Source of the DNA: Isoetes taiwanensis
Lineage: Eukaryota; Streptophyta; Lycopodiopsida; Isoetales; Isoetaceae
Assembly (NCBI GenBank): GCA_021234155.1
Contig: JAJEKV010000004.1
Location: 4,404,109-4,468,108, forward strand
Direction: 5' to 3'
Length of the DNA stretch: 64,000 bases
This document shows, piece by piece, positions 1 through 64,000 of this stretch. Below the pieces are notes generated by a model, which worked only from the letters and a program-made list of their open reading frames with translations, did no database searches and was not told the DNA's origin. Each line of letters starts with the position of its first letter. Positions within the stretch are counted from its first letter, which is position 1. The position numbers and the translations under genes are program-made.

Positions 1-212
1 AAGGAGCTCGATTTGAGGGTTGGAACGAGAGTTTCAGAAGGATCCAAGGAAAGTTGTATGAACCAGCGAGAACTAGCAGATCGATGCATGCATGCAGCAA
101 TGGAATTTTCATCAAGTTTGCTTCACAAGTTAACGCATTCGAGGGGCAGCATGTATTTGACGGACAACAGGCATGCTTATGGATCTATGTGTTTTTCATT
201 TGGTTGTTTTCA

Positions 213-788
213 GACTGAAGTATCCGTCGTTAAATCTGGAAGGCGCAAAGAGGTAAGCTTGAGTTTCTGATTCAACCTTCAAATTTACATCCCGTTGCCA
301 TTTCTTTCACAAAATCCTGCCTCCATTCTCAAAAATGCTACAGAACTTAGGGTTCCAAAAGGATTCCAATTCTCAGCCGCAATGGTCGTGCTTACTTTCT
401 TCATCGGAAGAGCAGAGCATGACATGATTTTTGAATATTGCAAATCCTGATCAGAATAGGATTCTTCACCTCGACCTTGAAGTTTCTGCTCGTGAAAATT
501 ATTGGAATGGGGAGGATCTGTCAAGGTTTCCTTTGATGTCTGTTGAAGTTGATCAACGTTGTTCTTGTTTTGGTTGATTATTTTCTGTCTATAGATGCTC
601 AAAGATTGGAATGCTCTAAAGCATCATACAAATTTGCCATCTTCCTCTGTACCAGAGCTGGATGCTTATTTGTTATTGGCAGATTCATACAGGCCCAGCT
701 ATTCAAGCTGCAATGGATGTCCATATTTGTTCAGGGCTATAAACAATTTGGACTACCATCGTTTGCGAGATAAATCACGTGAACATTG
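213..788 (+). CDS. Two candidate exons of an unrecognised gene
   Basis: A candidate exon at 213-252 is bounded by a pyrimidine-rich acceptor ending TTTTCAG and a strong donor GAG|GTAAGC. A second at 595-788 follows the acceptor TTTTCTGTCTATAG and ends at ATTG|GTGAGT. The second exon is open for 64 codons from its ATG, with a mixed composition including the segment SVPELDAYLLLADSYRP. I do not recognise a domain. The two exons may belong to one gene running in from the left edge, but their joint phase is not demonstrated. The splice signals and open frame are seen; the gene model is inference. Confidence 0.3.
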
Positions 789-799
789 GTGAGTAGTTT

Positions 800-1380
800 G
801 CATCAAGTTACATAAGTATCTTTGCTAGGCTAAACCTGAATTGTGTTCCACATAATTAAGGACCTCACTTCAGGACCTCACATAATTAAGTTTTCCATTT
901 TTATACTATTGTGTCATAGTGTTTAGGGCCCACTGTGCGACAATACCTTGTTTATTTTGTTTTGTTTCTTTCATTCCGTTGTAGGTTTATCTGGCCATTG
1001 CCAAGCCTTTTTATTTTGTTTTGTTTTTTTATTCTGTTGTAGGTTTATCTGCACATGAATATGTAATGGACTGGCACAATGGTCGTCCTCTCGCAAGCAC
1101 ATTTGCAGGTAGGAGAACTCGGGAGGGGGGGAGGGGGGGCGGGAGGGGATCTAGTGTGGTGGAATATGTGTTGGTGGCTGAGCAGGATATGCATGTCGTT
1201 AAGCACTTCCAAGTGTGAACATATAGTAGAGATGAGGACGTGGACTCAGACCACCTACCATTTTATTTGCAACTAGCTTTACAAGTTCTTCCAACCTCCT
1301 ATGCAGCATCTCCTCACATGCTTCAACTGCGATTTATGAACATGTGGGGGCTTATGCCCGGATGCTCACAGACGACTTGA
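800..1380. other. Non-coding stretch
   Basis: Apart from the dispersed repeat at 972-1050 and a G-rich run near 1125-1150, I see no gene, RNA or regulatory signal here. Short open frames across 1021-1276 are low-complexity products of the G-run. Confidence 0.5.
972..1050 (+). repeat. Dispersed repeat, copy 1 (TTGTAGGTTTATCTGGCC motif)
   Basis: Two closely spaced copies of CCGTTGTAGGTTTATCTGGC-like sequence, separated by T-rich DNA, lie here. The same two-motif arrangement recurs at 14508-14591, which marks a dispersed repeat family. No coding capacity is visible. Confidence 0.55.
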
Positions 1381-1399
1381 CAGGCATTATGCAGTTCTC

Positions 1400-2010
1400 T
1401 GCACTAGAACAACAAACAGACATATTGATTGATCTCCGTGGCACTGCCGCAGACGTCGGGGAACACAACCTTTCCATGCAACCAATGGTTTGATGCTGAG
1501 TGCAAGGAATGCAAATGCTGGCTCCGCCAGGTCGGCACGCGGTCAAACAATACTGCCCTTTTTAAGGCTAGGAAAGCCAGGTACATAGCGGCCCATCAAT
1601 AGAAAATGTTCTTCCTTCGGGACCGTCACCCCAGGACCTTCTGGTGAAAGGTGCTTAGAAAGCCAGTACAACCTACAGGGAATATCCCTCTAGAGCAATG
1701 GATACAATACTTTCAGCAGCTCTACGATCCTTAGGGTGTACAAGCAACACTACCTCCACAATAGGACCCACTGCTGAAAATCACAAGGCAGATGTAGAGC
1801 AAGGCTTACAGTGTCTAGCCAATGGAAAAGCGTTAGAACTGAATAATATGCGGCAGAGCTGTTCAAGTGGGCAGGACCATCCATAGTACCGGTACTAACC
1901 ATCATGTTCAACATGGCCTTACAGGAGGGTTTCCCCCTGCAGTAGACCATTAGCAGAGCTGTCTCCAAGGATTTATCATTGTCATTGAAGCACCAACTGA
2001 GGTTTAAGTA
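1400..2010 (+). pseudogene. Decayed LINE (non-LTR retrotransposon) ORF2 fragment
   Basis: Conceptual translation in shifting plus-strand frames gives a LINE-like series. It runs WFDAECKECKCWLRQ with a basic stretch (1486 onward), then EQWIQYFQQLYDP (about 1690), LQCLANGKALELNNMR (about 1810), and AELFKWAGPSIVPVLTIMFN (about 1855) followed by LQEGFP and WTISRA-like remains. This order matches the linker between endonuclease and reverse transcriptase and the first RT motifs of plant LINEs. Several stops and at least one frameshift show it is dead, and both the endonuclease and the RT catalytic YxDD region are missing. The family assignment rests on motif order only. Confidence 0.55.
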
Positions 2011-2019
2011 GGCATTCAG

Positions 2020-2449
2020 AGCCCATTTCAGGGGATTATTTGTAGGGGAAATTCTAATTTCAAAAACAAAATTCAAATTCCTTTCTTTGGCCCCTTCCTG
2101 TTCTTTGCCTGCGTCCTGTTCTTTGGCCCCCTCCCTGCTGCAAGCTCCAATCCATTGTGGATATGGATGTCAACGACGTAATCTATCCACAAACCGGCAT
2201 TTCAGACAGGAGAAAACGAAGAAGAACCAAGGAAGAAGAAATGTTGAAGAAAAGACGCCAGAGGAAAAGAAGAAGAGAAGAAAAATAGGAGCTTGCAGAA
2301 TTGGCAGAAGGATCCGGTTCATCAAGAAATGCAAGCAGTAAACGCCATATTGTCCTTAATTTGCTAACGTCTTTCCATAAACAGACCAAAAGAATTGAGG
2401 ATAGCATGAAGAAAGAAATTTTACTTGAGTTTTGAGGGATAAAACATTG
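2020..2449. other. Purine-rich non-coding stretch
   Basis: The sequence is rich in GAAGAA-type runs at 2205-2290. The 84-codon plus-strand frame here is basic, low-complexity and unrecognised. It lies between the LINE remnant and the left end of the TIR element, and I see no other feature. Confidence 0.4.
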
Positions 2450-2679
2450 AAGTCGTATTTAATTAAAGTGGGACTCATTCCATTCCCATTTTTTTTCGGA
2501 ACCCTGTTAATTTACATGAAAAAGAGCACCCCGACCCGAAAACTATCCTTAATTCGATTTTTTGTCTAGAACTCTGCATCGAAGCTTTCCTCCAGTTTTC
2601 CCTGATTAGCGAGTCGAGAACAAGAACAATGCAACTGAAACAAAGGAAATTCATTAAAGATTGAAATCAAAGTTCTAGA

Positions 2680-3096
2680 TTGAAACCAAAGTTTACAATG
2701 GTTGAAGATACCATGATGGTCGGGCTGACACAAATATTACATCATCTTCGCACACGCAGACCACCCATCGGGAACAACATACGAGCAAAGGTCCGAGGGC
2801 GTTCCAAGCCACAAGAGCAACTTGAAGAGAATAGAAATCTGAACACGCTTAGCCCCGACATAGCTCCCGATCATGTCCTTTACGTTCGCGATTTGTACTT
2901 TGGGAAAGGCAAAATCAAGTTAGTGCAAGTGATGCTACTGACAATACAAATAAGAAAACAACCGGTTCTAAGGGCCATTTCGAAGAATGTAGGTATGAGG
3001 CCTTTTCGACTCATGAGTCGAGAAAGGCCCCTCCGATGTAGCTTAGAGCCCAAAAACAAAAAAACAAGGAAAAAAAATTCCTTCTTTTTTAAGTAG
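2680..3096 (+). CDS. Unrecognised 138-codon open frame
   Basis: An ATG-initiated open frame of 138 codons, basic and without a domain I recognise. Its last third runs into the palindrome array (from about 2999) and an A-rich stretch, so the C-terminus is repeat-encoded. It lies inside the TIR element near its left end. It may be a fragment of a captured gene or a chance frame, and nothing in the sequence decides this. Confidence 0.15.
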   Translation: MKPKFTMVEDTMMVGLTQILHHLRTRRPPIGNNIRAKVRGRSKPQEQLEENRNLNTLSPDIAPDHVLYVRDLYFGKGKIKLVQVMLLTIQIRKQPVLRAISKNVGMRPFRLMSRERPLRCSLEPKNKKTRKKNSFFFK

Positions 3097-3830
3097 GCAA
3101 AAAAAAAATTTTTTGAGGGCCTTTTCGACTTCATTGAGTCGAGAAAGACCCTCAAGGCCCCACTAATGGCCTTTCTCGACTCATGAGTCAAGAAACGAGC
3201 TCGAGAGCAAAAATTTTTTTTTTTTTTTTTTTTTTTTAACTAGGAAAAAAAAGTTTTTTTCAAGAAATTTTTAGGGGCCTTTTCACTGTGGGTCGAGAAA
3301 AGCATCGAGAGTAAAAAACGCAGCTTTGGGGGTTGAAAAAGGAAGCTCAAAGTGAAAACAGAGTTCGAGGTCGAGAAACGCTAGTCCTGAGGACCTTTTC
3401 GACTCGCTGAGTCGAGAAAGGTACTCAAAGTTTAAAACGCAGTTTTTAGAAGGCCTTTCTCGACTCGCGAGTCGAGAAAGGCAGCTCAAAACGAAAAACG
3501 CAGGTTTTAGGGGTTAGAAGGCCTTTCTCGACTCACGAAGTCGAGAAAGGCAGCTCAAAGCAAAAAACGCAGGTTTTAGGGGGTCAAAGACCTTTCTCGA
3601 CTTCATGAAGTCGAGAAAGGCGTACCAAAGCAAAAAACACAGGTTTGAGGGTCTTTTCTCAACTCATGAGTCGAGAAAGGCACGTTCTAAAACCCTTCAA
3701 AGTAAAAAATATAGGTCTGGGTGGAAAACATAGTTCTAAGGCCCTTCAAAATAAAAAAACGCAGGTCTAAGGCCCTTCAAGATGAAAAACACAAGTCTAA
3801 GGCCATTTGGAGTGAAAAACACAACAAGTC
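2999..3830. repeat. Palindrome minisatellite: about 9 hairpin units spaced ~65-70 bp
   Basis: The motif CTTTCTCGACTCRYGAGTCG with its complement AGAAAG recurs near 3000, 3119, 3169, 3277, 3393, 3453, 3522, 3590 and 3652. Each unit can fold into a hairpin of about 13 bp stem. The spacers share a text like CAAAGCAAAAAACGCAGG. From about 3690 to 3830 the spacer continues as AAGGCCCTTCAA-type units without palindromes. A T-run of about 30 interrupts at 3209-3238. A related palindrome TTCTCGCCTCGTGAGGCGAG lies at about 5921. This is a tandem repeat built on a self-complementary core. Confidence 0.8.
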
Positions 3831-4200
3831 CGAGAAGGTCGAAAATGAATAACCTTCAAACATCATATCATATTACTATACCTTTGTTCACATGTGATCA
3901 AACATACAACAAATGTGGCGAACCTACTTGCCTACTTGTCTCCCCTTTTTAATATGTCAATGTTTATCTATAGCTTTATTCAAAGATAGCTTTCTAAAAT
4001 GAAACAATATATACTATGTATTTTCTAATAAGACAATATCCTATACTATGTATTTTTCAATAAACACAATATCCTATGTATTTTCTATGAAAAAATACCC
4101 TCCCCATAAATTTCCTATGTATTTTCCAGTAATGCCTAATGCACATGTAAATAGCAACATATGCATGCACCTATAATACACATTATAACTTAAAAATAAT

Positions 4201-4280
4201 TTACCCTTATAACTAATAATAATGCACCATATAAATATACTTACCCTTATAACTAATAATAATGCACCATATAAATATTA
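4201..4280 (+). repeat. 40-bp tandem duplication
   Basis: Two almost identical adjacent 40-bp units start TTACCCTTATAACTAATAAT at 4201 and 4241. The surrounding 3840-4480 is AT-rich and holds no gene that I can support. Confidence 0.8.
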
Positions 4281-4787
4281 TGCCCACGTGACTTATTTTC
4301 AAGACTCACTTTACTCTACTCTACGGGACTTATTTTCAAGACTCTTATACCCCGCCTTTTTTTCCCCCCAATATTTGAATTTTGAAATTTGGTACACACC
4401 TTTGTGCCGCAGATGCTTTTGTACCACCGGCAGATCTGCAACCAAGAATTCGTCTGAGAATCCATCGGAAGGAGAACGAGAGAGCTGTAAGGATTTCTTC
4501 AATATCTCACCGATTTTTCTCAACAATACTGGTAAGGATTTCGTCAATATCTCACCGATTTCAGATAGAAGCCACAGGGCATAAAATATTCAGCAAGAAT
4601 GAAGGATCCGGCTGAAAACAGGGACTCTGCCGACAGATTTCTGTGAGTTAGCATGTGGCAATGCGCAAACACAGGAGCCCTTTTTTGATTCGCTGAGTAA
4701 TAACACGAAGACGAAAATACAGGCTGAGCGGAGTCGTTACGGCATCGAATTTTGTAACAAGAAGTGTCCAGGAATGAGCGGATATGG

Positions 4788-4946
4788 CTATATAAGCACC
4801 CCTTGCCGCTGCAGCAACTCACCGCAGCTATGGCTTCTGCATTTCCCAAAGGCAAGCTTGTGCTGCTCCTCGTTTTCTTGCAAAACCTCCTTTTCTTGCA
4901 ATACCTCCTTTTCTTGGCATCCCGGCTGGACCATGGCGGCAGATAG
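4788..4946 (+). CDS. TATA box and signal-peptide-like ORF start (truncated)
   Basis: A good TATA box (CTATATAAG, 4788-4796) lies 34 bases upstream of an ATG at 4830. The 38-codon frame begins MASAFPKGKLVLLLVFL and continues with two repeats of LLFLQ/LLFLAS before a stop at 4944-4946. This is a textbook secretory signal peptide: short basic start, long Leu-rich core, then Ala-Ser. The 5' end of a secreted-protein gene is therefore present but cut after the signal peptide. It lies close to a fasciclin-like fragment on the opposite strand, and FLA proteins need such a signal, so it may be the detached, inverted front of the same gene. That link is inference. Confidence 0.4.
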   Translation, partial: LYKHPLPLQQLTAAMASAFPKGKLVLLLVFLQNLLFLQYLLFLASRLDHGGR

Positions 4947-4999
4947 GAGATAAGGGAGCGGCCGGAGCAGAATCGCCAGAGCTTTTGGGGTTCGATGGA

Positions 5000-5165
5000 G
5001 CTTCCCTTGCAAAGAGGTCTGTAAAAATTTAAGCTAAAGATACATTTGAGCATTCTGGTTTTTGCAGCTTCTCGCAGGACAAGGATATAGAGTTCGATGG
5101 AGATTCCCCTGCAAAGACCTCTGTAAAAATCTGGGCAAAAGATGCCTTTGAGCACTCTGATTCTT
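5000..5165. repeat. Tandem duplication of about 94 bp
   Basis: The segment around 5000-5070 (TCGATGGAGCTTCCCTTGCA onward) is repeated at 5094-5165 with about 15% divergence. It lies downstream of the fasciclin homology on the minus strand and produces a repeated peptide in the extended open frame, which is not fasciclin-like. Confidence 0.6.
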
Positions 5166-5194
5166 GGAGCCTTTCGCTGATTCTTGGAGCCTTT

Positions 5195-5830
5195 CGTATT
5201 CGTGAGCGGCAGAAGAACACTGTCCACTGCATAAACCGCAACAGGGGGTTGATCGAGCAGAGTCGATTTCACCACAGCTTTGTTCACCCCTGTTTTCAGA
5301 CTCAACCCCCCTGCTGCGCTCGAAACATTGAGCACGTATTTGTCCGCTCCAGCACTCTGCGATGCCACTGTCGAAACCGGAACAGCCAGATCCTTGAGAG
5401 CTCCAATGGTGTAGTACGTTGGCACAGTGTGGTACTGCAGCAGAGCAATCTTCTGCGACGGAGTTAGAGCCTTCATCGCACCGCCCGGCAGAGCGCTGAA
5501 GGCCGCATCCGATGGTGCAAAAATGGTTATTGCATCCAGCGTCTTTAGTGCCTTGTCTACTCCGGTTGATTGCAGCAAAGATAACAGAGTGTTGAAATTA
5601 CCAGCCTTCTGTAGCGATGCCGTTACGTTTTCCATGCTCGCCGCTGCGCCTTGCGGGGTGTTGAGACCCTCCGGAATGAGCACATGATCAACCTCCAAAT
5701 AGCTTATCGTGTATGGAAACTGCGTGATATTCTTCACCACGCTAGTGTTGAAATGCGCACCTGATACCGGAACAGAAACAGAGGTCGAGGGAGTTTGGAA
5801 ACTCGACCATGGCTTCTGATATAAATACAC
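5195..5830 (-). pseudogene. Fasciclin-like arabinogalactan protein (FLA) fragment, FAS1 domain
   Basis: FAS1 domains are adhesion modules of secreted, often GPI-anchored cell-wall proteins. Reading minus from 5830, the frame starts at the tail of a first FAS1 domain (ISYLEVDHVLIPEG). It then gives a nearly whole second FAS1 domain: FNTLLSLLQSTGVDKAL, the H1 box AITIFAPSDAAFSALP, the central LLQYHTVPTYYT, and the H2-like end VAVYAVDSVLLPL. An in-frame TGA precedes the first codon (GTG, not ATG), so the front of the gene is absent. After LPLTNTKGSKN the frame stays open to 4544 but loses all resemblance to the family and is repeat-derived. This is a fragment truncated at both ends, inside the 2450-6450 element. 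Confidence 0.75.
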
Positions 5831-5943
5831 CCAAACGGGTCAAAGGTTTATTCTATGCCATGGGATAGGATAATGAAGATTTTGGGAGCACAGAAGGGAG
5901 GAATCCTCAATCCTGCCCATTCTCGCCTCGTGAGGCGAGAAAA

Positions 5944-6300
5944 AACTCACCTATTTAATTAATTATTTAACTAATTAATTATTTATTGTTTAATTAATTA
6001 ATTAATTATATTATTTAAGTTATCTACTTAATCTTTTTAGTTTTTCGAATAGTTGTTTGCCCCTCCTCCTCTTCTCCCATGCCCCTCCCTTTGCCCTTCC
6101 CCTCCTCCCCTTTCCCAAGAGACCTGCTCCTCCCCTCCCCTTTGCCCCTTCCCCTCCTCCCCTTCCCCTCCCCTCCCCATTTGCTCTGGCCCTCCCCTTT
6201 GCCCTTTGCCTTTCCCCTTTGCTCCTTTGCCTTTCCCCTCCCTCCCTCCTGTCTCCCCTTCCTTCCTACTCTTCTTTCTCCACCACCCCCCTTCATTTTC
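5944..6300. repeat. AT-rich tract followed by pyrimidine-rich CCCCTCC tract
   Basis: 5944-6025 is ATTAATTA-type simple sequence. 6056-6300 is almost pure C/T on the plus strand, with irregular CCCCTCC/CCCTTTGCC units. Open frames in it (Pro/Leu/Ser-rich on plus, Gly/Lys/Glu-rich on minus) are composition artefacts. Confidence 0.8.
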
Positions 6301-6481
6301 TCGGATTGTCGTGTGTAAATATTATTCTTATGTTATCAAGGAAAAATCTAATAATGATTCAATGGCAACTTACTTTTTTTTTGCATGAGTCCCATTTTCA
6401 GTCTGAGTCCCAAATTTCGAGATTTGTCCCACTTTAATTAAATGCGACTTATTGGAAAAATTCATAGGTGAAGAATTAAAA

Positions 6482-6620
6482 GATTTGGAAGCCAAGAGCA
6501 TCGTTATAAGGAGCCTCTGGAACTCCATGTAGACTGTGAAACTCTCTACCAGCAATGACTGCCTAGCGGCCAAGAATAGCTGCCTTGCAATGTCTGTACC
6601 ACGCCGTGCAGATTCTGAAA
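6482..6620 (-). CDS. Possible exon, unrecognised
   Basis: On the minus strand the acceptor CACTTGTTTCAG precedes an open stretch reading SARRGTDIARQLFLAARQSL and VESFTVYMEFQRLLITMLL. It looks amphipathic and protein-like, but I do not recognise it. It may belong to the same minus-strand gene as the open frame at 6915-7223; no joint model is proved. The rest of 6630-6910 shows nothing. Confidence 0.25.
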
Positions 6621-6914
6621 CAAGTGACAAAATCAGCCAGCGAGATCTTGAAAAGGTATTAGGTGTTCACCCAAAAAACCTGCAAAAGGCAAAGATACTT
6701 TACTGGGTCTGTGTGTACAGTCTAAAAATATTTGAGAATGACAGATAACTAACTGATCCTAAAAAGTACCAATTTTTGCTGAATAAAGAAAATTTTTTGT
6801 CAGATGAAAGTACAGCTCTGTTTAGTATAATATATTAAAAAAAGGAGCATATCTTACAAAATTTGGCTTTCCATTGAAAGCTCTGTACCTGAGAACTAAA
6901 TTTACATGCATTTC

Positions 6915-7223
6915 TTAAGCAGCAGGAAATGCTGGTATGACTGGCTCGACTTTTGGTGCATCCAAAATTACTGTTTTCTGCACTAAAGCATCTAAGCTTT
7001 CTGCAGTCATCCCAGAATTGCATAGGATCAGGTTTGCCAGTGCTTCCTGCATCCCCTCGTGGTAAGAACGCAACCCTGCCAGTAATTCCCGCTGTTGCCG
7101 ACTCAGAGTGAGCAAGTGCCGAATAACCCATGTTATACCTGTCTTTGCAGCATCATGTAACATAAGGTCATGGACCTTGTCTGAGAGCTCACTTCCTGTC
7201 AATCTGACCCAAAAAATAGCCAT
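6915..7223 (-). CDS. Unrecognised 102-aa open frame, probably a terminal exon
   Basis: The frame runs from an ATG at 7223 to a TAA at 6915-6917. It has varied, helical composition, e.g. KVHDLMLHDAAKTGITWVIR, LSRQQRELLAGLRSYHEGMQ and EALANLILCNSGMTAESLDA. Composition and length suggest real coding sequence, perhaps the last exon of a minus-strand gene whose upstream exons lie between 7.3 and 8.5 kb. I do not recognise the family. Upstream, 7230-8130 holds only short frames, including a T-run at 7271-7286. Confidence 0.4.
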   Translation of the reverse strand: MAIFWVRLTGSELSDKVHDLMLHDAAKTGITWVIRHLLTLSRQQRELLAGLRSYHEGMQEALANLILCNSGMTAESLDALVQKTVILDAPKVEPVIPAFPAA

Positions 7224-8127
7224 TGAAGGCCCAACATCCAGTCTACTGTATGGGTTTAGTGTGGCTTCGAATTTTTTTTTTTTTTTGAGAGAACGGGGTG
7301 TTTTTTATATTTATCAGAATAAAAAGTACAATGTTTCAAACATATAAAGGATTACTACAGGAGAAGCCTCAACATCTTCATCCTTTATGCGCAAAAACTT
7401 ATTCTCTGCTCTGTAAGCTAATATACATGAAGCGCATGGTGATCTCCCATATGGTGACCAGAAAAGACAAGAAGATACTGGAAAAAATAGCTCCCGAAGC
7501 TTTCTTTTACACATTGAAGAACCAAAGCGGATACTCTAGAAACATTGAAGATAGAAGGAAGTACCATAATATGAGCATTGTTGGGATGCAAAACAGTCAG
7601 CCTAAGTAGGCTAGACACACTTGCCCAGCCGCCAAGACTCCTCCCAAAAGTCTAGTTCATGATATATAAGCTTCTTCCTGCTCACATGATATCCCTAGCT
7701 CGGCCCCTAAATTGATCTCATTTCTTGCACTTCGAATCCATTCAAATAATTCCCAAATTCCACCAAAACCTCATGATAAAAGACAGATTCTGATCAATTC
7801 TTGAAAATTCTGTACCTTTCTGCTAGGAAGAAAGAACGGGAGAAGGAAACTGCTGCCTGACAGAGTAAACCCAGGTGTAATGAAGGTCTGATGATCAAGT
7901 TAGAAGCTGCTTCTCTTACCAAGCCTGTACCTAATCTACTCCACCTTATAGGCGCCATTTTGCCTTTTCGGTGTGTCTCTACAAGAAAGATTGAAAATGA
8001 TCCTTCTCTTAAAAGCAAAGAACATTATGCTTTCATAAAGCAAGAATGCTTTCAGAAGCAAAGAGCAGAGTAAGCCACGTTAGTGGCATGAAGGCATGAA
8101 GGAGACATGGAAAGAACCACCATAAAG

Positions 8128-8529
8128 CTACTTCCAAGGAGAAAATTTACAAGAAACCTGGAAAAATTCTTCAAGACTGCCGGATCCCATGCTAGCATCT
8201 GCAAACAGGAAAAGAAGCCCTCGATTTTGGAGCAGCAGTGCCGGAATCGATGAGAGAGAGGCGGTTTCTCTCTCTCCCGTCCGCCCTAGCCGCTGCCGCC
8301 TGCGCCTGTGCCTGCGCCAAGAACCATTTTTTTCATCAGTTCTCCTGGCTTCGAATTGAGCAAAGAAGGTGGATTTAGGCATATCCACCTCCAGAGATTG
8401 GTCACGAGCCCTGGTTAAAGCATGCCGAAGGCCCTCCTCGCTCACTTTAGGTAGGCCGTACTCGTATTGATCTCTGAACATCCCTCCCATTGCCGGAATG
8501 AACTTGTAAGCTTGAGAACGGAGCGCCAA
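8128..8529 (-). CDS. Unrecognised open frame with an internal candidate start exon
   Basis: This is a 133-codon minus-strand frame. Its 3' part contains an acceptor TTTGCAG, then ATG-started MGSGSLEEFFQ, then a donor CAG|GTTTCTTG, which would be a short first coding exon preceded by a 5' UTR intron. The upstream part (MALRSQAYKFIPAMGG and a Arg-rich stretch) may be a separate exon or non-coding. No domain is recognised. 8530-9020 holds no supportable gene. Confidence 0.25.
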   Translation of the reverse strand: MALRSQAYKFIPAMGGMFRDQYEYGLPKVSEEGLRHALTRARDQSLEVDMPKSTFFAQFEARRTDEKNGSWRRHRRRRQRLGRTGERETASLSSIPALLLQNRGLLFLFADASMGSGSLEEFFQVSCKFSPWK

Positions 8530-9177
8530 AAATCTAGTGCAGGAACAGGATTTAGGGGGTAGATCCTTTAATATTATTAGGAGAGGAATATAATTATTAT
8601 CAGGGGGTACGAATTTCAGAAACGAGAGTCATCTGCAGAAAATGGAAAGTGCCTGCTCAACATGCTATAAATATAGAGGACCTAGGCCAAGAAGTGGTTT
8701 ACCTTGAAAAGCTTTTGCCCGTTTGGTGGAAAGGGCCATCATTCAAATAAGAACCACCTCCAGGAAACAGAATAACATTTATACCTACAGATTCCTGTGC
8801 ATAGCTCTTGGATGATCCAAAACATCTAAATCATATTTTGCTTGCATCCTGGAAAGTTCAAGTTTTTCTAGGGGGAGCAAACTCCAACGAGCACTCTGAG
8901 ACCATATCTCAGAAAAATTATTGCTAGATTTCTCTTGCTCGCGAGAAATGATGAGGCTTTCATTTGCTTTTGAAATAGACAGACACTTTGTTGAATAAGA
9001 AAAACTACTTCCAAATATACCTCTACTGGATGGTGCAAAGAAAACTCTTTAGCAAAATCTAAGCAATGAAGGATCAGTTAGAAAGTACAGACATCAAAAC
9101 TGCATCGCTATTGCTTTTATGTGTTGTGGGTGCTGTAGCTAAACTTCACGATACAAAGAAAAATAATTACTAGTCAC

Positions 9178-10181
9178 AAACTCTGCCCATAAAATTGGTC
9201 CATAGTTAGCACCAGGTGGCTTTTCAGAGTCACCAAATCCTAGCAGATCAATAGCATATATCCTATACTTGTCAGCCAAGTACGAAATCAAGTTACCAAA
9301 ATGCCCAGTATTTCCTCCTGCAAAGATAGAGAAGCTAAGATCGAGAACATAGCTTCTCATTATTCTAAAAATTGCATGCCACATACAGGGCATATCTAAA
9401 GTAAGAATTGCAGTACAACCACTTAGGCAAGTCTTCAAAAAATATAACTTGTTTAAATAAACATCAATGCCTGAACTCTTTTTTTTGTACGATCATTTCC
9501 TTAATTAATGAGGTAAGACGTAAATGATGAAAGACCTAACTTTGAAAGTTATATGTCTAGTAATGATGTGTTAGAGGTAAGGAGTTTATACCAAAATCAT
9601 GGACAAGTATTATGGCCTTGCCACAGCCGGCAACAACATAATTTATTTTGTTTCCTCTGCAGCAAACAACATAAGTTCATTGCTGATCCATTCTCATCAA
9701 ATTCATCAACAGAAGAATAGTCTACCTTCATGTCCATTGATGTGACATAAATGGCAAAACTAAAAACTGATTATTCAGAGCTTCCATGTCTTTCACAATC
9801 CCTCTGAGAGAATATCCCCTATCCATTCCAAATTGAACCTTTGCTGTCCGTCCTCGAGGTCCCCTCAAAATAATGTCCAAGCCACGCATCAACTATCCCA
9901 TTAACTTTCTTCAATTGCATTTCAAGGCTGTTCACAGACTATTTGTGTCACAATTGTTATAAATTATGCAATTACAGCTTCAATGCAAAATAGAACGTTT
10001 GGTAATACTATTTTGCAGTTCTAAATGCTAAGATTTTCTTTCAATTTTCTTCTGAAAAGCAATGAGCCAAATGCCTTTAAGATCAAAGAGATGATGATAG
10101 GAACAAGTAAGAGAGCTTATTTCATTAATCGAACTCAAAACATACCTCTTTTTGTTCATATGGTCTTCCACGCCATGAATT
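9178..10181 (-). CDS. Alpha/beta-hydrolase fold protein, three consecutive exons (partial)
   Basis: Three minus-strand exons with consensus splice sites agree in phase: 10146-10181, 9592-9656 and 9178-9317. Joined, they give the N-terminal part of a plant alpha/beta hydrolase (the pheophytinase/haloalkane-dehalogenase-like group). It reads NKINYVVAGCGKAIILVHDF, then GGNTGHFGNLISYLADKYRI, then YAIDLLGFGDSEKPPG. The H-D-F-G oxyanion-strand motif and the AIDLLGFGDS strand are characteristic. A possible next exon (9021-9058, DFAKEFSLHHP) does not keep phase. The nucleophile elbow (GxSxG) and the catalytic Asp/His are not found, so this is a partial or decayed gene. HDFG replaces the usual HGFG. 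Confidence 0.6.
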
Positions 10182-10333
10182 CTGTAAAAACAAGATAATT
10201 GTCACAAACAATGCATATGATAATAGCTATGACATCTATGACTTTGATATTTACATGACAGAGGCTGCGCGTATGCCAGAAGTAAGATTAAAGGAGACTT
10301 AAAACTAAAAATTGTCAAATAATTATCGGCATG

Positions 10334-10533
10334 CAGGGCGAAAAACCTACGTCAGGTGCACACCGGAGGCAGTCGCAGAGGTTGCACCTGCTGTTCAATG
10401 ATATTCTTGGGCCTTTTCTAATTTTCCTGGCCGTTGGATGCAAAATTTAGAAGATCCACGGTTGAGATGGAATTAAGCTACGTGGCATAGCTAGAATTGC
10501 AGCAAAGTGTGCACCTCGGGTTAGGCAACCCTG
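10334..10533. mobile_element. Candidate 200-bp MITE
   Basis: The ends CAGGGCGAAAAACC and GGTTAGGCAACCCTG are imperfect inverted repeats, followed inward by CAGGTGCAC and GTGCACCT. The interior has a CCGTTGGATG ... ATCCACGGTTGAGAT segment typical of small plant elements. No clear target duplication was seen. Confidence 0.4.
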
Positions 10534-10564
10534 CTAAACAAAATAAAAAGGTTTGGCAATGGTC

Positions 10565-10596
10565 AGAATAGAATAGAATAGAATAGAATAGAATAG
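10565..10596 (+). repeat. (AGAAT)n microsatellite
   Basis: About six perfect AGAAT pentamers in a row. Confidence 0.9.
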
Positions 10597-10599
10597 TCT

Positions 10600-11256
10600 T
10601 TTATCGTTCGCGGACATCAATCGGCCTATGGGACCCAATGGGACCCAATATGCTTGGGTTAAGAAAAACCCTTCCCTCTGAAGGAGCAAGAACTCAAATT
10701 CTGTCTCCTGCAACAGGATTTAGTATGGGACTGTGGACTTTACCCCCAGTGCCCGAGTTAAAAAGGCTTTCTGCGCTTGTTGTAAGTCATTCCCGGTAGC
10801 ACAGTTCCCCAGACCTTGACCCTACAAAAAGACAGGCTCTACCAATACGATGAACAGGTGCCACTGATGGCTCCAATCATACAGCTCCGCTCTATGACTG
10901 TTGTTCTACATTGCATAAAGCGCCTTTCAGCCCCCTGTCGGTCGTAGACGGATGGAAGTGTCCCAGTGAATAGTGGAATATTTTTAGGTAAGCACCACCT
11001 CCACATTTTGCCTCCCCATAGATGAAGGAGGGAGGGTAAAAGCACGCTGCGGTGTATCAAAAACGCGCATTTTGATGCCATATTTTTGCACCTTCTTTGT
11101 GGTAGAATCGGGTGGTGCATACCGAAGTGGAGATTGCGGGAGTGCAAATTAATGAGCGTCGGTTATTTTGAATTTTATGCCACGTCATTGTCCCTCATTT
11201 TGAATTAAGAAATAATCACCTTTTCTTCTGTTTTTTGCCGCTTCGATTGAACCCTA
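10600..11256. other. No gene seen
   Basis: Unique-looking sequence. A 102-codon minus-strand frame (10839-11147) has no recognisable domain and an ordinary composition; I do not call it a gene. Confidence 0.4.
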
Positions 11257-13482
11257 ATGGAGTCAGAATTGAATGCCACTGGTTACACGATGAAATCTCT
11301 CCTCAAACAAGATTGTGCCCCATGAAGATCTAAAGAAGCTTTGGGGTGACGGAGTTCCAAATAAATCTGGCTACAGATATTTTCCCCCAAATGTTTGTTC
11401 AAACTGAAAAATTAAGGCATATGTTTTCTGAAGAATCTGAGCAATGAACAATACAAAGAGTTCATGCAAATTTACAAAAGAATTACAAGGAAGCCACATA
11501 CATGGGGTGGAATGGCTCCTGGAACCTGGGCAGTGGCTTATTATCTGCATATAAAAGGGGAGGCTGTTAATTGGAAGAGCTTCTCGGACTATTATAGAAC
11601 TCCCCCGATGAGAAAGCAGAGGCCAGTTCTTCTAGACCCAAGAGAAAGCATAGGCAAATCCAACCTGACCAGGAAGAAAATAGTAAAAGTGACAGGGATG
11701 ATGAAGATGATAGGGAAAAAACCAAATCAGGTTTCTCTAGACCACACATTCAATCTGAACTCACAATCAAAACAGAAAAGCAGAGCAATGTTCTGAGACC
11801 AAAACATGCCATTGCAGGTATGTTCAATTATTAGTTGTGTTACAACAGAAAAAAATCTCAAGCTTGACCTAGATTGTTTCTATCAACACAGAAAAGATAA
11901 CCTCAAATCCACTTCAAGAATCAGGTATGTTTAGTACCATTTTGCATCATGTTGGCTGTATTGTCATGTTGTGTCTCTATGATGCCATCTGTGAGGATGG
12001 ATGCCAGAATGATAGATGAGGTACGTGTGGTCTGGTAAGTGGTGAATTGTTGGCATGTTGTTTGTGGTGTAGTGATGAGAATAATGCTAGCATTTGTGGT
12101 GTGGTGTGTCTCCGTCATGGTGCAGTGGGGCGCTGTGCTACCAATGGTGCTAATAGTGTTGCTATATTGTGGCGCATGGCATATGTGGAGTGATAGTAGT
12201 AGCAAGTGAGGTGTGGTGTACCAGTGTAGTGTGGTGTAGGTTATTGTGCCGCCAATAGTGGTGATAGTGCAGCCTATGTTGTGTGGTGTATGCACCGTGT
12301 TGTGTGGTATGTACTGTGTGGTGTGGTGTGTGATGTGGTGTAGGTTATTATGCCGCCAATAGTGGTGAATGTTGTGTGGTGTATGCACCGTGTTGTGTGG
12401 TATGTATTGTGTGGTGTGGTGTGTGGTGTGCTGTAGGTTATTGTGCCACCAATAGTGGTGCATGTTGTGTGGTGTATGCACATGTTGTGTGGTATGTACT
12501 GTGTGGTGTGGTGTGTGGTAGGTTTTGTGTCGTCAATAGTGGTGAATGTTGTGTGGTGTGTACTATGTTCAAGTGGTGTGTGGTGTGGTGTAAGTTTTGT
12601 GCTGCCAATAGTGGTGAACGTTTTGTAGTATGTGAAGTGTGTTGTGTGGTGTGTACTATGTTCGAGTGGTGTGTGGTGTGGTGTAAGTTTTGTGCCGCCA
12701 ATAGTGGTGAACGTTGTGTGGTGTGTGCAGCGTATGTTGTGTGGTGTGTGGTGTGGTGTAGGTTATTGTGCCGCCAGTAGTAGTGATAGTACAACCTATG
12801 TTGTGTAGTGCATGCAGCGTGTTGTGTGGTGTGTATTGTGCTATGTGTTGTGTGGTGTGTGGTGTGTGGTGTGTGGTGTGTGGTGTGTGGTGTGGTGTGT
12901 AGAGAGTACCTTGTGTTGTGTGGTGTGTGATCGTGGTTTTCCATCAGTACGTGGCTTACTATGTTAGGAGGCTGACATATATGTAGTGTTTTGTTTTGCA
13001 GACTATGGCAGACTTGTGAAGGAATGGTTGGCTGCAACATCAGCTAGGTTTGATAGATGCAAGCAACGATTGCAAGCAAACGAGGATTGAAAAAATGATA
13101 TCAAAAGAAAGATTGAGTTGATGCAGCATACAAATGGCAATCAATCATGACAGCAAATCTGAAAGCAGCAGAGGGTGTTCGGGTTATAAGCGAACTAAAG
13201 GATGAAGAGCTAAATGGTACAGTGTTGCTTGGGCTGAATCAATTAAATAAGGAACTAGCAGAAACTGAAATTGAGCTAAAGGCATGTGAAGCCTTACTGC
13301 TGGAGTTGCAACCTCGAATGCAAAGATTTGAGATTTTTTCTGAGCGTAGTGATCATGACACTCCTTTAGATCCTGCGCTTCCAATGCTTCCTGAGGCAGA
13401 AGAAGAGGGTGATGAAGGTTGTCCATTTTGTGGACGGTGTCTGAAATGGGAGGGTAAAATGTTGCCAGTTGTGATAGCATAA
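11257..13482 (+). CDS. Unrecognised multi-exon gene, charged coiled-coil protein with Cys-rich C-terminus (possibly decayed)
   Basis: A start ATG at 11257 follows a typical leader (CGATTGAACCCTAATGG). Three downstream exons join in phase: 11597-11816 (acidic/basic, SSSRPKRKHRQIQPDQEENS), then about 11893-11923, then 13002-13089 (DYGRLVKEWLAATSARFDRC). The intron between the last two (about 1.1 kb) is filled by the GT-rich minisatellite. An open frame at 13147-13482 continues with heptad-like LNQLNKELAETEIELKACEA and ends with CPFCGRCLKWEG before TAA. Between 13089 and 13147 a TGA and a one-base shift break the frame, and the first exon is also broken near 11325. It is either a recent pseudogene or carries sequence errors. 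The nuclear-looking charged region is seen; no family is recognised. Confidence 0.45.
11925..12940. repeat. GT-rich minisatellite, units of ~70-100 bp
   Basis: The landmark GCCGCCAATAGTGGTGA recurs near 12250, 12350, 12446, 12527, 12600, 12695 and 12768. The copies are joined by GTGTGGTGTGTGGT-type simple sequence, ending in a pure (GTGTGGT)n run at 12850-12900. His/Thr-rich frames on minus and Val/Cys-rich frames on plus are artefacts of the repeat. It lies inside an intron of the gene at 11257-13482. Confidence 0.85.
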
Positions 13483-13489
13483 TGCAGTC

Positions 13490-14400
13490 ACCAGTATCAC
13501 ATTCCATGTCTATCACACCATTTGAGGTAAATATTATCATCTCTAACCCTCGTCTGCAGACTCTATTGTTTTGGATTTTATTTAAAGGCTTTGGCCTTTA
13601 AATGCCATTCTTGTATACTTGGAAAGTGCATCGACTTATTGGACAATACTTAGAATATACTTGATATTCTTCTCCATTTTGTATAGGGTAAAGCCTCTCT
13701 AGTGCTAATACTTTTTTTATTTACATCTTTAAACCTTCTATGTATATTACTAGCTCTAATGACCATTCTGTTTTTTCTTAGCCATTCACTGAGATCTGTA
13801 TCTTCATTGGCATTCATTTTCCTTATGTGTATAATTCTTGTTCACTCACAATTTCATTTGGCATCATATCAAATCAGTAATGGGAAGTTAACGTGCAATT
13901 CTTTAATGTCCATATTATTTTTCAATGGAATTCAAGCCTTTGCAGGCGTACTGGTATGCTCTGATATAAGGAAAAAAAAAAAACCCTATTCTATATAAGT
14001 TAAATTCCAAAATACTGTCTATCATTGACACTATTTTGGAAATAAAACAGAACTTTAAAAGTGCTATTTTATTTTATTTTAATAGTGTCAATGATAACAC
14101 AAAAGTACTATTTTGGAAGCACTTTTGTGCTTTTATTGGCAATAAAAGTGGCTTATCATTTCCAAAAGCCATATTGTACCTTATGGTCTAGAGGCTGGGC
14201 GCACAAAATGCCTTGATGTAGATGTTAAAATTGTAGCATAGCTCTATTTGTTTCCAGAATATGTAGCTTTTCATCATTTGGGTACAATCGATCTATTTAG
14301 TGATGTCCTCTGAACTTGCAACTTGCAGCAACACGGATTCTTCCTATCAGGGACCCAATAAGGGATGCACAATATAAGATTCATATATTAACACATATTA
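13490..14400. other. Non-coding stretch with a 16-bp inverted repeat
   Basis: 14020-14035 (TATCATTGACACTATT) and 14081-14096 are perfect complements separated by 45 bp. The nearby text (CTATTTTGGAA, CACTTTTGTGC) is also self-complementary. This could be a small MITE, but no target duplication was identified. No gene is seen in the remainder. Confidence 0.5.
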
Positions 14401-14507
14401 AATTAGCATGCCGTCGAAATTCAAATTATTACGATTAAAATACCAACACAAATCCATTTGCCTAGCCTTCTTCCCAACCCTGCAGTTCTGTAGTTTTTTT
14501 TTTTTTT

Positions 14508-14591
14508 TCCATTGTAGGTTTATCTGGCCCGTCATTGCCAAACTTTTTTCTTTTATTACGTTTTTTAATTCCGTTGTAGCTTTATCTGGCC
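14508..14591 (+). repeat. Dispersed repeat, copy 2
   Basis: Same double motif as 972-1050 (TTGTAGGTTTATCTGGCC ... CCGTTGTAGCTTTATCTGGC), separated by T-rich DNA. Confidence 0.55.
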
Positions 14592-15031
14592 ACCAGTGTT
14601 GGGCAAAGTCCGGGGAACACTATAAACCAACCGGTTGAAATCACAAATTTTCTGGTTCGGTTAGTGTATCGCAGGAATTTTTCCTGCAATTTTTCTTAAG
14701 GTTTTCTATTAAGACAACAGAAATTTCCGGCACTAAACATAAGATATCCGATTGGTCAAAATAACAATAGGCAATTTTCCAATCGGACCTAAAAAGTTTC
14801 CCCAATGCTGCTGGCCACCCTTCAAGGGGGTGATGACAACGCCGCTATAAGTGTTGTGCCTCTTTTGCTCTTTGCTCGGACAAAAAAGCGTGAGCCTCGT
14901 GAATGTTTCTTCCTTTCCTTTTCATCCAATGACGTAGCCCAGGTTCGGTTCCTTGCAGGTGGATATCAAATTCGATCTGTTACCAAAACAAATTTATTTG
15001 TCTTCAAAGGATCAATGGGAAGGGCATGTTG

Positions 15032-15232
15032 TCAAATCCGTGCTACTATAATAAAACCTTGATTTGTTTCGCCCAAAGATACATGAAACAAAAATCCCAG
15101 CCAAGTAACTTTGTTCTTCACAGCCAAAATATTCTCAAATTCACCCTCCAAATGCAAATGCGTAAATACCAATTTTACATTATGCTCTTCCGCATGCTTC
15201 TTTTCAGCTTCAACAAATGTTGCTATCTGCAA
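15032..15232 (-). CDS. Possible exon, unrecognised
   Basis: After an acceptor CAATCATTGCAG (minus) the frame reads IATFVEAEKKHAEEHNVKLV and FTHLHLEGEFENILAVKN. It is protein-like but no family is recognised, and no clean GT donor follows. An 18-bp stretch of its start (CAGCTTCAACAAATGTTG) is duplicated 57 bp to the right. 14600-15030 and 15300-15700 hold no supportable gene. Confidence 0.25.
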   Translation of the reverse strand: MQIATFVEAEKKHAEEHNVKLVFTHLHLEGEFENILAVKNKVTWLGFLFHVSLGETNQGFIIVARI

Positions 15233-15703
15233 TGATTGCCCAACAACTGTGGCCTTTTTTATTCAGCTTCAACAAATGTTGCCAACAGTGGCCTCTTCTA
15301 TCGTGCGCAAGTGCATTTCAATGTCCTACACATCATAGACTTCCTTCGTTGATCCTGTTCTAGAAGCAGCTATTCAATAAGGACAAGTCTCTTTCTTTAT
15401 CTACTACATATACTTCTGAAATACTTGAGGACATGATATTGCCTTCCTGCATCATGTCTCAGAACTTCATGCATCACTAAGCATGGCTACAACACGCTGA
15501 TATTTGGGTCAAAGCCTTGGAGCATCTGCTGAAGCACAATCTGCTGACACTTACAATCAAGTTCTTGTTGGCATCACCTTTCCTAGCTCATGTTGTAGAC
15601 TAGTAGTACGAGGAGTTGCAATAGTTTGAACATCATTTGCAATGCTAGGAAGGAATTGTCATCGTCTGCACCAGCTGGGCATTCAAAGGATGATGTGCTA
15701 ATG

Positions 15704-16105
15704 CTAGGGAATGGATTTGGTGAACAAATTCGTCTTCAAATATGAAACAATACAAAATTCATAACATTTTGAAGACCTTGCAATGCCGAGCTTTTTACTG
15801 CATGAAGAGATCCCTATTGAATCATCACCATTATTCCCATAATGCTGTCCCGTTGAAGCAGCAGGGACTAGCTGAACTAGCTCCTGCTGCCTAATTATGG
15901 TGTAACCAAGCTGCCGCTGCCAGACCTCTGGATAATTGAGTGAATGGGTGAGTAGATCATGTAGTTTTAGTATGTTACATCCTCTTCCACAGCTGCAAAC
16001 AATGATGCCCTGGTCATCCCATAACCTGCACAATTGCGTGCAAACAGTGGCAAAAGTGATGTGTAACAAATCCCATTCTCCCCAAGTGCACCTCCACCAT
16101 GGCAA
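15704..16105 (-). other. Open frame of uncertain status
   Basis: A 133-codon minus-strand frame, rich in Cys and Trp near its start (LCRLWDDQGIIVCSCGRGC). No domain is recognised. It lies downstream of the PPR gene on the same strand and could be part of its 3' region. Confidence 0.15.
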
Positions 16106-16292
16106 AACAATAAGCCTGCCCTCTATGGTGGCATCCTACGTTCATATCTATTAGTATGCAAAATAAATGGGCAGACACTAACCTGATTTCACTCTTACTT
16201 ACCCAGATGGCTCGGCTACAAAAGTTTCTTCAAGGGGTGTAGCACCCAGAAGTAACATAATGAGTGGATGCCGCTTCACTGTGGTCTCATTG

Positions 16293-18234
16293 TCAAAAGT
16301 AATCGCCACAGGAACATATTCCATCAATCATGTGGTGGAGGCGGTAAGCATCCCTTATTATAATCTCACGCCCTTCAATTTTTGAGATAATCTTTGTTGC
16401 ATTATGGCAGTCCATGCACACCCGGAGGTTCTTCCTTGCTCTGAGAGTTGTTCCTGGAGGTGTACTGACAAGTCCAAAAGCTATGGCCAGTTTCTCACAA
16501 TGTCCACAAAGGGCATCTTCCTTGTCCTCAACTGTCATTTGCTGTAAAACTGAATCAAGTTTTGGCATGTATCCTTCATCCTTCATTCGATCACTTAATC
16601 TCTTCAACATTGCAAAAATTTCCTTTGTTTGTGGGTGGCTTTTATCTCCGACAGTAAATTCATGAACCTTTTCGCCCACTTCGATCCATGCCCTTGCCGG
16701 CTTTTTCCAAGCACCTGCACGGTGCCTAAGCTCTTCAATTTTTTTGGCATCTTTTACCATGTAGGCATCTGAGTAGATACCTGACATGAGAACATGACCA
16801 CCAGCATTGGAAGGTTCCAATTGTACAATCCTATCAAAACATCGTTTCCCTAATTCCACGTTACCATAAACCCTGCATGCAGTAAGCAAAGATATCAAAG
16901 GAATAATATCTGGCTGTATCAACAACAGCAATTGCTCAGCCTCATTGAGCTGTCCTGCACGAGCAAGAAGGTCTATCATACAATTATAGTGACGAGTATC
17001 AGGTATAATGCCATAATCTTCTCTCATTGATTTGAAGTAGCAATGTCCTTCATTTATTAGACCAGCATGACTGCAAGCAGCAAGCACGGTGGCAAATATT
17101 ACATCGTTTGGATTGATCGCATCTAATTGCATGCCCTCAAGACATTGCTTTACCAAATCCACTTTTCCGCACTGTGCATATCCTGAAATAATTGCACCCC
17201 ATGCCACCACATCTCGAGTTGGCAACTTTTCGAATACCTTATATGCCTGTTCCATGTTTCCACATTTAATATACATATCTATGAGAGCACCTGCCACAAA
17301 AATGTCCAGATTTGAACCATTTTTGAGCGTCTGCTGATGAATTTGCCTGCCTAAATCAATTGCACCAATGCTATTGCATGCTTTCAAAATGCTTGAAAAT
17401 GTGAAATTGTCTGGGTTTATGCCCTCCTTTTTCATGTTTTCAAAACAGTCTAGGGCAAGAAGACCTTGATCATGCTGGGCATATCCTGCAATCATTGCAT
17501 TCCAAGTCACCACATTTTTGTTTGCCAATTTATCAAAGATAATGCGTGCCTCCTCCATGTCCCCACATTTGGCATACATGTCAACAAGAGCACTCTCTAC
17601 TACAATGTCAGATTCAAGTCCACTATCAGTGATATCTTTATGAACCTGCTTCCCCTGCTCTATACAACCTATACTGCCACAAGTTTTAAGAATGCTAGAA
17701 AAGGTGAATTTGTCTATCTTTGCTCCCACATGCTGCATTTGTTTGTAAAACTCTAGAGACGTCTCACATTTGCCTAGCTTGGAGTGAGCAACAATAATTG
17801 CATTCCATGTATAATGAGTAGGGATTTTAACTTTGCCAAATACACGGTTTGCATCGATTAGGCTTTTACAAGACACAAATAAACGGATGAGGCGGTCAGC
17901 AACCTTGGCAAAAGACTCAAGCTCACCATAAAACATCAACGATTGAACTCGTCTAACTAAATCTAGGTCTTCATATCTAATACATTCCTGCATCAGCCGA
18001 TGTGCAAGATCTCCAGATATAGGCAGAGCCTGTTGCTGCAAAACTTCTGCAGATCGTAGCGCCGTTTCTAACCATGAATCATTTACCCTGTTCATAATAC
18101 TAATCAGCAACTCATAAAACCATAGGTGGCTAAAGAGCTCCTTACCTGAAGGAATCGGTGGAAAATAGAACAAGATTACGGTGTGCCCAAGCTGCAGCAT
18201 GCCATCTCGCCCCGCCAACAATCGACCGTTTCAT
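16293..18234 (-). CDS. Pentatricopeptide repeat protein, PLS class with E/E+ and DYW deaminase domains
   Basis: This is an organelle C-to-U RNA editing factor: PPR repeats read the RNA and the DYW domain deaminates the cytidine. The best model has two exons. Exon 1 (18146-18234) starts MKRSIVGGARWHAAAW, an Arg/Ala/Ser-rich organelle presequence, and ends TTCAG|GTAAGG. A 58-nt intron (18088-18145) follows, then exon 2 (16293-18087) joins in phase as SFR-VNDSWLETALRS, total about 627 aa. Repeats include YTWNAIIVAHSKLGKCE, VVESALVDMYAKCGDMEEAR, VVTWNAMIAGYAQHD and VVAWGAIISGYAQCGKVD. The E region contains LLTACRVYGNVELGKR and WIEVGEKVHEFTVGDKSHP. The deaminase keeps HxE as HCEKLAIAFGL and the zinc CxxCH as CMDCHNATK. 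It ends CSCGDYF instead of DYW. The gene is intact. Confidence 0.93.
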
Positions 18235-18239
18235 TTCAT

Positions 18240-18889
18240 TGCCCACACTACACTACTTACGTAATATTCTAAATAGGAATACAAAATACTACCGGGTTGA
18301 GATTCTTATTAGTTTCTGGACGTCAAAATTTGGTTTGGGTAAGAGACGCCTCACATGTAAATTAAAACGCATTCACATGAACGAAATTTGAGACGGCCGG
18401 TTTGACGTCTGAGCCGGTCGTCCTCGAACTGCTGGAGCAGTTCAGACCAGAGCGTCTTCAACGGCTTGACGTCCGGCAAGTTTTGCCGCTCACATGTGAG
18501 GGACGCCTCACACATGTAACGTCTCCGGCGGCCCCCAACGTCAACGTCTCCCGCAAAATTTTTGGGGCGTTCACATATGGACGATATTTTTTTTCCTTAT
18601 ACGGTTTAGGGTTTTGTTATCTTTCTGATGAACGAGGATGTGAATGGGGCACATCTCCTAGAGACGCCTCGCAGGTGCCTCTAGCCGGTAACAAATTTCG
18701 TGCATGTATTGGATATGGCTCCAACGAGAGGTCCGGCGAGATTTAACCGTGTTGCCTTCTCCTCCAACTAGTGCAGATGATGCTTGTTTTATTCCAGCTT
18801 GTGTGGGCTGATTTTGAGCCTAGATCAAGAATTTTGCAGCTCTCCTGGATGGTGGAAGTAGTGGCGGAGTGTTCTTGCTGCTCAATACC
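18240..18889. other. Upstream region of the PPR gene; short GACGCCTCACATGT repeats
   Basis: The words GACGCCTCACATGT (18347), GACGCCTCACACATGT (18491) and GACGCCTCGCAGGTG (18663) recur and may belong to the end of the neighbouring Harbinger element, but no inverted partner was found. The 114-codon frame at 18402-18746 is not recognisable. Confidence 0.3.
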
Positions 18890-18909
18890 AGGTCTTTCTC
18901 TTAGTTGCA

Positions 18910-20016
18910 ATGACCTGGGCTTATAGAATTTTCAGATATACAGAGGGTGTCTTCTATATCAGACCACGATCCATTCATTGGTGGGGGCATTTTGCATCAG
19001 AAGTCAATGGAATTGATCCTCGCAGGTACAAAGAGTTCTTCCATGTAAATTTAGAGCAGTTTGAGCATCTATGCTCCATATTAGCTCCTTCCCTGACTTC
19101 GAGCCCACCTCCTGGATTAAGGAACATCCCAACAAGAAATGTTCCAGTGGGTTTGAAGGTAGATGTCGCTCTATCTAGAATAGCAACCGGAAATAGCTAT
19201 TTGAGTGTGTCTCAATAAGCAGGATTAACACCAGCAACTGTTCACAAGTACGTGAAACAATTTAGAGATGCAGTTGTCAGACATATGAGTCAGTACTTGC
19301 ATTGGCTTGAGGACTTGAATGAGGTTCAGAAATTCGAAGAGTGGAGTGGATTTCCCAACTGTTGCGGGGCAATGGATGCTACGCAGTTCCAGTTAGATCT
19401 TCCAGCAAATGCTTTGTGCTATTGATTAGGACAAGGATTATTCAATTACTTTACAAGTAGTGGTGGATATTCGGGCGAGGTTCTTAGATGTCTTCATTGG
19501 AACCCCAGGTAGCTGCAATGGTATTAATATCCTTCGTAAATGACCTTTGTATAACAATGCTATTCATGGAATGCTTTTCAATGGGCCAAGAGTTACAAGA
19601 GGAGAATTCACATTTCATGAGTACATTATAATAGATGCAGATACTTTGATCTGCCATGGCTAGTGCTTCTCTATCCTGGACATCACTTGCAAGATGATTT
19701 CAAAAGGTTTAACTACTTACTATATAACAGCAGGGTTTGTGTTGAGAGAATATTTGGTATATTTAAGACTAAGTGGAGACTACTTTATAAAAAGTTAGAA
19801 TGTGAGAACATTGAAGACTTGACAAATCTTATATATGCTTGTATTCTCCACAACTACTTAATTGAGATTGGTGAGAAAGAGGATCATATCTTAGCACAAA
19901 TTGTTGATGATGATTACTCTGAGTTCCTCAGGGCTCTTGCAGGAAGAAGACCCAATGCTCGTGAAGCTGCTATGCAACTTAGGGATAACTTAAAAACTTA
20001 CTTTTTGGGAGCATGA
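18910..20016 (+). pseudogene. PIF/Harbinger transposase, broken
   Basis: The N-terminal region reads RYKEFFHVNLEQFEHLCSIL and VPVGLKVDVALSRIATGNSY, followed by a TAA (19216-19218) that breaks the frame. Downstream in frame is AGLTPATVHKYVKQFRDAVV, a helix-turn-helix-like step. Next comes the first catalytic Asp in CCGAMDATQFQL (about 19366). The C-terminal part is clean from 19663: YPGHHLQDDFKRFNYLLYNS, then RVCVERIFGIFKTKWRLLYK and ACILHNYLIEIGE. The order GAMDAT ... VERIFG ... ILHN is diagnostic of Harbinger DDE transposases. Several stops and frameshifts between 19420 and 19660 remove the second Asp region. The companion Myb-like ORF lies convergently at 20.0-21.1 kb. Confidence 0.85.
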
Positions 20017-21077
20017 TTTGACTACTGTATCAGCCACAACTGCCATCTTCTCTGTCATCATTTGTAGTTGCTGAGCAATTGACAAGTCCACTTGCAGCAT
20101 TTTCTCTATCATGTCTCGCCTGTGAATGCTTGCCTCTCTTATTTGAATGCTATCTTCTCTTGTTGTGGCTGCTAGTTGCTCAGCTATTTTCATAAGATAG
20201 ATAGATAGATAGTATTTTTACGTCATGCCACATTGGCTATTTTCATAAGAGCAGACCCTATTTCTTGAAAGGAGTCTTCTTTTGTCTTGTGCTTTCTTTT
20301 GCCAGAGCTAAAACGAGGAGTGCTACTTGGTGGAATTTCCTCCCTGGGAGGCTGCATAGGTGGAGGCTGTCTAATTGGAGCTTGCCTAGTTGGAGTGCTA
20401 CTTGGTGGAATTTCCTCCCTAGGAGGTTGCATAGTTGGAGGCTGTCTAGATAGAGTTTGCCTACTTGGAGTTTGCTGCACTGATGGGTGTAGAGGATGGT
20501 CGAGTCCAGTTAGACATCGTAAGATACTTGGTCCTTGACGGAACTCTTCACAATCTGCTTCAGAGTCTGCAGAAATATAGAGATTTCCTACATAAAACCA
20601 TAATCAGCAAAAGTTGAAGAGATTTTTTGAAGAACACTTATTATGGAATTTTCACCTAGTTGGCTTTCTTCTGTCTGGATATCAAATAAGGGCATAGAAG
20701 AACGAGTATGAATATCAGCTGTGATCGTTATGCAAGATTTCATCCAGTTGTCCATATGATCATACAACTACAATAAAATACAAAAAAAGGTATTAGCTTC
20801 AAAAATCTCAAGTTCAGTTTAAGATTTATATTGTTATTACAAACCTTTGTAGGAAAATTTTAAGGCAAGTTCAGCTCAACACGTTCAACTCATCCAAGGT
20901 TCCAATATGAGTCTCTACCAGAAGGTACGTTCTATTTTCATAAGCATGAATTTTGGAATATTCCTTGCGCATGTTATCCCATTTTGAATGGCACTGATCA
21001 GCACTCTGATTGCAACCATATTTTCTACATATGCTGCACACAAATACAAGTTCAATCCAAAAAAGAGCTAACAACAT
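19990..21077 (-). pseudogene. Harbinger companion ORF (Myb/trihelix-like DNA-binding protein), broken
   Basis: PIF/Harbinger elements carry a second gene for a Myb/SANT-trihelix protein that brings the transposase to the DNA. Reading minus, the trihelix core is RKYGCNQSADQCHSKWDNMR then KEYSKIHAYENRTY (about 20,900-21,020). It is followed by a Pro-rich linker with two copies of MQPPREEIPPSSTP (20,300-20,480). The helical tail SFQEIGSALMKIA continues as EQLAATTREDSIQIREASIH. The tail is interrupted near 20195-20235 by about 50 bp containing an ATAG microsatellite, flanked by direct copies of CTATTTTCATAAG. Other stops lie at 20,500-20,870. The element's terminal repeats were not identified. 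Confidence 0.75.
20183..20246. repeat. Short insertion/duplication in the Harbinger Myb ORF
   Basis: The 13-mer CTATTTTCATAAG occurs on both sides of about 40 bp that include (ATAG)4. Removing one 13-mer and the insert restores the reading frame SALMKIA-EQLAATT. Confidence 0.55.
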
Positions 21078-21079
21078 GT

Positions 21080-22372
21080 TTCTTTCCCATTTTTCTAATC
21101 AGACATAGCCTTTTTATATATAGATTAATCCGCCAACAAAAAGGGCCCCATCACCACCATAGTCTTGTTCAGCGAAAATTTTAGTGGCCCCGGCGGGCCA
21201 TTTGGCCACAAATTACAGGTTCAGGCAAAATGCGACGGCCGGCTTGAGTAGGATGCCTTACCTACGGACTACCTACAGACTCGCCATTTCGTGGCATTTT
21301 GTTGCCTATTATGACATTAGAATGGCCAGTTAGATGTTTGCTAATTGGAGTGGTATCGACTTTGGGGCCAATGTAGTCCCAAGTGAGAACTATATATGCT
21401 TATGGAATGGCCATTTAGGCCACTTGCCCAAATCTCGTAATGTCTTAAGTTCGCCAAATCTTAACTCATTAAGAGGCCCCCTCATAAATTCGTCACTTAT
21501 AGGGGGCCAACATTATTAGAAATTTTTATTCCTAAATATATCTACCAACTAAGAATAATCCCGCTCTTTTGGAAAAACAAATGTGAAGAGACTCTGGCAT
21601 CCAATTTCTGATTCTCCCTACCAGCAATATGTGAGTTATTGAAATACATGGGGTATGAATTCAAATTCATACAACATGTAACTTAAACATATTTATATAG
21701 GGTAGCGACTTCTTTATGTTTGGACAACTAGCTCTATATTTAACAACAATCTAGCTAAGAATCGCCATTTGAGCTACACATTATTAGATATTTGGTTCAA
21801 AAATCGCAAATTGGGTTGCAGCCACATTAGAAAAAAATAGGAAAAGTGGCCAGTTTAGGCTACACTTTGGGGCATATTTTACAAGGAATGGCCAATTCAT
21901 TATACTTATACAAAATTACAGGTCCCTTAAAATTTTCCCTGGTCTTGTTCTCTATTTTTACATCAACCAATTGAAAAGAAGCTTTTGGGTTAAATAAAAT
22001 TCTTGAGGACTTGCTCCCTAGTTTCCATAAAACACATGCACATATCTGCTTAAAAGGCAAGCTTGTAATCTTCTTCAGACCATTGTTGCAATTTGCAAAT
22101 ATTCTATGCATATAAACATATCAATAATGTTTGTTTGCTTACAATATCTAATAAACTATGTTGGTTGATCATCATGGAATGCACGAAGAATGATCCCTAA
22201 AAAGGCTGTGATTAGGATTGTGATTGGTCCTGAGAAAATCAGAATTCAAACTTCTCATCCTTGGTGTTTGCGAACTTGGTTAGAATGCATGTCTGCTGTA
22301 GATAGTTTTTCCTTGAACATATAGCATCAATCAGACACTATAATCAGTGTTTTCGATCGCAGGGGCGCATTA
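21080..22372. other. Non-coding, with scattered GGCCATTTAGGCCAC-like words
   Basis: Words such as GGGCCATTTGGCCAC (21188), GGCCATTTAGGCCAC (21407) and GGCCAGTTTAGGC (21848) recur irregularly. They may be remains of a DNA element. No gene is visible. Confidence 0.35.
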
Positions 22373-23362
22373 TTAGCACAATGTAACTGAGAAATCTGCA
22401 GAACACAGCCATGGCAACCATGACACCAACATCCTTCCACTTACTTTCACGACCAAGTCCACCATGTTCAAGAACACTTTCACTAGTAAGAGTACACCAA
22501 CCAACAAGAATGGGGCCGAAGCATCGGTTCGAAAGCAAAGAATACTCATTGATGAGCAAGGAATCAAGAGGGTACTTGAACATGGAAACATAGTGCAGCC
22601 AGAACCAATATTTGGGGATATATTGTCTTTTCCAATGAAGTAACCAGAGAAAAGAAAAAAAGCACCCATGACAACTGCAATGAGAGAATTCCCCATGATA
22701 TAGTTTGGAACTAAGGAACTGAAGAAGACTATAAAGGAATTGGCCATGACAATGGTTAGCCATAAGACAAGGAGGAAAACTAAAAAGGCAGAGACTGTAG
22801 GACATAGTTCTACAAACCAATATGTAGCGACTCCATATAGGACTCCAGTGAACAAACGAAAAGGTAAAAAGACAAGGGTATTGGAGATAACATATGAAGA
22901 AATTCTATATGCACCTCTGGATGTTTCCCTCATAAGGATTTGCCTTTCATCTAAGAACAAAGGCAAACCTTCAACCGTGGAAGGAAACAAAAAAATTAAA
23001 GAGAATGCAAAGAATCTAAACCTATCCTGTACACCTCTAGGATTGTCTCCTAGCCTCAGAAATATGATTCGAAGTCCAAGCCATGCTCCAGCAGCTTGAA
23101 GTGTTCTTGTTGAAAGAGTTGCCTTATTCTGAAATATCTTGGCAAATCTGGTTGCCACCATTGCAATTTCTCTCAATCTAGAATTTGCAAAATCAGGCTT
23201 TTTCTCTTCAAGTTCTTTGGGTGGTTTTTCAGAAGTGTAATCAACCCGCTTTGGACTAGGCAGGAAATATTTGTTGCTGCATGATTTTGCAGAATCTGGG
23301 CTCTTGAATGATGACCAAATAATTTTAACAAGCAGCCTACATTTCCCATCGTCAAAATACAA
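22344..23362 (-). pseudogene. ABCG (WBC) half-transporter, membrane domain only, frameshifted
   Basis: ABCG half-size transporters export lipids or hormones across the plasma membrane. The minus-strand frame from 23362 gives the linker and ABC2-type membrane domain: TLSTRTLQAAGAWLGLRIIF, DRFRFFAFSLIFLFPSTVEG, LFLDERQILMRETSRGAYRI, SYVISNTLVFLPFRLFTGVL. After SGYFIGKDNI a one-base shift near 22625 moves the homologous text to another frame: IPKYWFWLHYVSMFKYPLDS then LLINEYSLLSN. That second frame ends near 22344. The N-terminal ATP-binding domain (Walker A, signature, Walker B) is absent, and the first codon is not a convincing start. It is therefore a truncated, frameshifted pseudogene or a retained partial copy. 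Confidence 0.8.
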
Positions 23363-24023
23363 TATAAAGCTCCTGCTTGTTCGTTTATTATGCCCTATTG
23401 GAAGAAATCATATTCTAAGAAAGGATCAGTAGAATGCTAGATCAGGGCTCTAGAGACCAATCAAATTCCACATAAAGATAATGTACCATCTTGCCCTAAA
23501 TCAGCAAAAATCGATTTGCCTGATTCGACTGTTCCTTGAAAACCCAGAAGGGCGAGGTTTTTCATCCCGATGAGAAACTGTCGCTAATCTTCTCGCCTTT
23601 GGTTAGCCTACATGGCGGATGATTCATCTTTTATCTTGTATTCTTTATTTGTCGTTATGATCCCGATGATTGCCTAGTTTTAGAGCATCTTTCAAGCTTT
23701 TCAAAACTTCTACCTCTAGTATGGGGAACCAACTTGTACTCAATGTTTCAACGAGCTCAATGGGAACACCACTTCACTTCTGAGCTCCTTCACATTCTGC
23801 TCATTTCTGGCGCCACAAGCTTTCCTTGAGCTAAATTCTTCTTTCTTTCTATCTTAGCAGTTTCATTCACCCATCCATGGGTGGAAAGATCAAGATGGAT
23901 TTCTGCACAAGCCTCTCAATTCTTGACGATGATCCCTATAGTGGACGATTATGCTATGGATCTTGCTTGAGGCTTACTTATTTCTTCCCTTTGCTGGAAG
24001 CCTGTTGCAGCTTTGGAGATGGT

Positions 24024-24058
<35 letters not shown>

Positions 24059-26884
24059 GGGATTTCTTCTTCGATTGAGATGACTCCAGCTGCCGTTTTG
24101 TGGAGGACAGCTCTTAGCCATGATGGATTTGTCGCTCTATTTGTCACTTTGGTGGAAAGCAGTGTAACTTTTCTATATATTTTTTTTAGGATTATATTCG
24201 GTCTGTTAATATTCTTTGCTTATTTGCTTGTTGTAGCTGGATTTTAGCAGTTCATCTATCTATTATTAGTCACAGTGCGGTTTTTCTTCTGGTGATTTTA
24301 GGGCTTTTATGTGTTCATACTCAATCGATGATTGTAGGTCGCACTCGATTTGGATTTTATACTTGTGAAGGGTTCTAGTGGATCCCGACCCGAGTTTATG
24401 GTAGATCGATTATTGGATTCCATTTATGAGTCTTTGCAACACTATATGGATTAAGGCTTCTCTCGCCTATTGCAGAGATGTTTGATCGATTTATGTATCT
24501 CAGTTTTTTCCCTTGTTTGTTTTGCCACATTCTTGATCATGCAATCTTTGCACTCTGCTTCAATGGCTATGGGACTGGATTCTGGCATTGTCCAAGCTGA
24601 TTTGGACTCTTCCTTGTGACATGCGTGAAAACATAATCTCCAGGTCGGATCTGTCCTTAAACCTCAGTTGCTTAAAGCTTTGGCAAGTCTTGTTTAGCTC
24701 TATTCTTTCTCTCCAATCCCATGTTCTTGATCTGTCTTTTCGATCTAGCTCCACAAAAATGAGACCATTATATTCATTATCCTGTAGGGTTAGCCTGTAA
24801 TAAATTTCGATATGCAAATTAGATTTGTCCAGGATCAACACAAACCGCTGCAATCCAGTCAAAATCTTTCATGCAGATGCAATATTTTCATGGATGGGCA
24901 TCATGTTATTGCAATGCATATCTCCTGATACCTACGGTCATAGATTCCTTTCTCCATTTCCTGCCAGCTTGTGATAATTCAAATTCCCACTGGTTTTCCT
25001 TTTTTGGAACTGATGCTTCTTAGGGTGCATGCCAAGCTTGGTTCCTTCTGGTATTGAGGAGTTTTTCACATCATGAGCTTATGTTTTGCAGCCTAATACT
25101 ATGTGTTTTAGGATGAATACTTAGATCGAGCAAAAACGGAGGCCAGTTCTGATGGTTCTACAGAAGTCTATGTTGGCTCTGTTGGTGGCGAATAGATCCA
25201 AAGGAAGCGAGTTGTTCTGGAAATTGAAGTTTTTTGCGCTTCGATTACCATGGCATGGGATACTCCAGCTAGAATTTTGCTGCTCTATTCGTGGCAGTGC
25301 TTGCTGCGGATTTTCCTTCTCCACTAGTGTAGCAGTGACCCTGCCTTTCTAATTTTGTTAGGCGATTTTCCATTTATCAATCTGCATAATAATTTGTACT
25401 TGTAGCATGCTAAAGAAAGTTTCTTTTGCATTCTACAACGACAACGCTTTAGGCTGAAGTAAAAAAGGTAGCTAGTGCCAATTAGAAACATGAGCTATAT
25501 CTAGTGGGAAAAACTTCACGGGAGCTATGGCATTTTTGTAGCAGAACAGAGCCTTAACAAACTAAGATTTTTTACAACAAAATAGTACTCATGCGTTGAA
25601 GTGTCAACCAATCAACTCCACACTCCAACTCTCTGCTACAAAAACCACATTATGAATCCCTTGTTTTGGGACGTGGTTGTAATAAATTTGATCAAATCGC
25701 TCCTAACCCCTAAGTTTTGAGAATTGGGTTTGGCTGCAAGATATGAGCAACAAAGATTTGAATCTGATTTTACAAGCGGCTGAAAGAAGTGATTTCGATC
25801 TAGGGGATTTGATTTTGCATTCCATCATGATGGGGTTTTACAGCAATCGCACAAGCACGGGCATTGGAGCTGGAGCTCTTGGTTACGGCAATGATTTGCA
25901 TTCCTTAATGCAAGTTCTTTCATGAAACTTGTCCTTTTCTACCACGTATTGAAATTGAATCAATTGAATTGAATTCTATTGTCCCACGGAGACCCAAAAA
26001 GGTCTATAATGATTTTTGAGAGAAAAACCTAACAATAATAAGCTTGCTGATAAATTGTACCATTTGTACATGTCAATGTGTTTATGCAGGGCATATTTGA
26101 GCTTGAATGTCGAGAAGCTCCTGCATTCTGAGCACTTACTTGAATTATGGGATTTTTTTACTTGCATTCTAATCTTTTTTCTTGCATTTTTTCAATTTAT
26201 TGGTCGAGGAATTGAACCTCGATGAGATCAAAGCTTCAGCAACAGATTCCTTCCAAAAAAGATTTCAATAGAGTAGTTCCTCTGTGCGTTGCCAAAAGCT
26301 CCAGCAAATAGCTCTCAAAGCTTACAATTTTTACTAAAGACAGAGTAGCCAAAAGCTCCAGCAAATAAGCTCTCAAAGCTTACAATTTTTACTAAAAACA
26401 GAGTAGTTCCTCTGTGCGTTGCCAAAAGCTGGCTCTCAAAGCTTACATTTTTTACTAAAAACTTACCACGATTTAGCATTTGCATGCAAAATGGCAGCTC
26501 CCGTTAATTTTGCTCCTCTCTTCTTTCTTCCAATCGCTTCACATATTCTTGAAGTTTCTCAATGCCAGTAGCTTGAATCGGTCTCAAGAAAGACAGCCCC
26601 AAACTCATTTCTCTCATTTCCATCTATCTGTTGTATGCAAGAGAAAAGCACGGACACGATCTATTCACAAACATTCTGCAGCTGAATTCCTGAACTAGTC
26701 GCAAAGCCAGTGATTGCACGTCCCTTGACATCGCCAAAGGCCAGTTACCACAGGCTGCTGCTGCTACTGCGCGTCTGAACAAACATACACAGCAGATTCA
26801 ACAAGAACTAGCAAGAAAAAGAACATATGAGAACTCAGATTTAGCAGAGAAATCCGATACAAGAAGTCTTCAGCAGAAACTTAC
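23363..26884. other. Long stretch without a supportable gene
   Basis: It contains a T-run of about 32 (24027-24057). An open minus frame at 24560-24862 (100 codons, charged) and plus frames at 23951-24247 and 25743-25925 are unrecognised. The three-copy tandem repeat at 26271-26462 is listed separately. Nothing else is visible. Confidence 0.4.
26271..26462 (+). repeat. Tandem repeat, 3 units of ~60-71 bp
   Basis: Units share GCCAAAAGCTCCAGCAAATA and GCTCTCAAAGCTTACAATTT. The second lacks TTCCTCTGTGCGTTG and the third lacks the CCAGCAAATA part. Confidence 0.85.
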
Positions 26885-27001
26885 CATTGTTCTGCAAAGA
26901 TCAAGAAGCTCAGGATACAAATTGAAATCCAAGAACCTAGACAGGAGCAGGGCGCCATCCATCAAAGGAACAAGGTGCCATCGCCGGAGTTTGGACGCCA
27001 T
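26885..27001 (-). CDS. Candidate first coding exon, 39 codons, unrecognised
   Basis: On the minus strand an ATG at 27001 opens MASKLRRWHLVPLMDGALLL then SRFLDFNLYPELLDLCRTM, and ends exactly at ATG|GTAAGT, a strong donor. Length divisible by three, start codon and donor together suggest a genuine first exon. A possible next acceptor (TTGTTCAG) lies near 26775 but gives only a short continuation. The family is not recognised. Confidence 0.4.
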
Positions 27002-27054
27002 AGCCACAGAAATGCCCTGCCAGAATTTATCCTAAGGAAACTTCACGTTGCAAT

Positions 27055-27152
27055 AATGTCCCTTTAGGGGACATTCCGGCGTGTCAGCCACGCCTCCGCG
27101 CTGACGCGCGTCAGCGTGGCTTCCACACCGAAATGTCCCCTAAAGGGACATT
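27055..27152. repeat. 98-bp near-perfect hairpin
   Basis: The ends AATGTCCCTTTAGGGGACAT and its complement pair across the whole segment, and the inner arms CAGCCACGC / GCGTGGCT and GACGCGCGTC also pair. Each end is itself a small palindrome (CCCTTTAGGGG). It resembles a foldback element or an extruded-hairpin site. No target duplication is obvious. Confidence 0.85.
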
Positions 27153-27381
27153 CTTGTATACAAAATTGTTATTTGATCTAAACTATTCAGAAGGGCACTC
27201 CTAAACTTTCCCCATGCCTATAAGGAAAACAGGCAATAAGATGATGGAATCCTGTTGTATAGCCCCAAATAAAAAGCAAACCTTGCAAGAAAGGCATGAG
27301 ACCTTACATATATGGAATGAACAAGAGATTTAAATTACTATCAAAATTACGGCATTATTCTGTTGAAATTAAAGCAAGTAA

Positions 27382-27620
27382 GGGTCCATTCAGACCAGCC
27401 GTTAAGTTAGGTTAAGTTAGCATTTTTAACCACAACACTCTTCACACCACAAGTTAAGTTAGCATAATATTAGTTAGTGGTGGTTTCTTCACACCATTAA
27501 GTTAGCATAATATTAGTTAGTGGTGGTTAACTTTTTTTTAACGGAAAACCTTAACCCAACCTTCTTCATACTCAACATCGCAGTTAATATGCTGTTAAGA
27601 CAAAGTTAACTGGACCATTA
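27382..27620. repeat. Left terminal region with GTTAAGTTA subrepeats
   Basis: AAGTTAGCATAATATTAGTT followed by AGTGGTGG occurs twice (about 27454 and 27497), each near CTTCACACCA. This mirrors the subrepeats at 63600-63996. Confidence 0.6.
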
Positions 27621-27803
27621 AAAATATACTACGAAATGTGAAAAATTAAAGTGATCCCGACGAGGTCACTTTAACTCCAGTTAATTCGGCGGGCAGATAT
27701 GGCGAGGGATCGAGGAGGGCTTGGACGCGGTCGAGCTCATGGGCGTGAAGGGCGTGATGGATGGAATCGAAGCTAGGGATGAACAGATAATTTTTTTTTT
27801 TTA

Positions 27804-28082
27804 TTGAAGGCTGCCGGGGAAAATCCAGCACAAGCTTCTAAGCTTTTACTTCAGGAGATTGTTGGGAAATATAATCTTGCTGCTGCTCCTTCCCAACCTA
27901 ATGCCTATGGGATCAAGAAATTTGTGGCAAACAATGCTGAAGGTTGCAGCTCTGAAGCAAGGGGTGACAAGGGCATTCAAGCCAAAGAAGCTGAGGAAAT
28001 AGTGCATCTAGATGCTGATGATCCTGAAGAAGACATGGACGTCATTCCAAATCAGGTTTCTCAAGCAGTAGATCTGGTTTAA
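27804..28082 (+). CDS. Unrecognised 3' exon-like open frame
   Basis: After an acceptor-like TTATTGAAG the frame reads AAGENPAQASKLLLQEIVGK, then YNLAAAPSQPNAYGIKKFV, and ends in an acidic tail (LDADDPEEDMDVIP) with a TAA at 28080-28082. It looks like a last exon of a host gene, possibly captured, since it lies between the two TIR ends of the outer element. No donor or upstream exon was found. 28083-28626 shows no further gene. Confidence 0.3.
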   Translation: MKAAGENPAQASKLLLQEIVGKYNLAAAPSQPNAYGIKKFVANNAEGCSSEARGDKGIQAKEAEEIVHLDADDPEEDMDVIPNQVSQAVDLV

Positions 28083-28626
28083 AATGGTTGTAGCTAGACA
28101 GGACTAGTTAACTTTGCATTTTAACTAGAATGCTTAGCCCCTTGATTCTATATGGCTAAGTAATAATGAAAGATGATAGGCAAATAGCCAAATCGTAGTT
28201 ATGGCTTAGAAAAACCTGAGGCACTTGTTGTCAATATCAGGCATAAAATGAAAGATTCTATTACTAGTCTTTTTGCTTCGCATCTCATAATCCACTGCCA
28301 TTGGGCTTTCTAGCATGGAAGCTATGTAGAACAATCCCATCTGAACCTCCTCTTTAGAGTCCTTCACTTTCAGATCAGAGACTTTCAAATCCTCCCTGAT
28401 GAAGGGGACGGTTTATGTCATAATCCCCATAGGCAAATCATTCTTATGCATGTTGTTAGTGCCTGAAAGGGATTGTGCATGCAGGCATAGGACAAATAAT
28501 GCAATACATTCATGGACGTGGCTCATAACTAATTCAGGAGTTTGCGCTAGCATATCGAAGATTTTTGCACACAACCATTTAATGGGCAGCAAGCAAATCC
28601 GTGGAAAACTGATTACACTGCCAACT

Positions 28627-30285
28627 TGATGAGCCAAGCCTGGGATTTTTGGCTCACCTTCTGTTTTGGACCTCCAGGCCAACGTGTGTGTGCGCTGGCC
28701 TATGCAAAAGAAAGGAGTAATTTCTTTTTTTGTTTGAAGTCTAAGGATACAGTATGGTAGAGGACGGACAATGAACGACTCTTCTATTTTTCAGTTTATA
28801 CTTCCCATACGAATTTGTTTTGCTTGCAGGAATAGTATATATTTACTTAAAGGATAAATGAAATCAGTGGCTACGTGAAGTTGGATCGGAAAACAAGGCT
28901 GAAGTAAATGCGGTATAAGTAAATGATAACTGCAAAACAAGGTAGAAGTGCTGATGAGCGCATTTAAATAGAGGAAGCAGTGGTTAGTGATAAATATTAG
29001 AATACCAATCCAGCAAAAGTTGGACACAACAACACATGTAATAGTTATTCAAAGGACGCAATGCAAGTGCAAATTTTATTTGGTCATTCCAACACAGTTA
29101 CAGTTATTATGGACCTCACCAATAAAAGAAACGGACTTCACCTTACTAGCTCAAGTGTCTTCCCTTTTTCTTCTCTCGCTAATCGATAAAATCGAAACCT
29201 CGACCCCCCAAACAAACAGAAAGCACTCTTCAAAAGACAAACAAGACTAGTATCTTTCCCTTTTCTTCTGTTGCAAGTCTGATAATTTCCAATATCTCGA
29301 CCCCTAACCACAGCAGAGTACTCTTCAAAAGGGCAAACCAGACTGGTATTCTCCTTTGTCTTCTTTTGCCAAAACGATAGTTTCTAAGATCTCGACCCCA
29401 ACAACAGATGTATCTTCAAAATAAGAAATGTATGTTCCACAAAAGAGTATTAGACTCGCAAGAGTGATGAAAGGTTTGCAAAATAAGCGAGACAAATCTG
29501 GGAGAATAGATGTGCCAGCTAACTCGACCCCAACAACAAACTGAATTTCCGAAATTTTGCAATGTCAAATTGATGAAATGGACAAACTTGTAGAAGAGAT
29601 GAGCTTAACAAATCCAGAAAGACGAATTTGTCAAAGTGCCTCGAACTTGTCAACAGTGAATGAGCAATGTGATCATACAAATTTCTTCTTTCTTTCTCGT
29701 AACCAGAGATGATTCTTATCAGTAATGCAAGACAAAAAGTTTCAGTAAGCTTATCGAAATTTCCAAGGCGGCAGTCTTCTATGAGAGGAAAACGCGCACC
29801 ACTAAGAACTGTCTGGCCCTGCTTTATTCGGTCCGATTCTTCCTATTTTCATCTTGCTTTCACCGACCATGAATTCGATCTGCTCCAAGGATCTCGAGTG
29901 GTGCCGCTTCGAAACCCTAGTGTAAAAATAGAAGATGAAGGTACTTTGCGATTTTTTTCCTTTCCTTTTTTTTTTTTTTTTCACCCATTGAAATTTCAGA
30001 TATTTGATGCCCCAAATACTTCCAGAATTTCTCTATGCCTTCAACATAAGGTGAATGTCATAATAACTGCACTGTATTGGTATTCCATGCACTGCAAATG
30101 TAACAGTGATCTGTGATTTGTCATCCTGTGCCTTTTCTTGGTATTTCTCAGACCGCAAAGGTCCACTTTTATGAAGCTAGCGAAACAAGGTCTACTCTGC
30201 CCCTATAAACACACTAGCAATTTCAGACATAAAAACACAAGAACTAAAGAGAAAATAGATGGTGGATCCCAAACGGGATCCAACA
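28627..30285 (-). repeat. 3' LTR
   Basis: 1659 bp, TG...CA, matching the right LTR over its length with scattered differences, several at CAG/CTG. A tandem block of about 95-bp units occupies 29156-29425 (TCTCGACCCC and CTCTTCAAAAG landmarks). An antisense open frame at 29709-29935 is preserved in both LTRs. Confidence 0.95.
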
Positions 30286-30302
30286 TTATGCCCCAAACCT
30301 AG
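30286..30302 (-). promoter_or_regulatory. Polypurine tract
   Basis: On the minus strand AGGTTTGGGGCATAA lies directly before the TG of the 3' LTR, the expected place for the plus-strand primer of reverse transcription. Confidence 0.6.
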
Positions 30303-30317
30303 GCTGGTCCCTTCAGC

Positions 30318-31859
30318 CTAAGGCCAATATGCTTTCAGTTGAGATCCATTGGTTGGGTTTGGAAGTTCATAACCCTGCAGATCTGCCAACCAGTATGAGT
30401 GGTATCCCGCTACTTGATGCACAACGAAGGGCCCCTCCCAAAGTGCTTCGAACTTCTTGCTATTGTTTTCTCGGGCTTTATTCCATTTGAGCACTAATTG
30501 GCCGATATTGAAGAGCTCTGCTTCACCAAACTTTGCACGGAAATATTTCTGATCCTTAGCTTTCTTGATCTGCACAGCTAAGTAAGCCAGATGCCTAGAT
30601 TCCTCTAAAGCCTCTAACTCTAGTAGCCTATCTGAAACCTCCATAGGTGCACTGACTTGATATGCAGCAGCAACCCTCAACGAAGACAGTTCAATCTCTA
30701 TTGGAAGTATTGCTTCCCTTCCATATACAAGTTGGAAAGGAGAGTAGCCAGTGGAGGTTTTTACATGTGTTCTGTATGCCCACAGCGCCGGATTCATGTG
30801 AGTGTACCAATCTTTTCCAACATCGTTCACTACCTTGCCCGTTGCATTGGAGGCCTCCGCTTGCCCGTTGCATTGGGGAAAGTATGCACTAGAAAACTTG
30901 TGATTGAACTTCAGTCGCTCTGCCAATTCCTGCATGACTTCATTCAAAAAGTGAGAGCCTCTATCACTAACTATAACTAGTGGAATGCCAAACCTGCAGC
31001 AAACATTGTGAAAAATGAATGAACTAGTTACTTGTGCGTTGGCTGACCTTGCTGGAATGGCTTCCACCCATTTTGTGAAGTAATCTGTGGCCATTAATAT
31101 ATATTGATAGCCTGCAAGTGTAGTGGGTAAAGGTCCTATGAAATCTATGCCCCATTTATGGAATGGTCTTGTGGCAGGAAAGGAGGTTAAGGTGGCAAAG
31201 TTCATCTGTTTGGGTCCATATATTTGGCAGGAATGGCACTTTCGAACAAACTGGAATGAATCCCTAAACACAGTAGGCCAAAAATAGCCAGCCCTAAGCA
31301 CCCTAAGTGCAAAATGTCCTGCACATACAGCAAAATGACATGATGACAAAGCATGATTTTGCTCCTCTTCATTTAAGCACCTTTGCACCACTCCTTCCAT
31401 GTTCACCCTGCACAAAATATCTCCCACTAACACATAATTCTTCAACAGCTCCTGACAGCGTTTTCTTTCAGACTTGGAATAATGAGCAGGTAACCTTTTT
31501 CCTGAGAGCATCAATTTGTAGAGCAACATCCAGCTATCTTGTACCTGTGCAAAGTTAACTTGGCATTTCTCCATAGTTTCTTCTTCTCCAGTCAGATCTT
31601 CTGCCATGAATGCATAAGGTAGGTACAAACTCGGATTTGAGAGTGCAGTAGGAGGCTTAACTACAAAATCAAATTGCTGAAGAAACACTTGCCACCTATG
31701 ATGCTTGGCCTTTTTAAGCGTTTTACCCGCAATCATCAACATTAGATTTTTCTTCATAATGACCTCCGTATATTGCTCCTGCAACATATATTGATGCTTC
31801 TCAAAAGTGAAAACCAAGGCTAGGGCATATTTTTCCATGGTCAAATACCTAGTTTCCAA
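30318..31859 (-). CDS. Retrotransposon RNase H C-terminus plus integrase (outer copy)
   Basis: The frame opens with the second half of the Ty3 RNase H (ETRYLTMEKYALALVFTFEK, HHRWQVFLQQFDFVV). It continues through the H2C2 zinc finger (HFALRVLRAGYFWP, CHSCQIYGPK) into the integrase core. The DDE residues are in WGIDFIGPLP, IVSDRGSHF and GQAEASN, all present. The C-terminus contains KFEALWEGPFVV, and the frame ends LKAYWP before TAG. The first half of RNase H lies 24 kb away (right of 55884) because element X was inserted after YSGKQ. This is the cleanest integrase copy; a second is at 44347-45864. Confidence 0.93.
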   Translation of the reverse strand: METRYLTMEKYALALVFTFEKHQYMLQEQYTEVIMKKNLMLMIAGKTLKKAKHHRWQVFLQQFDFVVKPPTALSNPSLYLPYAFMAEDLTGEEETMEKCQVNFAQVQDSWMLLYKLMLSGKRLPAHYSKSERKRCQELLKNYVLVGDILCRVNMEGVVQRCLNEEEQNHALSSCHFAVCAGHFALRVLRAGYFWPTVFRDSFQFVRKCHSCQIYGPKQMNFATLTSFPATRPFHKWGIDFIGPLPTTLAGYQYILMATDYFTKWVEAIPARSANAQVTSSFIFHNVCCRFGIPLVIVSDRGSHFLNEVMQELAERLKFNHKFSSAYFPQCNGQAEASNATGKVVNDVGKDWYTHMNPALWAYRTHVKTSTGYSPFQLVYGREAILPIEIELSSLRVAAAYQVSAPMEVSDRLLELEALEESRHLAYLAVQIKKAKDQKYFRAKFGEAELFNIGQLVLKWNKARENNSKKFEALWEGPFVVHQVAGYHSYWLADLQGYELPNPTNGSQLKAYWP

Positions 31860-32279
31860 GGTATCAAACTGTTAACAGGATTGCGTATTAAACGGGAGCA
31901 AATCATCGAAACGAGAGCGAAAGGAATATTCCTCAAAGATTCCCTTTTTTTTTACAAAAGGGGGTAAAACTAGGTTTAAAAAAAAAGATGCATGAAATTC
32001 TATTTTGACCCCCAAAATGACTAATTGTTTTGTGCAACGAAAGAATTGACATTTTCAAAGTGTCACTTTTCTTAGCAAATAGAATGTTCTTGAAGTATAT
32101 TTTACGAGAGAATCTCTAATTTAAGAGGATAAAATATTTAACAAAAAATTGAAGTAAGTCCCAGAATCGAAAACTGTAGTATTCTCAAATTTTGAAGATA
32201 GAATCTTCATATTCACATGCAAAATTTCTGATCTTTTTCTAAGACTCGATTTATGTACAAAAGTGTGAGGAGTGATGAG

Positions 32280-35200
32280 AGAGGGATCCGGGGCGTCATC
32301 ATGTTCATTTATGCCATCCTCATCACCTTCACTTCTTTCACTATCACTAGAGGAAGTGCTTGAGTTATCTTCCTCATCACTATCAACGGATGGTGAAGCA
32401 TTGCCACCACCTTCTTCATCCTCTTCTTCGTAATTACAAGCTTTTTAAGCAAATTGATAGTCCTCTGGCGTGAGGCGATTGTCGTGATTTCAATTTAAAA
32501 TCATAGCATAATATAGTCCGTCATTAAGGATCAGCTCATCCCTACAACCCACCTTCTTGGACTTTCTCCCTTTTCCTTGGCTTCTCATTTCTAACTCATA
32601 TCTACCTTCAAAAGCATTTTTCGAAGCGGCGTGTTGCAAGCCAATGAATCTTGAGTTTAGTGACTAAGCCTTCCTCCTTGGTGTGTCAAGCACTTTTGCT
32701 ATCCAGAAAGGTCGACCTTTGTCATCCTCCTCATTGGAAGAGCAATTAGCATACCCTTAGTAATTTCGCGGATATTACCTTGAGGCTCATTCTGCGTCTT
32801 GGTCCGGGGTACATGACTCGATCCTCGTCTTATTCTCATGCAAGGTGCTAACGTTAGCATTGCTTGGACCCGCTTGGTCTTTGGGGTTGATGGAAGGTGT
32901 TAGGCCATTGAAATGGTTCTTGCAACCTGTCTTAGAGCTATATTTTTCACAACAATTTTTGTTAGAAAGAAGTTACTCCACCACATCAGATCTTCTTCTA
33001 AGAAGTACTTAAAGCTTCGAGGAAATTCCATTTTCAATGGCTTTTAAGGATGACTTCGGGGGTACTTTTCTTTTGCTTGGACTCCTTAGGATTTTTGAGA
33101 GGAAGTTGCTCAAAGACACGTTCTCTGAAGGAAGTGTCCGGAATATATTTAAGGAAGCGTAATCCCTCTGGTGGACTCGGTCCTTAGTTGTGGTATACTT
33201 CTTGCCCCTGTAAGAAACTCGGCCATCCTTCAAGTAGAACTTGATGTGATGTTGAAAGGTGAGATCATTCAATTTGTTCACGACTTGTTCTGCATGCGAG
33301 CGTTGAGAGAAAATAAACTCTCTCGAAATCAGCAGATCTCTTTAAGAAGATCGATCACCGGAGTGGGAGTGTAAGAATCTTCAATAATTGAACTAAAGTA
33401 GGAAGAGAGAAAGCCTTCTTCCTTCCGAGGCGCCTGTAAAATCTCTTTGAACATTTGGTCAATTTGATCATGAGTGTGGCCTACAAGTAAGAAACCGGCT
33501 TCACCTTTCTAAAGATCCCTAGCTCCACTAACATGGCACAAGATGCATAAAAGAGTGTTTGGTTCTTGTTCTCCCTTGTAGTATTGTCAAGTTGCAGGTA
33601 AAGCACTGGTGGTAATTGCTCTTGCTCGCACAGGACCTTGTTAAGAATTGTAATTGTGAGGTTCGGATCACCATGCAAGTTTGGATACGTCAAGAATACT
33701 TTGCACTTTAGACTTCCTTTGAAGACCATATAGCTCCTACAAGGTGGACCTTAACAAAACATTCCTGGCACATCTTTAGGAATGTTCAAGAAATGCGGTA
33801 GAGTAGTTTTTTTTTGGTCCATTCCATCAATCACAACAGACATATATTGCAGTGGACGTTCAAGAGCTTTTTTTCTGTGTTTGGCAAGCTTTCTTCTCTC
33901 TGCTGCTTGTTGTTCACGATGTCCGCAAGGTTCTCATGTTGCACAATATCTATAGAAGAAATGAGGTCAAAGCATTATCTTTAAAACAAGTGAGAGATTG
34001 GAGAACATGAGCTTACTTCTTTCGACCTCTGTCTTTGCGGTTTCTCTTTGACTCTTTAATTTCAGACACCTTGAGCAAGCGGACATTCTATGTCTCCGGG
34101 AATTTTCACTAAACCGAATTCACTTTTCCACGGGCCCGGTGAAGTGTGAGTAAGAGATGTCTCAAGCTGAGTGCAAGTCTCTTTGTACTCATTAAAACAT
34201 CTTTTGGTGATGTTATCGGTTAAATGATACATGTTCTTTGTTGGCTGACTTCTCACATGTTTCTCTAAAATATTTCTCCATCCATGACACAAAGAAGAAG
34301 GGCATGCATGGTTACAACTCTTCTTGGTCCACAATGATCATCAATTCTTTGGATTTTTGTCCGATCTTTTATGTATTCTAGACATTACGGTGGACCCTAA
34401 GCGGTGGACAACCATGAAGCATTTCGGCAAACTTCTTGACGGTTAATGTAGTGCAAGAAGGTGTTATGGTCTGGTCTTACATGATAGGCCAAATAGGCAT
34501 TACGGGTCACCAATGTCATTGAATCAGAAGTTGTCTCTAATTGCTCGTAATTTAGCCATGTTAAATTTGTTGATGCAACCCAATGAGCGGCATTTACTTC
34601 TTAAAAGTCTTCTCATTTTGTGCTCGTCCATAAAGGTTTCTTCTTCTTCTGGAGGAGCATGCTCTCAAACTAAAATCCACTTTGAATTTCTTGGTGGATT
34701 GGCTAGAGAATGTGTAATCTCGTTGCGCCGTTGGTGTCTTCATCTCCTCGAAGAGAGTTCTACTGGGGTGACCTCCTCTACCCTCAGTGGTGTGCTTGTA
34801 GAGGAGAACAAACCACGTGAAGCTATACCCGGATAAAGGCGGAGGTGCGTGTTGAATGAAGGAGATGGGCCACCATATGATGTGCCAGTGAAAGTTGTTG
34901 TAGCTTCTTCACAAGGAGTTCGATCAAACATGTCTCTTATAGCGGTGAAATTACGCAAAACCATGTGTCACTACGGTTGTGTGAAGAGGAGTAAATGTTG
35001 CAATGTAAGCCTTCATTTGTTGTGAAATCGTGGTGGGAGAAACAGGTCTTGAACGTCTTGTATTCCTTGTTTGTGTAAGTGAAGATGGAGAAACTACAAA
35101 CTGGTGAGGTAATGCTTTTGAACTATTTTTTGAGGTCGAATTTGTAGTGTCGGGGATGTTACAAATGGTGGTGGAAGATTGCTCACGATGCAAATGTGAG

Positions 35201-35440
35201 GGCTGGAAAGGTGGTGGCAACCGGTTTCCCTCTTGGACTTGGAGAGGGTTGGAAAGGTGGTGGCGGTCTACTGATTCTTGGACTTCTGAGTGTCTTCGAG
35301 AAGCAACAAAGACCTTGTCGAGGTAGGTGTTGAAGAAGCATCTCCGCCTTGTGTTCCATCCAAGTAGAGGTACTTGGGCAAACAAATGGTGGTGGAAGTT
35401 TGTTCCAACGACTTCGGTTAACCATGTTGAACATTCGCAA
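32280..35440 (-). pseudogene. DUF7869-like putative transposase gene, copy A
   Basis: Reading minus, segments in several frames give the DUF7869-type core: VVIDGMDQKKT (near 33,830), GDPNLTITILNKVLCEQEQL, LYLQLDNTTRENKNQTLF (near 33,580), MLVELGIFRKV and VGHTHDQIDQMF (near 33,470). Upstream are GFARI..TAIRDMFDRTPC and a Thr/Pro-rich N-terminus. Downstream is an acidic Ser/Glu/Asp-rich C-terminus (32,290-32,440). An intron with a good acceptor lies near 33,950-34,015. The conserved D, D-N and H-T-H...D residues resemble an RNase H-fold nuclease, hence the transposase proposal. DUF7869 membership is from memory of the family pattern. Copy A has more frame breaks than copy B. Confidence 0.6.
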
Positions 35441-35834
35441 AAAATTGTGGACTTGTTACTAACTCACAAGTCGATTGGACTGAAAAGATACTAGAGAATA
35501 CAAATGCTATTAGGAATACTAATTTGATACCCTTTGTGCCCCGTTTCTTTGTTTGTGTAACATTTTCTATTCTAAAAACACTTGGACGAAGTGTTTAAAC
35601 AAGGCGTATTAGCATTACATAGAAAAATGCAACATATTTTGACATTGTCTGGCCTACCTTTTAAAAGGAAAATTCACCTCGATTTGCATATTAAAGCCTC
35701 GAGAGATTTGATAACCTTGACTTTTTCAAATCTATATTGATTTTTTTTGTATTCATAGATTCTTCCAAGCGAAAATAATGGGTGGTGTAATTCATAATTA
35801 AAAGATACATAATGCGTGGACATTTCGTGTGTTT

Positions 35835-36140
35835 AATGTTTTGCTTTTTAAGCCAAAGTGTATTCCGTATACATTTTTGAGCTTCTGGCGTGCAAAGTGT
35901 ATTAGGAATACACTTTAAACTTATACCGCAAGGGGCAAAAATAAATTTATATACACTTTGTTCTCTAGAGGATAAAAGTATGCAGGATTTATACATTTTT
36001 TGTATATATAGTATATATATAAAGTATATATATAGTACTGTTAACAAAAATCAAAAAGGGCAATGTGTATTCCGGGAATACATTTTTGTACATGTAAGAA
36101 AAACAAAGTGTGGCCCGAATACACTTTTTTTATCTTCTTG
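35835..36140. repeat. Palindrome array, copy A, between the divergent genes
   Basis: Degenerate copies of the GTGTATTCCGGAATACAC palindrome (e.g. GTGTATTCCGTATACA, GTGTATTAGGAATACAC, GTGTATTCCGGGAATACA) occur in the interval between the DUF7869-like gene and the first ParB-like gene, matching 49791-50050 in copy B. Confidence 0.65.
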
Positions 36141-36369
36141 AAAACACTAGTTTTTGCACTTGAACACCACTTTTAGTCTATATATAATATAAAACCAATT
36201 TTTAGTTTGAACACTCCACATTTTGCCCATTAAGGGCATGAAAAATTGTGCTAAAAAGACAATATTTGTGTTTTTGTTGTCTTTTGCTAGCCTTTAGGGC
36301 AAATGATTAGTAAATCCTATTCGGAATATAGCTTTTCGTCTTATTTTTTACGTCTTAACATTGTTGTAC

Positions 36370-38093
36370 GCAATGTTTCAAAGAATGGGAGGAAGAAAAG
36401 TTGACAAGGAGCAACAAAAAAGACTTTGAAGATTAAGCGTCCACACCCTCAAAAGCGCACCTGACACAGGAGGAGCCTACCATTTTGAAAACTTTCAAAG
36501 CGGTGGTTCATTACCAAAAGTGCAAGGCGGAAAAGTACAAAGACATTGACGCTTTGTCAGACGTCACGTAAAAGTCTTTGGAAAAAAAAGGTGCGTACCG
36601 AACCGAGTTTGTCAACCTTGGGACAATTAAAGAGGTCTCGGAGGTAGCGGGACAAGGAGGTCGGGACGGGGAGGCTATCCTTCAAGACCTCCCAAAGGGT
36701 TCATTATTGTTGACATCGCCTTCTTTAGAATTGTCGGTGTGCAACCACAAACACTACAATTTCTTTTCAACTCATGGGGACTAAGCGTGCAGCTTGACTT
36801 CACTATGCAAAAACAATGGTTTGTACTAGTACCCGTTTGAAGATTTTGGCTCGATGTTTTAAGTCAGGAAAGACGTTTATCCAGGATGGAGGATCATCAC
36901 CTTCTCCTAGTAATTCCGGGGTCATCGGATGGAGGTCCCCAAGATACAAAAAGAGGATTTTTCAATGGTTGTGCCATAAAAAGAAACCTAGCAATTGCCA
37001 AGAGACTTTAAAATGTGATTTTAAGGAACCAAAGTTAAACGGAAGGTAAAGCGACTTGAAGTCATGAGCAGTTTGGAAGCACAAAAAACAAAAGGGAAAA
37101 GGAAAAGCTCCGGGTAGCAAGAAAAAGAAAAGAAAGTTGATAAGATTTTAGAAAGAATGGAGGTAATAAACGAAAAAATTTGTACAAGGGTGATCTATCT
37201 TCCATAACTTGCATTGGGCTGCCCCAAAGAATGGTGGCTGGTGAAAGGCCGCTTCAGGGTTCATGGAAAAATATATGCCGACTTGTTTTTAAGGAACCTG
37301 AAGGATAGAATTAGGAGCAATCCCAAATGCTCATGTGGAATAATTAATAGTTGTCCTTGTTGGCGGGGAGCAATGCAACACCCCGGGACTACACTTGAAA
37401 AAAAGTTTAAACAACACTCACTCACGCCTTGGGAGGAAATCATAGAAAAGGCAAGAAGGGGTGCCTACTTTAAAAAAATTTTGTGTATCTTTCCGTTGTG
37501 TAATGCGGGATTTAGTCGGTCTCACCAACGAAGAAACAAAATATTGCCAATACACACAATCGACGACAAGCGAATACAAATTAAAAATGAGCTTTGTCGA
37601 CAAGATCAGGTTCATGCACCCGAGGTACATGATTTTTAAAGAAAAATATGGAGAAGACTTGAAGAAACCGGTACTCCTTAGAGTTAATACACTTTGCTTT
37701 TTGCCAGTGGAGTGTATTTGCCTACACTTTTGCCAAGACGAGGCTAACAAATGGCAGTCACTCATACCGCATGACAAAGTGGTTTCAATTTGCCTTGAGA
37801 GATGGCGAGTAAGTGTCTTTTGTATTGCGGAATAACTTTCTTGCCCTCTTTGACCTCGTTTAAAACTGTGCAGATATGGGACCTACAAAAGATATTTACC
37901 ATGTTCGGCGTGGTGAATTGAAAAGTAAAGGGAAGGTCTCGAAAAAAAAAAAAGGTTACGAAGTCCCAAAAAAGAAATGGCGATTTTAGTGTGGAGAGAA
38001 ATGGGGGCTTTCTTTAAGGACATACTAGAAAATTGTGCTAAAGTAGACAAAGAATTTGTTTTAGAAGAAATGTCCAAAGAAATTTTTAGGTAA
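36370..38093 (+). pseudogene. ParB-like gene 1, copy A
   Basis: Matches the gene at 50290-51976 along its length: Lys-rich start, TEFVNLGTIKEVSEVAGQGG, Ser-rich acidic stretch, KIYADLFLRNLKDRIRSNP, and the C-terminal exon after CTGTGCAG. It is broken by many small indels, most at positions where copy B has CAG or CTG. See the copy B entry for function. Confidence 0.6.
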
Positions 38094-38149
38094 AAATGAG
38101 AGAACTTTCGTTTTAGGTTTCTTTCCTTAGCACTAAGCATATTCGAATG

Positions 38150-39737
38150 TTTCGAGAGATCCGGAAGAACACTACGGGCAACAAAAGTAGTCTAAGAGTG
38201 TATTCGAATACACATCCGCCTACAAGCCGAAGCAAAAAGTGTATGAAAACTTTAAACGCAGTGGTTCATTACCAAAGTGCATTGGCCGTTTACACTTTTT
38301 GCGAAAAGTCTTTGGAAGCAAAAGTGTATTCCGATACAGTTTGTCAACCTTGGGACAATTAAAGAGGTGTATTAGGACAAATACACGGGGAGGCTATCCT
38401 TCAAGACCTCCCAAGGGTTCATTATTGTTGAATACTTCTTTAGAATTGTCGGTGTGCAACCACAAACATGAGTCAATTTCTTTTTCTGGGACTACAATTT
38501 GACTTCACTAATTGGCGGAGTTTGTACGTAGTCTTATTTAAGTTTTTTGTCGTTGACTTCGAGCAAAAATGGAGGATCATCACCTTCTCCTAGTAATTCC
38601 GGGGTGTTTGATGGAGGGTCCCAAGATTTCAAGAGGAAGAGGTGGGAGCCAAAGAAACCTAGCAAGCCAAGAGACACTATAGCCGCTAAGGAACCATTCA
38701 AGCTCCAAAGGTATAGCAGCTTTGAAGTTGCTTTTTTCTTGAGGAAGCAAAAAAAACAAAAGGGAAAAAGGAAAAAGCTCAGGGGGTAGCAAGAAAAGAC
38801 TTTAATCATTACCTAAGACCAAGAAGAATGGAGGTAATAAACTGAAAAATTTGTACAGGGGTGATCTATCTTCACGTAACTTGCATGAAGCACCAAAAAA
38901 GAATGAAGCCGGTGAAAGGCCGCTTCAGTTCGTAAATATATGCCGACCACTTAAGGAACCTGAAGGATAGAATTAGGAGCAAAATAATGCTCATGTGGCT
39001 CAATAGTTGTCCTTGCTGAGGGGAGCAATGCAACACCCCCGTGACTATGACAGAGAAAAAGCGTAGACTTTACACTCATTGGTCTTGGGAGGAACTTGCC
39101 ATAGCTTTAAGGCAAGAAGGATAGCCGCATAAGGAAAAAAATAACCTTTGTGTATCTTTCCGTCTTCAATGCTTTCGTGGTCTCACCGACGAAGAAGCAA
39201 AAATCGTTACATAACACAAAACAATGCCGACAACGAATACAAATTAAAATGAGCTTTGTCGACAAAGATCCGGTTCATGCACAGGAGTACATGATTTTTA
39301 AAAAGAAAAAATATGGAGAAGACTTGAAGAAACAAGTAAAATTTTAGAGTTAAAGGAAGCCTGCGCAGTGTCCTTGAATCAAAGTCAATGACGAGGCTAA
39401 CAAATGGTGTTCACTCATACCCGCATTTGGTTTCAATTGGTTCAGAGATGGCGGAGTAAGTAAGTGTCTTTTGTATTCTGGAATAACTTTGCTTGCCCTA
39501 TTCGGGCGTTAAAATCGCGGCGTGATATGGGACCTACAAAACTAGATATTTAACTATGTTCGGCGTGGTGAATTGAAAATAAAGGAAGGTCTCGGAAAAG
39601 AAAAAAGGTTAAGTCCCAAAAAAAGAAATGTAGCTGGGGAGGGAGAGAAATGGTGGCTTTTACCATGGACATACTTCTTTCTTGCAAGGTAGTAGACAAA
39701 GAATTTTTCTGAAGAAATGTCCAAGGTTCCTGGCAAA
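38150..39737 (+). pseudogene. ParB-like gene 2, copy A
   Basis: The second tandem copy is preceded by palindromes (GTGTATTCGAATACAC near 38197). It retains recognisable pieces of the whole gene (LRNLKDRIRSK, FVDKDPVHAQEYMIF) but is frameshifted throughout. It corresponds to 52145-53688. Confidence 0.55.
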
Positions 39738-39809
39738 AATAGAGAGAACTTTCTCGCTTTTAGGTTTCTTTCTTAGCACTAAGCATATTCCGTATGATGA
39801 GATCAAAAC

Positions 39810-41280
39810 ATTATAAAGGAAGTAGTCTAGAGTGTATTGTACATACATCCGACATGTTCTCAAGAAAAAGTGTATTAGAATACCTTGAATACACTTTCTC
39901 CAACGGTAAAACAGTGGGCTAATACACTTTTTGTACAACGTGAAGCAAAAAGTATTCTTTGTTGACACTTTTTAAAGAGGCGCAGTTTTGGACTTCATCA
40001 AGATGAGGTTTTGGCCTTTCATACCAATGTGTATTCGGGATGAAAATTTCCTCTTTTGGTCTTTTCGTTTGTCTTATTTTGTTTTTTTGCCAAGATGACA
40101 TCAAAAAAATGATATAGCCTCCTGTTTTGATGGAAGCGGAAGATGCGTGGGCTACCTTGCAAGGAGCTCATCCCATTGCTAGCTCATAGCTACTATTCAA
40201 TATGCTCCAAATTTTGAGGGATGGGACACCGTTTTTGTTTTAAAGTTTTCCGTTTGTGTTGCAAAGGAGCAAATTGAAGAAGAAGAAAACAAGGACACGC
40301 GGCAGGTTTTGCAAACCACACCCAGAGGACTTTGATTTAGACCTGAAGTTTCTTTTGCTATATTTTTTTTTTTTTCGATCAAAATAATTTTTATTCTATC
40401 GTTCATGGGATAAAAGTTGGAACATAAAGCCACTTATTTTGATTGGTCAGCGGACTTGCCAATAGGCCGGATAGGAAAAATTCATTTTCATGGTCACGGA
40501 TTCAATGCTTCGCCGATCTCATTAAGCAAAGTTACCACAACAAAAGAGCGTCTTGATGTTCCATTCAGCCATAGCCCGGTACTATGGCAAGCTCAAGAAC
40601 CACCGGTTCCCTTCAGCCAGTAATTGAAAACATGGTATGGGCATCCCTTCTCAACCTGAGTTCATGTGCATTACCATGGTTCCAACCGCACCCAACTACT
40701 ATGGAAATCGTACCTTTTATGACTATGGAGCCCATAAAAACTACCATGGTCTCTTGATCAAGGTTAAGAAATCTCCGTAATGATTTACCTAGTGGAGTAG
40801 TCTGTCATCGGCAATGGAATTTTCACTAATGGTGATTCGTCCTCTTCCCAAAGCTCATAGTACTACAAGAGCTATGATCCTTTTCGGAGGATAATACCAC
40901 CACCATGAAGTTCAAACCGAAGGATATTGAGTCCCTTTGAAAATCTGGTACAACAATAGCATGCTAAAAAGGTTTCCGCTTCTTCATTGATAAACACTAA
41001 CTCGACTTCATCATGGAGGATGCGCTCTCAAACTCTAGTGAAAACCAAATAGGAGCTCCATTGCAAGATGACATCCTCAACCTCTTCATTAAGGAAGATG
41101 AAGCTACGCTGCGACTCAAAAAGTAGCTCTAGCTACTATTCTGAGCTGTTGTTGACACCAAAGTTCCAAGTCCCAAATTGAAGAGAAAAAAAGGTGAGCT
41201 TCGCAACAAACTACTATGGGAGGGGCCTCTTCGATTTAGAAGATATTGTTTTCTTTGCTATATTATTTATTATTGGCTAC
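39810..41280 (+). pseudogene. DNA methyltransferase gene, copy A, with leading palindromes
   Basis: This is the degenerate counterpart of 54089-55529. The lead-in (39,810-39,950) has broken palindromes. Then SICSKF-like text, DQNNFYSIVHG-like sequence (40,370-40,400), GACTTGCCAATAGG where copy B has the catalytic motif, and the 3' end CTTCGATTTAGAAGATAT. The order of segments in 40,620-41,100 differs from copy B (the FSGSGTT region is not intact), so rearrangement as well as small indels occurred. Non-functional. Confidence 0.5.
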
Positions 41281-41593
41281 AAAAACGCCATATTCTTTGT
41301 CTTGTAAAAGAAATTAATAAAATAAGAAATTTATTTTACGTATTTTGATGTTTTCGACTTCACAAGTTTATATTCCGGTGTATTAGTATGCGGAATTACG
41401 CCATTTTCAAGTGCTCTTTCCTACAAATCACGAGATTATCATTTTAAAAGGGCCCCAAAATGCATGATATAATATTTTGTTCCATAAATCCCAAGCTTCT
41501 TTTGAAAATGAACATTTTTCCAATCTTGTGTTTTTAAGGGAATCTTTGAAAGCGGGAGTGATGCAACACTCCGGTTTAATTTACAATCTCGTT

Positions 41594-44346
41594 TGTTTTT
41601 CTGAATATGTTACAACTCCAACATGCTTACCTTCTTTCTTTTGGCAAAGAGCTACTCAATGGCCCATTACATCCTTTGTTACATAGGCTATAAAGGGTTG
41701 AACGAGATCTGGTGGTATTATAGCAGCGGCGACTTTCATAGCTTCAACAAGGTTTTAAAAGCTTGGGCACAAACCTCATCCGGCTACTATAATATGCTTA
41801 CTTTGTCCCTTGCCCAACTTACCTACCCGTGTTAGCTTTGCAATAGGTGCCATGATGTGAAAACTTGGGGATATGCATTCTAAGAAAAGAACACATCCCA
41901 ATCAACTTAGGTACTTCTTTTTTGGGTTCTAGGTGGAGGTAATTGTTCAAATAAGTTAATCTTCTCTTTGAGAATCGAATTCTGTTTTGTGGATACATAA
42001 TGTCCCAAAAGTGTTCCTCTGGTACCAAGAAAGTACATTTCTTTGGATTAAGACATACTTTTGATTTTTGGCTTAGCGACAATACTTCCTGATCATTTCT
42101 ATATGCTACGCTCTATTATTTGCCGGTGAGAGGTCATCAAGGAATATTCAAGTCCATTTTGTAAGTGCTGGTGCAAAAGCCTTTGCCATAGCTTTTGAAA
42201 TGTCGCGGGGAGCATTCATGAGGCCAAATGGCATATTTGTCATAGCAAATGTCCCCGCGGGTGATAAATGCGATTTTAGGCCTATCCATTTCTGCCCATA
42301 GTGATTTGGTTGAAACCGGAGAACCCATCCATAAAGGAATAGGCCTCTTTACACTCTGCCGAGTACAATATTTCATCTGGAAAGGTATTGGGAAATGATC
42401 CTTCAAAGGTGGCCTTGTTCGGATCTGTAAAATCTATGCATACCCTTATTTTTCCGTTTTTCTTTTAAAAGCTGGGACAATAGAATACCCATGAAGGGTT
42501 TTCAATTGGATATATGAACCCTACCTTTAACAATTTTCAACTTCCTCCTTCACAAGATTGATAAAGTAGGGGTTGATTCTCCTCAATTTATGCATTCTTG
42601 GCTTAGCAGTCCTTAATGTTCACATGGAACTCACTCACTTCCTTAGGGATTCCTTTGAGTTAGTTTGTAATCCCAAGCAAAAGCAGTCCACATATTGCTG
42701 GAATATTTTTTTCTAACTTCGGCCTCTTCTTCCGCGCCATGATTCCTACTTTTAGTGCCCTAGTTTCACCCTCTTTGGTCACACTAACTTCCTTGTGTTC
42801 TATAACTGGCTCCATACCTATAGTAAAAATTTCACAATAATGTTTAGGTTTATCAAGTTGGTCCTCCGTTATGCAATCTTCCGGTTAGGCTTTGCATCAT
42901 AGCCTGCCTGCACAAAAGGTCTGCGTGCTCATTCTGCTTTCGAGGAATATGTGTAATGCTGTATTGATCAAATTCTGCCAATAAATGCTGAACTTCTGCT
43001 AGTACCAAACCCAATTGCACATTTTTCACCTGGTACTCTTGGCTGACCTGTTTACATACAAGTTCCGAGTCTCCAAAAACTTTTAGCTTTCTAATACCCC
43101 TTTCTTTAGCCCTTTGTAACCCAAATAACAAAGCTGCATACTCGATGGCGTTGTTAGTATTTAATGGTAAGTACCTTACCTTCTTGATGTATGGCGTGCC
43201 ATTGTGTGTCTCTAAGCACAATCCCCACAGCTGAAATTCCAAGTTTGTAAGAAACTCCTCCATCAAACCAAAGCAAGGCTTCTTGTGCATCTTCCACATT
43301 CAGAAAGTGGCACCATAAAGTATTAACTTGTACAATTTCTGATGTGCCTAAACTATATTCCCACAGGCTATTTAACGCCTTTGGTTCACATACCTCGGCA
43401 AAGTGCACATGTCTTTCATGCCCTCCCTTCACGGTTTAGGGTACAAAGTAGGCTGTGGCGTACCCATGCGAGATTGTGCAACATGTTCTTTCTTTGCTCA
43501 ATCATCCTTCGCATTATTTGCTCTAAGCCAAGTTCTTCCCAATAACGAGGTCATAGGAGCTAATAGATGGCTTTGTCCGGGAAATGATATGACCATAAAA
43601 TTCACGTCTTGAGATTACCCCTTTCACATTCAAGCGTACGTTTTTCAACTATTCCAATGGGACAAGCGACTTGCTGATTAAATCCTTTTATTACCGGTGG
43701 GGGTTGTAGATGTAACCTTCAATCCTAAGTTCAACATAATATGATATGGCATGGCGTTTATTCACGAGCCCCCATCAACTATGACATTGGTGATATCAAA
43801 GTCTCCAACTTGGGCCGTGCGCCCGAACACACCTGGATCTTCTAAATCCACTTCTTGCACCAATAATGTGTGCCCTTCATGGTGATCCCCGGTACGCATT
43901 TCTTTGGCTCAATGGGTTGATCGACCTTATGAAACCTTGTCTAAGCGAGGGTGCTTCCCTAAACAAGGTTAGCAAATCAAACTCACCTTAGTGTTCACGA
44001 GCAAGTTTTCAACTTTGCTTGTGCTCTTCCACATCCTTCAAAGGCAAAGGTCGGGGAATCTTAAGGGGCATAGAGTTTGAACTTTCCTCACTGAAATGTA
44101 CACGTCCCTTAATCTTACTACTAGATCCATTATTTGTAGCAGTAGGAACAACATCTGATTCCTTCGCTTGGTGCCTAGTGACAACATTAACTGTGGTCTC
44201 TTCTGGCTCGCAAACTTCTATCACAAGAGCTGGTTGAGGGAGTACATCCGATTCCTTCTGCTGCCTTACTTTTATGAAAAGACATAACTTGGCCGAACTT
44301 AGCGTCATGCCACGGCCGCGATAACAGCAGGCACTCCTTTCAAAGT
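41594..44346 (-). pseudogene. Retrotransposon RNase H-RT-aRNH-PR-gag fragment (inner copy)
   Basis: Collinear with 55884-58655: RNase H start, RT (KSKVCLNPKKCTFLVP, LIGMCSFLRMHIPKFSH), archaeal RNase H (LLWFDGGVSYKLGISAVGIV, GDSELVCKQV, HIPRKQNEHADLLC), protease region, and gag up to the zinc knuckles. It carries many indels. At two places it keeps glutamine codons (CAA in LLFGLQRAKE; CAG in the IFQQYVD region) where the outer copy has stops, so it is not simply a reread of the same sequence. It ends abruptly at about 44347, where integrase sequence begins. Confidence 0.85.
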
Positions 44347-45864
44347 GGGTTTGAAGTTCATAACCCTGCAGATCTGCTAACCAAGATGAGTGGTATCCGC
44401 TACTTGATGCACAACTAAGGCCCCTCCCAAAGTGTTTCAACTTCGCTATTGTTTTTCTAAGCTTTATTCCATTTGAGCACTAATTGGCGATATTGAAGAG
44501 CTCGCTTCACCAAACTTTGCACGGAAATATTTCTGATCCTTAGCTTTCTTGATCTGCGACAGCCCTAAGTAAGCCGATGCCTAGATTCCTCTAAAAGCCT
44601 CTAACTCTAGTAGCCTATCTACGAAACCTCCATAGGTTACCTTGGGCTTGATATCAAGTGACAACCCTCAACGAGCGGTTCAATCTCTATTGAAGTATTG
44701 CTTCCCTTCCATATACAAGTTGGAAAGGAGAGTAGCGGTGGAGGTTTTACATGTGTTCCAGATGCCCCTGGCGCGGATTCATGTGAGTGTACCAATCTTT
44801 TCCAACATCGTTCACTACCTTTTAAGGCCCAAATTGCATTGGAGGCCTCCGGCTGTGCTGCATTGGGGAAAGTATGCACTAGAAAACTTGTGATTGAACC
44901 CGGTCATTTCGCCCAATTCTGCATGACTTCATTCAAAAAGTGAGAGCCTCTATCACTAACTATAACTAGTGGAATGCCAAACGCGGCAAACATTGTGAAA
45001 AAATGAATGAACTAGTTACTTGTGCGTTGGCTGATCTCTTTGGAATGGCTTCCACCCATTTTGTGAAGTAACTGTGGCCATTAATATATATTGATAGCCC
45101 TGCAAGTGTAGTGGGTAAAGGTCCTATGAAATCTATGCCCCATTTATGGAATGGTCTTGTGGCGGTGAAAGGAGGTTAAGGTGGCAAAGTTCATCTGTTT
45201 GGGTCCATATATTTGGCGGGAATGGCACTTTTCGAACAAACCGGAATGAATCCCTAAAACACGGTAGGCCAAAAAAATAGCCGACCCTAAGCACCCTAAG
45301 TGCAAAATGTCCCTGCACATACACAAAATGACATGATGACAAAGCATGATTTTGCTCCCTCTTCATTTAAGCACCTTTGCACCACTCCTTCCATGTTCAA
45401 CTGCACAAAAATATCTCCCACTAACACATAATTCTTCACTTTGACTCGGCCGGCGTTTTCTTTGGACTTGGAATAATGAGCAGTAACCTTTTTCCGAGAG
45501 CATCAATTTTGTAGAGCAACATCCAAATATCTTGTACTGTGCAAAGTTAACTTGGCATTTTCTCCATAGTTTCTTCTTCTCGGTCGGATCTTCGCCATGA
45601 ATGCATAAGGTAGGTACAAACTCGGATTTGAGAGTCGATGGGAGGCTTAACTACAAAATCAAATTCTTGAAGAAACACTTGCCACCTATGATGCTTGGCC
45701 TTTTTTAAGCGTTTACCGCAATCATCAACATTAGATTTTTTCTTCATAATGACCTCGTATATTGCTCACGCAACATATATTGATGCTTCTCAAAGAAAGT
45801 GAAAACCAAGGCTAGGGCATATTTTTCCATGGTCAAATACCTAGTTTCCAAGGTATCAAACGTT
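44347..45864 (-). pseudogene. Retrotransposon integrase fragment (inner copy)
   Basis: Collinear with 30358-31873 and broken by many indels. It has lost the last integrase residues and everything beyond (PPT, LTR). The junction AAAGTGGG|TTTGAAG joins mid-gag to the integrase C-terminus. Confidence 0.85.
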
Positions 45865-46245
45865 ATGAGGAGGTTCATGATTAAGCGGGAGCAAATCATC
45901 GAACGAGAGCGAAGGAATATTCCTCAAAGATTCCCTTTTTTTTTACAAAAAGGGGGTAAAACTAGGTTTAAAAAAAAAGATGCATGAAATTCTATTTTGA
46001 CCCCCAAAATGACTAATTGTTTTGTGCAACGAAAAGAATTGACATTTTCAAAGTAATCCTTTTCTTAGCAAATAGAATGTTCTTGAAGTATATTTTCTGA
46101 GAGAATCTCTAATTTAAGAGGATAAAATATTTAACAAAAATTGAAGTAAGTCCGTGAACTGAAAGCTATTAGTATTCTCAAATTTTGAAGAAGATAGAAT
46201 CTTCATATTCACATGCAAAATTTACGGTCTTTTTCTAAGACTGGG

Positions 46246-49200
46246 TTATGTACAAAAGTGTGAGGAGTGATGAGAGAGAGGGATCGGGGCGTCATCATGT
46301 TCATTTATGCCATCCTCATCACCTTCACTTCTTTCACTATCACTAGAGGAAGTGCTTGAGTTATCTTCCTCATCACTATCAACAGATGGTGAAGCATTGC
46401 CACCACCTTCTTCATCCTCTTCTTCGTAATATACAAGCTTTTTAAGCAAATTGATAGTCCTCATGTAGGCGATTGTCGATTTCAATTTAAAATCATAGCA
46501 TAATATAGTCCGCCATTAAGGATCAGCTCATCCCTACAACCCACCTTCTTGGACTTTCTCCTTTTCCTTGGCTTCTCATTTTCTAACTCATATCTACCTT
46601 CAAAAGCATTTTTTCTCGTGTTGCAAGCCAATGAATCTTGAGTTTAGTGACTAAGCCTTCCTCCTTGACTGTAGTCAAGCACTTTGCTATCCGAGAAAGG
46701 TCGACCTTTGTCATCCTCCGGGTTGGAAGAGCAATTAGCATACCCTTTTAGTAATTTCGCGGATATTACCTTGAGGCTCATTCCTGGCGTCTTGGTCCGA
46801 GGTACATGACTCGATCCTCGTCTTTATTCTTGCGGGGTGCTAGCGTAGCATTGCTTGGACCCTGCTTGGTGTGGGGTTGATGGAAGGTGTTAGGCCATTG
46901 AAATGGTTCTTTGCAACTGTCTTAGAGCTATATTTTTCACAACAATTTTTGTTCGAGAAAGAAGTTACTCCACCACATCCGATCTTCTTCTAAGAAGTAC
47001 TTAAAGCCTGAGGGAAATTCCATTTTCAATGGCTTTTAAGGATGACTCTGGGGTACTTTTCTTTTGCTTGGACTCCTTAGGATTTTTGAGAGGAAGTTGC
47101 TCAGCACGTTCTATGAAGGAAGTGTCTGGAATATATTTAAGGAAGCGTAATCCCCTGGTGGACTCCGGTCCTTAGTTGTGGTATACTTGCCCCAGAAGAA
47201 ACTCCGCCATCCTTCAAGTAGAACTTGATGTGATGTTGAAAGGTGAGATCATTCAATTTGTTCACGGCTTGTTTCTGCATTGCAACGTTGAGAGAAAAAT
47301 AAACTCTCCGAAATCAGCCAGTCTCTTTAAGAAGATCGATCTTTGGAGTGGGGAGTGTAAGAATCTTCAATAATTGAACTAAAAGTAGGAAGAGAGAAAG
47401 CCTTCTTCCTCTCGAGGCGCCTGTAAAATCTGCTGAACATTTGGTCAATTTGATCATGAGTGTGGCCTACAAGTAAGAAACCCAGCTTCACCTTTCTAAA
47501 GATCCCTAGCTCCACTAACATGGCACGATGCATAAAGAGTGTTTGGTTCTTGTTCTCCCTTGTAGTATTGTCAAGTTGCGTAAAGCACTGGTGGTAATTG
47601 CTCTTGCTCGCCGCGACAGACCTTGTTAAGAATTGTAATTGTGAGGTTCGGATCACCATGCAAGTTGGATACGCCAAGAATACTTTGCACTTTAGACTTC
47701 CTTTGAAGACCATAGCTCCTACAAGGTGGACCTTAACAAAACATTCCTCCGCACATCTTTAGGAATGTTCAAGAAATCTTGTAGAGTAGTTTTTTTTTGG
47801 TCCATTCCATCAATCACAACAGACATATATTGCAGTGGACGTTCAAGAGCTTTTTTTCTGTGTTTGGCAAGCTTTCTTCTCTCTGCTGCTTGTTGTTCAC
47901 GATGTCGGCAAGGTTCTCAAGGTACAATATCTATAGAAGAAATGAGGTCAAAGCATTATCTTTAAAACAAGTGAGAGATTGGAGAACATGAGCTTACTTC
48001 TTTTCGACCCTCTGTCTTTGCAGTTTCTCTTTGACTCTTTAATTCAAGCACACCTTGAGCAAACGGACATTCTATGTCTCCGGGAATTTTCACTAAACCG
48101 AATTCACTTTTCCACGTCTGGTGAAGTGTGAGTAAGATGTGTCAAGCCGAAAGTGCAAGTCTCTTTGTACTCATTAAAAACATCTTTTTGGTGATGTTAT
48201 CGATTAAATGATACATGTTCTTGTTAGGCAGCTTCTCACATGTTTCTCTAAAATATTTCTCCATCCATGACACAAAGAAGAAGGGCATGCATGGTTACAA
48301 CTCTTCTTGGTCCACAATGATCATCAATTCTTTGGATTTTTGTCCGATCTTTTATGTATTCTAGACATTCGGGTGGACCCTAAACGGTGGACAACCATGA
48401 AGCATTTCGGCAAACTTTGACGGTTAATGTAGTGCAAGAAGGTGTTTGGGTCTGGTCTTACATGATAGGCCAAATAGGCATTCGGGTCAGCCAATGTCAT
48501 TGAAGCGTAGTTGTCTCTAATTGCTCGTAATTTAGCCATGTTAAATTTGTTGATGCAACCCAATGAGCGGCATTTACTTCTTAAAAGTCTTCTCATTTTG
48601 TGCTCGTCCATAAAGTTTCTTCTTCTTCAGAGGAGCATGCTCTCAAACTAAAATCCACTTTGAATTTCTTGGTGGATTGGCTAGAGAAATGTAATCTCGT
48701 TGCACCGTTGGTGTCTTCATCTTCCGAAGAGAGTTCTACTCGGGGTGACCTCCTCTACCCTCGGTGGTGTGCTTGTAGAGGAGAACAAACCACGGAAGCC
48801 GGATCCTGATAAGGCGGAGGTGCAGTGTTGAATGAAGGAGATGGGCCACCATATGATGTGCCAAATAAAAGTTGTTGTAGCTTCTTCACAAGGAGTTCGA
48901 TCAAACATGTCTCTTATAGCGGTCGAAATTCTCGCAAAACCATGTGTCACTACGGTTGTGTGAAGAGGAGTAAATGTTGCAATGTCGCCTTCATTTGTTG
49001 TGAAATCGTGGTGGGAGAACAGTCTTCGGAACGTACTGTATTCCTTGTTTGTGTAAGTGAAGATGGAGAAACTACAAACGGCTGAGGTAGTCTGTTTCGA
49101 ACTATTTTTGAGGTCGAGAATTTGTAGTGTCGGGGATGTTACAAATGGTGGTGGAAGATTGCTACGCAACAGGTGAGGGCTGGAAAGGTGGTGGCAACCG

Positions 49201-49406
49201 GTTTCCCTCTTGGACTTGGAGAGGGTTGGAAAGGTGGTGGGTCTACTAGTTTCTTGGACTCCTGAGTGTCTTCGAGAAGCAACAAAGACCTTGTCGAGGT
49301 AGGTGTTGAAGAAGCATCTCCGCCTTGTGTTCCATCGGAAGTAGAGGTACTTGGGCAAACAAATGGTGGTGGAAGTTTGTTCACGGCGGTTAACCATGTT
49401 GAACAA
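46246..49406 (-). pseudogene. DUF7869-like putative transposase gene, copy B
   Basis: Same gene as 32280-35440. The N-terminal part (48717-49406, 229 codons) is Thr/Pro/Ser-rich and ends near TAIRDMFDRTPCEEATTTF. Next come NMAKLRAIRDNYASMTLADP, LPKCFMVVHRLGSTRMSRI and a Cys/Trp region (PFFFVSWMEKYF). An intron (about 47,930-47,995) precedes LAKHRKKALERPLQYMS and IDGMDQKKT. The core TQLDNTTRENKNQTLF and VGHTHDQIDQMFSRFYRRL is at 47,400-47,600, and an acidic C-terminus lies at 46,246-46,485. It would be the transposase of X if the DxN/HTHxD residues are catalytic. It is the only candidate for that role in X. Frame breaks may be partly sequence error. Confidence 0.65.
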
Positions 49407-49790
49407 GCAAAAATTGTGGACTTGTTACTAACTCACAAGTCGATTGGACTAAAGATACTAGAGAATACAAATGCTATTAGGAATACTAATTTGTGTGCGG
49501 CGTTATTTGTTTGTGTGCCTGATGCTATTCCGAATACTTGGCCTTAGTGTTTAAACAAGACGTATTCCGCATTACATAGAAAAATGCAACCGGCGGTGGC
49601 CTACCTTTAAAAAGGAAAATTCAGCCTCGGTTGCATATTCCGCCTTCAGAGATTTAGTCAGCCCGAAAGCGCCTTCCGATCTATATTGATTTCTTTGTAT
49701 TCGATTCACATAGCGAAAATAATGGACGGTAAGCAATTAAAAAGTACATAGTACGTCTTTCGTGTGTTTAATGTTTTGCTTTTGTAAGCC

Positions 49791-50050
49791 AAAGTGTATT
49801 CCGAATACACTTTGAGCTTCTGGCGAAGTGCAAAGTGTATTCGAATACACTTTGTTCTCTTCGTGACAAGGGCAAAGTGTATTCGGAATACACTTTGCTT
49901 TCTTCCTAGAGGGCAAAGTGTACCGGAATACACTTTGCCCTCGAAGAGAAGAAAAATGTATTCGAATACACCCTTTTTCCGAAGGGCAATGTGTATTCGA
50001 ATACACTTTGCCTTTAGCGAAAGAGCAAAGTGTATTCCGGAATACACTTT
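49791..50050. repeat. Array of seven palindromes in the divergent intergenic region of X copy B
   Basis: Palindromes at 49791-49814, 49832-49853, 49874-49896, 49915-49936, 49953-49973, 49988-50009 and 50027-50050 share the consensus GTGTATTCCGGAATACAC. AAA and TTT usually extend the arms on both sides. Spacing is about 40 bp. The centre varies (CG, CCG, CCGG). It lies between the DUF7869-like gene and ParB-like gene 1, i.e. over both promoters. Confidence 0.85.
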
Positions 50051-50289
50051 GCTTATCTTCTTGAAAACACTAGTTTTTTTGCACTTGAACACCACTTTTT
50101 AGCTGTAACAGACCAATTTTTAGTTTGAACACTCCACATTTTTGCCCATTAAGGGCATGAAAAATTGTGCTAAAAAGACAATATTTGTGTTTTTTTTGTT
50201 GTCTTTTGCTAGCCTTTAGGGCAAATGATTAGTAAATCCTATTCTGGAATATAGCTTTCGTCTTATTTTCTGTCTTAACATTGTTGTCT

Positions 50290-51976
50290 GCAATGTTTCA
50301 GTAACAGGGAAGAAGGCAGCAAAAGGGCAACAAAAAAGACTTTGAAGATTAAGCGTCCACACCCTCAAAAGCGCACCGGTGACACGGAGGAGCCTACCAT
50401 TTATGAAAACTTTCAAACGCAGTGGTTCATTACTTGGGTGCGATGACGGAAGTAAAGACATTGACGTTTCAGATGCGTGCAGTAAAAGTCTTTGGAAGCA
50501 AAAGGTACGCCGACCACGAAGTTTGTCAACCTTGGGACAATTAAAGAGGTCTCGAGAGGTAGCGGGACAAGGAGGTCGACGGGAGGCTATCCTTCAAGAC
50601 CTCCCAAGGGTTCATTATTGTTGACACGCCTTCTTTAGAATTGTCGGTGTGCAACCACAAACACCGTACAATTTCTTTTCACACTGGGACTAAACGCAAG
50701 CTTGACTTCACTAATTAGACAGGTTTGTACTAGTACCAAATAAGATTTTCCTGTCGGTGAGTCGAGCGGTCGGATGGAGGATCATCACCTTCTCCTAGTA
50801 ATTCGGGGGTCATCGGGATGGAGGGTCCCAAGATTTCAAGAGGAAGAGCCCCAGGTGCGCTTAAAGAAACCTAGCAAGCCAAGAGACACTATAGCCGCTT
50901 AAGGAACCAAAGAAGCGGAAGGTATAGCAGCTTGAAGTTGCTGAAATCCCCGAGGGAAGCACAAAAACAAAAGGGAAAAGGAAAAGCTCAGGGGTAGCAA
51001 GAAAAGAAAAGAAAAGTTGATAAGACCTCGAAAAGAATGGAGGTAATAAATGCGAAAAATTTGTACAAGGGGTGATCTATCTTCCTCAGAACTTGCATGA
51101 AGTTGCCCCCAAAGAATGAAGTCTGGTGAAAGGCGCCTTGGGTTAAAGAAAATATATGCCGACCACTTAAGGAACCTGAAGGATAGAATTAGGAGCAATC
51201 CTAATGCTCATGTGGCGCCAATAGTTGTCCTTGTTGACAGGGAGCAATGCAACACCCCCCAGGACTATGACAGAGAAAAAGCAGACACTTACACTCACTA
51301 CGTCTTGGGAGGAAATCATAGCTTTAAGGCAAGAAGGCAGCTGTACAAGGAAAAAAATAACCCCAGGTATCTTTCCGTCCTGTGTGCAGTCTACTGTGGT
51401 CTCACCGACGAAGAAGCAAAAATCGTTGCCAACACACACAATGCTGACAACGAATACAAATTAAAAATGAGCTTTGTCGACAAGATCCGGTTCATGCACA
51501 GGGAGTACATGATTTTTAAAGAAAAATATGGAGAAGACTTGAAGAAACCAGCGTACTCCTTAGAGTTAAAGGAAGCCTGCGCAGTGGAGTGCTGCCTCAA
51601 GTACGACGAGGCTAACAAATGGCAGTCACTCATACCGCATGACAACTGGTTTCAATTAGCCTTCAGAGATGGCAGAGTAAGTGTCTTTTGTATTCTGGAA
51701 TAACTTTCTTGCCCTCGACTGACCTCGTTTAAAACTGTGCAGATATGGGACCTACAAAACGAGATATTTACCATGTTCGAGCGTGGTGAATTGAAAAGTA
51801 AAGGGAAGGTCTCAGAAAAGAAAAAAGGTTCTGAAGTCCCAAAAAAAGAAATGACGATAACAGTGTGGAGAGAAATGCAGGGCTTTACTGATCTGGACAT
51901 ACTAGAAAGGCTACTGCAGAAGGTAGTAGACAAAGAATTTACTCTAGAAGAAATGTCCAAGGAACTGCACAGGTAA
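50290..51976 (+). CDS. ParB/sulfiredoxin-like domain protein, gene 1 (X copy B)
   Basis: The ParB N-terminal domain binds DNA palindromes (parS) or acts as a nuclease or CTP switch in prokaryotes. Here a Lys-rich start (TKKTLKIKRPHPQKR) is followed by TEFVNLGTIKEVSEVAGQGG-type text and an acidic Ser-rich linker. The ParB-like domain is at about 51,150-51,480: LRNLKDRIRSNPNAHVAPIV, YTHYVLGGNHSFKARRQLYK (ParB box GxHRxxA as GGNHSFKA), CGLTDEEAKIVANTHNADNE, KLKMSFVDKIRFMHREYM. A 66-nt intron (51677-51742, AGA|GTAAGT ... GTGCAG) leads to a C-terminal helical exon (IWDLQNEIFTMFERGELKSK) ending LEEMSKELHR at 51976. The front half has frame breaks compared with gene 2. Domain identity is by pattern. 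Confidence 0.65.
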
Positions 51977-52022
51977 AAATGAGAGAACTTTCGTTTTAGG
52001 TTTCTTTCCTTAGCACTAAGCA

Positions 52023-52140
52023 TATTCCAGAATACAGTAGAGATCCAGAACACACTACGGATTCTGCAAGTAGTCTAGAGTGTATTCCGGAATACACATC
52101 CGCTTACAAGCCGAAGCAAAAGTGTATTCCGGAATACACG
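52023..52140. repeat. Palindromes between the two ParB-like genes
   Basis: ATTCCAGAATAC (52024), GTGTATTCCGGAATACAC (52080-52097) and again at 52122-52139. The last overlaps the start of gene 2. Confidence 0.85.
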
Positions 52141-52144
52141 GGGT

Positions 52145-53688
52145 GCAGACGGAAAGTACAGCACATTGACGTTTCTGTACGTCTGTAAAAGTGCTGGAAG
52201 CAAAAGGTACGCCGACACAGAGTTTGTCAACCTTGGGACAATTAAAGAGGTCTCAGAGGTAGCCGGACAAGGAGGTCAGACGGGGAGGCTATCCTTCAAG
52301 ACCTCCCAAGGGTTCATTATTGTTGACATCGCCTTCTTTAGAATTGTCAGTGTGCAACCACAAACACTGTACAATTTCTTTTCACACTACCGGACTAAAC
52401 GCAGCTTGACTTCACTAATTAGACAGGTTTGTACTAGTACCAGCGAAGATTTTCCTGTCAGTGAGTCAGAGCAGTCAGATGGAGGATCATCACCTTCTCC
52501 TAGTAATTCCGGGGGGTCATCAGATGGAGGGTCCCAAGATTTCGAAGAGGAAGAGCCCCCAGTGCCGCCAAAGAAACCTAGCAAGCCAAGAGACACTATA
52601 GCCGCTAAGGAACCAAAGAAGCGGAAGGTATAGCAGCTTGAAGTTGCTGAAATCCCCGAGGGAAGCACAAAAAAACAAAAGGGAAAAGGAAAAGCTCCCG
52701 GGGTAGCAAGAAAAGAAAAGAAAGTTGATAAGACCTCCGAAAGAATGGAGGTAATAAATGCAGAAAAATTTGTACAAGGGGTGATCTATCTTCCTGTAAC
52801 TTGCATGAAGCTGCCCCCAAAGAATGAAGCTGGTGAAAGGCCGCTTCAGGTTCGTAAAATATATGCCGACCACTTAAGGAACCTGAAGGATAGAATTAGG
52901 AGCAATCCTAATGCTCATGTGGCGCCAATAGTTGTCCTTGTTGACAGGGAGCAATGCAACACCCCCCAGGACTATGACAGAGAAAAAGCAGACACTTACA
53001 CTCACTACGTCTTGGGAGGAAATCATAGCTTTAAGGCAAGAAGGCAGCTGTACAAGGAAAAAAATAACCCCAGGTATCTTTCCGTCCTGTGTGCAGGCAT
53101 GCCCATCGTGGTCTCACCGACGAAGAAGCAAAAATCGTTGCCAACACACACAATGCTGACAACGAATACAAATTAAAAATGAGCTTTGTCGACAAGATCC
53201 GGTTCATGCACAGGGAGTACATGATTTTTAAAGAAAAATATGGAGAAGACTTGAAGAAACCAGCGTACTCCTTAGAGTTAAAGGAAGCCCACAAGAATGG
53301 AGTGTCTCCAAGTACGACGAGGCTAACAAATGGCGATCCACCATACCGCATGACAACCGGTTTCAATTAGCCTTCGAGATGGCGAGTAGTGTGTCTTTGT
53401 ATTCTGGAATAACTTTCTTGCCCTCGACTGACCTCGTTTAAAACTGTGCAGATATGGGACCTACAAAACGAGATATTTACCATGTTCGAGCGTGGTGAAT
53501 TGAAAAGTAAAGGGAAGGTCTCAGAAAAGAAAAAAGGTTCTGAAGTCCCAAAAAAAGAAATGACGATAACAGTGTGGAGAGAAATGCGAGGTATTTTACT
53601 TGATCTGGACATACTAGAAAGGCTACTGCAGAAGGTAGTAGACAAAGAATTTACTCTAGAAGAAATGTCCAAGGAACTGCACAGGTAA
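52145..53688 (+). CDS. ParB/sulfiredoxin-like domain protein, gene 2 (X copy B), cleanest front half
   Basis: A tandem copy of gene 1 without its Lys-rich first part. The frame reads TEFVNLGTIKEVSEVAGQGG, FKTSQGFIIVDIAFFRIVSV, then a Ser/Glu linker, then KPRDTIAAKEPKKRKV, a classical monopartite nuclear localisation signal. A single TAG follows (52631-52633) at a place that reads as a glutamine codon CAG changed by C to T, and the same frame then continues through KVDKTSERMEVINAEKFVQG, VIYLPVTCMKLPPKNEAGER and the ParB-like domain (LRNLKDRIRSNP, GGNHSFKARRQL). 53,290-53,400 is noisy. The C-terminal exon (53452-53688) is intact. Whether the TAG is real, or read through, is open. Confidence 0.6.
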
Positions 53689-53733
53689 AAATGAGAGAAC
53701 TTTCGTTTTAGGTTTCTTTCCTTAGCACTAAGC

Positions 53734-54019
53734 ATATTCCAGAATACAGTAGAGATCCAGAACACACTACGGATTCTGCAAGTAGTCTAGAGTGTATTCC
53801 AGAATACACATCCGCTTACAAGCCGAAGAAAAAGTGTATTCCGGAATACACTTCTGCTTCCAACGTAAAGCAAAAGTGTATTCCGGAATACACTTTTGCT
53901 TCCAACGTAAAGCAAAAGTGTATTCCGGAATACACTTTTGCTTCGGCTTGTAAGCGGATGTGTATTCCGGAATACCTTTTGGCCTTTCACATGAGTCAAA
54001 TGTGTATTCCGGAATACAA
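53734..54019. repeat. Palindrome array upstream of the methyltransferase gene
   Basis: Seven sites: 53734-53748 (half-preserved), 53792-53809, 53834-53851, 53875-53892, 53917-53934, 53960-53976 and 54002-54017. The middle three are perfect GTGTATTCCGGAATACAC with longer flanking symmetry (AGCAAAA ... TTTTGCT). Two more TATTCTGGAATA sites lie inside the methyltransferase intron (54811-54845). Confidence 0.85.
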
Positions 54020-54088
54020 TTTGGTTTCCTCTTCTTGGTCTTTTCGTTTGTCTTATTTTGTTTCCTTGTCGTTGACTTCCAGCCAAAA

Positions 54089-55529
54089 AAATGTTATTAC
54101 GTGCCAAACGTGTTTGATGGAGCAGCTGAACGTGGACAGCTGGGAGAGGTGCAGAGAGCTCTATCCCATTGCTACATCCGACGAGCGTATTATTCAATAT
54201 GCTCCAAATTTTGAGGGATGGGTATGTCGTTTTCTTGTTTTTAAAGTTTTCCGTTTGTGTTGCATGAAGCTGACTTTAATCATTAACAGAGCAAGAAGAA
54301 GAACAAGGACCTGCCAGAAGGTTTTGCACCTGGTACGAACAGCCAGAGAAGAGAGGACCCTAGCGGACAGGCGTGTTGTAGATGCTGAGCCGTCCGACTA
54401 CGATAGGTTTTCTATGTTCGATCAAAATAATTTTTATTCTATCGTTCATGGGGACTGCACTAAGTTGCCAGGCAGTATAAAGCCACAAGATTTTACATTG
54501 GTCATAGCAGACTTGCCATATGGTTTCAAGCTGAAGGATAGCCTTCTGACGATCGCCTTTCAAAACTTCGAATTCAATGCTTTCGTCGATGGAATTAAGC
54601 AGGTTACCACAGCAAAACACTGGCGTCTTGTTGTGTTCCATTCAAGCATGCAGGCCGGCCTTGTGGAAGCTACTTTCAAGAACCACTTCGGTTCCCCTGT
54701 GCAAGCCGGTTATGAAAACATGGTCTGGTGAGTCCTTGAATCAAAAGTGCAGTTCATGTGTTCTTTCTTTCAAGTTTTTTTTCATGGTTGCAATTGTAAC
54801 CCGTCAGGGTGTATTCTGGAATACGTACTTACTATTCTGGAATACGATCTTGCAGGTACAAAACTAATATTAACTACCATGGTGGAGGACCCAGGTCTGC
54901 CGAGCAAGGTTAAGTATCTCCATGTAGCTAGTTTGGAGTTCGGCCGGAAGCGCACCATGGAGCACTTCAACACTTGCAACCCGCCGGAATTTTTCTAATG
55001 TCCTAGAGTTCCAAGCCAGTGACATGTAAGCTCCGGGGACCCAAGTGCACAAGGCAGAATTGTAAATCATTATCAGAAGCCACAGAAGCTAATCAACCAT
55101 ATTCTGGACATGTTCTCACGTCCAGGAGATTGGGTCCTTGATGCTTTCTCTGGCTCTGGTACAACAATAGCATGTGCACTTAAAAGGGCCAGAATTGTGT
55201 TCTTTGTTGACATTGATAAAGAGGCTGTAGACTTCATCAAGATGAGGTTGTCTGCTCTACCAACTCTACCAGATGAAAATCAAGAGTTAGGAGCTAAATC
55301 ATCATCAGATTTTGCCAAGATGACATCCTCTGAGATATAGCCTCCTTTTACAAGCTCTCTGGAAGATGAAGCTACCTTTGCAGAGCTCAAAGAAGTAGCT
55401 CTAGCTACTATTCCTGAAGAGACTGTTGACACCAGCAAAGATAAAACTGTGCCAAAGGAGCAAATTGAAGAGATAGAAAAAGGTGAGACGAGCAAACCAC
55501 ACACTGAGGACTTCGATTTAGACCTCTGA
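54089..55529 (+). CDS. Beta-class N4-cytosine/N6-adenine DNA methyltransferase (X copy B)
   Basis: The gene encodes a prokaryote-type DNA amino-methyltransferase (N6_N4_Mtase family). Exons: to 54221 (ERIIQYAPNFEGW|GTATGT), 54290-54727 and 54856 onward. Exon 2 carries FYSIVHGDCTKLPGSIKP and catalytic motif IV as VIADLPYGFKL. The last exon carries VNHYQKPQKLINHILDMFSR, then the SAM-binding motif I GDWVLDAFSGSGTTIACALK and VFFVDIDKEAVDFIKMRL. Motif IV before motif I is the beta-class order. Motif IV reads DLPY, not DPPY or SPPY, so activity and target base are uncertain. A TAG at 55338-55340 is followed in the same frame by 62 acidic codons to TGA (55527-55529), so it probably replaced CAG. Frame shifts near 54,380 and 54,900 need checking; an intron contains two palindromes. 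Confidence 0.75.
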
Positions 55530-55856
55530 GTTTTCTTTTGCTATATTATTTATTATTGGCTACAAAATACTGCCATATTTACTGTACTGTAAAAGAAATT
55601 AATAAAATAAGAAATTTATTTTTACGTATTTTTGATGTTTTCGACTTCCTGGTTATATTCCTGGTGTATTAGTATCTGGAATTCTGCCATTTTCAAGTGC
55701 TCTTTCCTACAAATGCGAGATTATCATTTTAAAGGGCCCCAAAATGCATGATATAATATTTTGTTCCACTTAAAATCCCAAGCTTCTTTTGAAAATGAAC
55801 ATTTTTCCAATCTTGGTGTTTTTTTTAAGGGAATCTTTGAAACGGGAGTGATGCAA
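55530..55856. other. Right subterminal region of element X
   Basis: AT-rich, non-coding. It contains ATTCCTGGTGTATTAGTATC and TGGAATTC half-sites of the palindrome family (about 55660) and leads into the terminal hairpin (55840-55867). The corresponding region of copy A is 41,270-41,567. Confidence 0.5.
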
Positions 55857-55883
55857 CACTCCCGTTTAATTTGCAATCCTGTT

Positions 55884-56989
55884 TGTTTTCCTGAATATGT
55901 TACAACTCCAACATGCTTACCTTCTTTCTTTTGGCAAAGAGCTACTCCAATGGCCCATTCTGTCACTGTTACATAGGCTATAAAGGGTTGACTGAGATCT
56001 GGTGGTATTATAGCCTGAGCAGCTTTCATAGCTTCCAACAAGGTTTTAAAAGCTTGGGCACAAACCTCATCCCAGGCTACTATAATATGCTTACTTTGTC
56101 CCTTGTCCAACTTACCTACCCGTGTTAGCTTTGCAATAGGTGCCATGATGTGAGAAAACTTGGGGATATGCATTCTAAGAAAAGAACACATCCCAATCAA
56201 CTTCCGTACTTCTTTTACAGTTCTAGGTGGAGGTAATTGTTCAAGTAAGTTAATCTTCTCTTTCGAGATCTGAATTCCTGTTGTGGATACATAATGTCCC
56301 AAAAGTGTTCCTCCTGGTACCAAGAAAGTACATTTTGCTGGATTAAGACATACTTTTGATTTTTGGCTTAGCGACAATACTTCCCTGATCATTTCTATAT
56401 GCTCTGCTCTATTATTTGCCAGGCAGAGGTCATCAAGGAATATTCCAAGTCCATTTGTAAGTGCTGGTGCAAAAGCCTTTGCCATAGCTTTTTGAAATGT
56501 CGCAGGAGCATTCATGAGGCCAAATGGCATGACTGTCATAGCAAATGTCCCCCACGGAGTGATAAATGCAGTTTTAGGCCTATCCATTTTTGCCATAGTG
56601 ATTTGGTTGAAACCAGAGAACCCATCCATAAAGGAATAGGCCTCTTTACCTACGGCCGAGTACAATATTTCATCCTGGAAAGGTATTGGGAAATGATCCT
56701 TCAAGGTGGCCTTGTTCAGATCTGTAAAATCTATGCATACCCTTATTTTCCCGTTTTTCTTTAAAACTGGGACAATAGCAGATACCCATGAAGGGTTTTC
56801 AATTGGATATATGAACCCTACCTTTAACAATTTTTCAACTTCCTCCTTCACAAGATTCAGTAAAGTAGGGTTGATTCTCCTCAATTTATGCATTACTGGC
56901 TTAGCACCGTCCTTAATGTTCACATGGAACTCACTCACTTCCTTAGGGATTCCTTTGAGTTCGCTGTAATCCCAAGCAAAGCAGTCCAC
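55884..56989 (-). CDS. Retrotransposon reverse transcriptase and RNase H N-terminus (outer copy)
   Basis: This synthesises DNA from the element's RNA. The open frame starts downstream of a TAG (57000) and gives CIDFTDLNKATLKDHFPIPF, YSFMDGFSGFNQITMAKMD, FGLMNAPATFQKAMAKAF and the active-site motif as FLDDL. These are followed by the connection domain (KLIGMCSFLRMHIPKFSH) and RNase H up to VTYSGKQ, where element X begins. The frame runs a further 53 codons into X by chance. FLDD replaces YxDD. The rest of RNase H is at 31859. All RT blocks are intact. Confidence 0.92.
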
Positions 56990-56995
56990 ATATTG

Positions 56996-59809
56996 CTAGA
57001 ATATTTTTTCTAACTCAGCGTCTTCTTCTTCGTCTGCCATGATTCCTACTTTTAGTGCCCTAGTTTCACCCTCTTTGGTCACACTAACTTCCTTGTGTTC
57101 TATAACTGGCTCCATACCTATAGTAAAAATTTCACAATAATGTTTAGGTTTATCAAGTTGGTCCTCCGTTATGCAATCTTCGGTTAGGCTTTGCATCATA
57201 GCCTGCCTGCACAAAAGGTCTGCGTGCTCATTCTGCTTTCGAGGAATATGTGTAATGCTGTATTGATCAAATTCTGCCAATAAATGCTGAACTTCTGCTA
57301 GTACCAAACCCAATTGCACATTTTTCACCTGGTACTCTTGGCTGACCTGTTTACATACAAGTTCCGAGTCTCCAAAAACTTTTATCTTTCTAATACCCCT
57401 TTCTTTAGCCCTTTATAACCCAAATAACAAAGCTGCATACTCAGTAGCGTTGTTAGTATTTAACGGTAGTACCTTACCTTCTTGATGTATGAGCGTACCC
57501 TGTGTGTCTCTAAGCACAATCCCCACAGCTGAAATTCCAAGTTTGTAAGAAACTCCTCCATCAAACCAAAGCAAGGCTTCTTGTGCATCTTCCACATCCA
57601 GAAAGTGGCACCATAAAGTATTAACTTGTACAATTTCTGATGTGCCTAAACTATATTCCCCTGGCGCTATTTGCTGCACTGGTTCACATACCTCGGCAAA
57701 GTGCACATGTCTTTCATGCCCTCCCCTTCCTGGTTTAGGGTACAAGGTAGCTGTGGCGTACCCATCTGAGATTGTGCAACATGTTCTTTCTTTGCTCCAA
57801 TCATCCTTCGCATTGACTGCTCTGAGCCAAGTTCTTCCCAATAATAGGTCATAGGAGCTAATAGATGGCTTTGTGTCAGGAAATGATATGACCATAAAAT
57901 TCACGTGCGAGATTACCCCTTTCACATTCAAACGTACATTTTCAACTATTCCAATGGGACAAACAGCTTGCTGATTAAATCCTTTTATTACCAGCGGGGT
58001 TGTAGATGTAACCTTCAATCCTAAGTTCAACATAATATGATATGGCATGACGTTTATTCCTGAGCCCCCATCAACTATGACATTGGTGATATCAAAGTCT
58101 CCAACTTGGGCCGTGCAACTGAACACACCTGGATCTTCTAAATCCACTTCTTGCACCAATAATGTGTGCCCTTCATGGTGATCCACAGCTGCCGCTGCTG
58201 GCTCAATGGGTTCAGTCAGCCTTATGAAACCTTGTCTAAACGAGGGTGCTTCCCTAAACAAGGTTAGCAAATCCAAACTCACCTTAGTGTTCCTGAGCAA
58301 GTTTTCAACCTGCTTGTGCTCTTCCACATCCTTCAAAGGCAAAGGTGCAGCAGGAATCTTAAGGGGCATAGAGTTTGAACTTTCCTCGCTGAAATGTACA
58401 CGTCCCTTAATCTTACTACTAGATCCATTATTTGTAGCAGTAGGAACAACATCTGATTCCGTCGCTTGGTGCCTAGTGACAACATTAACTGTGGTCTCTT
58501 CTGGCTCGCAAACTTCTATCACACAAGAGCTAGTTTCAGGGAGTACATCCGATTCCTTCCTGCTGCCCTTACTTTTATGAAAAGACATAACTTGGCAGAA
58601 CTTAACGTCATGCCCCTGACCGCAGTAAACACAAACGGGGCACTCCTTTCCAAAGTGTCCTGTTTTGCCACATCTAGGACAAGGTTTCCTATAGCATTTG
58701 CTTTCCTCATGGCCAACCTTCTGACAATTTTGACAAATCACATCCGGGCGTGAAACCCTAGCCATCTTAAGCTCTTCGAGCAAGGTGTTTTGATTTTGTG
58801 CATGTTCTTTTTGCCTCCTTAATTCTTCTTGAGTTCTTTTGAGTTCCTCCCTTAAGTCTAACAATTCCTTCTCCATAACGTGCGCCTCCTTTCTATCTGC
58901 CCTCATTCCCTTCACAGCGAAGCATGCCATTTCTTGTCCCTTTTCACTATCCTTGTGGACTGCATAAACTGGTTGGGCATTTGGAATTCTCATACCTTTC
59001 CATGGGTTATTCTGTGAAGCATCTGCGTAGTCTTCTCCGAAATCTGATGCCAAAGATTTAGCTTTCGTCAACAATTGTGCCAGATTAACAAAGTCTCCTC
59101 GCTTATTGAGCTTTTGCAATTTTAGTTGCACTCGAGGTCTGCTCTCTAAGCCAACAATAAACCAGTGACACAAAGTGAACAATGGGTACTCCATACCTCT
59201 TTCCCTACAAATCCTGCAGTATTTCGCAAATCTTTCACAGTATTTTGCCATGGGTTCATTCGAACCAACTTTAAACTTATGCAATTCTTCTACCAATGAA
59301 TCTGAACTGACAATTCCTCCAAACCTTCTGCAAAAAGAATCCTTGAGCTGCTCCCATGTATTTCCTTCGTACGTGATGAAGAACTCGTACCATCCTTCAG
59401 CATCCTCTCCCTTCATACTCTTCCCAAAAACTTCTACTTTATCTCCCTTCCTATAGCCATGGTTTTCATAATATTCTTCAAACTGGAAGAGAAATTCTAG
59501 GGGCCCAATGTCAGCCCAGTACTGGGGTGCTTTTGGGGCCAAAGGTGCCAATATGTTGTCCAAGATAGCCGTAACCACTGGTGCTGAATCATTCTTAGGG
59601 ATGCCAGGGTGCATGGGGCTAGCATGCATGGGTGCTGGGAATGGTTCAGGAAGGGGAGTATAAGGTGTAAAAGCTGCAGAAGTGGCTTGATGCTCTATGT
59701 CAGGCTCATGAATAGTTGGTGTATTGAAGGATGTTGAAAACACAGGTGGTTCCCCTCGATATTCAGGCAAAAGGCTTTTCTCACTTTTGGTCTTACTTCG
59801 AGTAAACAT
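56996..59809 (-). CDS. Retrotransposon gag, protease and archaeal-type RNase H (outer copy)
   Basis: The start is MFTRSKTKSEKSLLPEY at 59809. The gag capsid region (FQFEEYYENHGYRKGDKVEV, WEQLKDSFCRRFGG) is followed by a coiled coil (KELLDLREELKRTQEELRRQ) and three zinc knuckles (CQNCQKVGHEESKC, CPRCGKTGHFGKEC, CVYCGQGHDVKFC). The protease has IVDGGSGINVMPYH. An archaeal-type RNase H then starts at LLWFDGGVSYKLGISAVGIV with TNNATEYAALLFGL. A TAA at 57410-57412 replaces a CAA still present in the inner copy, and the domain continues as GDSELVCKQVSQEY and HIPRKQNEHADLLCRQAMM. A second stop, TAG near 57000 (CAG in the inner copy), separates it from RT. Without these two changes gag to integrase would be one polyprotein. 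Confidence 0.92.
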
Positions 59810-59854
59810 GTTCTGTCACCCAAAGGGTTCTCCAGGCAAGATCTCTAATTAGAG

Positions 59855-59872
59855 ATCCCGGTAGGACCTCCA
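59855..59872 (-). promoter_or_regulatory. Primer binding site candidate
   Basis: Three bases inside the 5' LTR end, the minus strand reads TGGAGGTCCTACCGGGAT. Its complement ends in CCA and looks like a tRNA 3' end with T-arm CCCGG. The tRNA species was not identified. Confidence 0.55.
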
Positions 59873-59875
59873 AAA

Positions 59876-61537
59876 TGATGAGCCACGCCTGGGATTTTTG
59901 GCTCACCTTCTGTTTTGGACCTCCAGGCCAACGTGTGTGTGCGCTGGCCTATGCAAAAGAAAGGAGTAATTTCTTTTTTTGTTTGAAGTCTAAGGATACA
60001 GTATGGTAGAGGACGGACAATGAACGACTCTTCTATTTTTCAGTTTATACTTCCCATACGAATTTGTTTTGCTTGCAGGAATAGTATGTATTTACTTAAA
60101 GGATAAATGAAATCAGTGGCTACGTGAAGTTGGATCGGAAAACAAGGCTGAAGTAAATGCGGTATAAGTAAATGATAACTGCAAAACAAGGTAGAAGTAC
60201 GACAGAGCGCATTTAAATAGAGGAAGCAGTGGTTAGTGATAAATATTAGAATACCAATCCAGCAAAAGTTGGACACAACAACACATGTAATAGTTATTCA
60301 AAGGACACAATGCAAGTGCAAATTTTATTTGGTCATTCCAACACAGTTACAGTTATTATGGACCTCGCCAATAAAAGAAACGGACTTCACCTTACTAGCT
60401 CAAGTGTCTTCCCCCTTTTTCTTCTACTGCCAATCTGATAAAATCTGAAACCTCGACCCCAACAACAGCAGAGCACTCTTCAAAAGACAAACAAGACTAG
60501 TATCTTTCCCTTTTCTTCTGCTGCAAGTCTGATAATTTCCAATATCTCGACCCCTAACCACAGCAGAGTACTCTTCAAAAGGGCAAACCAGACTGGTATT
60601 CTCCTTTGTCTTCTGCTGCAAATCTGATAGTTTCTAAGATCTCGACCCCAACAACAGATGTATCTTCAAAATAAGAAATGTATGTTCCACAAAAGAGTAT
60701 TAGACTCGCAACAGTGATGAAAGGTTTGCAAAATAAGCTACACAAATCTGGGAGAATAGATGTGCCAGCTAACTCGACCCCAACAACAAACTGAATTTTC
60801 GAATTTTTGCAATGTCAAATTGATGAAATGGACAAACTTGTAGAAGAGATGAGCTTAACAAATCCAGAAAGACGAATTTGTCAAAGTGCCTCGAACTTGT
60901 CAACAGTGAATGAGCAATGTGATCATACAAATTTCTTCTTTCTTTCTCGTAACCAGAGATGATTCTTATCAGTAATGCAAGACAAAAAGGTTCAGTAAGC
61001 TTATCGAAATTTCCAAGGCGGCAGTCTTCTACGAGAGGAAAACGCGCACCACTGAGAACTGTTTGGCCCTGCTTTATTTGGTCCGATTCTTCCTATTTTC
61101 ATCTTGCTTTCACCGACCATGAATTCGATCTGCTCCAAGGATCTCGAGCGGTGCCGCTTCGAAACCCTAGTGTAAAAATAGAAGATGAAGGTACTTTGCG
61201 AATTTTTTCCTTTCCTTTTTTTTTTTTTTTTTTTTCACGCATTGAAATTTCAGATATTTGATGCCCCAAATACTTCCAGAATTCCTCTATGCCTTCAACA
61301 TAAGGTGAATGTCATAATAACTGCACTGTATTGGTATTCCATGCACTGCAAATGTAACAGTGATCTGTGATTTGTCATCCTGTGCCTTTTCTTGGTATTC
61401 TCTGCACTGCAAAGGTCCACTTGCGTAACTGCAGAAACAAGGTCTACTCTGCCCCTAGAAACACACTAGCAATTTCAGACATAAAAACACAAGAACTAAA
61501 GAGAAAATAGATGGTGGATCCCAAACGGGATCCAACA
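59876..61537 (-). repeat. 5' LTR
   Basis: 1662 bp, nearly identical to 28627-30285. It contains the same tandem block (60400-60665). CTG and CAG are intact in this copy at places where the left LTR shows altered bases (e.g. TCTGATAAAATCTGAAACC), although one site (GTACGACAGAG near 60198) is the reverse. Confidence 0.95.
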
Positions 61538-61960
61538 CAACTTAGTGAGTGACTTTGCTTTATTGAATGCATGCAGAAGGTTCAGCACATAAATCATGTG
61601 ACCAATGAATTTGCTGGTAAATGTTATGCTTGAACATGATATCTGCGGTAGATCCATCTTAAATGGGTCATTGCCCTGTAAGTGTGGTTAGTTTTAATGT
61701 GAAAGACGTTTTCTAAGCCTTGTTACTTGATATGGGTAGCGAACAAATCTGTGGAAAACTGCCAATTTAGTGAGTGACTTTGCTTTATTGAATGCACGCA
61801 GAAGGTGCAATCTCCATAAATCGTGCTACCAATTAGTTTGCTGGTAAATGTTATGCTTGAACATGATATCTGCAGTAGATCCTTCTTAAAAGGGTCATTG
61901 CCCTGTAAGTGTTGCTAATCTTAATTTGAAAGACGTTGTCTAAGCTTTGTTACTTGATTT
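61538..61960 (+). repeat. Tandem repeat of ~205-bp units, target of the LTR insertion
   Basis: TTAGTGAGTGACTTTGCTTT starts units at 61541 and about 61767. The end of a further unit (AAATCCGTGGAAAACTG) lies at 28596, left of the retrotransposon, so the insertion split a repeat array. Confidence 0.75.
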
Positions 61961-62177
61961 AAGCAATGAACTAACAGATTTTATGGTGAAGGGCGAAAAG
62001 CCGAGTAGAATTACAGCTTACCTGTCAGTGCTTGTGTCATTACCCTGTTCATGGCTAATGTATGCATGGTTTACTGCAGGTAACCAATTCTACTCCTCCA
62101 TTACTTGGATTTTGGTTGAAAGAGCTGGTCTACGACAAAAACTACAACTTGAACACTATGTGCAAGTTTTTTTATGA
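61947..62177 (+). CDS. Unrecognised exon-like open frame
   Basis: The frame reads SNELTDFMVKGEKPSRITAY, LSVLVSLPCSWLMYAWFTAG, and then QFYSSITWILVERAGLRQKL before TGA. A possible internal acceptor (TTTACTGCAG) lies near 62080. Varied composition suggests a host-gene remnant, but no domain is recognised. Confidence 0.25.
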   Translation: MLLDLSNELTDFMVKGEKPSRITAYLSVLVSLPCSWLMYAWFTAGNQFYSSITWILVERAGLRQKLQLEHYVQVFL

Positions 62178-62289
62178 AGTATTTCATGTTTTTTAAGCTT
62201 ACTACATTTTCAAGAGAAAAGGTAATATGCAAAACGCTGGTATTTTCTTGCTGAACTCCTTGAGTAGTATCAGGAGCGTTCTTTTTTCA

Positions 62290-63180
62290 AGTTTGCACAG
62301 GAGGCCTAGCCTTAAAAAACAAGTGAAAAGCCCCGAAACTATTGGGTTGCCTGTGTTTTTATAAGATACAATGAAATGCATTTGCTGTTTTTTGAAGTCT
62401 GTGTAAAGGGATTTCTGCTGGAATATACTCTACCTTGTGATACGGATTTTAGCATACATTGGCAATAGAATTGCACAAATAAGGACATGTTTATTGCCCC
62501 AGCTAGTTAATACTTGCTTCTGGCCAAAATGTAAGCTCATAATCTGAAAATGGATGGCTGTATTTACATCTATTACTCTTCATCTGAAAATTGTGTGCTT
62601 TTTCTGAGTTTACACGGACTACCCCTTAAAAAACAAGTGCACTACCCCTTAAAAAACAAGTGCAGTAAAAAGCCCCTAAACTGCTCAGGTTCTTGTGTTC
62701 TTAAAAGATACAATTAAATGCATTTGCTATTTTTAAGTCTTATGAAGCAGGATTATCTGCTAGGATATGCGCTACCATCATGATGACTATGTTCCTTTTT
62801 TTGAAATGCTTTAGCAAGAGGATTGCACAAAGAAATGCGTGCTTATTCCGGCAGCTAGTTAAAACTTCCTTCAGGCTAAAGCATAAGCTCAGAATCTGAA
62901 AAATATTCATATTTTAAGCTCCTTTTTTAATTAAAGTTCGAATAGTCTTCTAGGAATGGCATCCATGATATGGTCTTTTAAATAAATATCGGGCATATGA
63001 CTGATTTGTCAGATTGTCTCTTGAACTCTAATGTTGTGAAATGATTATGGCCTTGGAAAATTGACTGAAATAGGTTGCATTTAATATATGCTGGGTGCAT
63101 ACTGCAACTAGTTAGATTCCCTTCTATGTAGGACTTCTATGTAGGGCATGCTCAGAATCTAAAAACTGATAGCCATATCA
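62290..63180 (+). repeat. Diverged tandem repeat, about three ~310-bp units
   Basis: Landmarks CTTAAAAAACAAGTG, AGATACAATTAAATGCATTT, GCACAAA, GCTAGTTAA and AAGCTCAGAATCTGAAAA recur in order near 62310, 62630 and (partly) 63070. No gene is visible in 62180-63600. Confidence 0.6.
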
Positions 63181-63599
63181 TGTTCGAAGACCCTTTGCTA
63201 AAATTTTGCTTCATTCATTTAGGATAATAGATATGCTAAGATACAAAATGCTGATCATATGACTGATCTGTCACACTATCATTTTGAGTCGTCTTGATGC
63301 CTTGATAGCCTTTGGTTCATGAAAAATGATGCAAAAGCCAAAAAGACTCGGGCATTGCAAAATGTTTGGAAAAATAGAGATAAAAGATGCGGGCATATGT
63401 GCCGGCTTTAAATATCCATGTCAAGCTTTACTACTTAAACTTTGCTGCATCATCGGCCTTTCTACATTTAAGCAAACTTCCTGAACTAGGGTTAATCCTT
63501 GCTTTGACACGTCAGCAAAAGGTAGAATATCGGTAGCTAAACTTTTCCCTATGGCTCCTTAGGCTTATGGCCACTTTAAGTAGATTGAAAATAATGAAT

Positions 63600-63996
63600 G
63601 TCCTCCATCATTCGTATGTTGGTTTATATACGAACATAACTTAACTAGAACATGTGTGAGGGCAATTGGTTAAGTTTAAAATAATAAAATTAACTAGAAT
63701 CGTCTGAAGGCGTTCTAGTTAAGCTAAAGTTGTAACTTAACTAATGGCATGTGTGAAGGCATTTCGGTTACTACTAACCTAACAAGACAATGTCTGAACA
63801 AAACCCATGTTGTTTAGTTAGGTTAAAATTATTAACTTAACTATGTTGGGTGTGAAGATATTTTGCTTGTCCTTAGTTAAGTTTAGTATTTAATAGAAAG
63901 TTAACTCTTTTGGATGCGAATACAATTGTTATAGTTAAGTTAAACTAGCTAGTTAATATTTTTTAACTTAACTTAACCACGAGTCTGAATGGACCC
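63600..63996. repeat. Right terminal region with GTTAAGTTA / GTGTGAAGG subrepeats
   Basis: Four or five irregular units with TAACTTAACTA and TGTGTGAAGGCATTT-type text lead into the terminal inverted repeat GTCTGAATGGACCC. They are the complement-strand counterpart of 27382-27620. Confidence 0.65.
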
Positions 63997-64000
63997 TAAT

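Follow-up and report, generated by a model that had tools for sequence, protein, structure and literature searches.

What does a plant DNA transposon gain from carrying a bacterial-type DNA methylase together with a ParB-like domain? The question is raised by the 64,000-nucleotide stretch of Isoetes taiwanensis DNA analysed here (the window), in which the first-pass annotation had described two adjacent ParB genes, followed by a separate amino-methyltransferase gene, as cargo of a TIR element within the nuclear DNA of a plant. The motifs on which that description was built (GGNHSFKARRQL, LTDEEAKIVANTHNADN, EPKKRKV, DLPYGF and VLDAFSGSGTT) are all present in the order claimed, and its introns, TIRs and putative transposase were borne out by GT..AG borders, recognizable TIRs and a minus-strand DUF7869 protein. 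The window holds two copies of the element, as follows:

31874..41593, no strand assigned: transposon copy A, with the TSD TGTT on both sides and a right TIR that reads CGTT for TGTT
45865..55883, no strand assigned: transposon copy B, colinear with sister copy E10; the left end is approximate and the left TIR garbled
46246..49424, minus strand: putative transposase gene, seen as ORFs whose frames are broken in the window copy
47327..47758, minus strand: DUF7869 domain of the putative transposase (Pfam E 2.2e-32)

Copies A and B have a common outer flank and are therefore the product of a tandem duplication of ~14 kb; a window copy is ~10 kb long, and the right TIR of copy B has a terminus that reads ...CTCCCGTTTAATTTGCAATCCTGTT. 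Across the I. taiwanensis genome, the methylase exon gave 150 scored matches among 2,521 candidates, spread over many contigs, some of them tens of Mb long, and the copy number of the element exceeds 100, so that the plant nuclear setting first proposed, as opposed to contamination, holds. All seven insertions with both ends readable have 4-bp TSDs, called by eye (AAAC, ATAA, TTGG, ATAC, TATA, ATTA and TGTT), and none of the seven fits AWWT, the TSD of Sola2 elements according to the accessible part of PMC3627910. The element probably represents a Sola-like family of TIR, cut-and-paste type DNA transposons. In sister copy L011 the DUF7869 match improves to E 3.2e-51 (Pfam) within an ORF of 552 aa. 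Most differences between the window copies and their sister copies fall at CAG/CTG, and many are indels, a pattern that looks like assembly error. SET-like and Ulp1-like ORFs, identified by eye, adjoin two copies and lie mostly beyond the element ends.

From its exons, the cargo on the plus strand reads best as a single spliced gene encoding an N-terminal domain, an NLS, a ParB-like domain and a beta-class N6_N4_Mtase domain, here called the ParB-MTase gene:

49722..49728, plus strand: exon 1, ATGGACG in the window copy, then donor GTAAGC
50302..51676, plus strand: exon 2, first copy, with the N-terminal domain, the NLS and the ParB-like domain (DUF6551 E 0.0022)
50904-50924, plus strand: NLS EPKKRKV in exon 2
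from 51308, plus strand: ParB-like motif GGNHSFKARRQL in the first copy of exon 2
51743..51972, plus strand: exon 3, first copy, with donor AG|GTAAAA
52140..53684, plus strand: local duplicate of part of exon 2 together with exon 3, taken earlier for a second ParB gene
54083..54221, plus strand: exon 4, the ParB-MTase junction exon, QKNVITCQTCLMEQLN..., coding from its own acceptor
54290..54727, plus strand: exon 5, with motif IV DLPYGF at 54510-54527
54856..55529, plus strand: exon 6, with motif I DAFSGSGTT at 55140-55166 and the stop at 55529 (N6_N4_Mtase E 4.7e-14)

Exon 1 reads ATGGACAG in sister copies L009, L010 and L013. The reading as two adjacent ParB genes was rejected, as exons 2 and 3 have been doubled in the window copy by a local duplication of ~1.71 kb; the ParB exons are single in four of five sister loci (L009, L010, L011 and L013) and absent from the fifth, L012. 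Three things argue for the fusion to the methylase: the phase of the exons, their splice sites, and a stretch ahead of the first in-frame ATG that has changed only at synonymous positions. Exon 3 ends in CACA(A/G)|GTAA in 8 of 11 copies, those in which the exon end was found, and can splice in phase to exon 4, the first methylase exon, which starts AG|C in the phase that the exon 3 splice requires. Moreover, in the 11 codons between the exon 4 acceptor and the first in-frame ATG, L010 and L013 differ at eight codons synonymously and at none nonsynonymously, and the same codons give 6/0 for D37 and 5/0 for D3 (synonymous/nonsynonymous). A separate methylase gene is thus rejected as the main reading, because its exon codes upstream of the first ATG. 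The gene may also yield a ParB-only product, as an in-frame TAA overlaps the donor GTAA.

The two halves of the predicted protein differ in how firmly they can be named. The methyltransferase assignment, already proposed from motifs, is solid by sequence comparison: N6_N4_Mtase (PF01555) matches the single window exon at E 4.7e-14 and the spliced exons of sister copy L010 at E 6.8e-19, with 69.1 bits against a gathering cut-off of 26.7. The DLPYGF-type and DxFxGxG-type motifs, which we take to be motifs IV and I, follow the beta-class order, motif IV (xLPY/PPY) before motif I (DxFxGxG). The best PDB match to this part was CcrM (6pbd, E 1.6e-12), and an N4-cytosine methylase was also present at E 0.055. 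The ParB assignment is weak. A ParBc match had been expected, and PF02195 gave none at an E limit of 10, where HMMER filters drop most matches above ~0.1; we therefore call the domain ParB-like and not a member of ParBc. The only ParB-related profile matches were both sub-threshold, TIGR03764 ('ParB family protein') with a best E of 0.0004 in three of six members and 19 bits against a curated cut-off of 143.75, and DUF6551 with E 0.0015-0.061 and 13.3-18.5 bits against 26.8. When the ParB part was run as a profile against the PDB, Na/K-ATPase beta subunits at E ~1 were the only entries listed, with no ParB among them; AlphaFold models reached pLDDT 39 and 30, too low for use, probably for lack of alignment depth; and the PF20188 profile had no match in the I. 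taiwanensis genome, a result that carries no information because none of 14 control genomes gave a match either. The first-pass picture of a bacterial-type methylase and a ParB-like domain, interrupted by introns and borne on a TIR element of the plant nucleus, is supported.

Across diverged copies, the ParB part and the MTase part both evolve under purifying selection. After removal of duplicate loci (L003, L006 and L007 are the same places as L009, L011 and L012), 13 distinct loci were left; 7 of their rows had sufficient length for the ParB exon, and 13 for the methylase exons. For the ParB exon the median dN/dS was 0.07 (13 of 21 pairs with dS>0.15); MTase exon 5 had a median of 0.20 (28 of 78) and exon 6 one of 0.08 (45 of 78). 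In some copy pairs the ratio was high, with maxima of 0.63, 0.56 and 0.91, and the medians for closely related pairs were 0.25 and 0.28.

What such a protein might recognize is hinted at by an 18-bp palindrome, GTGTATTCnnGAATACAC, which with any two-base centre has 4,650 sites in the genome, where its reversed control has none; the form with a CCGG centre has 2,585. The window contains 10 palindromes against 0.04 expected. In the ParB-MTase gene, palindromes sit in the introns:

49794..50047, no strand assigned: array of palindromes in intron 1, next to the divergent promoter region, with the centres of several sites shortened in the window copy
52080..52139, no strand assigned: a pair of exact palindromes where the local duplication is joined
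53792..54019, no strand assigned: array of six palindromes in intron 3, spaced 42 bp apart
54809..54826, no strand assigned: degenerate palindrome with 3 mismatches in intron 5

All 20 palindrome clusters fetched lie inside element copies when the palindromes are masked for the comparison; these loci were picked by the exact palindrome, and the element copies there are otherwise 65-92% identical. Neighbouring sites are 41-43 bp apart in 53 of 71 distances below 130 bp, or about four helical turns. The mid-spacers of adjacent array units have a median identity of 50% (32 pairs), and part of the 42-bp spacing may reflect tandem duplication. The non-autonomous relatives N4, N29 and N35 have arrays near both ends, and among 12 N-type left ends, sampled by the terminal 97 bp alone, 10 have at least one palindrome and 2 have none. 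The first 1.1 kb held no palindrome in any of 20 autonomous-type left ends, which came from sampling by best-matching left end. Autonomous copy E10 carries its arrays internally, at ~3 kb from the left end and ~2 kb from the right, with one degenerate palindrome ~1 kb from the right end. The centres of the palindromes vary from CG to CA/TG, which suggests host 5mC at these sites. The best reading of these patterns is that the palindrome is a candidate target of the ParB-MTase protein, to which, as against the transposase or a host factor, it is tied only by location.

A DNA-marking gene and candidate landing sites within one element raise the possibility that the element marks its own DNA and so escapes plant silencing, a plausible function that the palindrome arrays strengthen. 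It can be hypothesized that the fusion protein, in the nucleus, would recognize the phased arrays in non-coding parts of its own, probably Sola-like, TIR family, non-autonomous copies included, and would methylate bases near them, N6-adenine being a more likely mark than N4-cytosine because of the similarity to CcrM. The mark would counteract host 5mC/H3K9 silencing, or otherwise keep the family expressible and mobile, in a mode like the VANC anti-silencing of Arabidopsis VANDAL elements, but built from prokaryotic parts. We put this self-recognition and anti-silencing reading forward tentatively, as approaching an even chance; the narrower statement, that a ParB-like/CcrM-like fusion reads palindromes in its own introns and near non-autonomous ends, writes 6mA or 4mC and evades 5mC silencing, we hold with more reserve.

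The arrays could instead serve in cis for transposome assembly, as binding sites of either the ParB-MTase or the DUF7869 protein, with methylation setting strand choice or timing and not silencing. The arrays a few hundred bp from the ends of non-autonomous relatives, which recall the subterminal repeats of Spm/CACTA, would fit such a transposition cofactor, but the internal arrays of E10 and the 20 autonomous-type left ends free of palindromes speak against it, and we consider it somewhat unlikely. That the palindrome serves a host factor or the transposase, as a promoter, intron enhancer or RNA hairpin, with the ParB-MTase target elsewhere, is unlikely: the link to the ParB-MTase is one of co-location, and palindromic introns may also fold as RNA, but the arrays are concentrated in the introns of this gene and, at loci picked by exact palindrome, are present in copies otherwise only 65-92% identical.

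The methylase might also restrain the element, marking its own family for repression and limiting host damage, much as 4mC does at bdelloid rotifer transposons, where N4CMT acts within a silencing system (PMC8885841, in part). The CG to CA/TG centres, with the host 5mC that they suggest, would agree with this, but the purifying selection that this transposon-borne gene shows despite large synonymous divergence is in line with the element benefiting, and N4CMT is a host gene, which makes self-restraint quite improbable. It is scarcely credible that the genes come from contaminating bacterial, phage or giant-virus DNA or from the insertion of a virus. The methylase is of prokaryotic type, and phage methylases match it at <60% identity in 42 phage records, but the intron-exon structure, the TIRs, the 4-bp TSDs and the 150 scored copies over many contigs all oppose it, and the ParB part has no match among phages or plasmids and no close relative in IMG/VR; we rejected this origin.

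If the anti-silencing reading is true, the palindrome would be, as far as the literature searched shows, the first target code to be defined for a DNA methylase of prokaryotic type carried by a transposon. With its many copies, apparent selection and concrete candidate target, the system in this lycophyte opens three points to direct testing: do plant transposons place bacterial-type marks on their own DNA, are 6mA or 4mC able to oppose 5mC silencing, and did anti-silencing that is sequence-specific arise more than once?

Among known systems, CcrM and the beta-class adenine methyltransferases share with the ParB-MTase protein the order of motifs, the best PDB match and an N6_N4_Mtase match above cut-off, whereas CcrM has DPPY for the DLPY found here, where a ParB-like N-terminal half, an NLS, introns and a transposon setting are added. 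VANC is not known to be a methylase. The VANC/VANDAL system has in common with the present one a transposon-encoded protein and a short family-specific motif arrayed in its own non-coding DNA: VANC21 binds a motif that recurs in arrays across the introns and other non-coding DNA of its own family and is rare in other transposable elements (PMC5735166, in part). Here a ParB-like methylase, an 18-bp palindrome and another transposase family are involved; the likeness is meant as one of mode of action only. Bdelloid rotifer N4CMT is likewise a bacterial-type amino-methylase in a eukaryote, tied to transposons, but it is a host gene fused to a chromodomain and not transposon cargo (PMC8885841, in part). 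The closest published description takes away the full novelty first claimed for the locus: DNA transposons of algae are already reported to carry, transcribed in the opposite direction to their transposase, a gene for a single protein that unites a ParB-like and an N4C/N6A methylase domain, with the same self-marking idea (PMC12477816, in part). The likeness is to that description only, whose accessible text names no target; the present element differs in its length of ~8.3 kb against 21.5 kb, in its vascular plant host and in the candidate target palindromes identified here.

The first-pass annotation concerned the second of two transposon copies in the window:

31,874-41,593: transposon copy A, with the same outer flank as copy B
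about 45,865-55,883: transposon copy B, enclosing the stretch annotated at first

Since the outer flank is the same in both (left flank AAATACCTAGTTTCCAAGGTATCAAAC, found twice ~14 kb apart), the pair is a tandem segmental duplication of ~14 kb, genuine or due to assembly redundancy, and not two insertions. The duplicated elements adjoin a minus-strand stretch (55724-59815) whose open frames of 423, 138 and 800 aa look by eye like a Gypsy-type retrotransposon. In the genome searched (1,658,258,908 bases, 1,110 contigs), the sister copies E10, E11 and E13 share only 7.7-8.3 kb of 22 kb compared. The element ends in inverted repeats, AACAnnnTTGCR-ATTAAACGGGAG, and the 4 bases beyond them are duplicated, by eye, in all seven insertions with both ends readable (AAAC, ATAA, TTGG, ATAC, TATA, ATTA and TGTT; copy B, with a garbled left end, was omitted). 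Among 20 left ends fetched from 40 listed (1,264 candidates), 19 start with AACAA(GA/AG), and element sequence continues past the end in all 20, in one only to base 583. Near the left end in L010 and L011, SET-domain-like and Ulp1-protease-like open frames were seen by eye, mostly beyond the element ends.

On its minus strand the element encodes a DUF7869 protein (Pfam E 3.2e-51; AlphaFold model unusable, pLDDT 30), which from its position and the terminal inverted repeats is the putative transposase. The 4-base duplications, together with the Ectocarpus precedent, point to the Sola superfamily. According to PMC3627910, Sola2 elements have AWWT target duplications, and as none of our seven readable duplications fits, Sola1 is the better guess.

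The cargo had been described as two adjacent ParB genes and a separate methylase gene. The apparent second ParB gene reflects a 1.71-kb duplication of exons 2-3 in the window copy, and the separate methylase gene gives way, as the simplest gene model, to a single predicted ParB-MTase fusion, as in Ectocarpus. Exon 1 is ATGGACAG, followed by the donor GTAAGC, in three sister copies (L009, L010 and L013), and exon 2 follows in phase in L009 and L010; its product starts with a basic stretch and has an N-terminal domain without family, EPKKRKV as an NLS-like motif, and the ParB-like domain. In 8 of 11 copies examined exon 3 ends in CACA(A/G) before GTAA (it could not be located in L012, D3 or window copy A), and exon 4 starts with C after the acceptor AG, in the matching phase. 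From that acceptor SQKNVITCQTCLMEQLN can be read in nine of the ten copies having the exon, the tenth (D61) being frameshifted there; in window copy A no exon 4 could be located. In the codons from the acceptor to the first ATG, L010 and L013 are separated by 8 synonymous changes and no nonsynonymous one (6/0 for L010 against D37, 5/0 against D3), and thus the stretch is coding. Frame breaks are also present in several sister copies. In all 8 copies read, the exon 3 donor GTAA (window 51973 and 53685) overlaps a TAA that is in frame, so that intron retention would yield a ParB-only protein, and a two-product switch via intron 3 is possible.

The methylase part matches N6_N4_Mtase as first proposed (PF01555, 69.1 bits; cut-off 26.7), and phrog_67 (E 7.1e-27). 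Its best PDB match is CcrM (E 1.6e-12); MboIIA and RsrI come next, and an N4-cytosine methylase appears at E 0.055, a ranking that favours adenine over cytosine as the predicted substrate. The ParBc assignment fared otherwise: the N-terminal half gave no PF02195 match, only DUF6551 (E 0.0015-0.061) and TIGR03764 (best E 0.0004), both under cut-off, and phrog_30771 (E 0.0045), with no tblastn match in phages or plasmids, and we therefore label it ParB-like. IMG/VR gave no match to it either, in a search that reaches only close relatives, and its fold prediction gave no usable model.

Selection on the cargo was estimated from 13 distinct loci, in non-independent pairs, with medians over unsaturated pairs with dS above 0.15. 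Median dN/dS was 0.07 in the ParB exon (13 of 21 pairs, 8 saturated; 7 loci), 0.20 in methylase exon 5 (28 of 78, 39 saturated; 13 loci) and 0.08 in exon 6 (45 of 78, 16 saturated), the highest single pairs being 0.63, 0.56 and 0.91, respectively. In the methylase exons the medians at dS 0.01-0.15 are 0.25 (11 pairs) and 0.28 (17 pairs), which is what decay of young copies as well would lead one to expect. The transposase gave 0.43-0.53 in three copy pairs, at dS 0.18-0.29, a depth not equal to that of the ParB-MTase comparisons. L010/L015 and L013/L016 are mosaic elements: E10 and E13 are 93% identical in the transposase half and 78% in most of the ParB-MTase half (transposase dS 0.29, exon 6 dS 1.31, exon 5 saturated). 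The break falls close to the palindrome array of intron 1, as would result from an exchange of modules at that point.

The palindrome, GTGTATTCCGGAATACAC, occurs 10 times in the window with at most 3 mismatches, against 0.04 expected, with additional sites having a shortened centre. The genome holds 2,585 exact sites, or 4,650 with any two-base centre, and none of the backward-read pattern. The 50 sites listed have CG or CA/TG at the centre, with TA in a single case, a pattern that decay of a methylated CpG would produce. All 20 fetched clusters (of those listed; C23 and C50, which coincide with methylase matches, the second clusters of C30 and C39, and C62 and C64 were omitted) match the element at ~65-92% identity with palindromes masked. 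Autonomous copies carry the sites in introns 1 and 3, with single ones in short introns; in L029 (~915-945) the left end of one copy lies directly within another's array, by eye a nested insertion. Spacing was measured on 102 sites from 11 sequences (seven retrieved for their palindromes), selected by a filter that fixes TTC and GAA and permits three other mismatches. Neighbours less than 130 bp apart are separated by 41-43 bp, about four helical turns, in 53 of 71 cases. The middle of the spacer is nearly devoid of information; adjacent mid-spacers are at the median 50% identical (32 pairs), and tandem duplication thus explains part of the 42-bp spacing.

The non-autonomous relatives N4 (3.8 kb), N29 and N35 (3.2 kb) have the element ends, 4-bp duplications and palindrome arrays near both ends, with no stop-to-stop frame above 141 aa. 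Because these were found via palindromes, the test was repeated with the 97-base end sequence alone. Of 12 relatives so chosen (rows 2-13 of 40 listed, 1,376 candidates), which share one family's end and so are not independent, 10 carry one or more sites at 350-490 bp from the end, 9 carry at least two, and 2 have none.

The best supported interpretation is that ParB-MTase would recognise the palindrome arrays and put a chemical mark on its own family, which would benefit the element, probably by countering silencing. Rival explanations are a role as transposition cofactor, self-restraint of the family through ParB-MTase, or a palindrome that is a site for some other factor. The window copies differ from E10 (32933-35850, 46923-49790 and 50310-53735) at 13-44% of CAG/CTG positions versus 3-7% elsewhere, the corresponding values in two control copies being 10/8.5% and 16/14%; three of the four comparisons show an excess at CCG/CGG as well. 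Of the CAG/CTG differences in three comparisons, 46 of 67, 55 of 90 and 22 of 36 are indels or A>G/T>C, and 11, 20 and 7 are C>T/G>A. These look like nanopore miscalls at CHG-methylated sites, in which case error density would be a crude proxy for the silencing of a copy.

The publication of the known ParB-MTase case cites Petroll 2025, on Bostrychia, and a second paper that is probably Iyer 2011. Among the titles and abstract openings listed, none concerns a land-plant case or a target motif. The closest functional precedent for the proposed recognition is VANC21; according to PMC5735166, it binds a short motif that forms arrays within VANDAL21, both in introns and in other non-coding DNA. 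A ParB-MTase fusion in transposons is already known, and the new element here is the proposed palindrome code.
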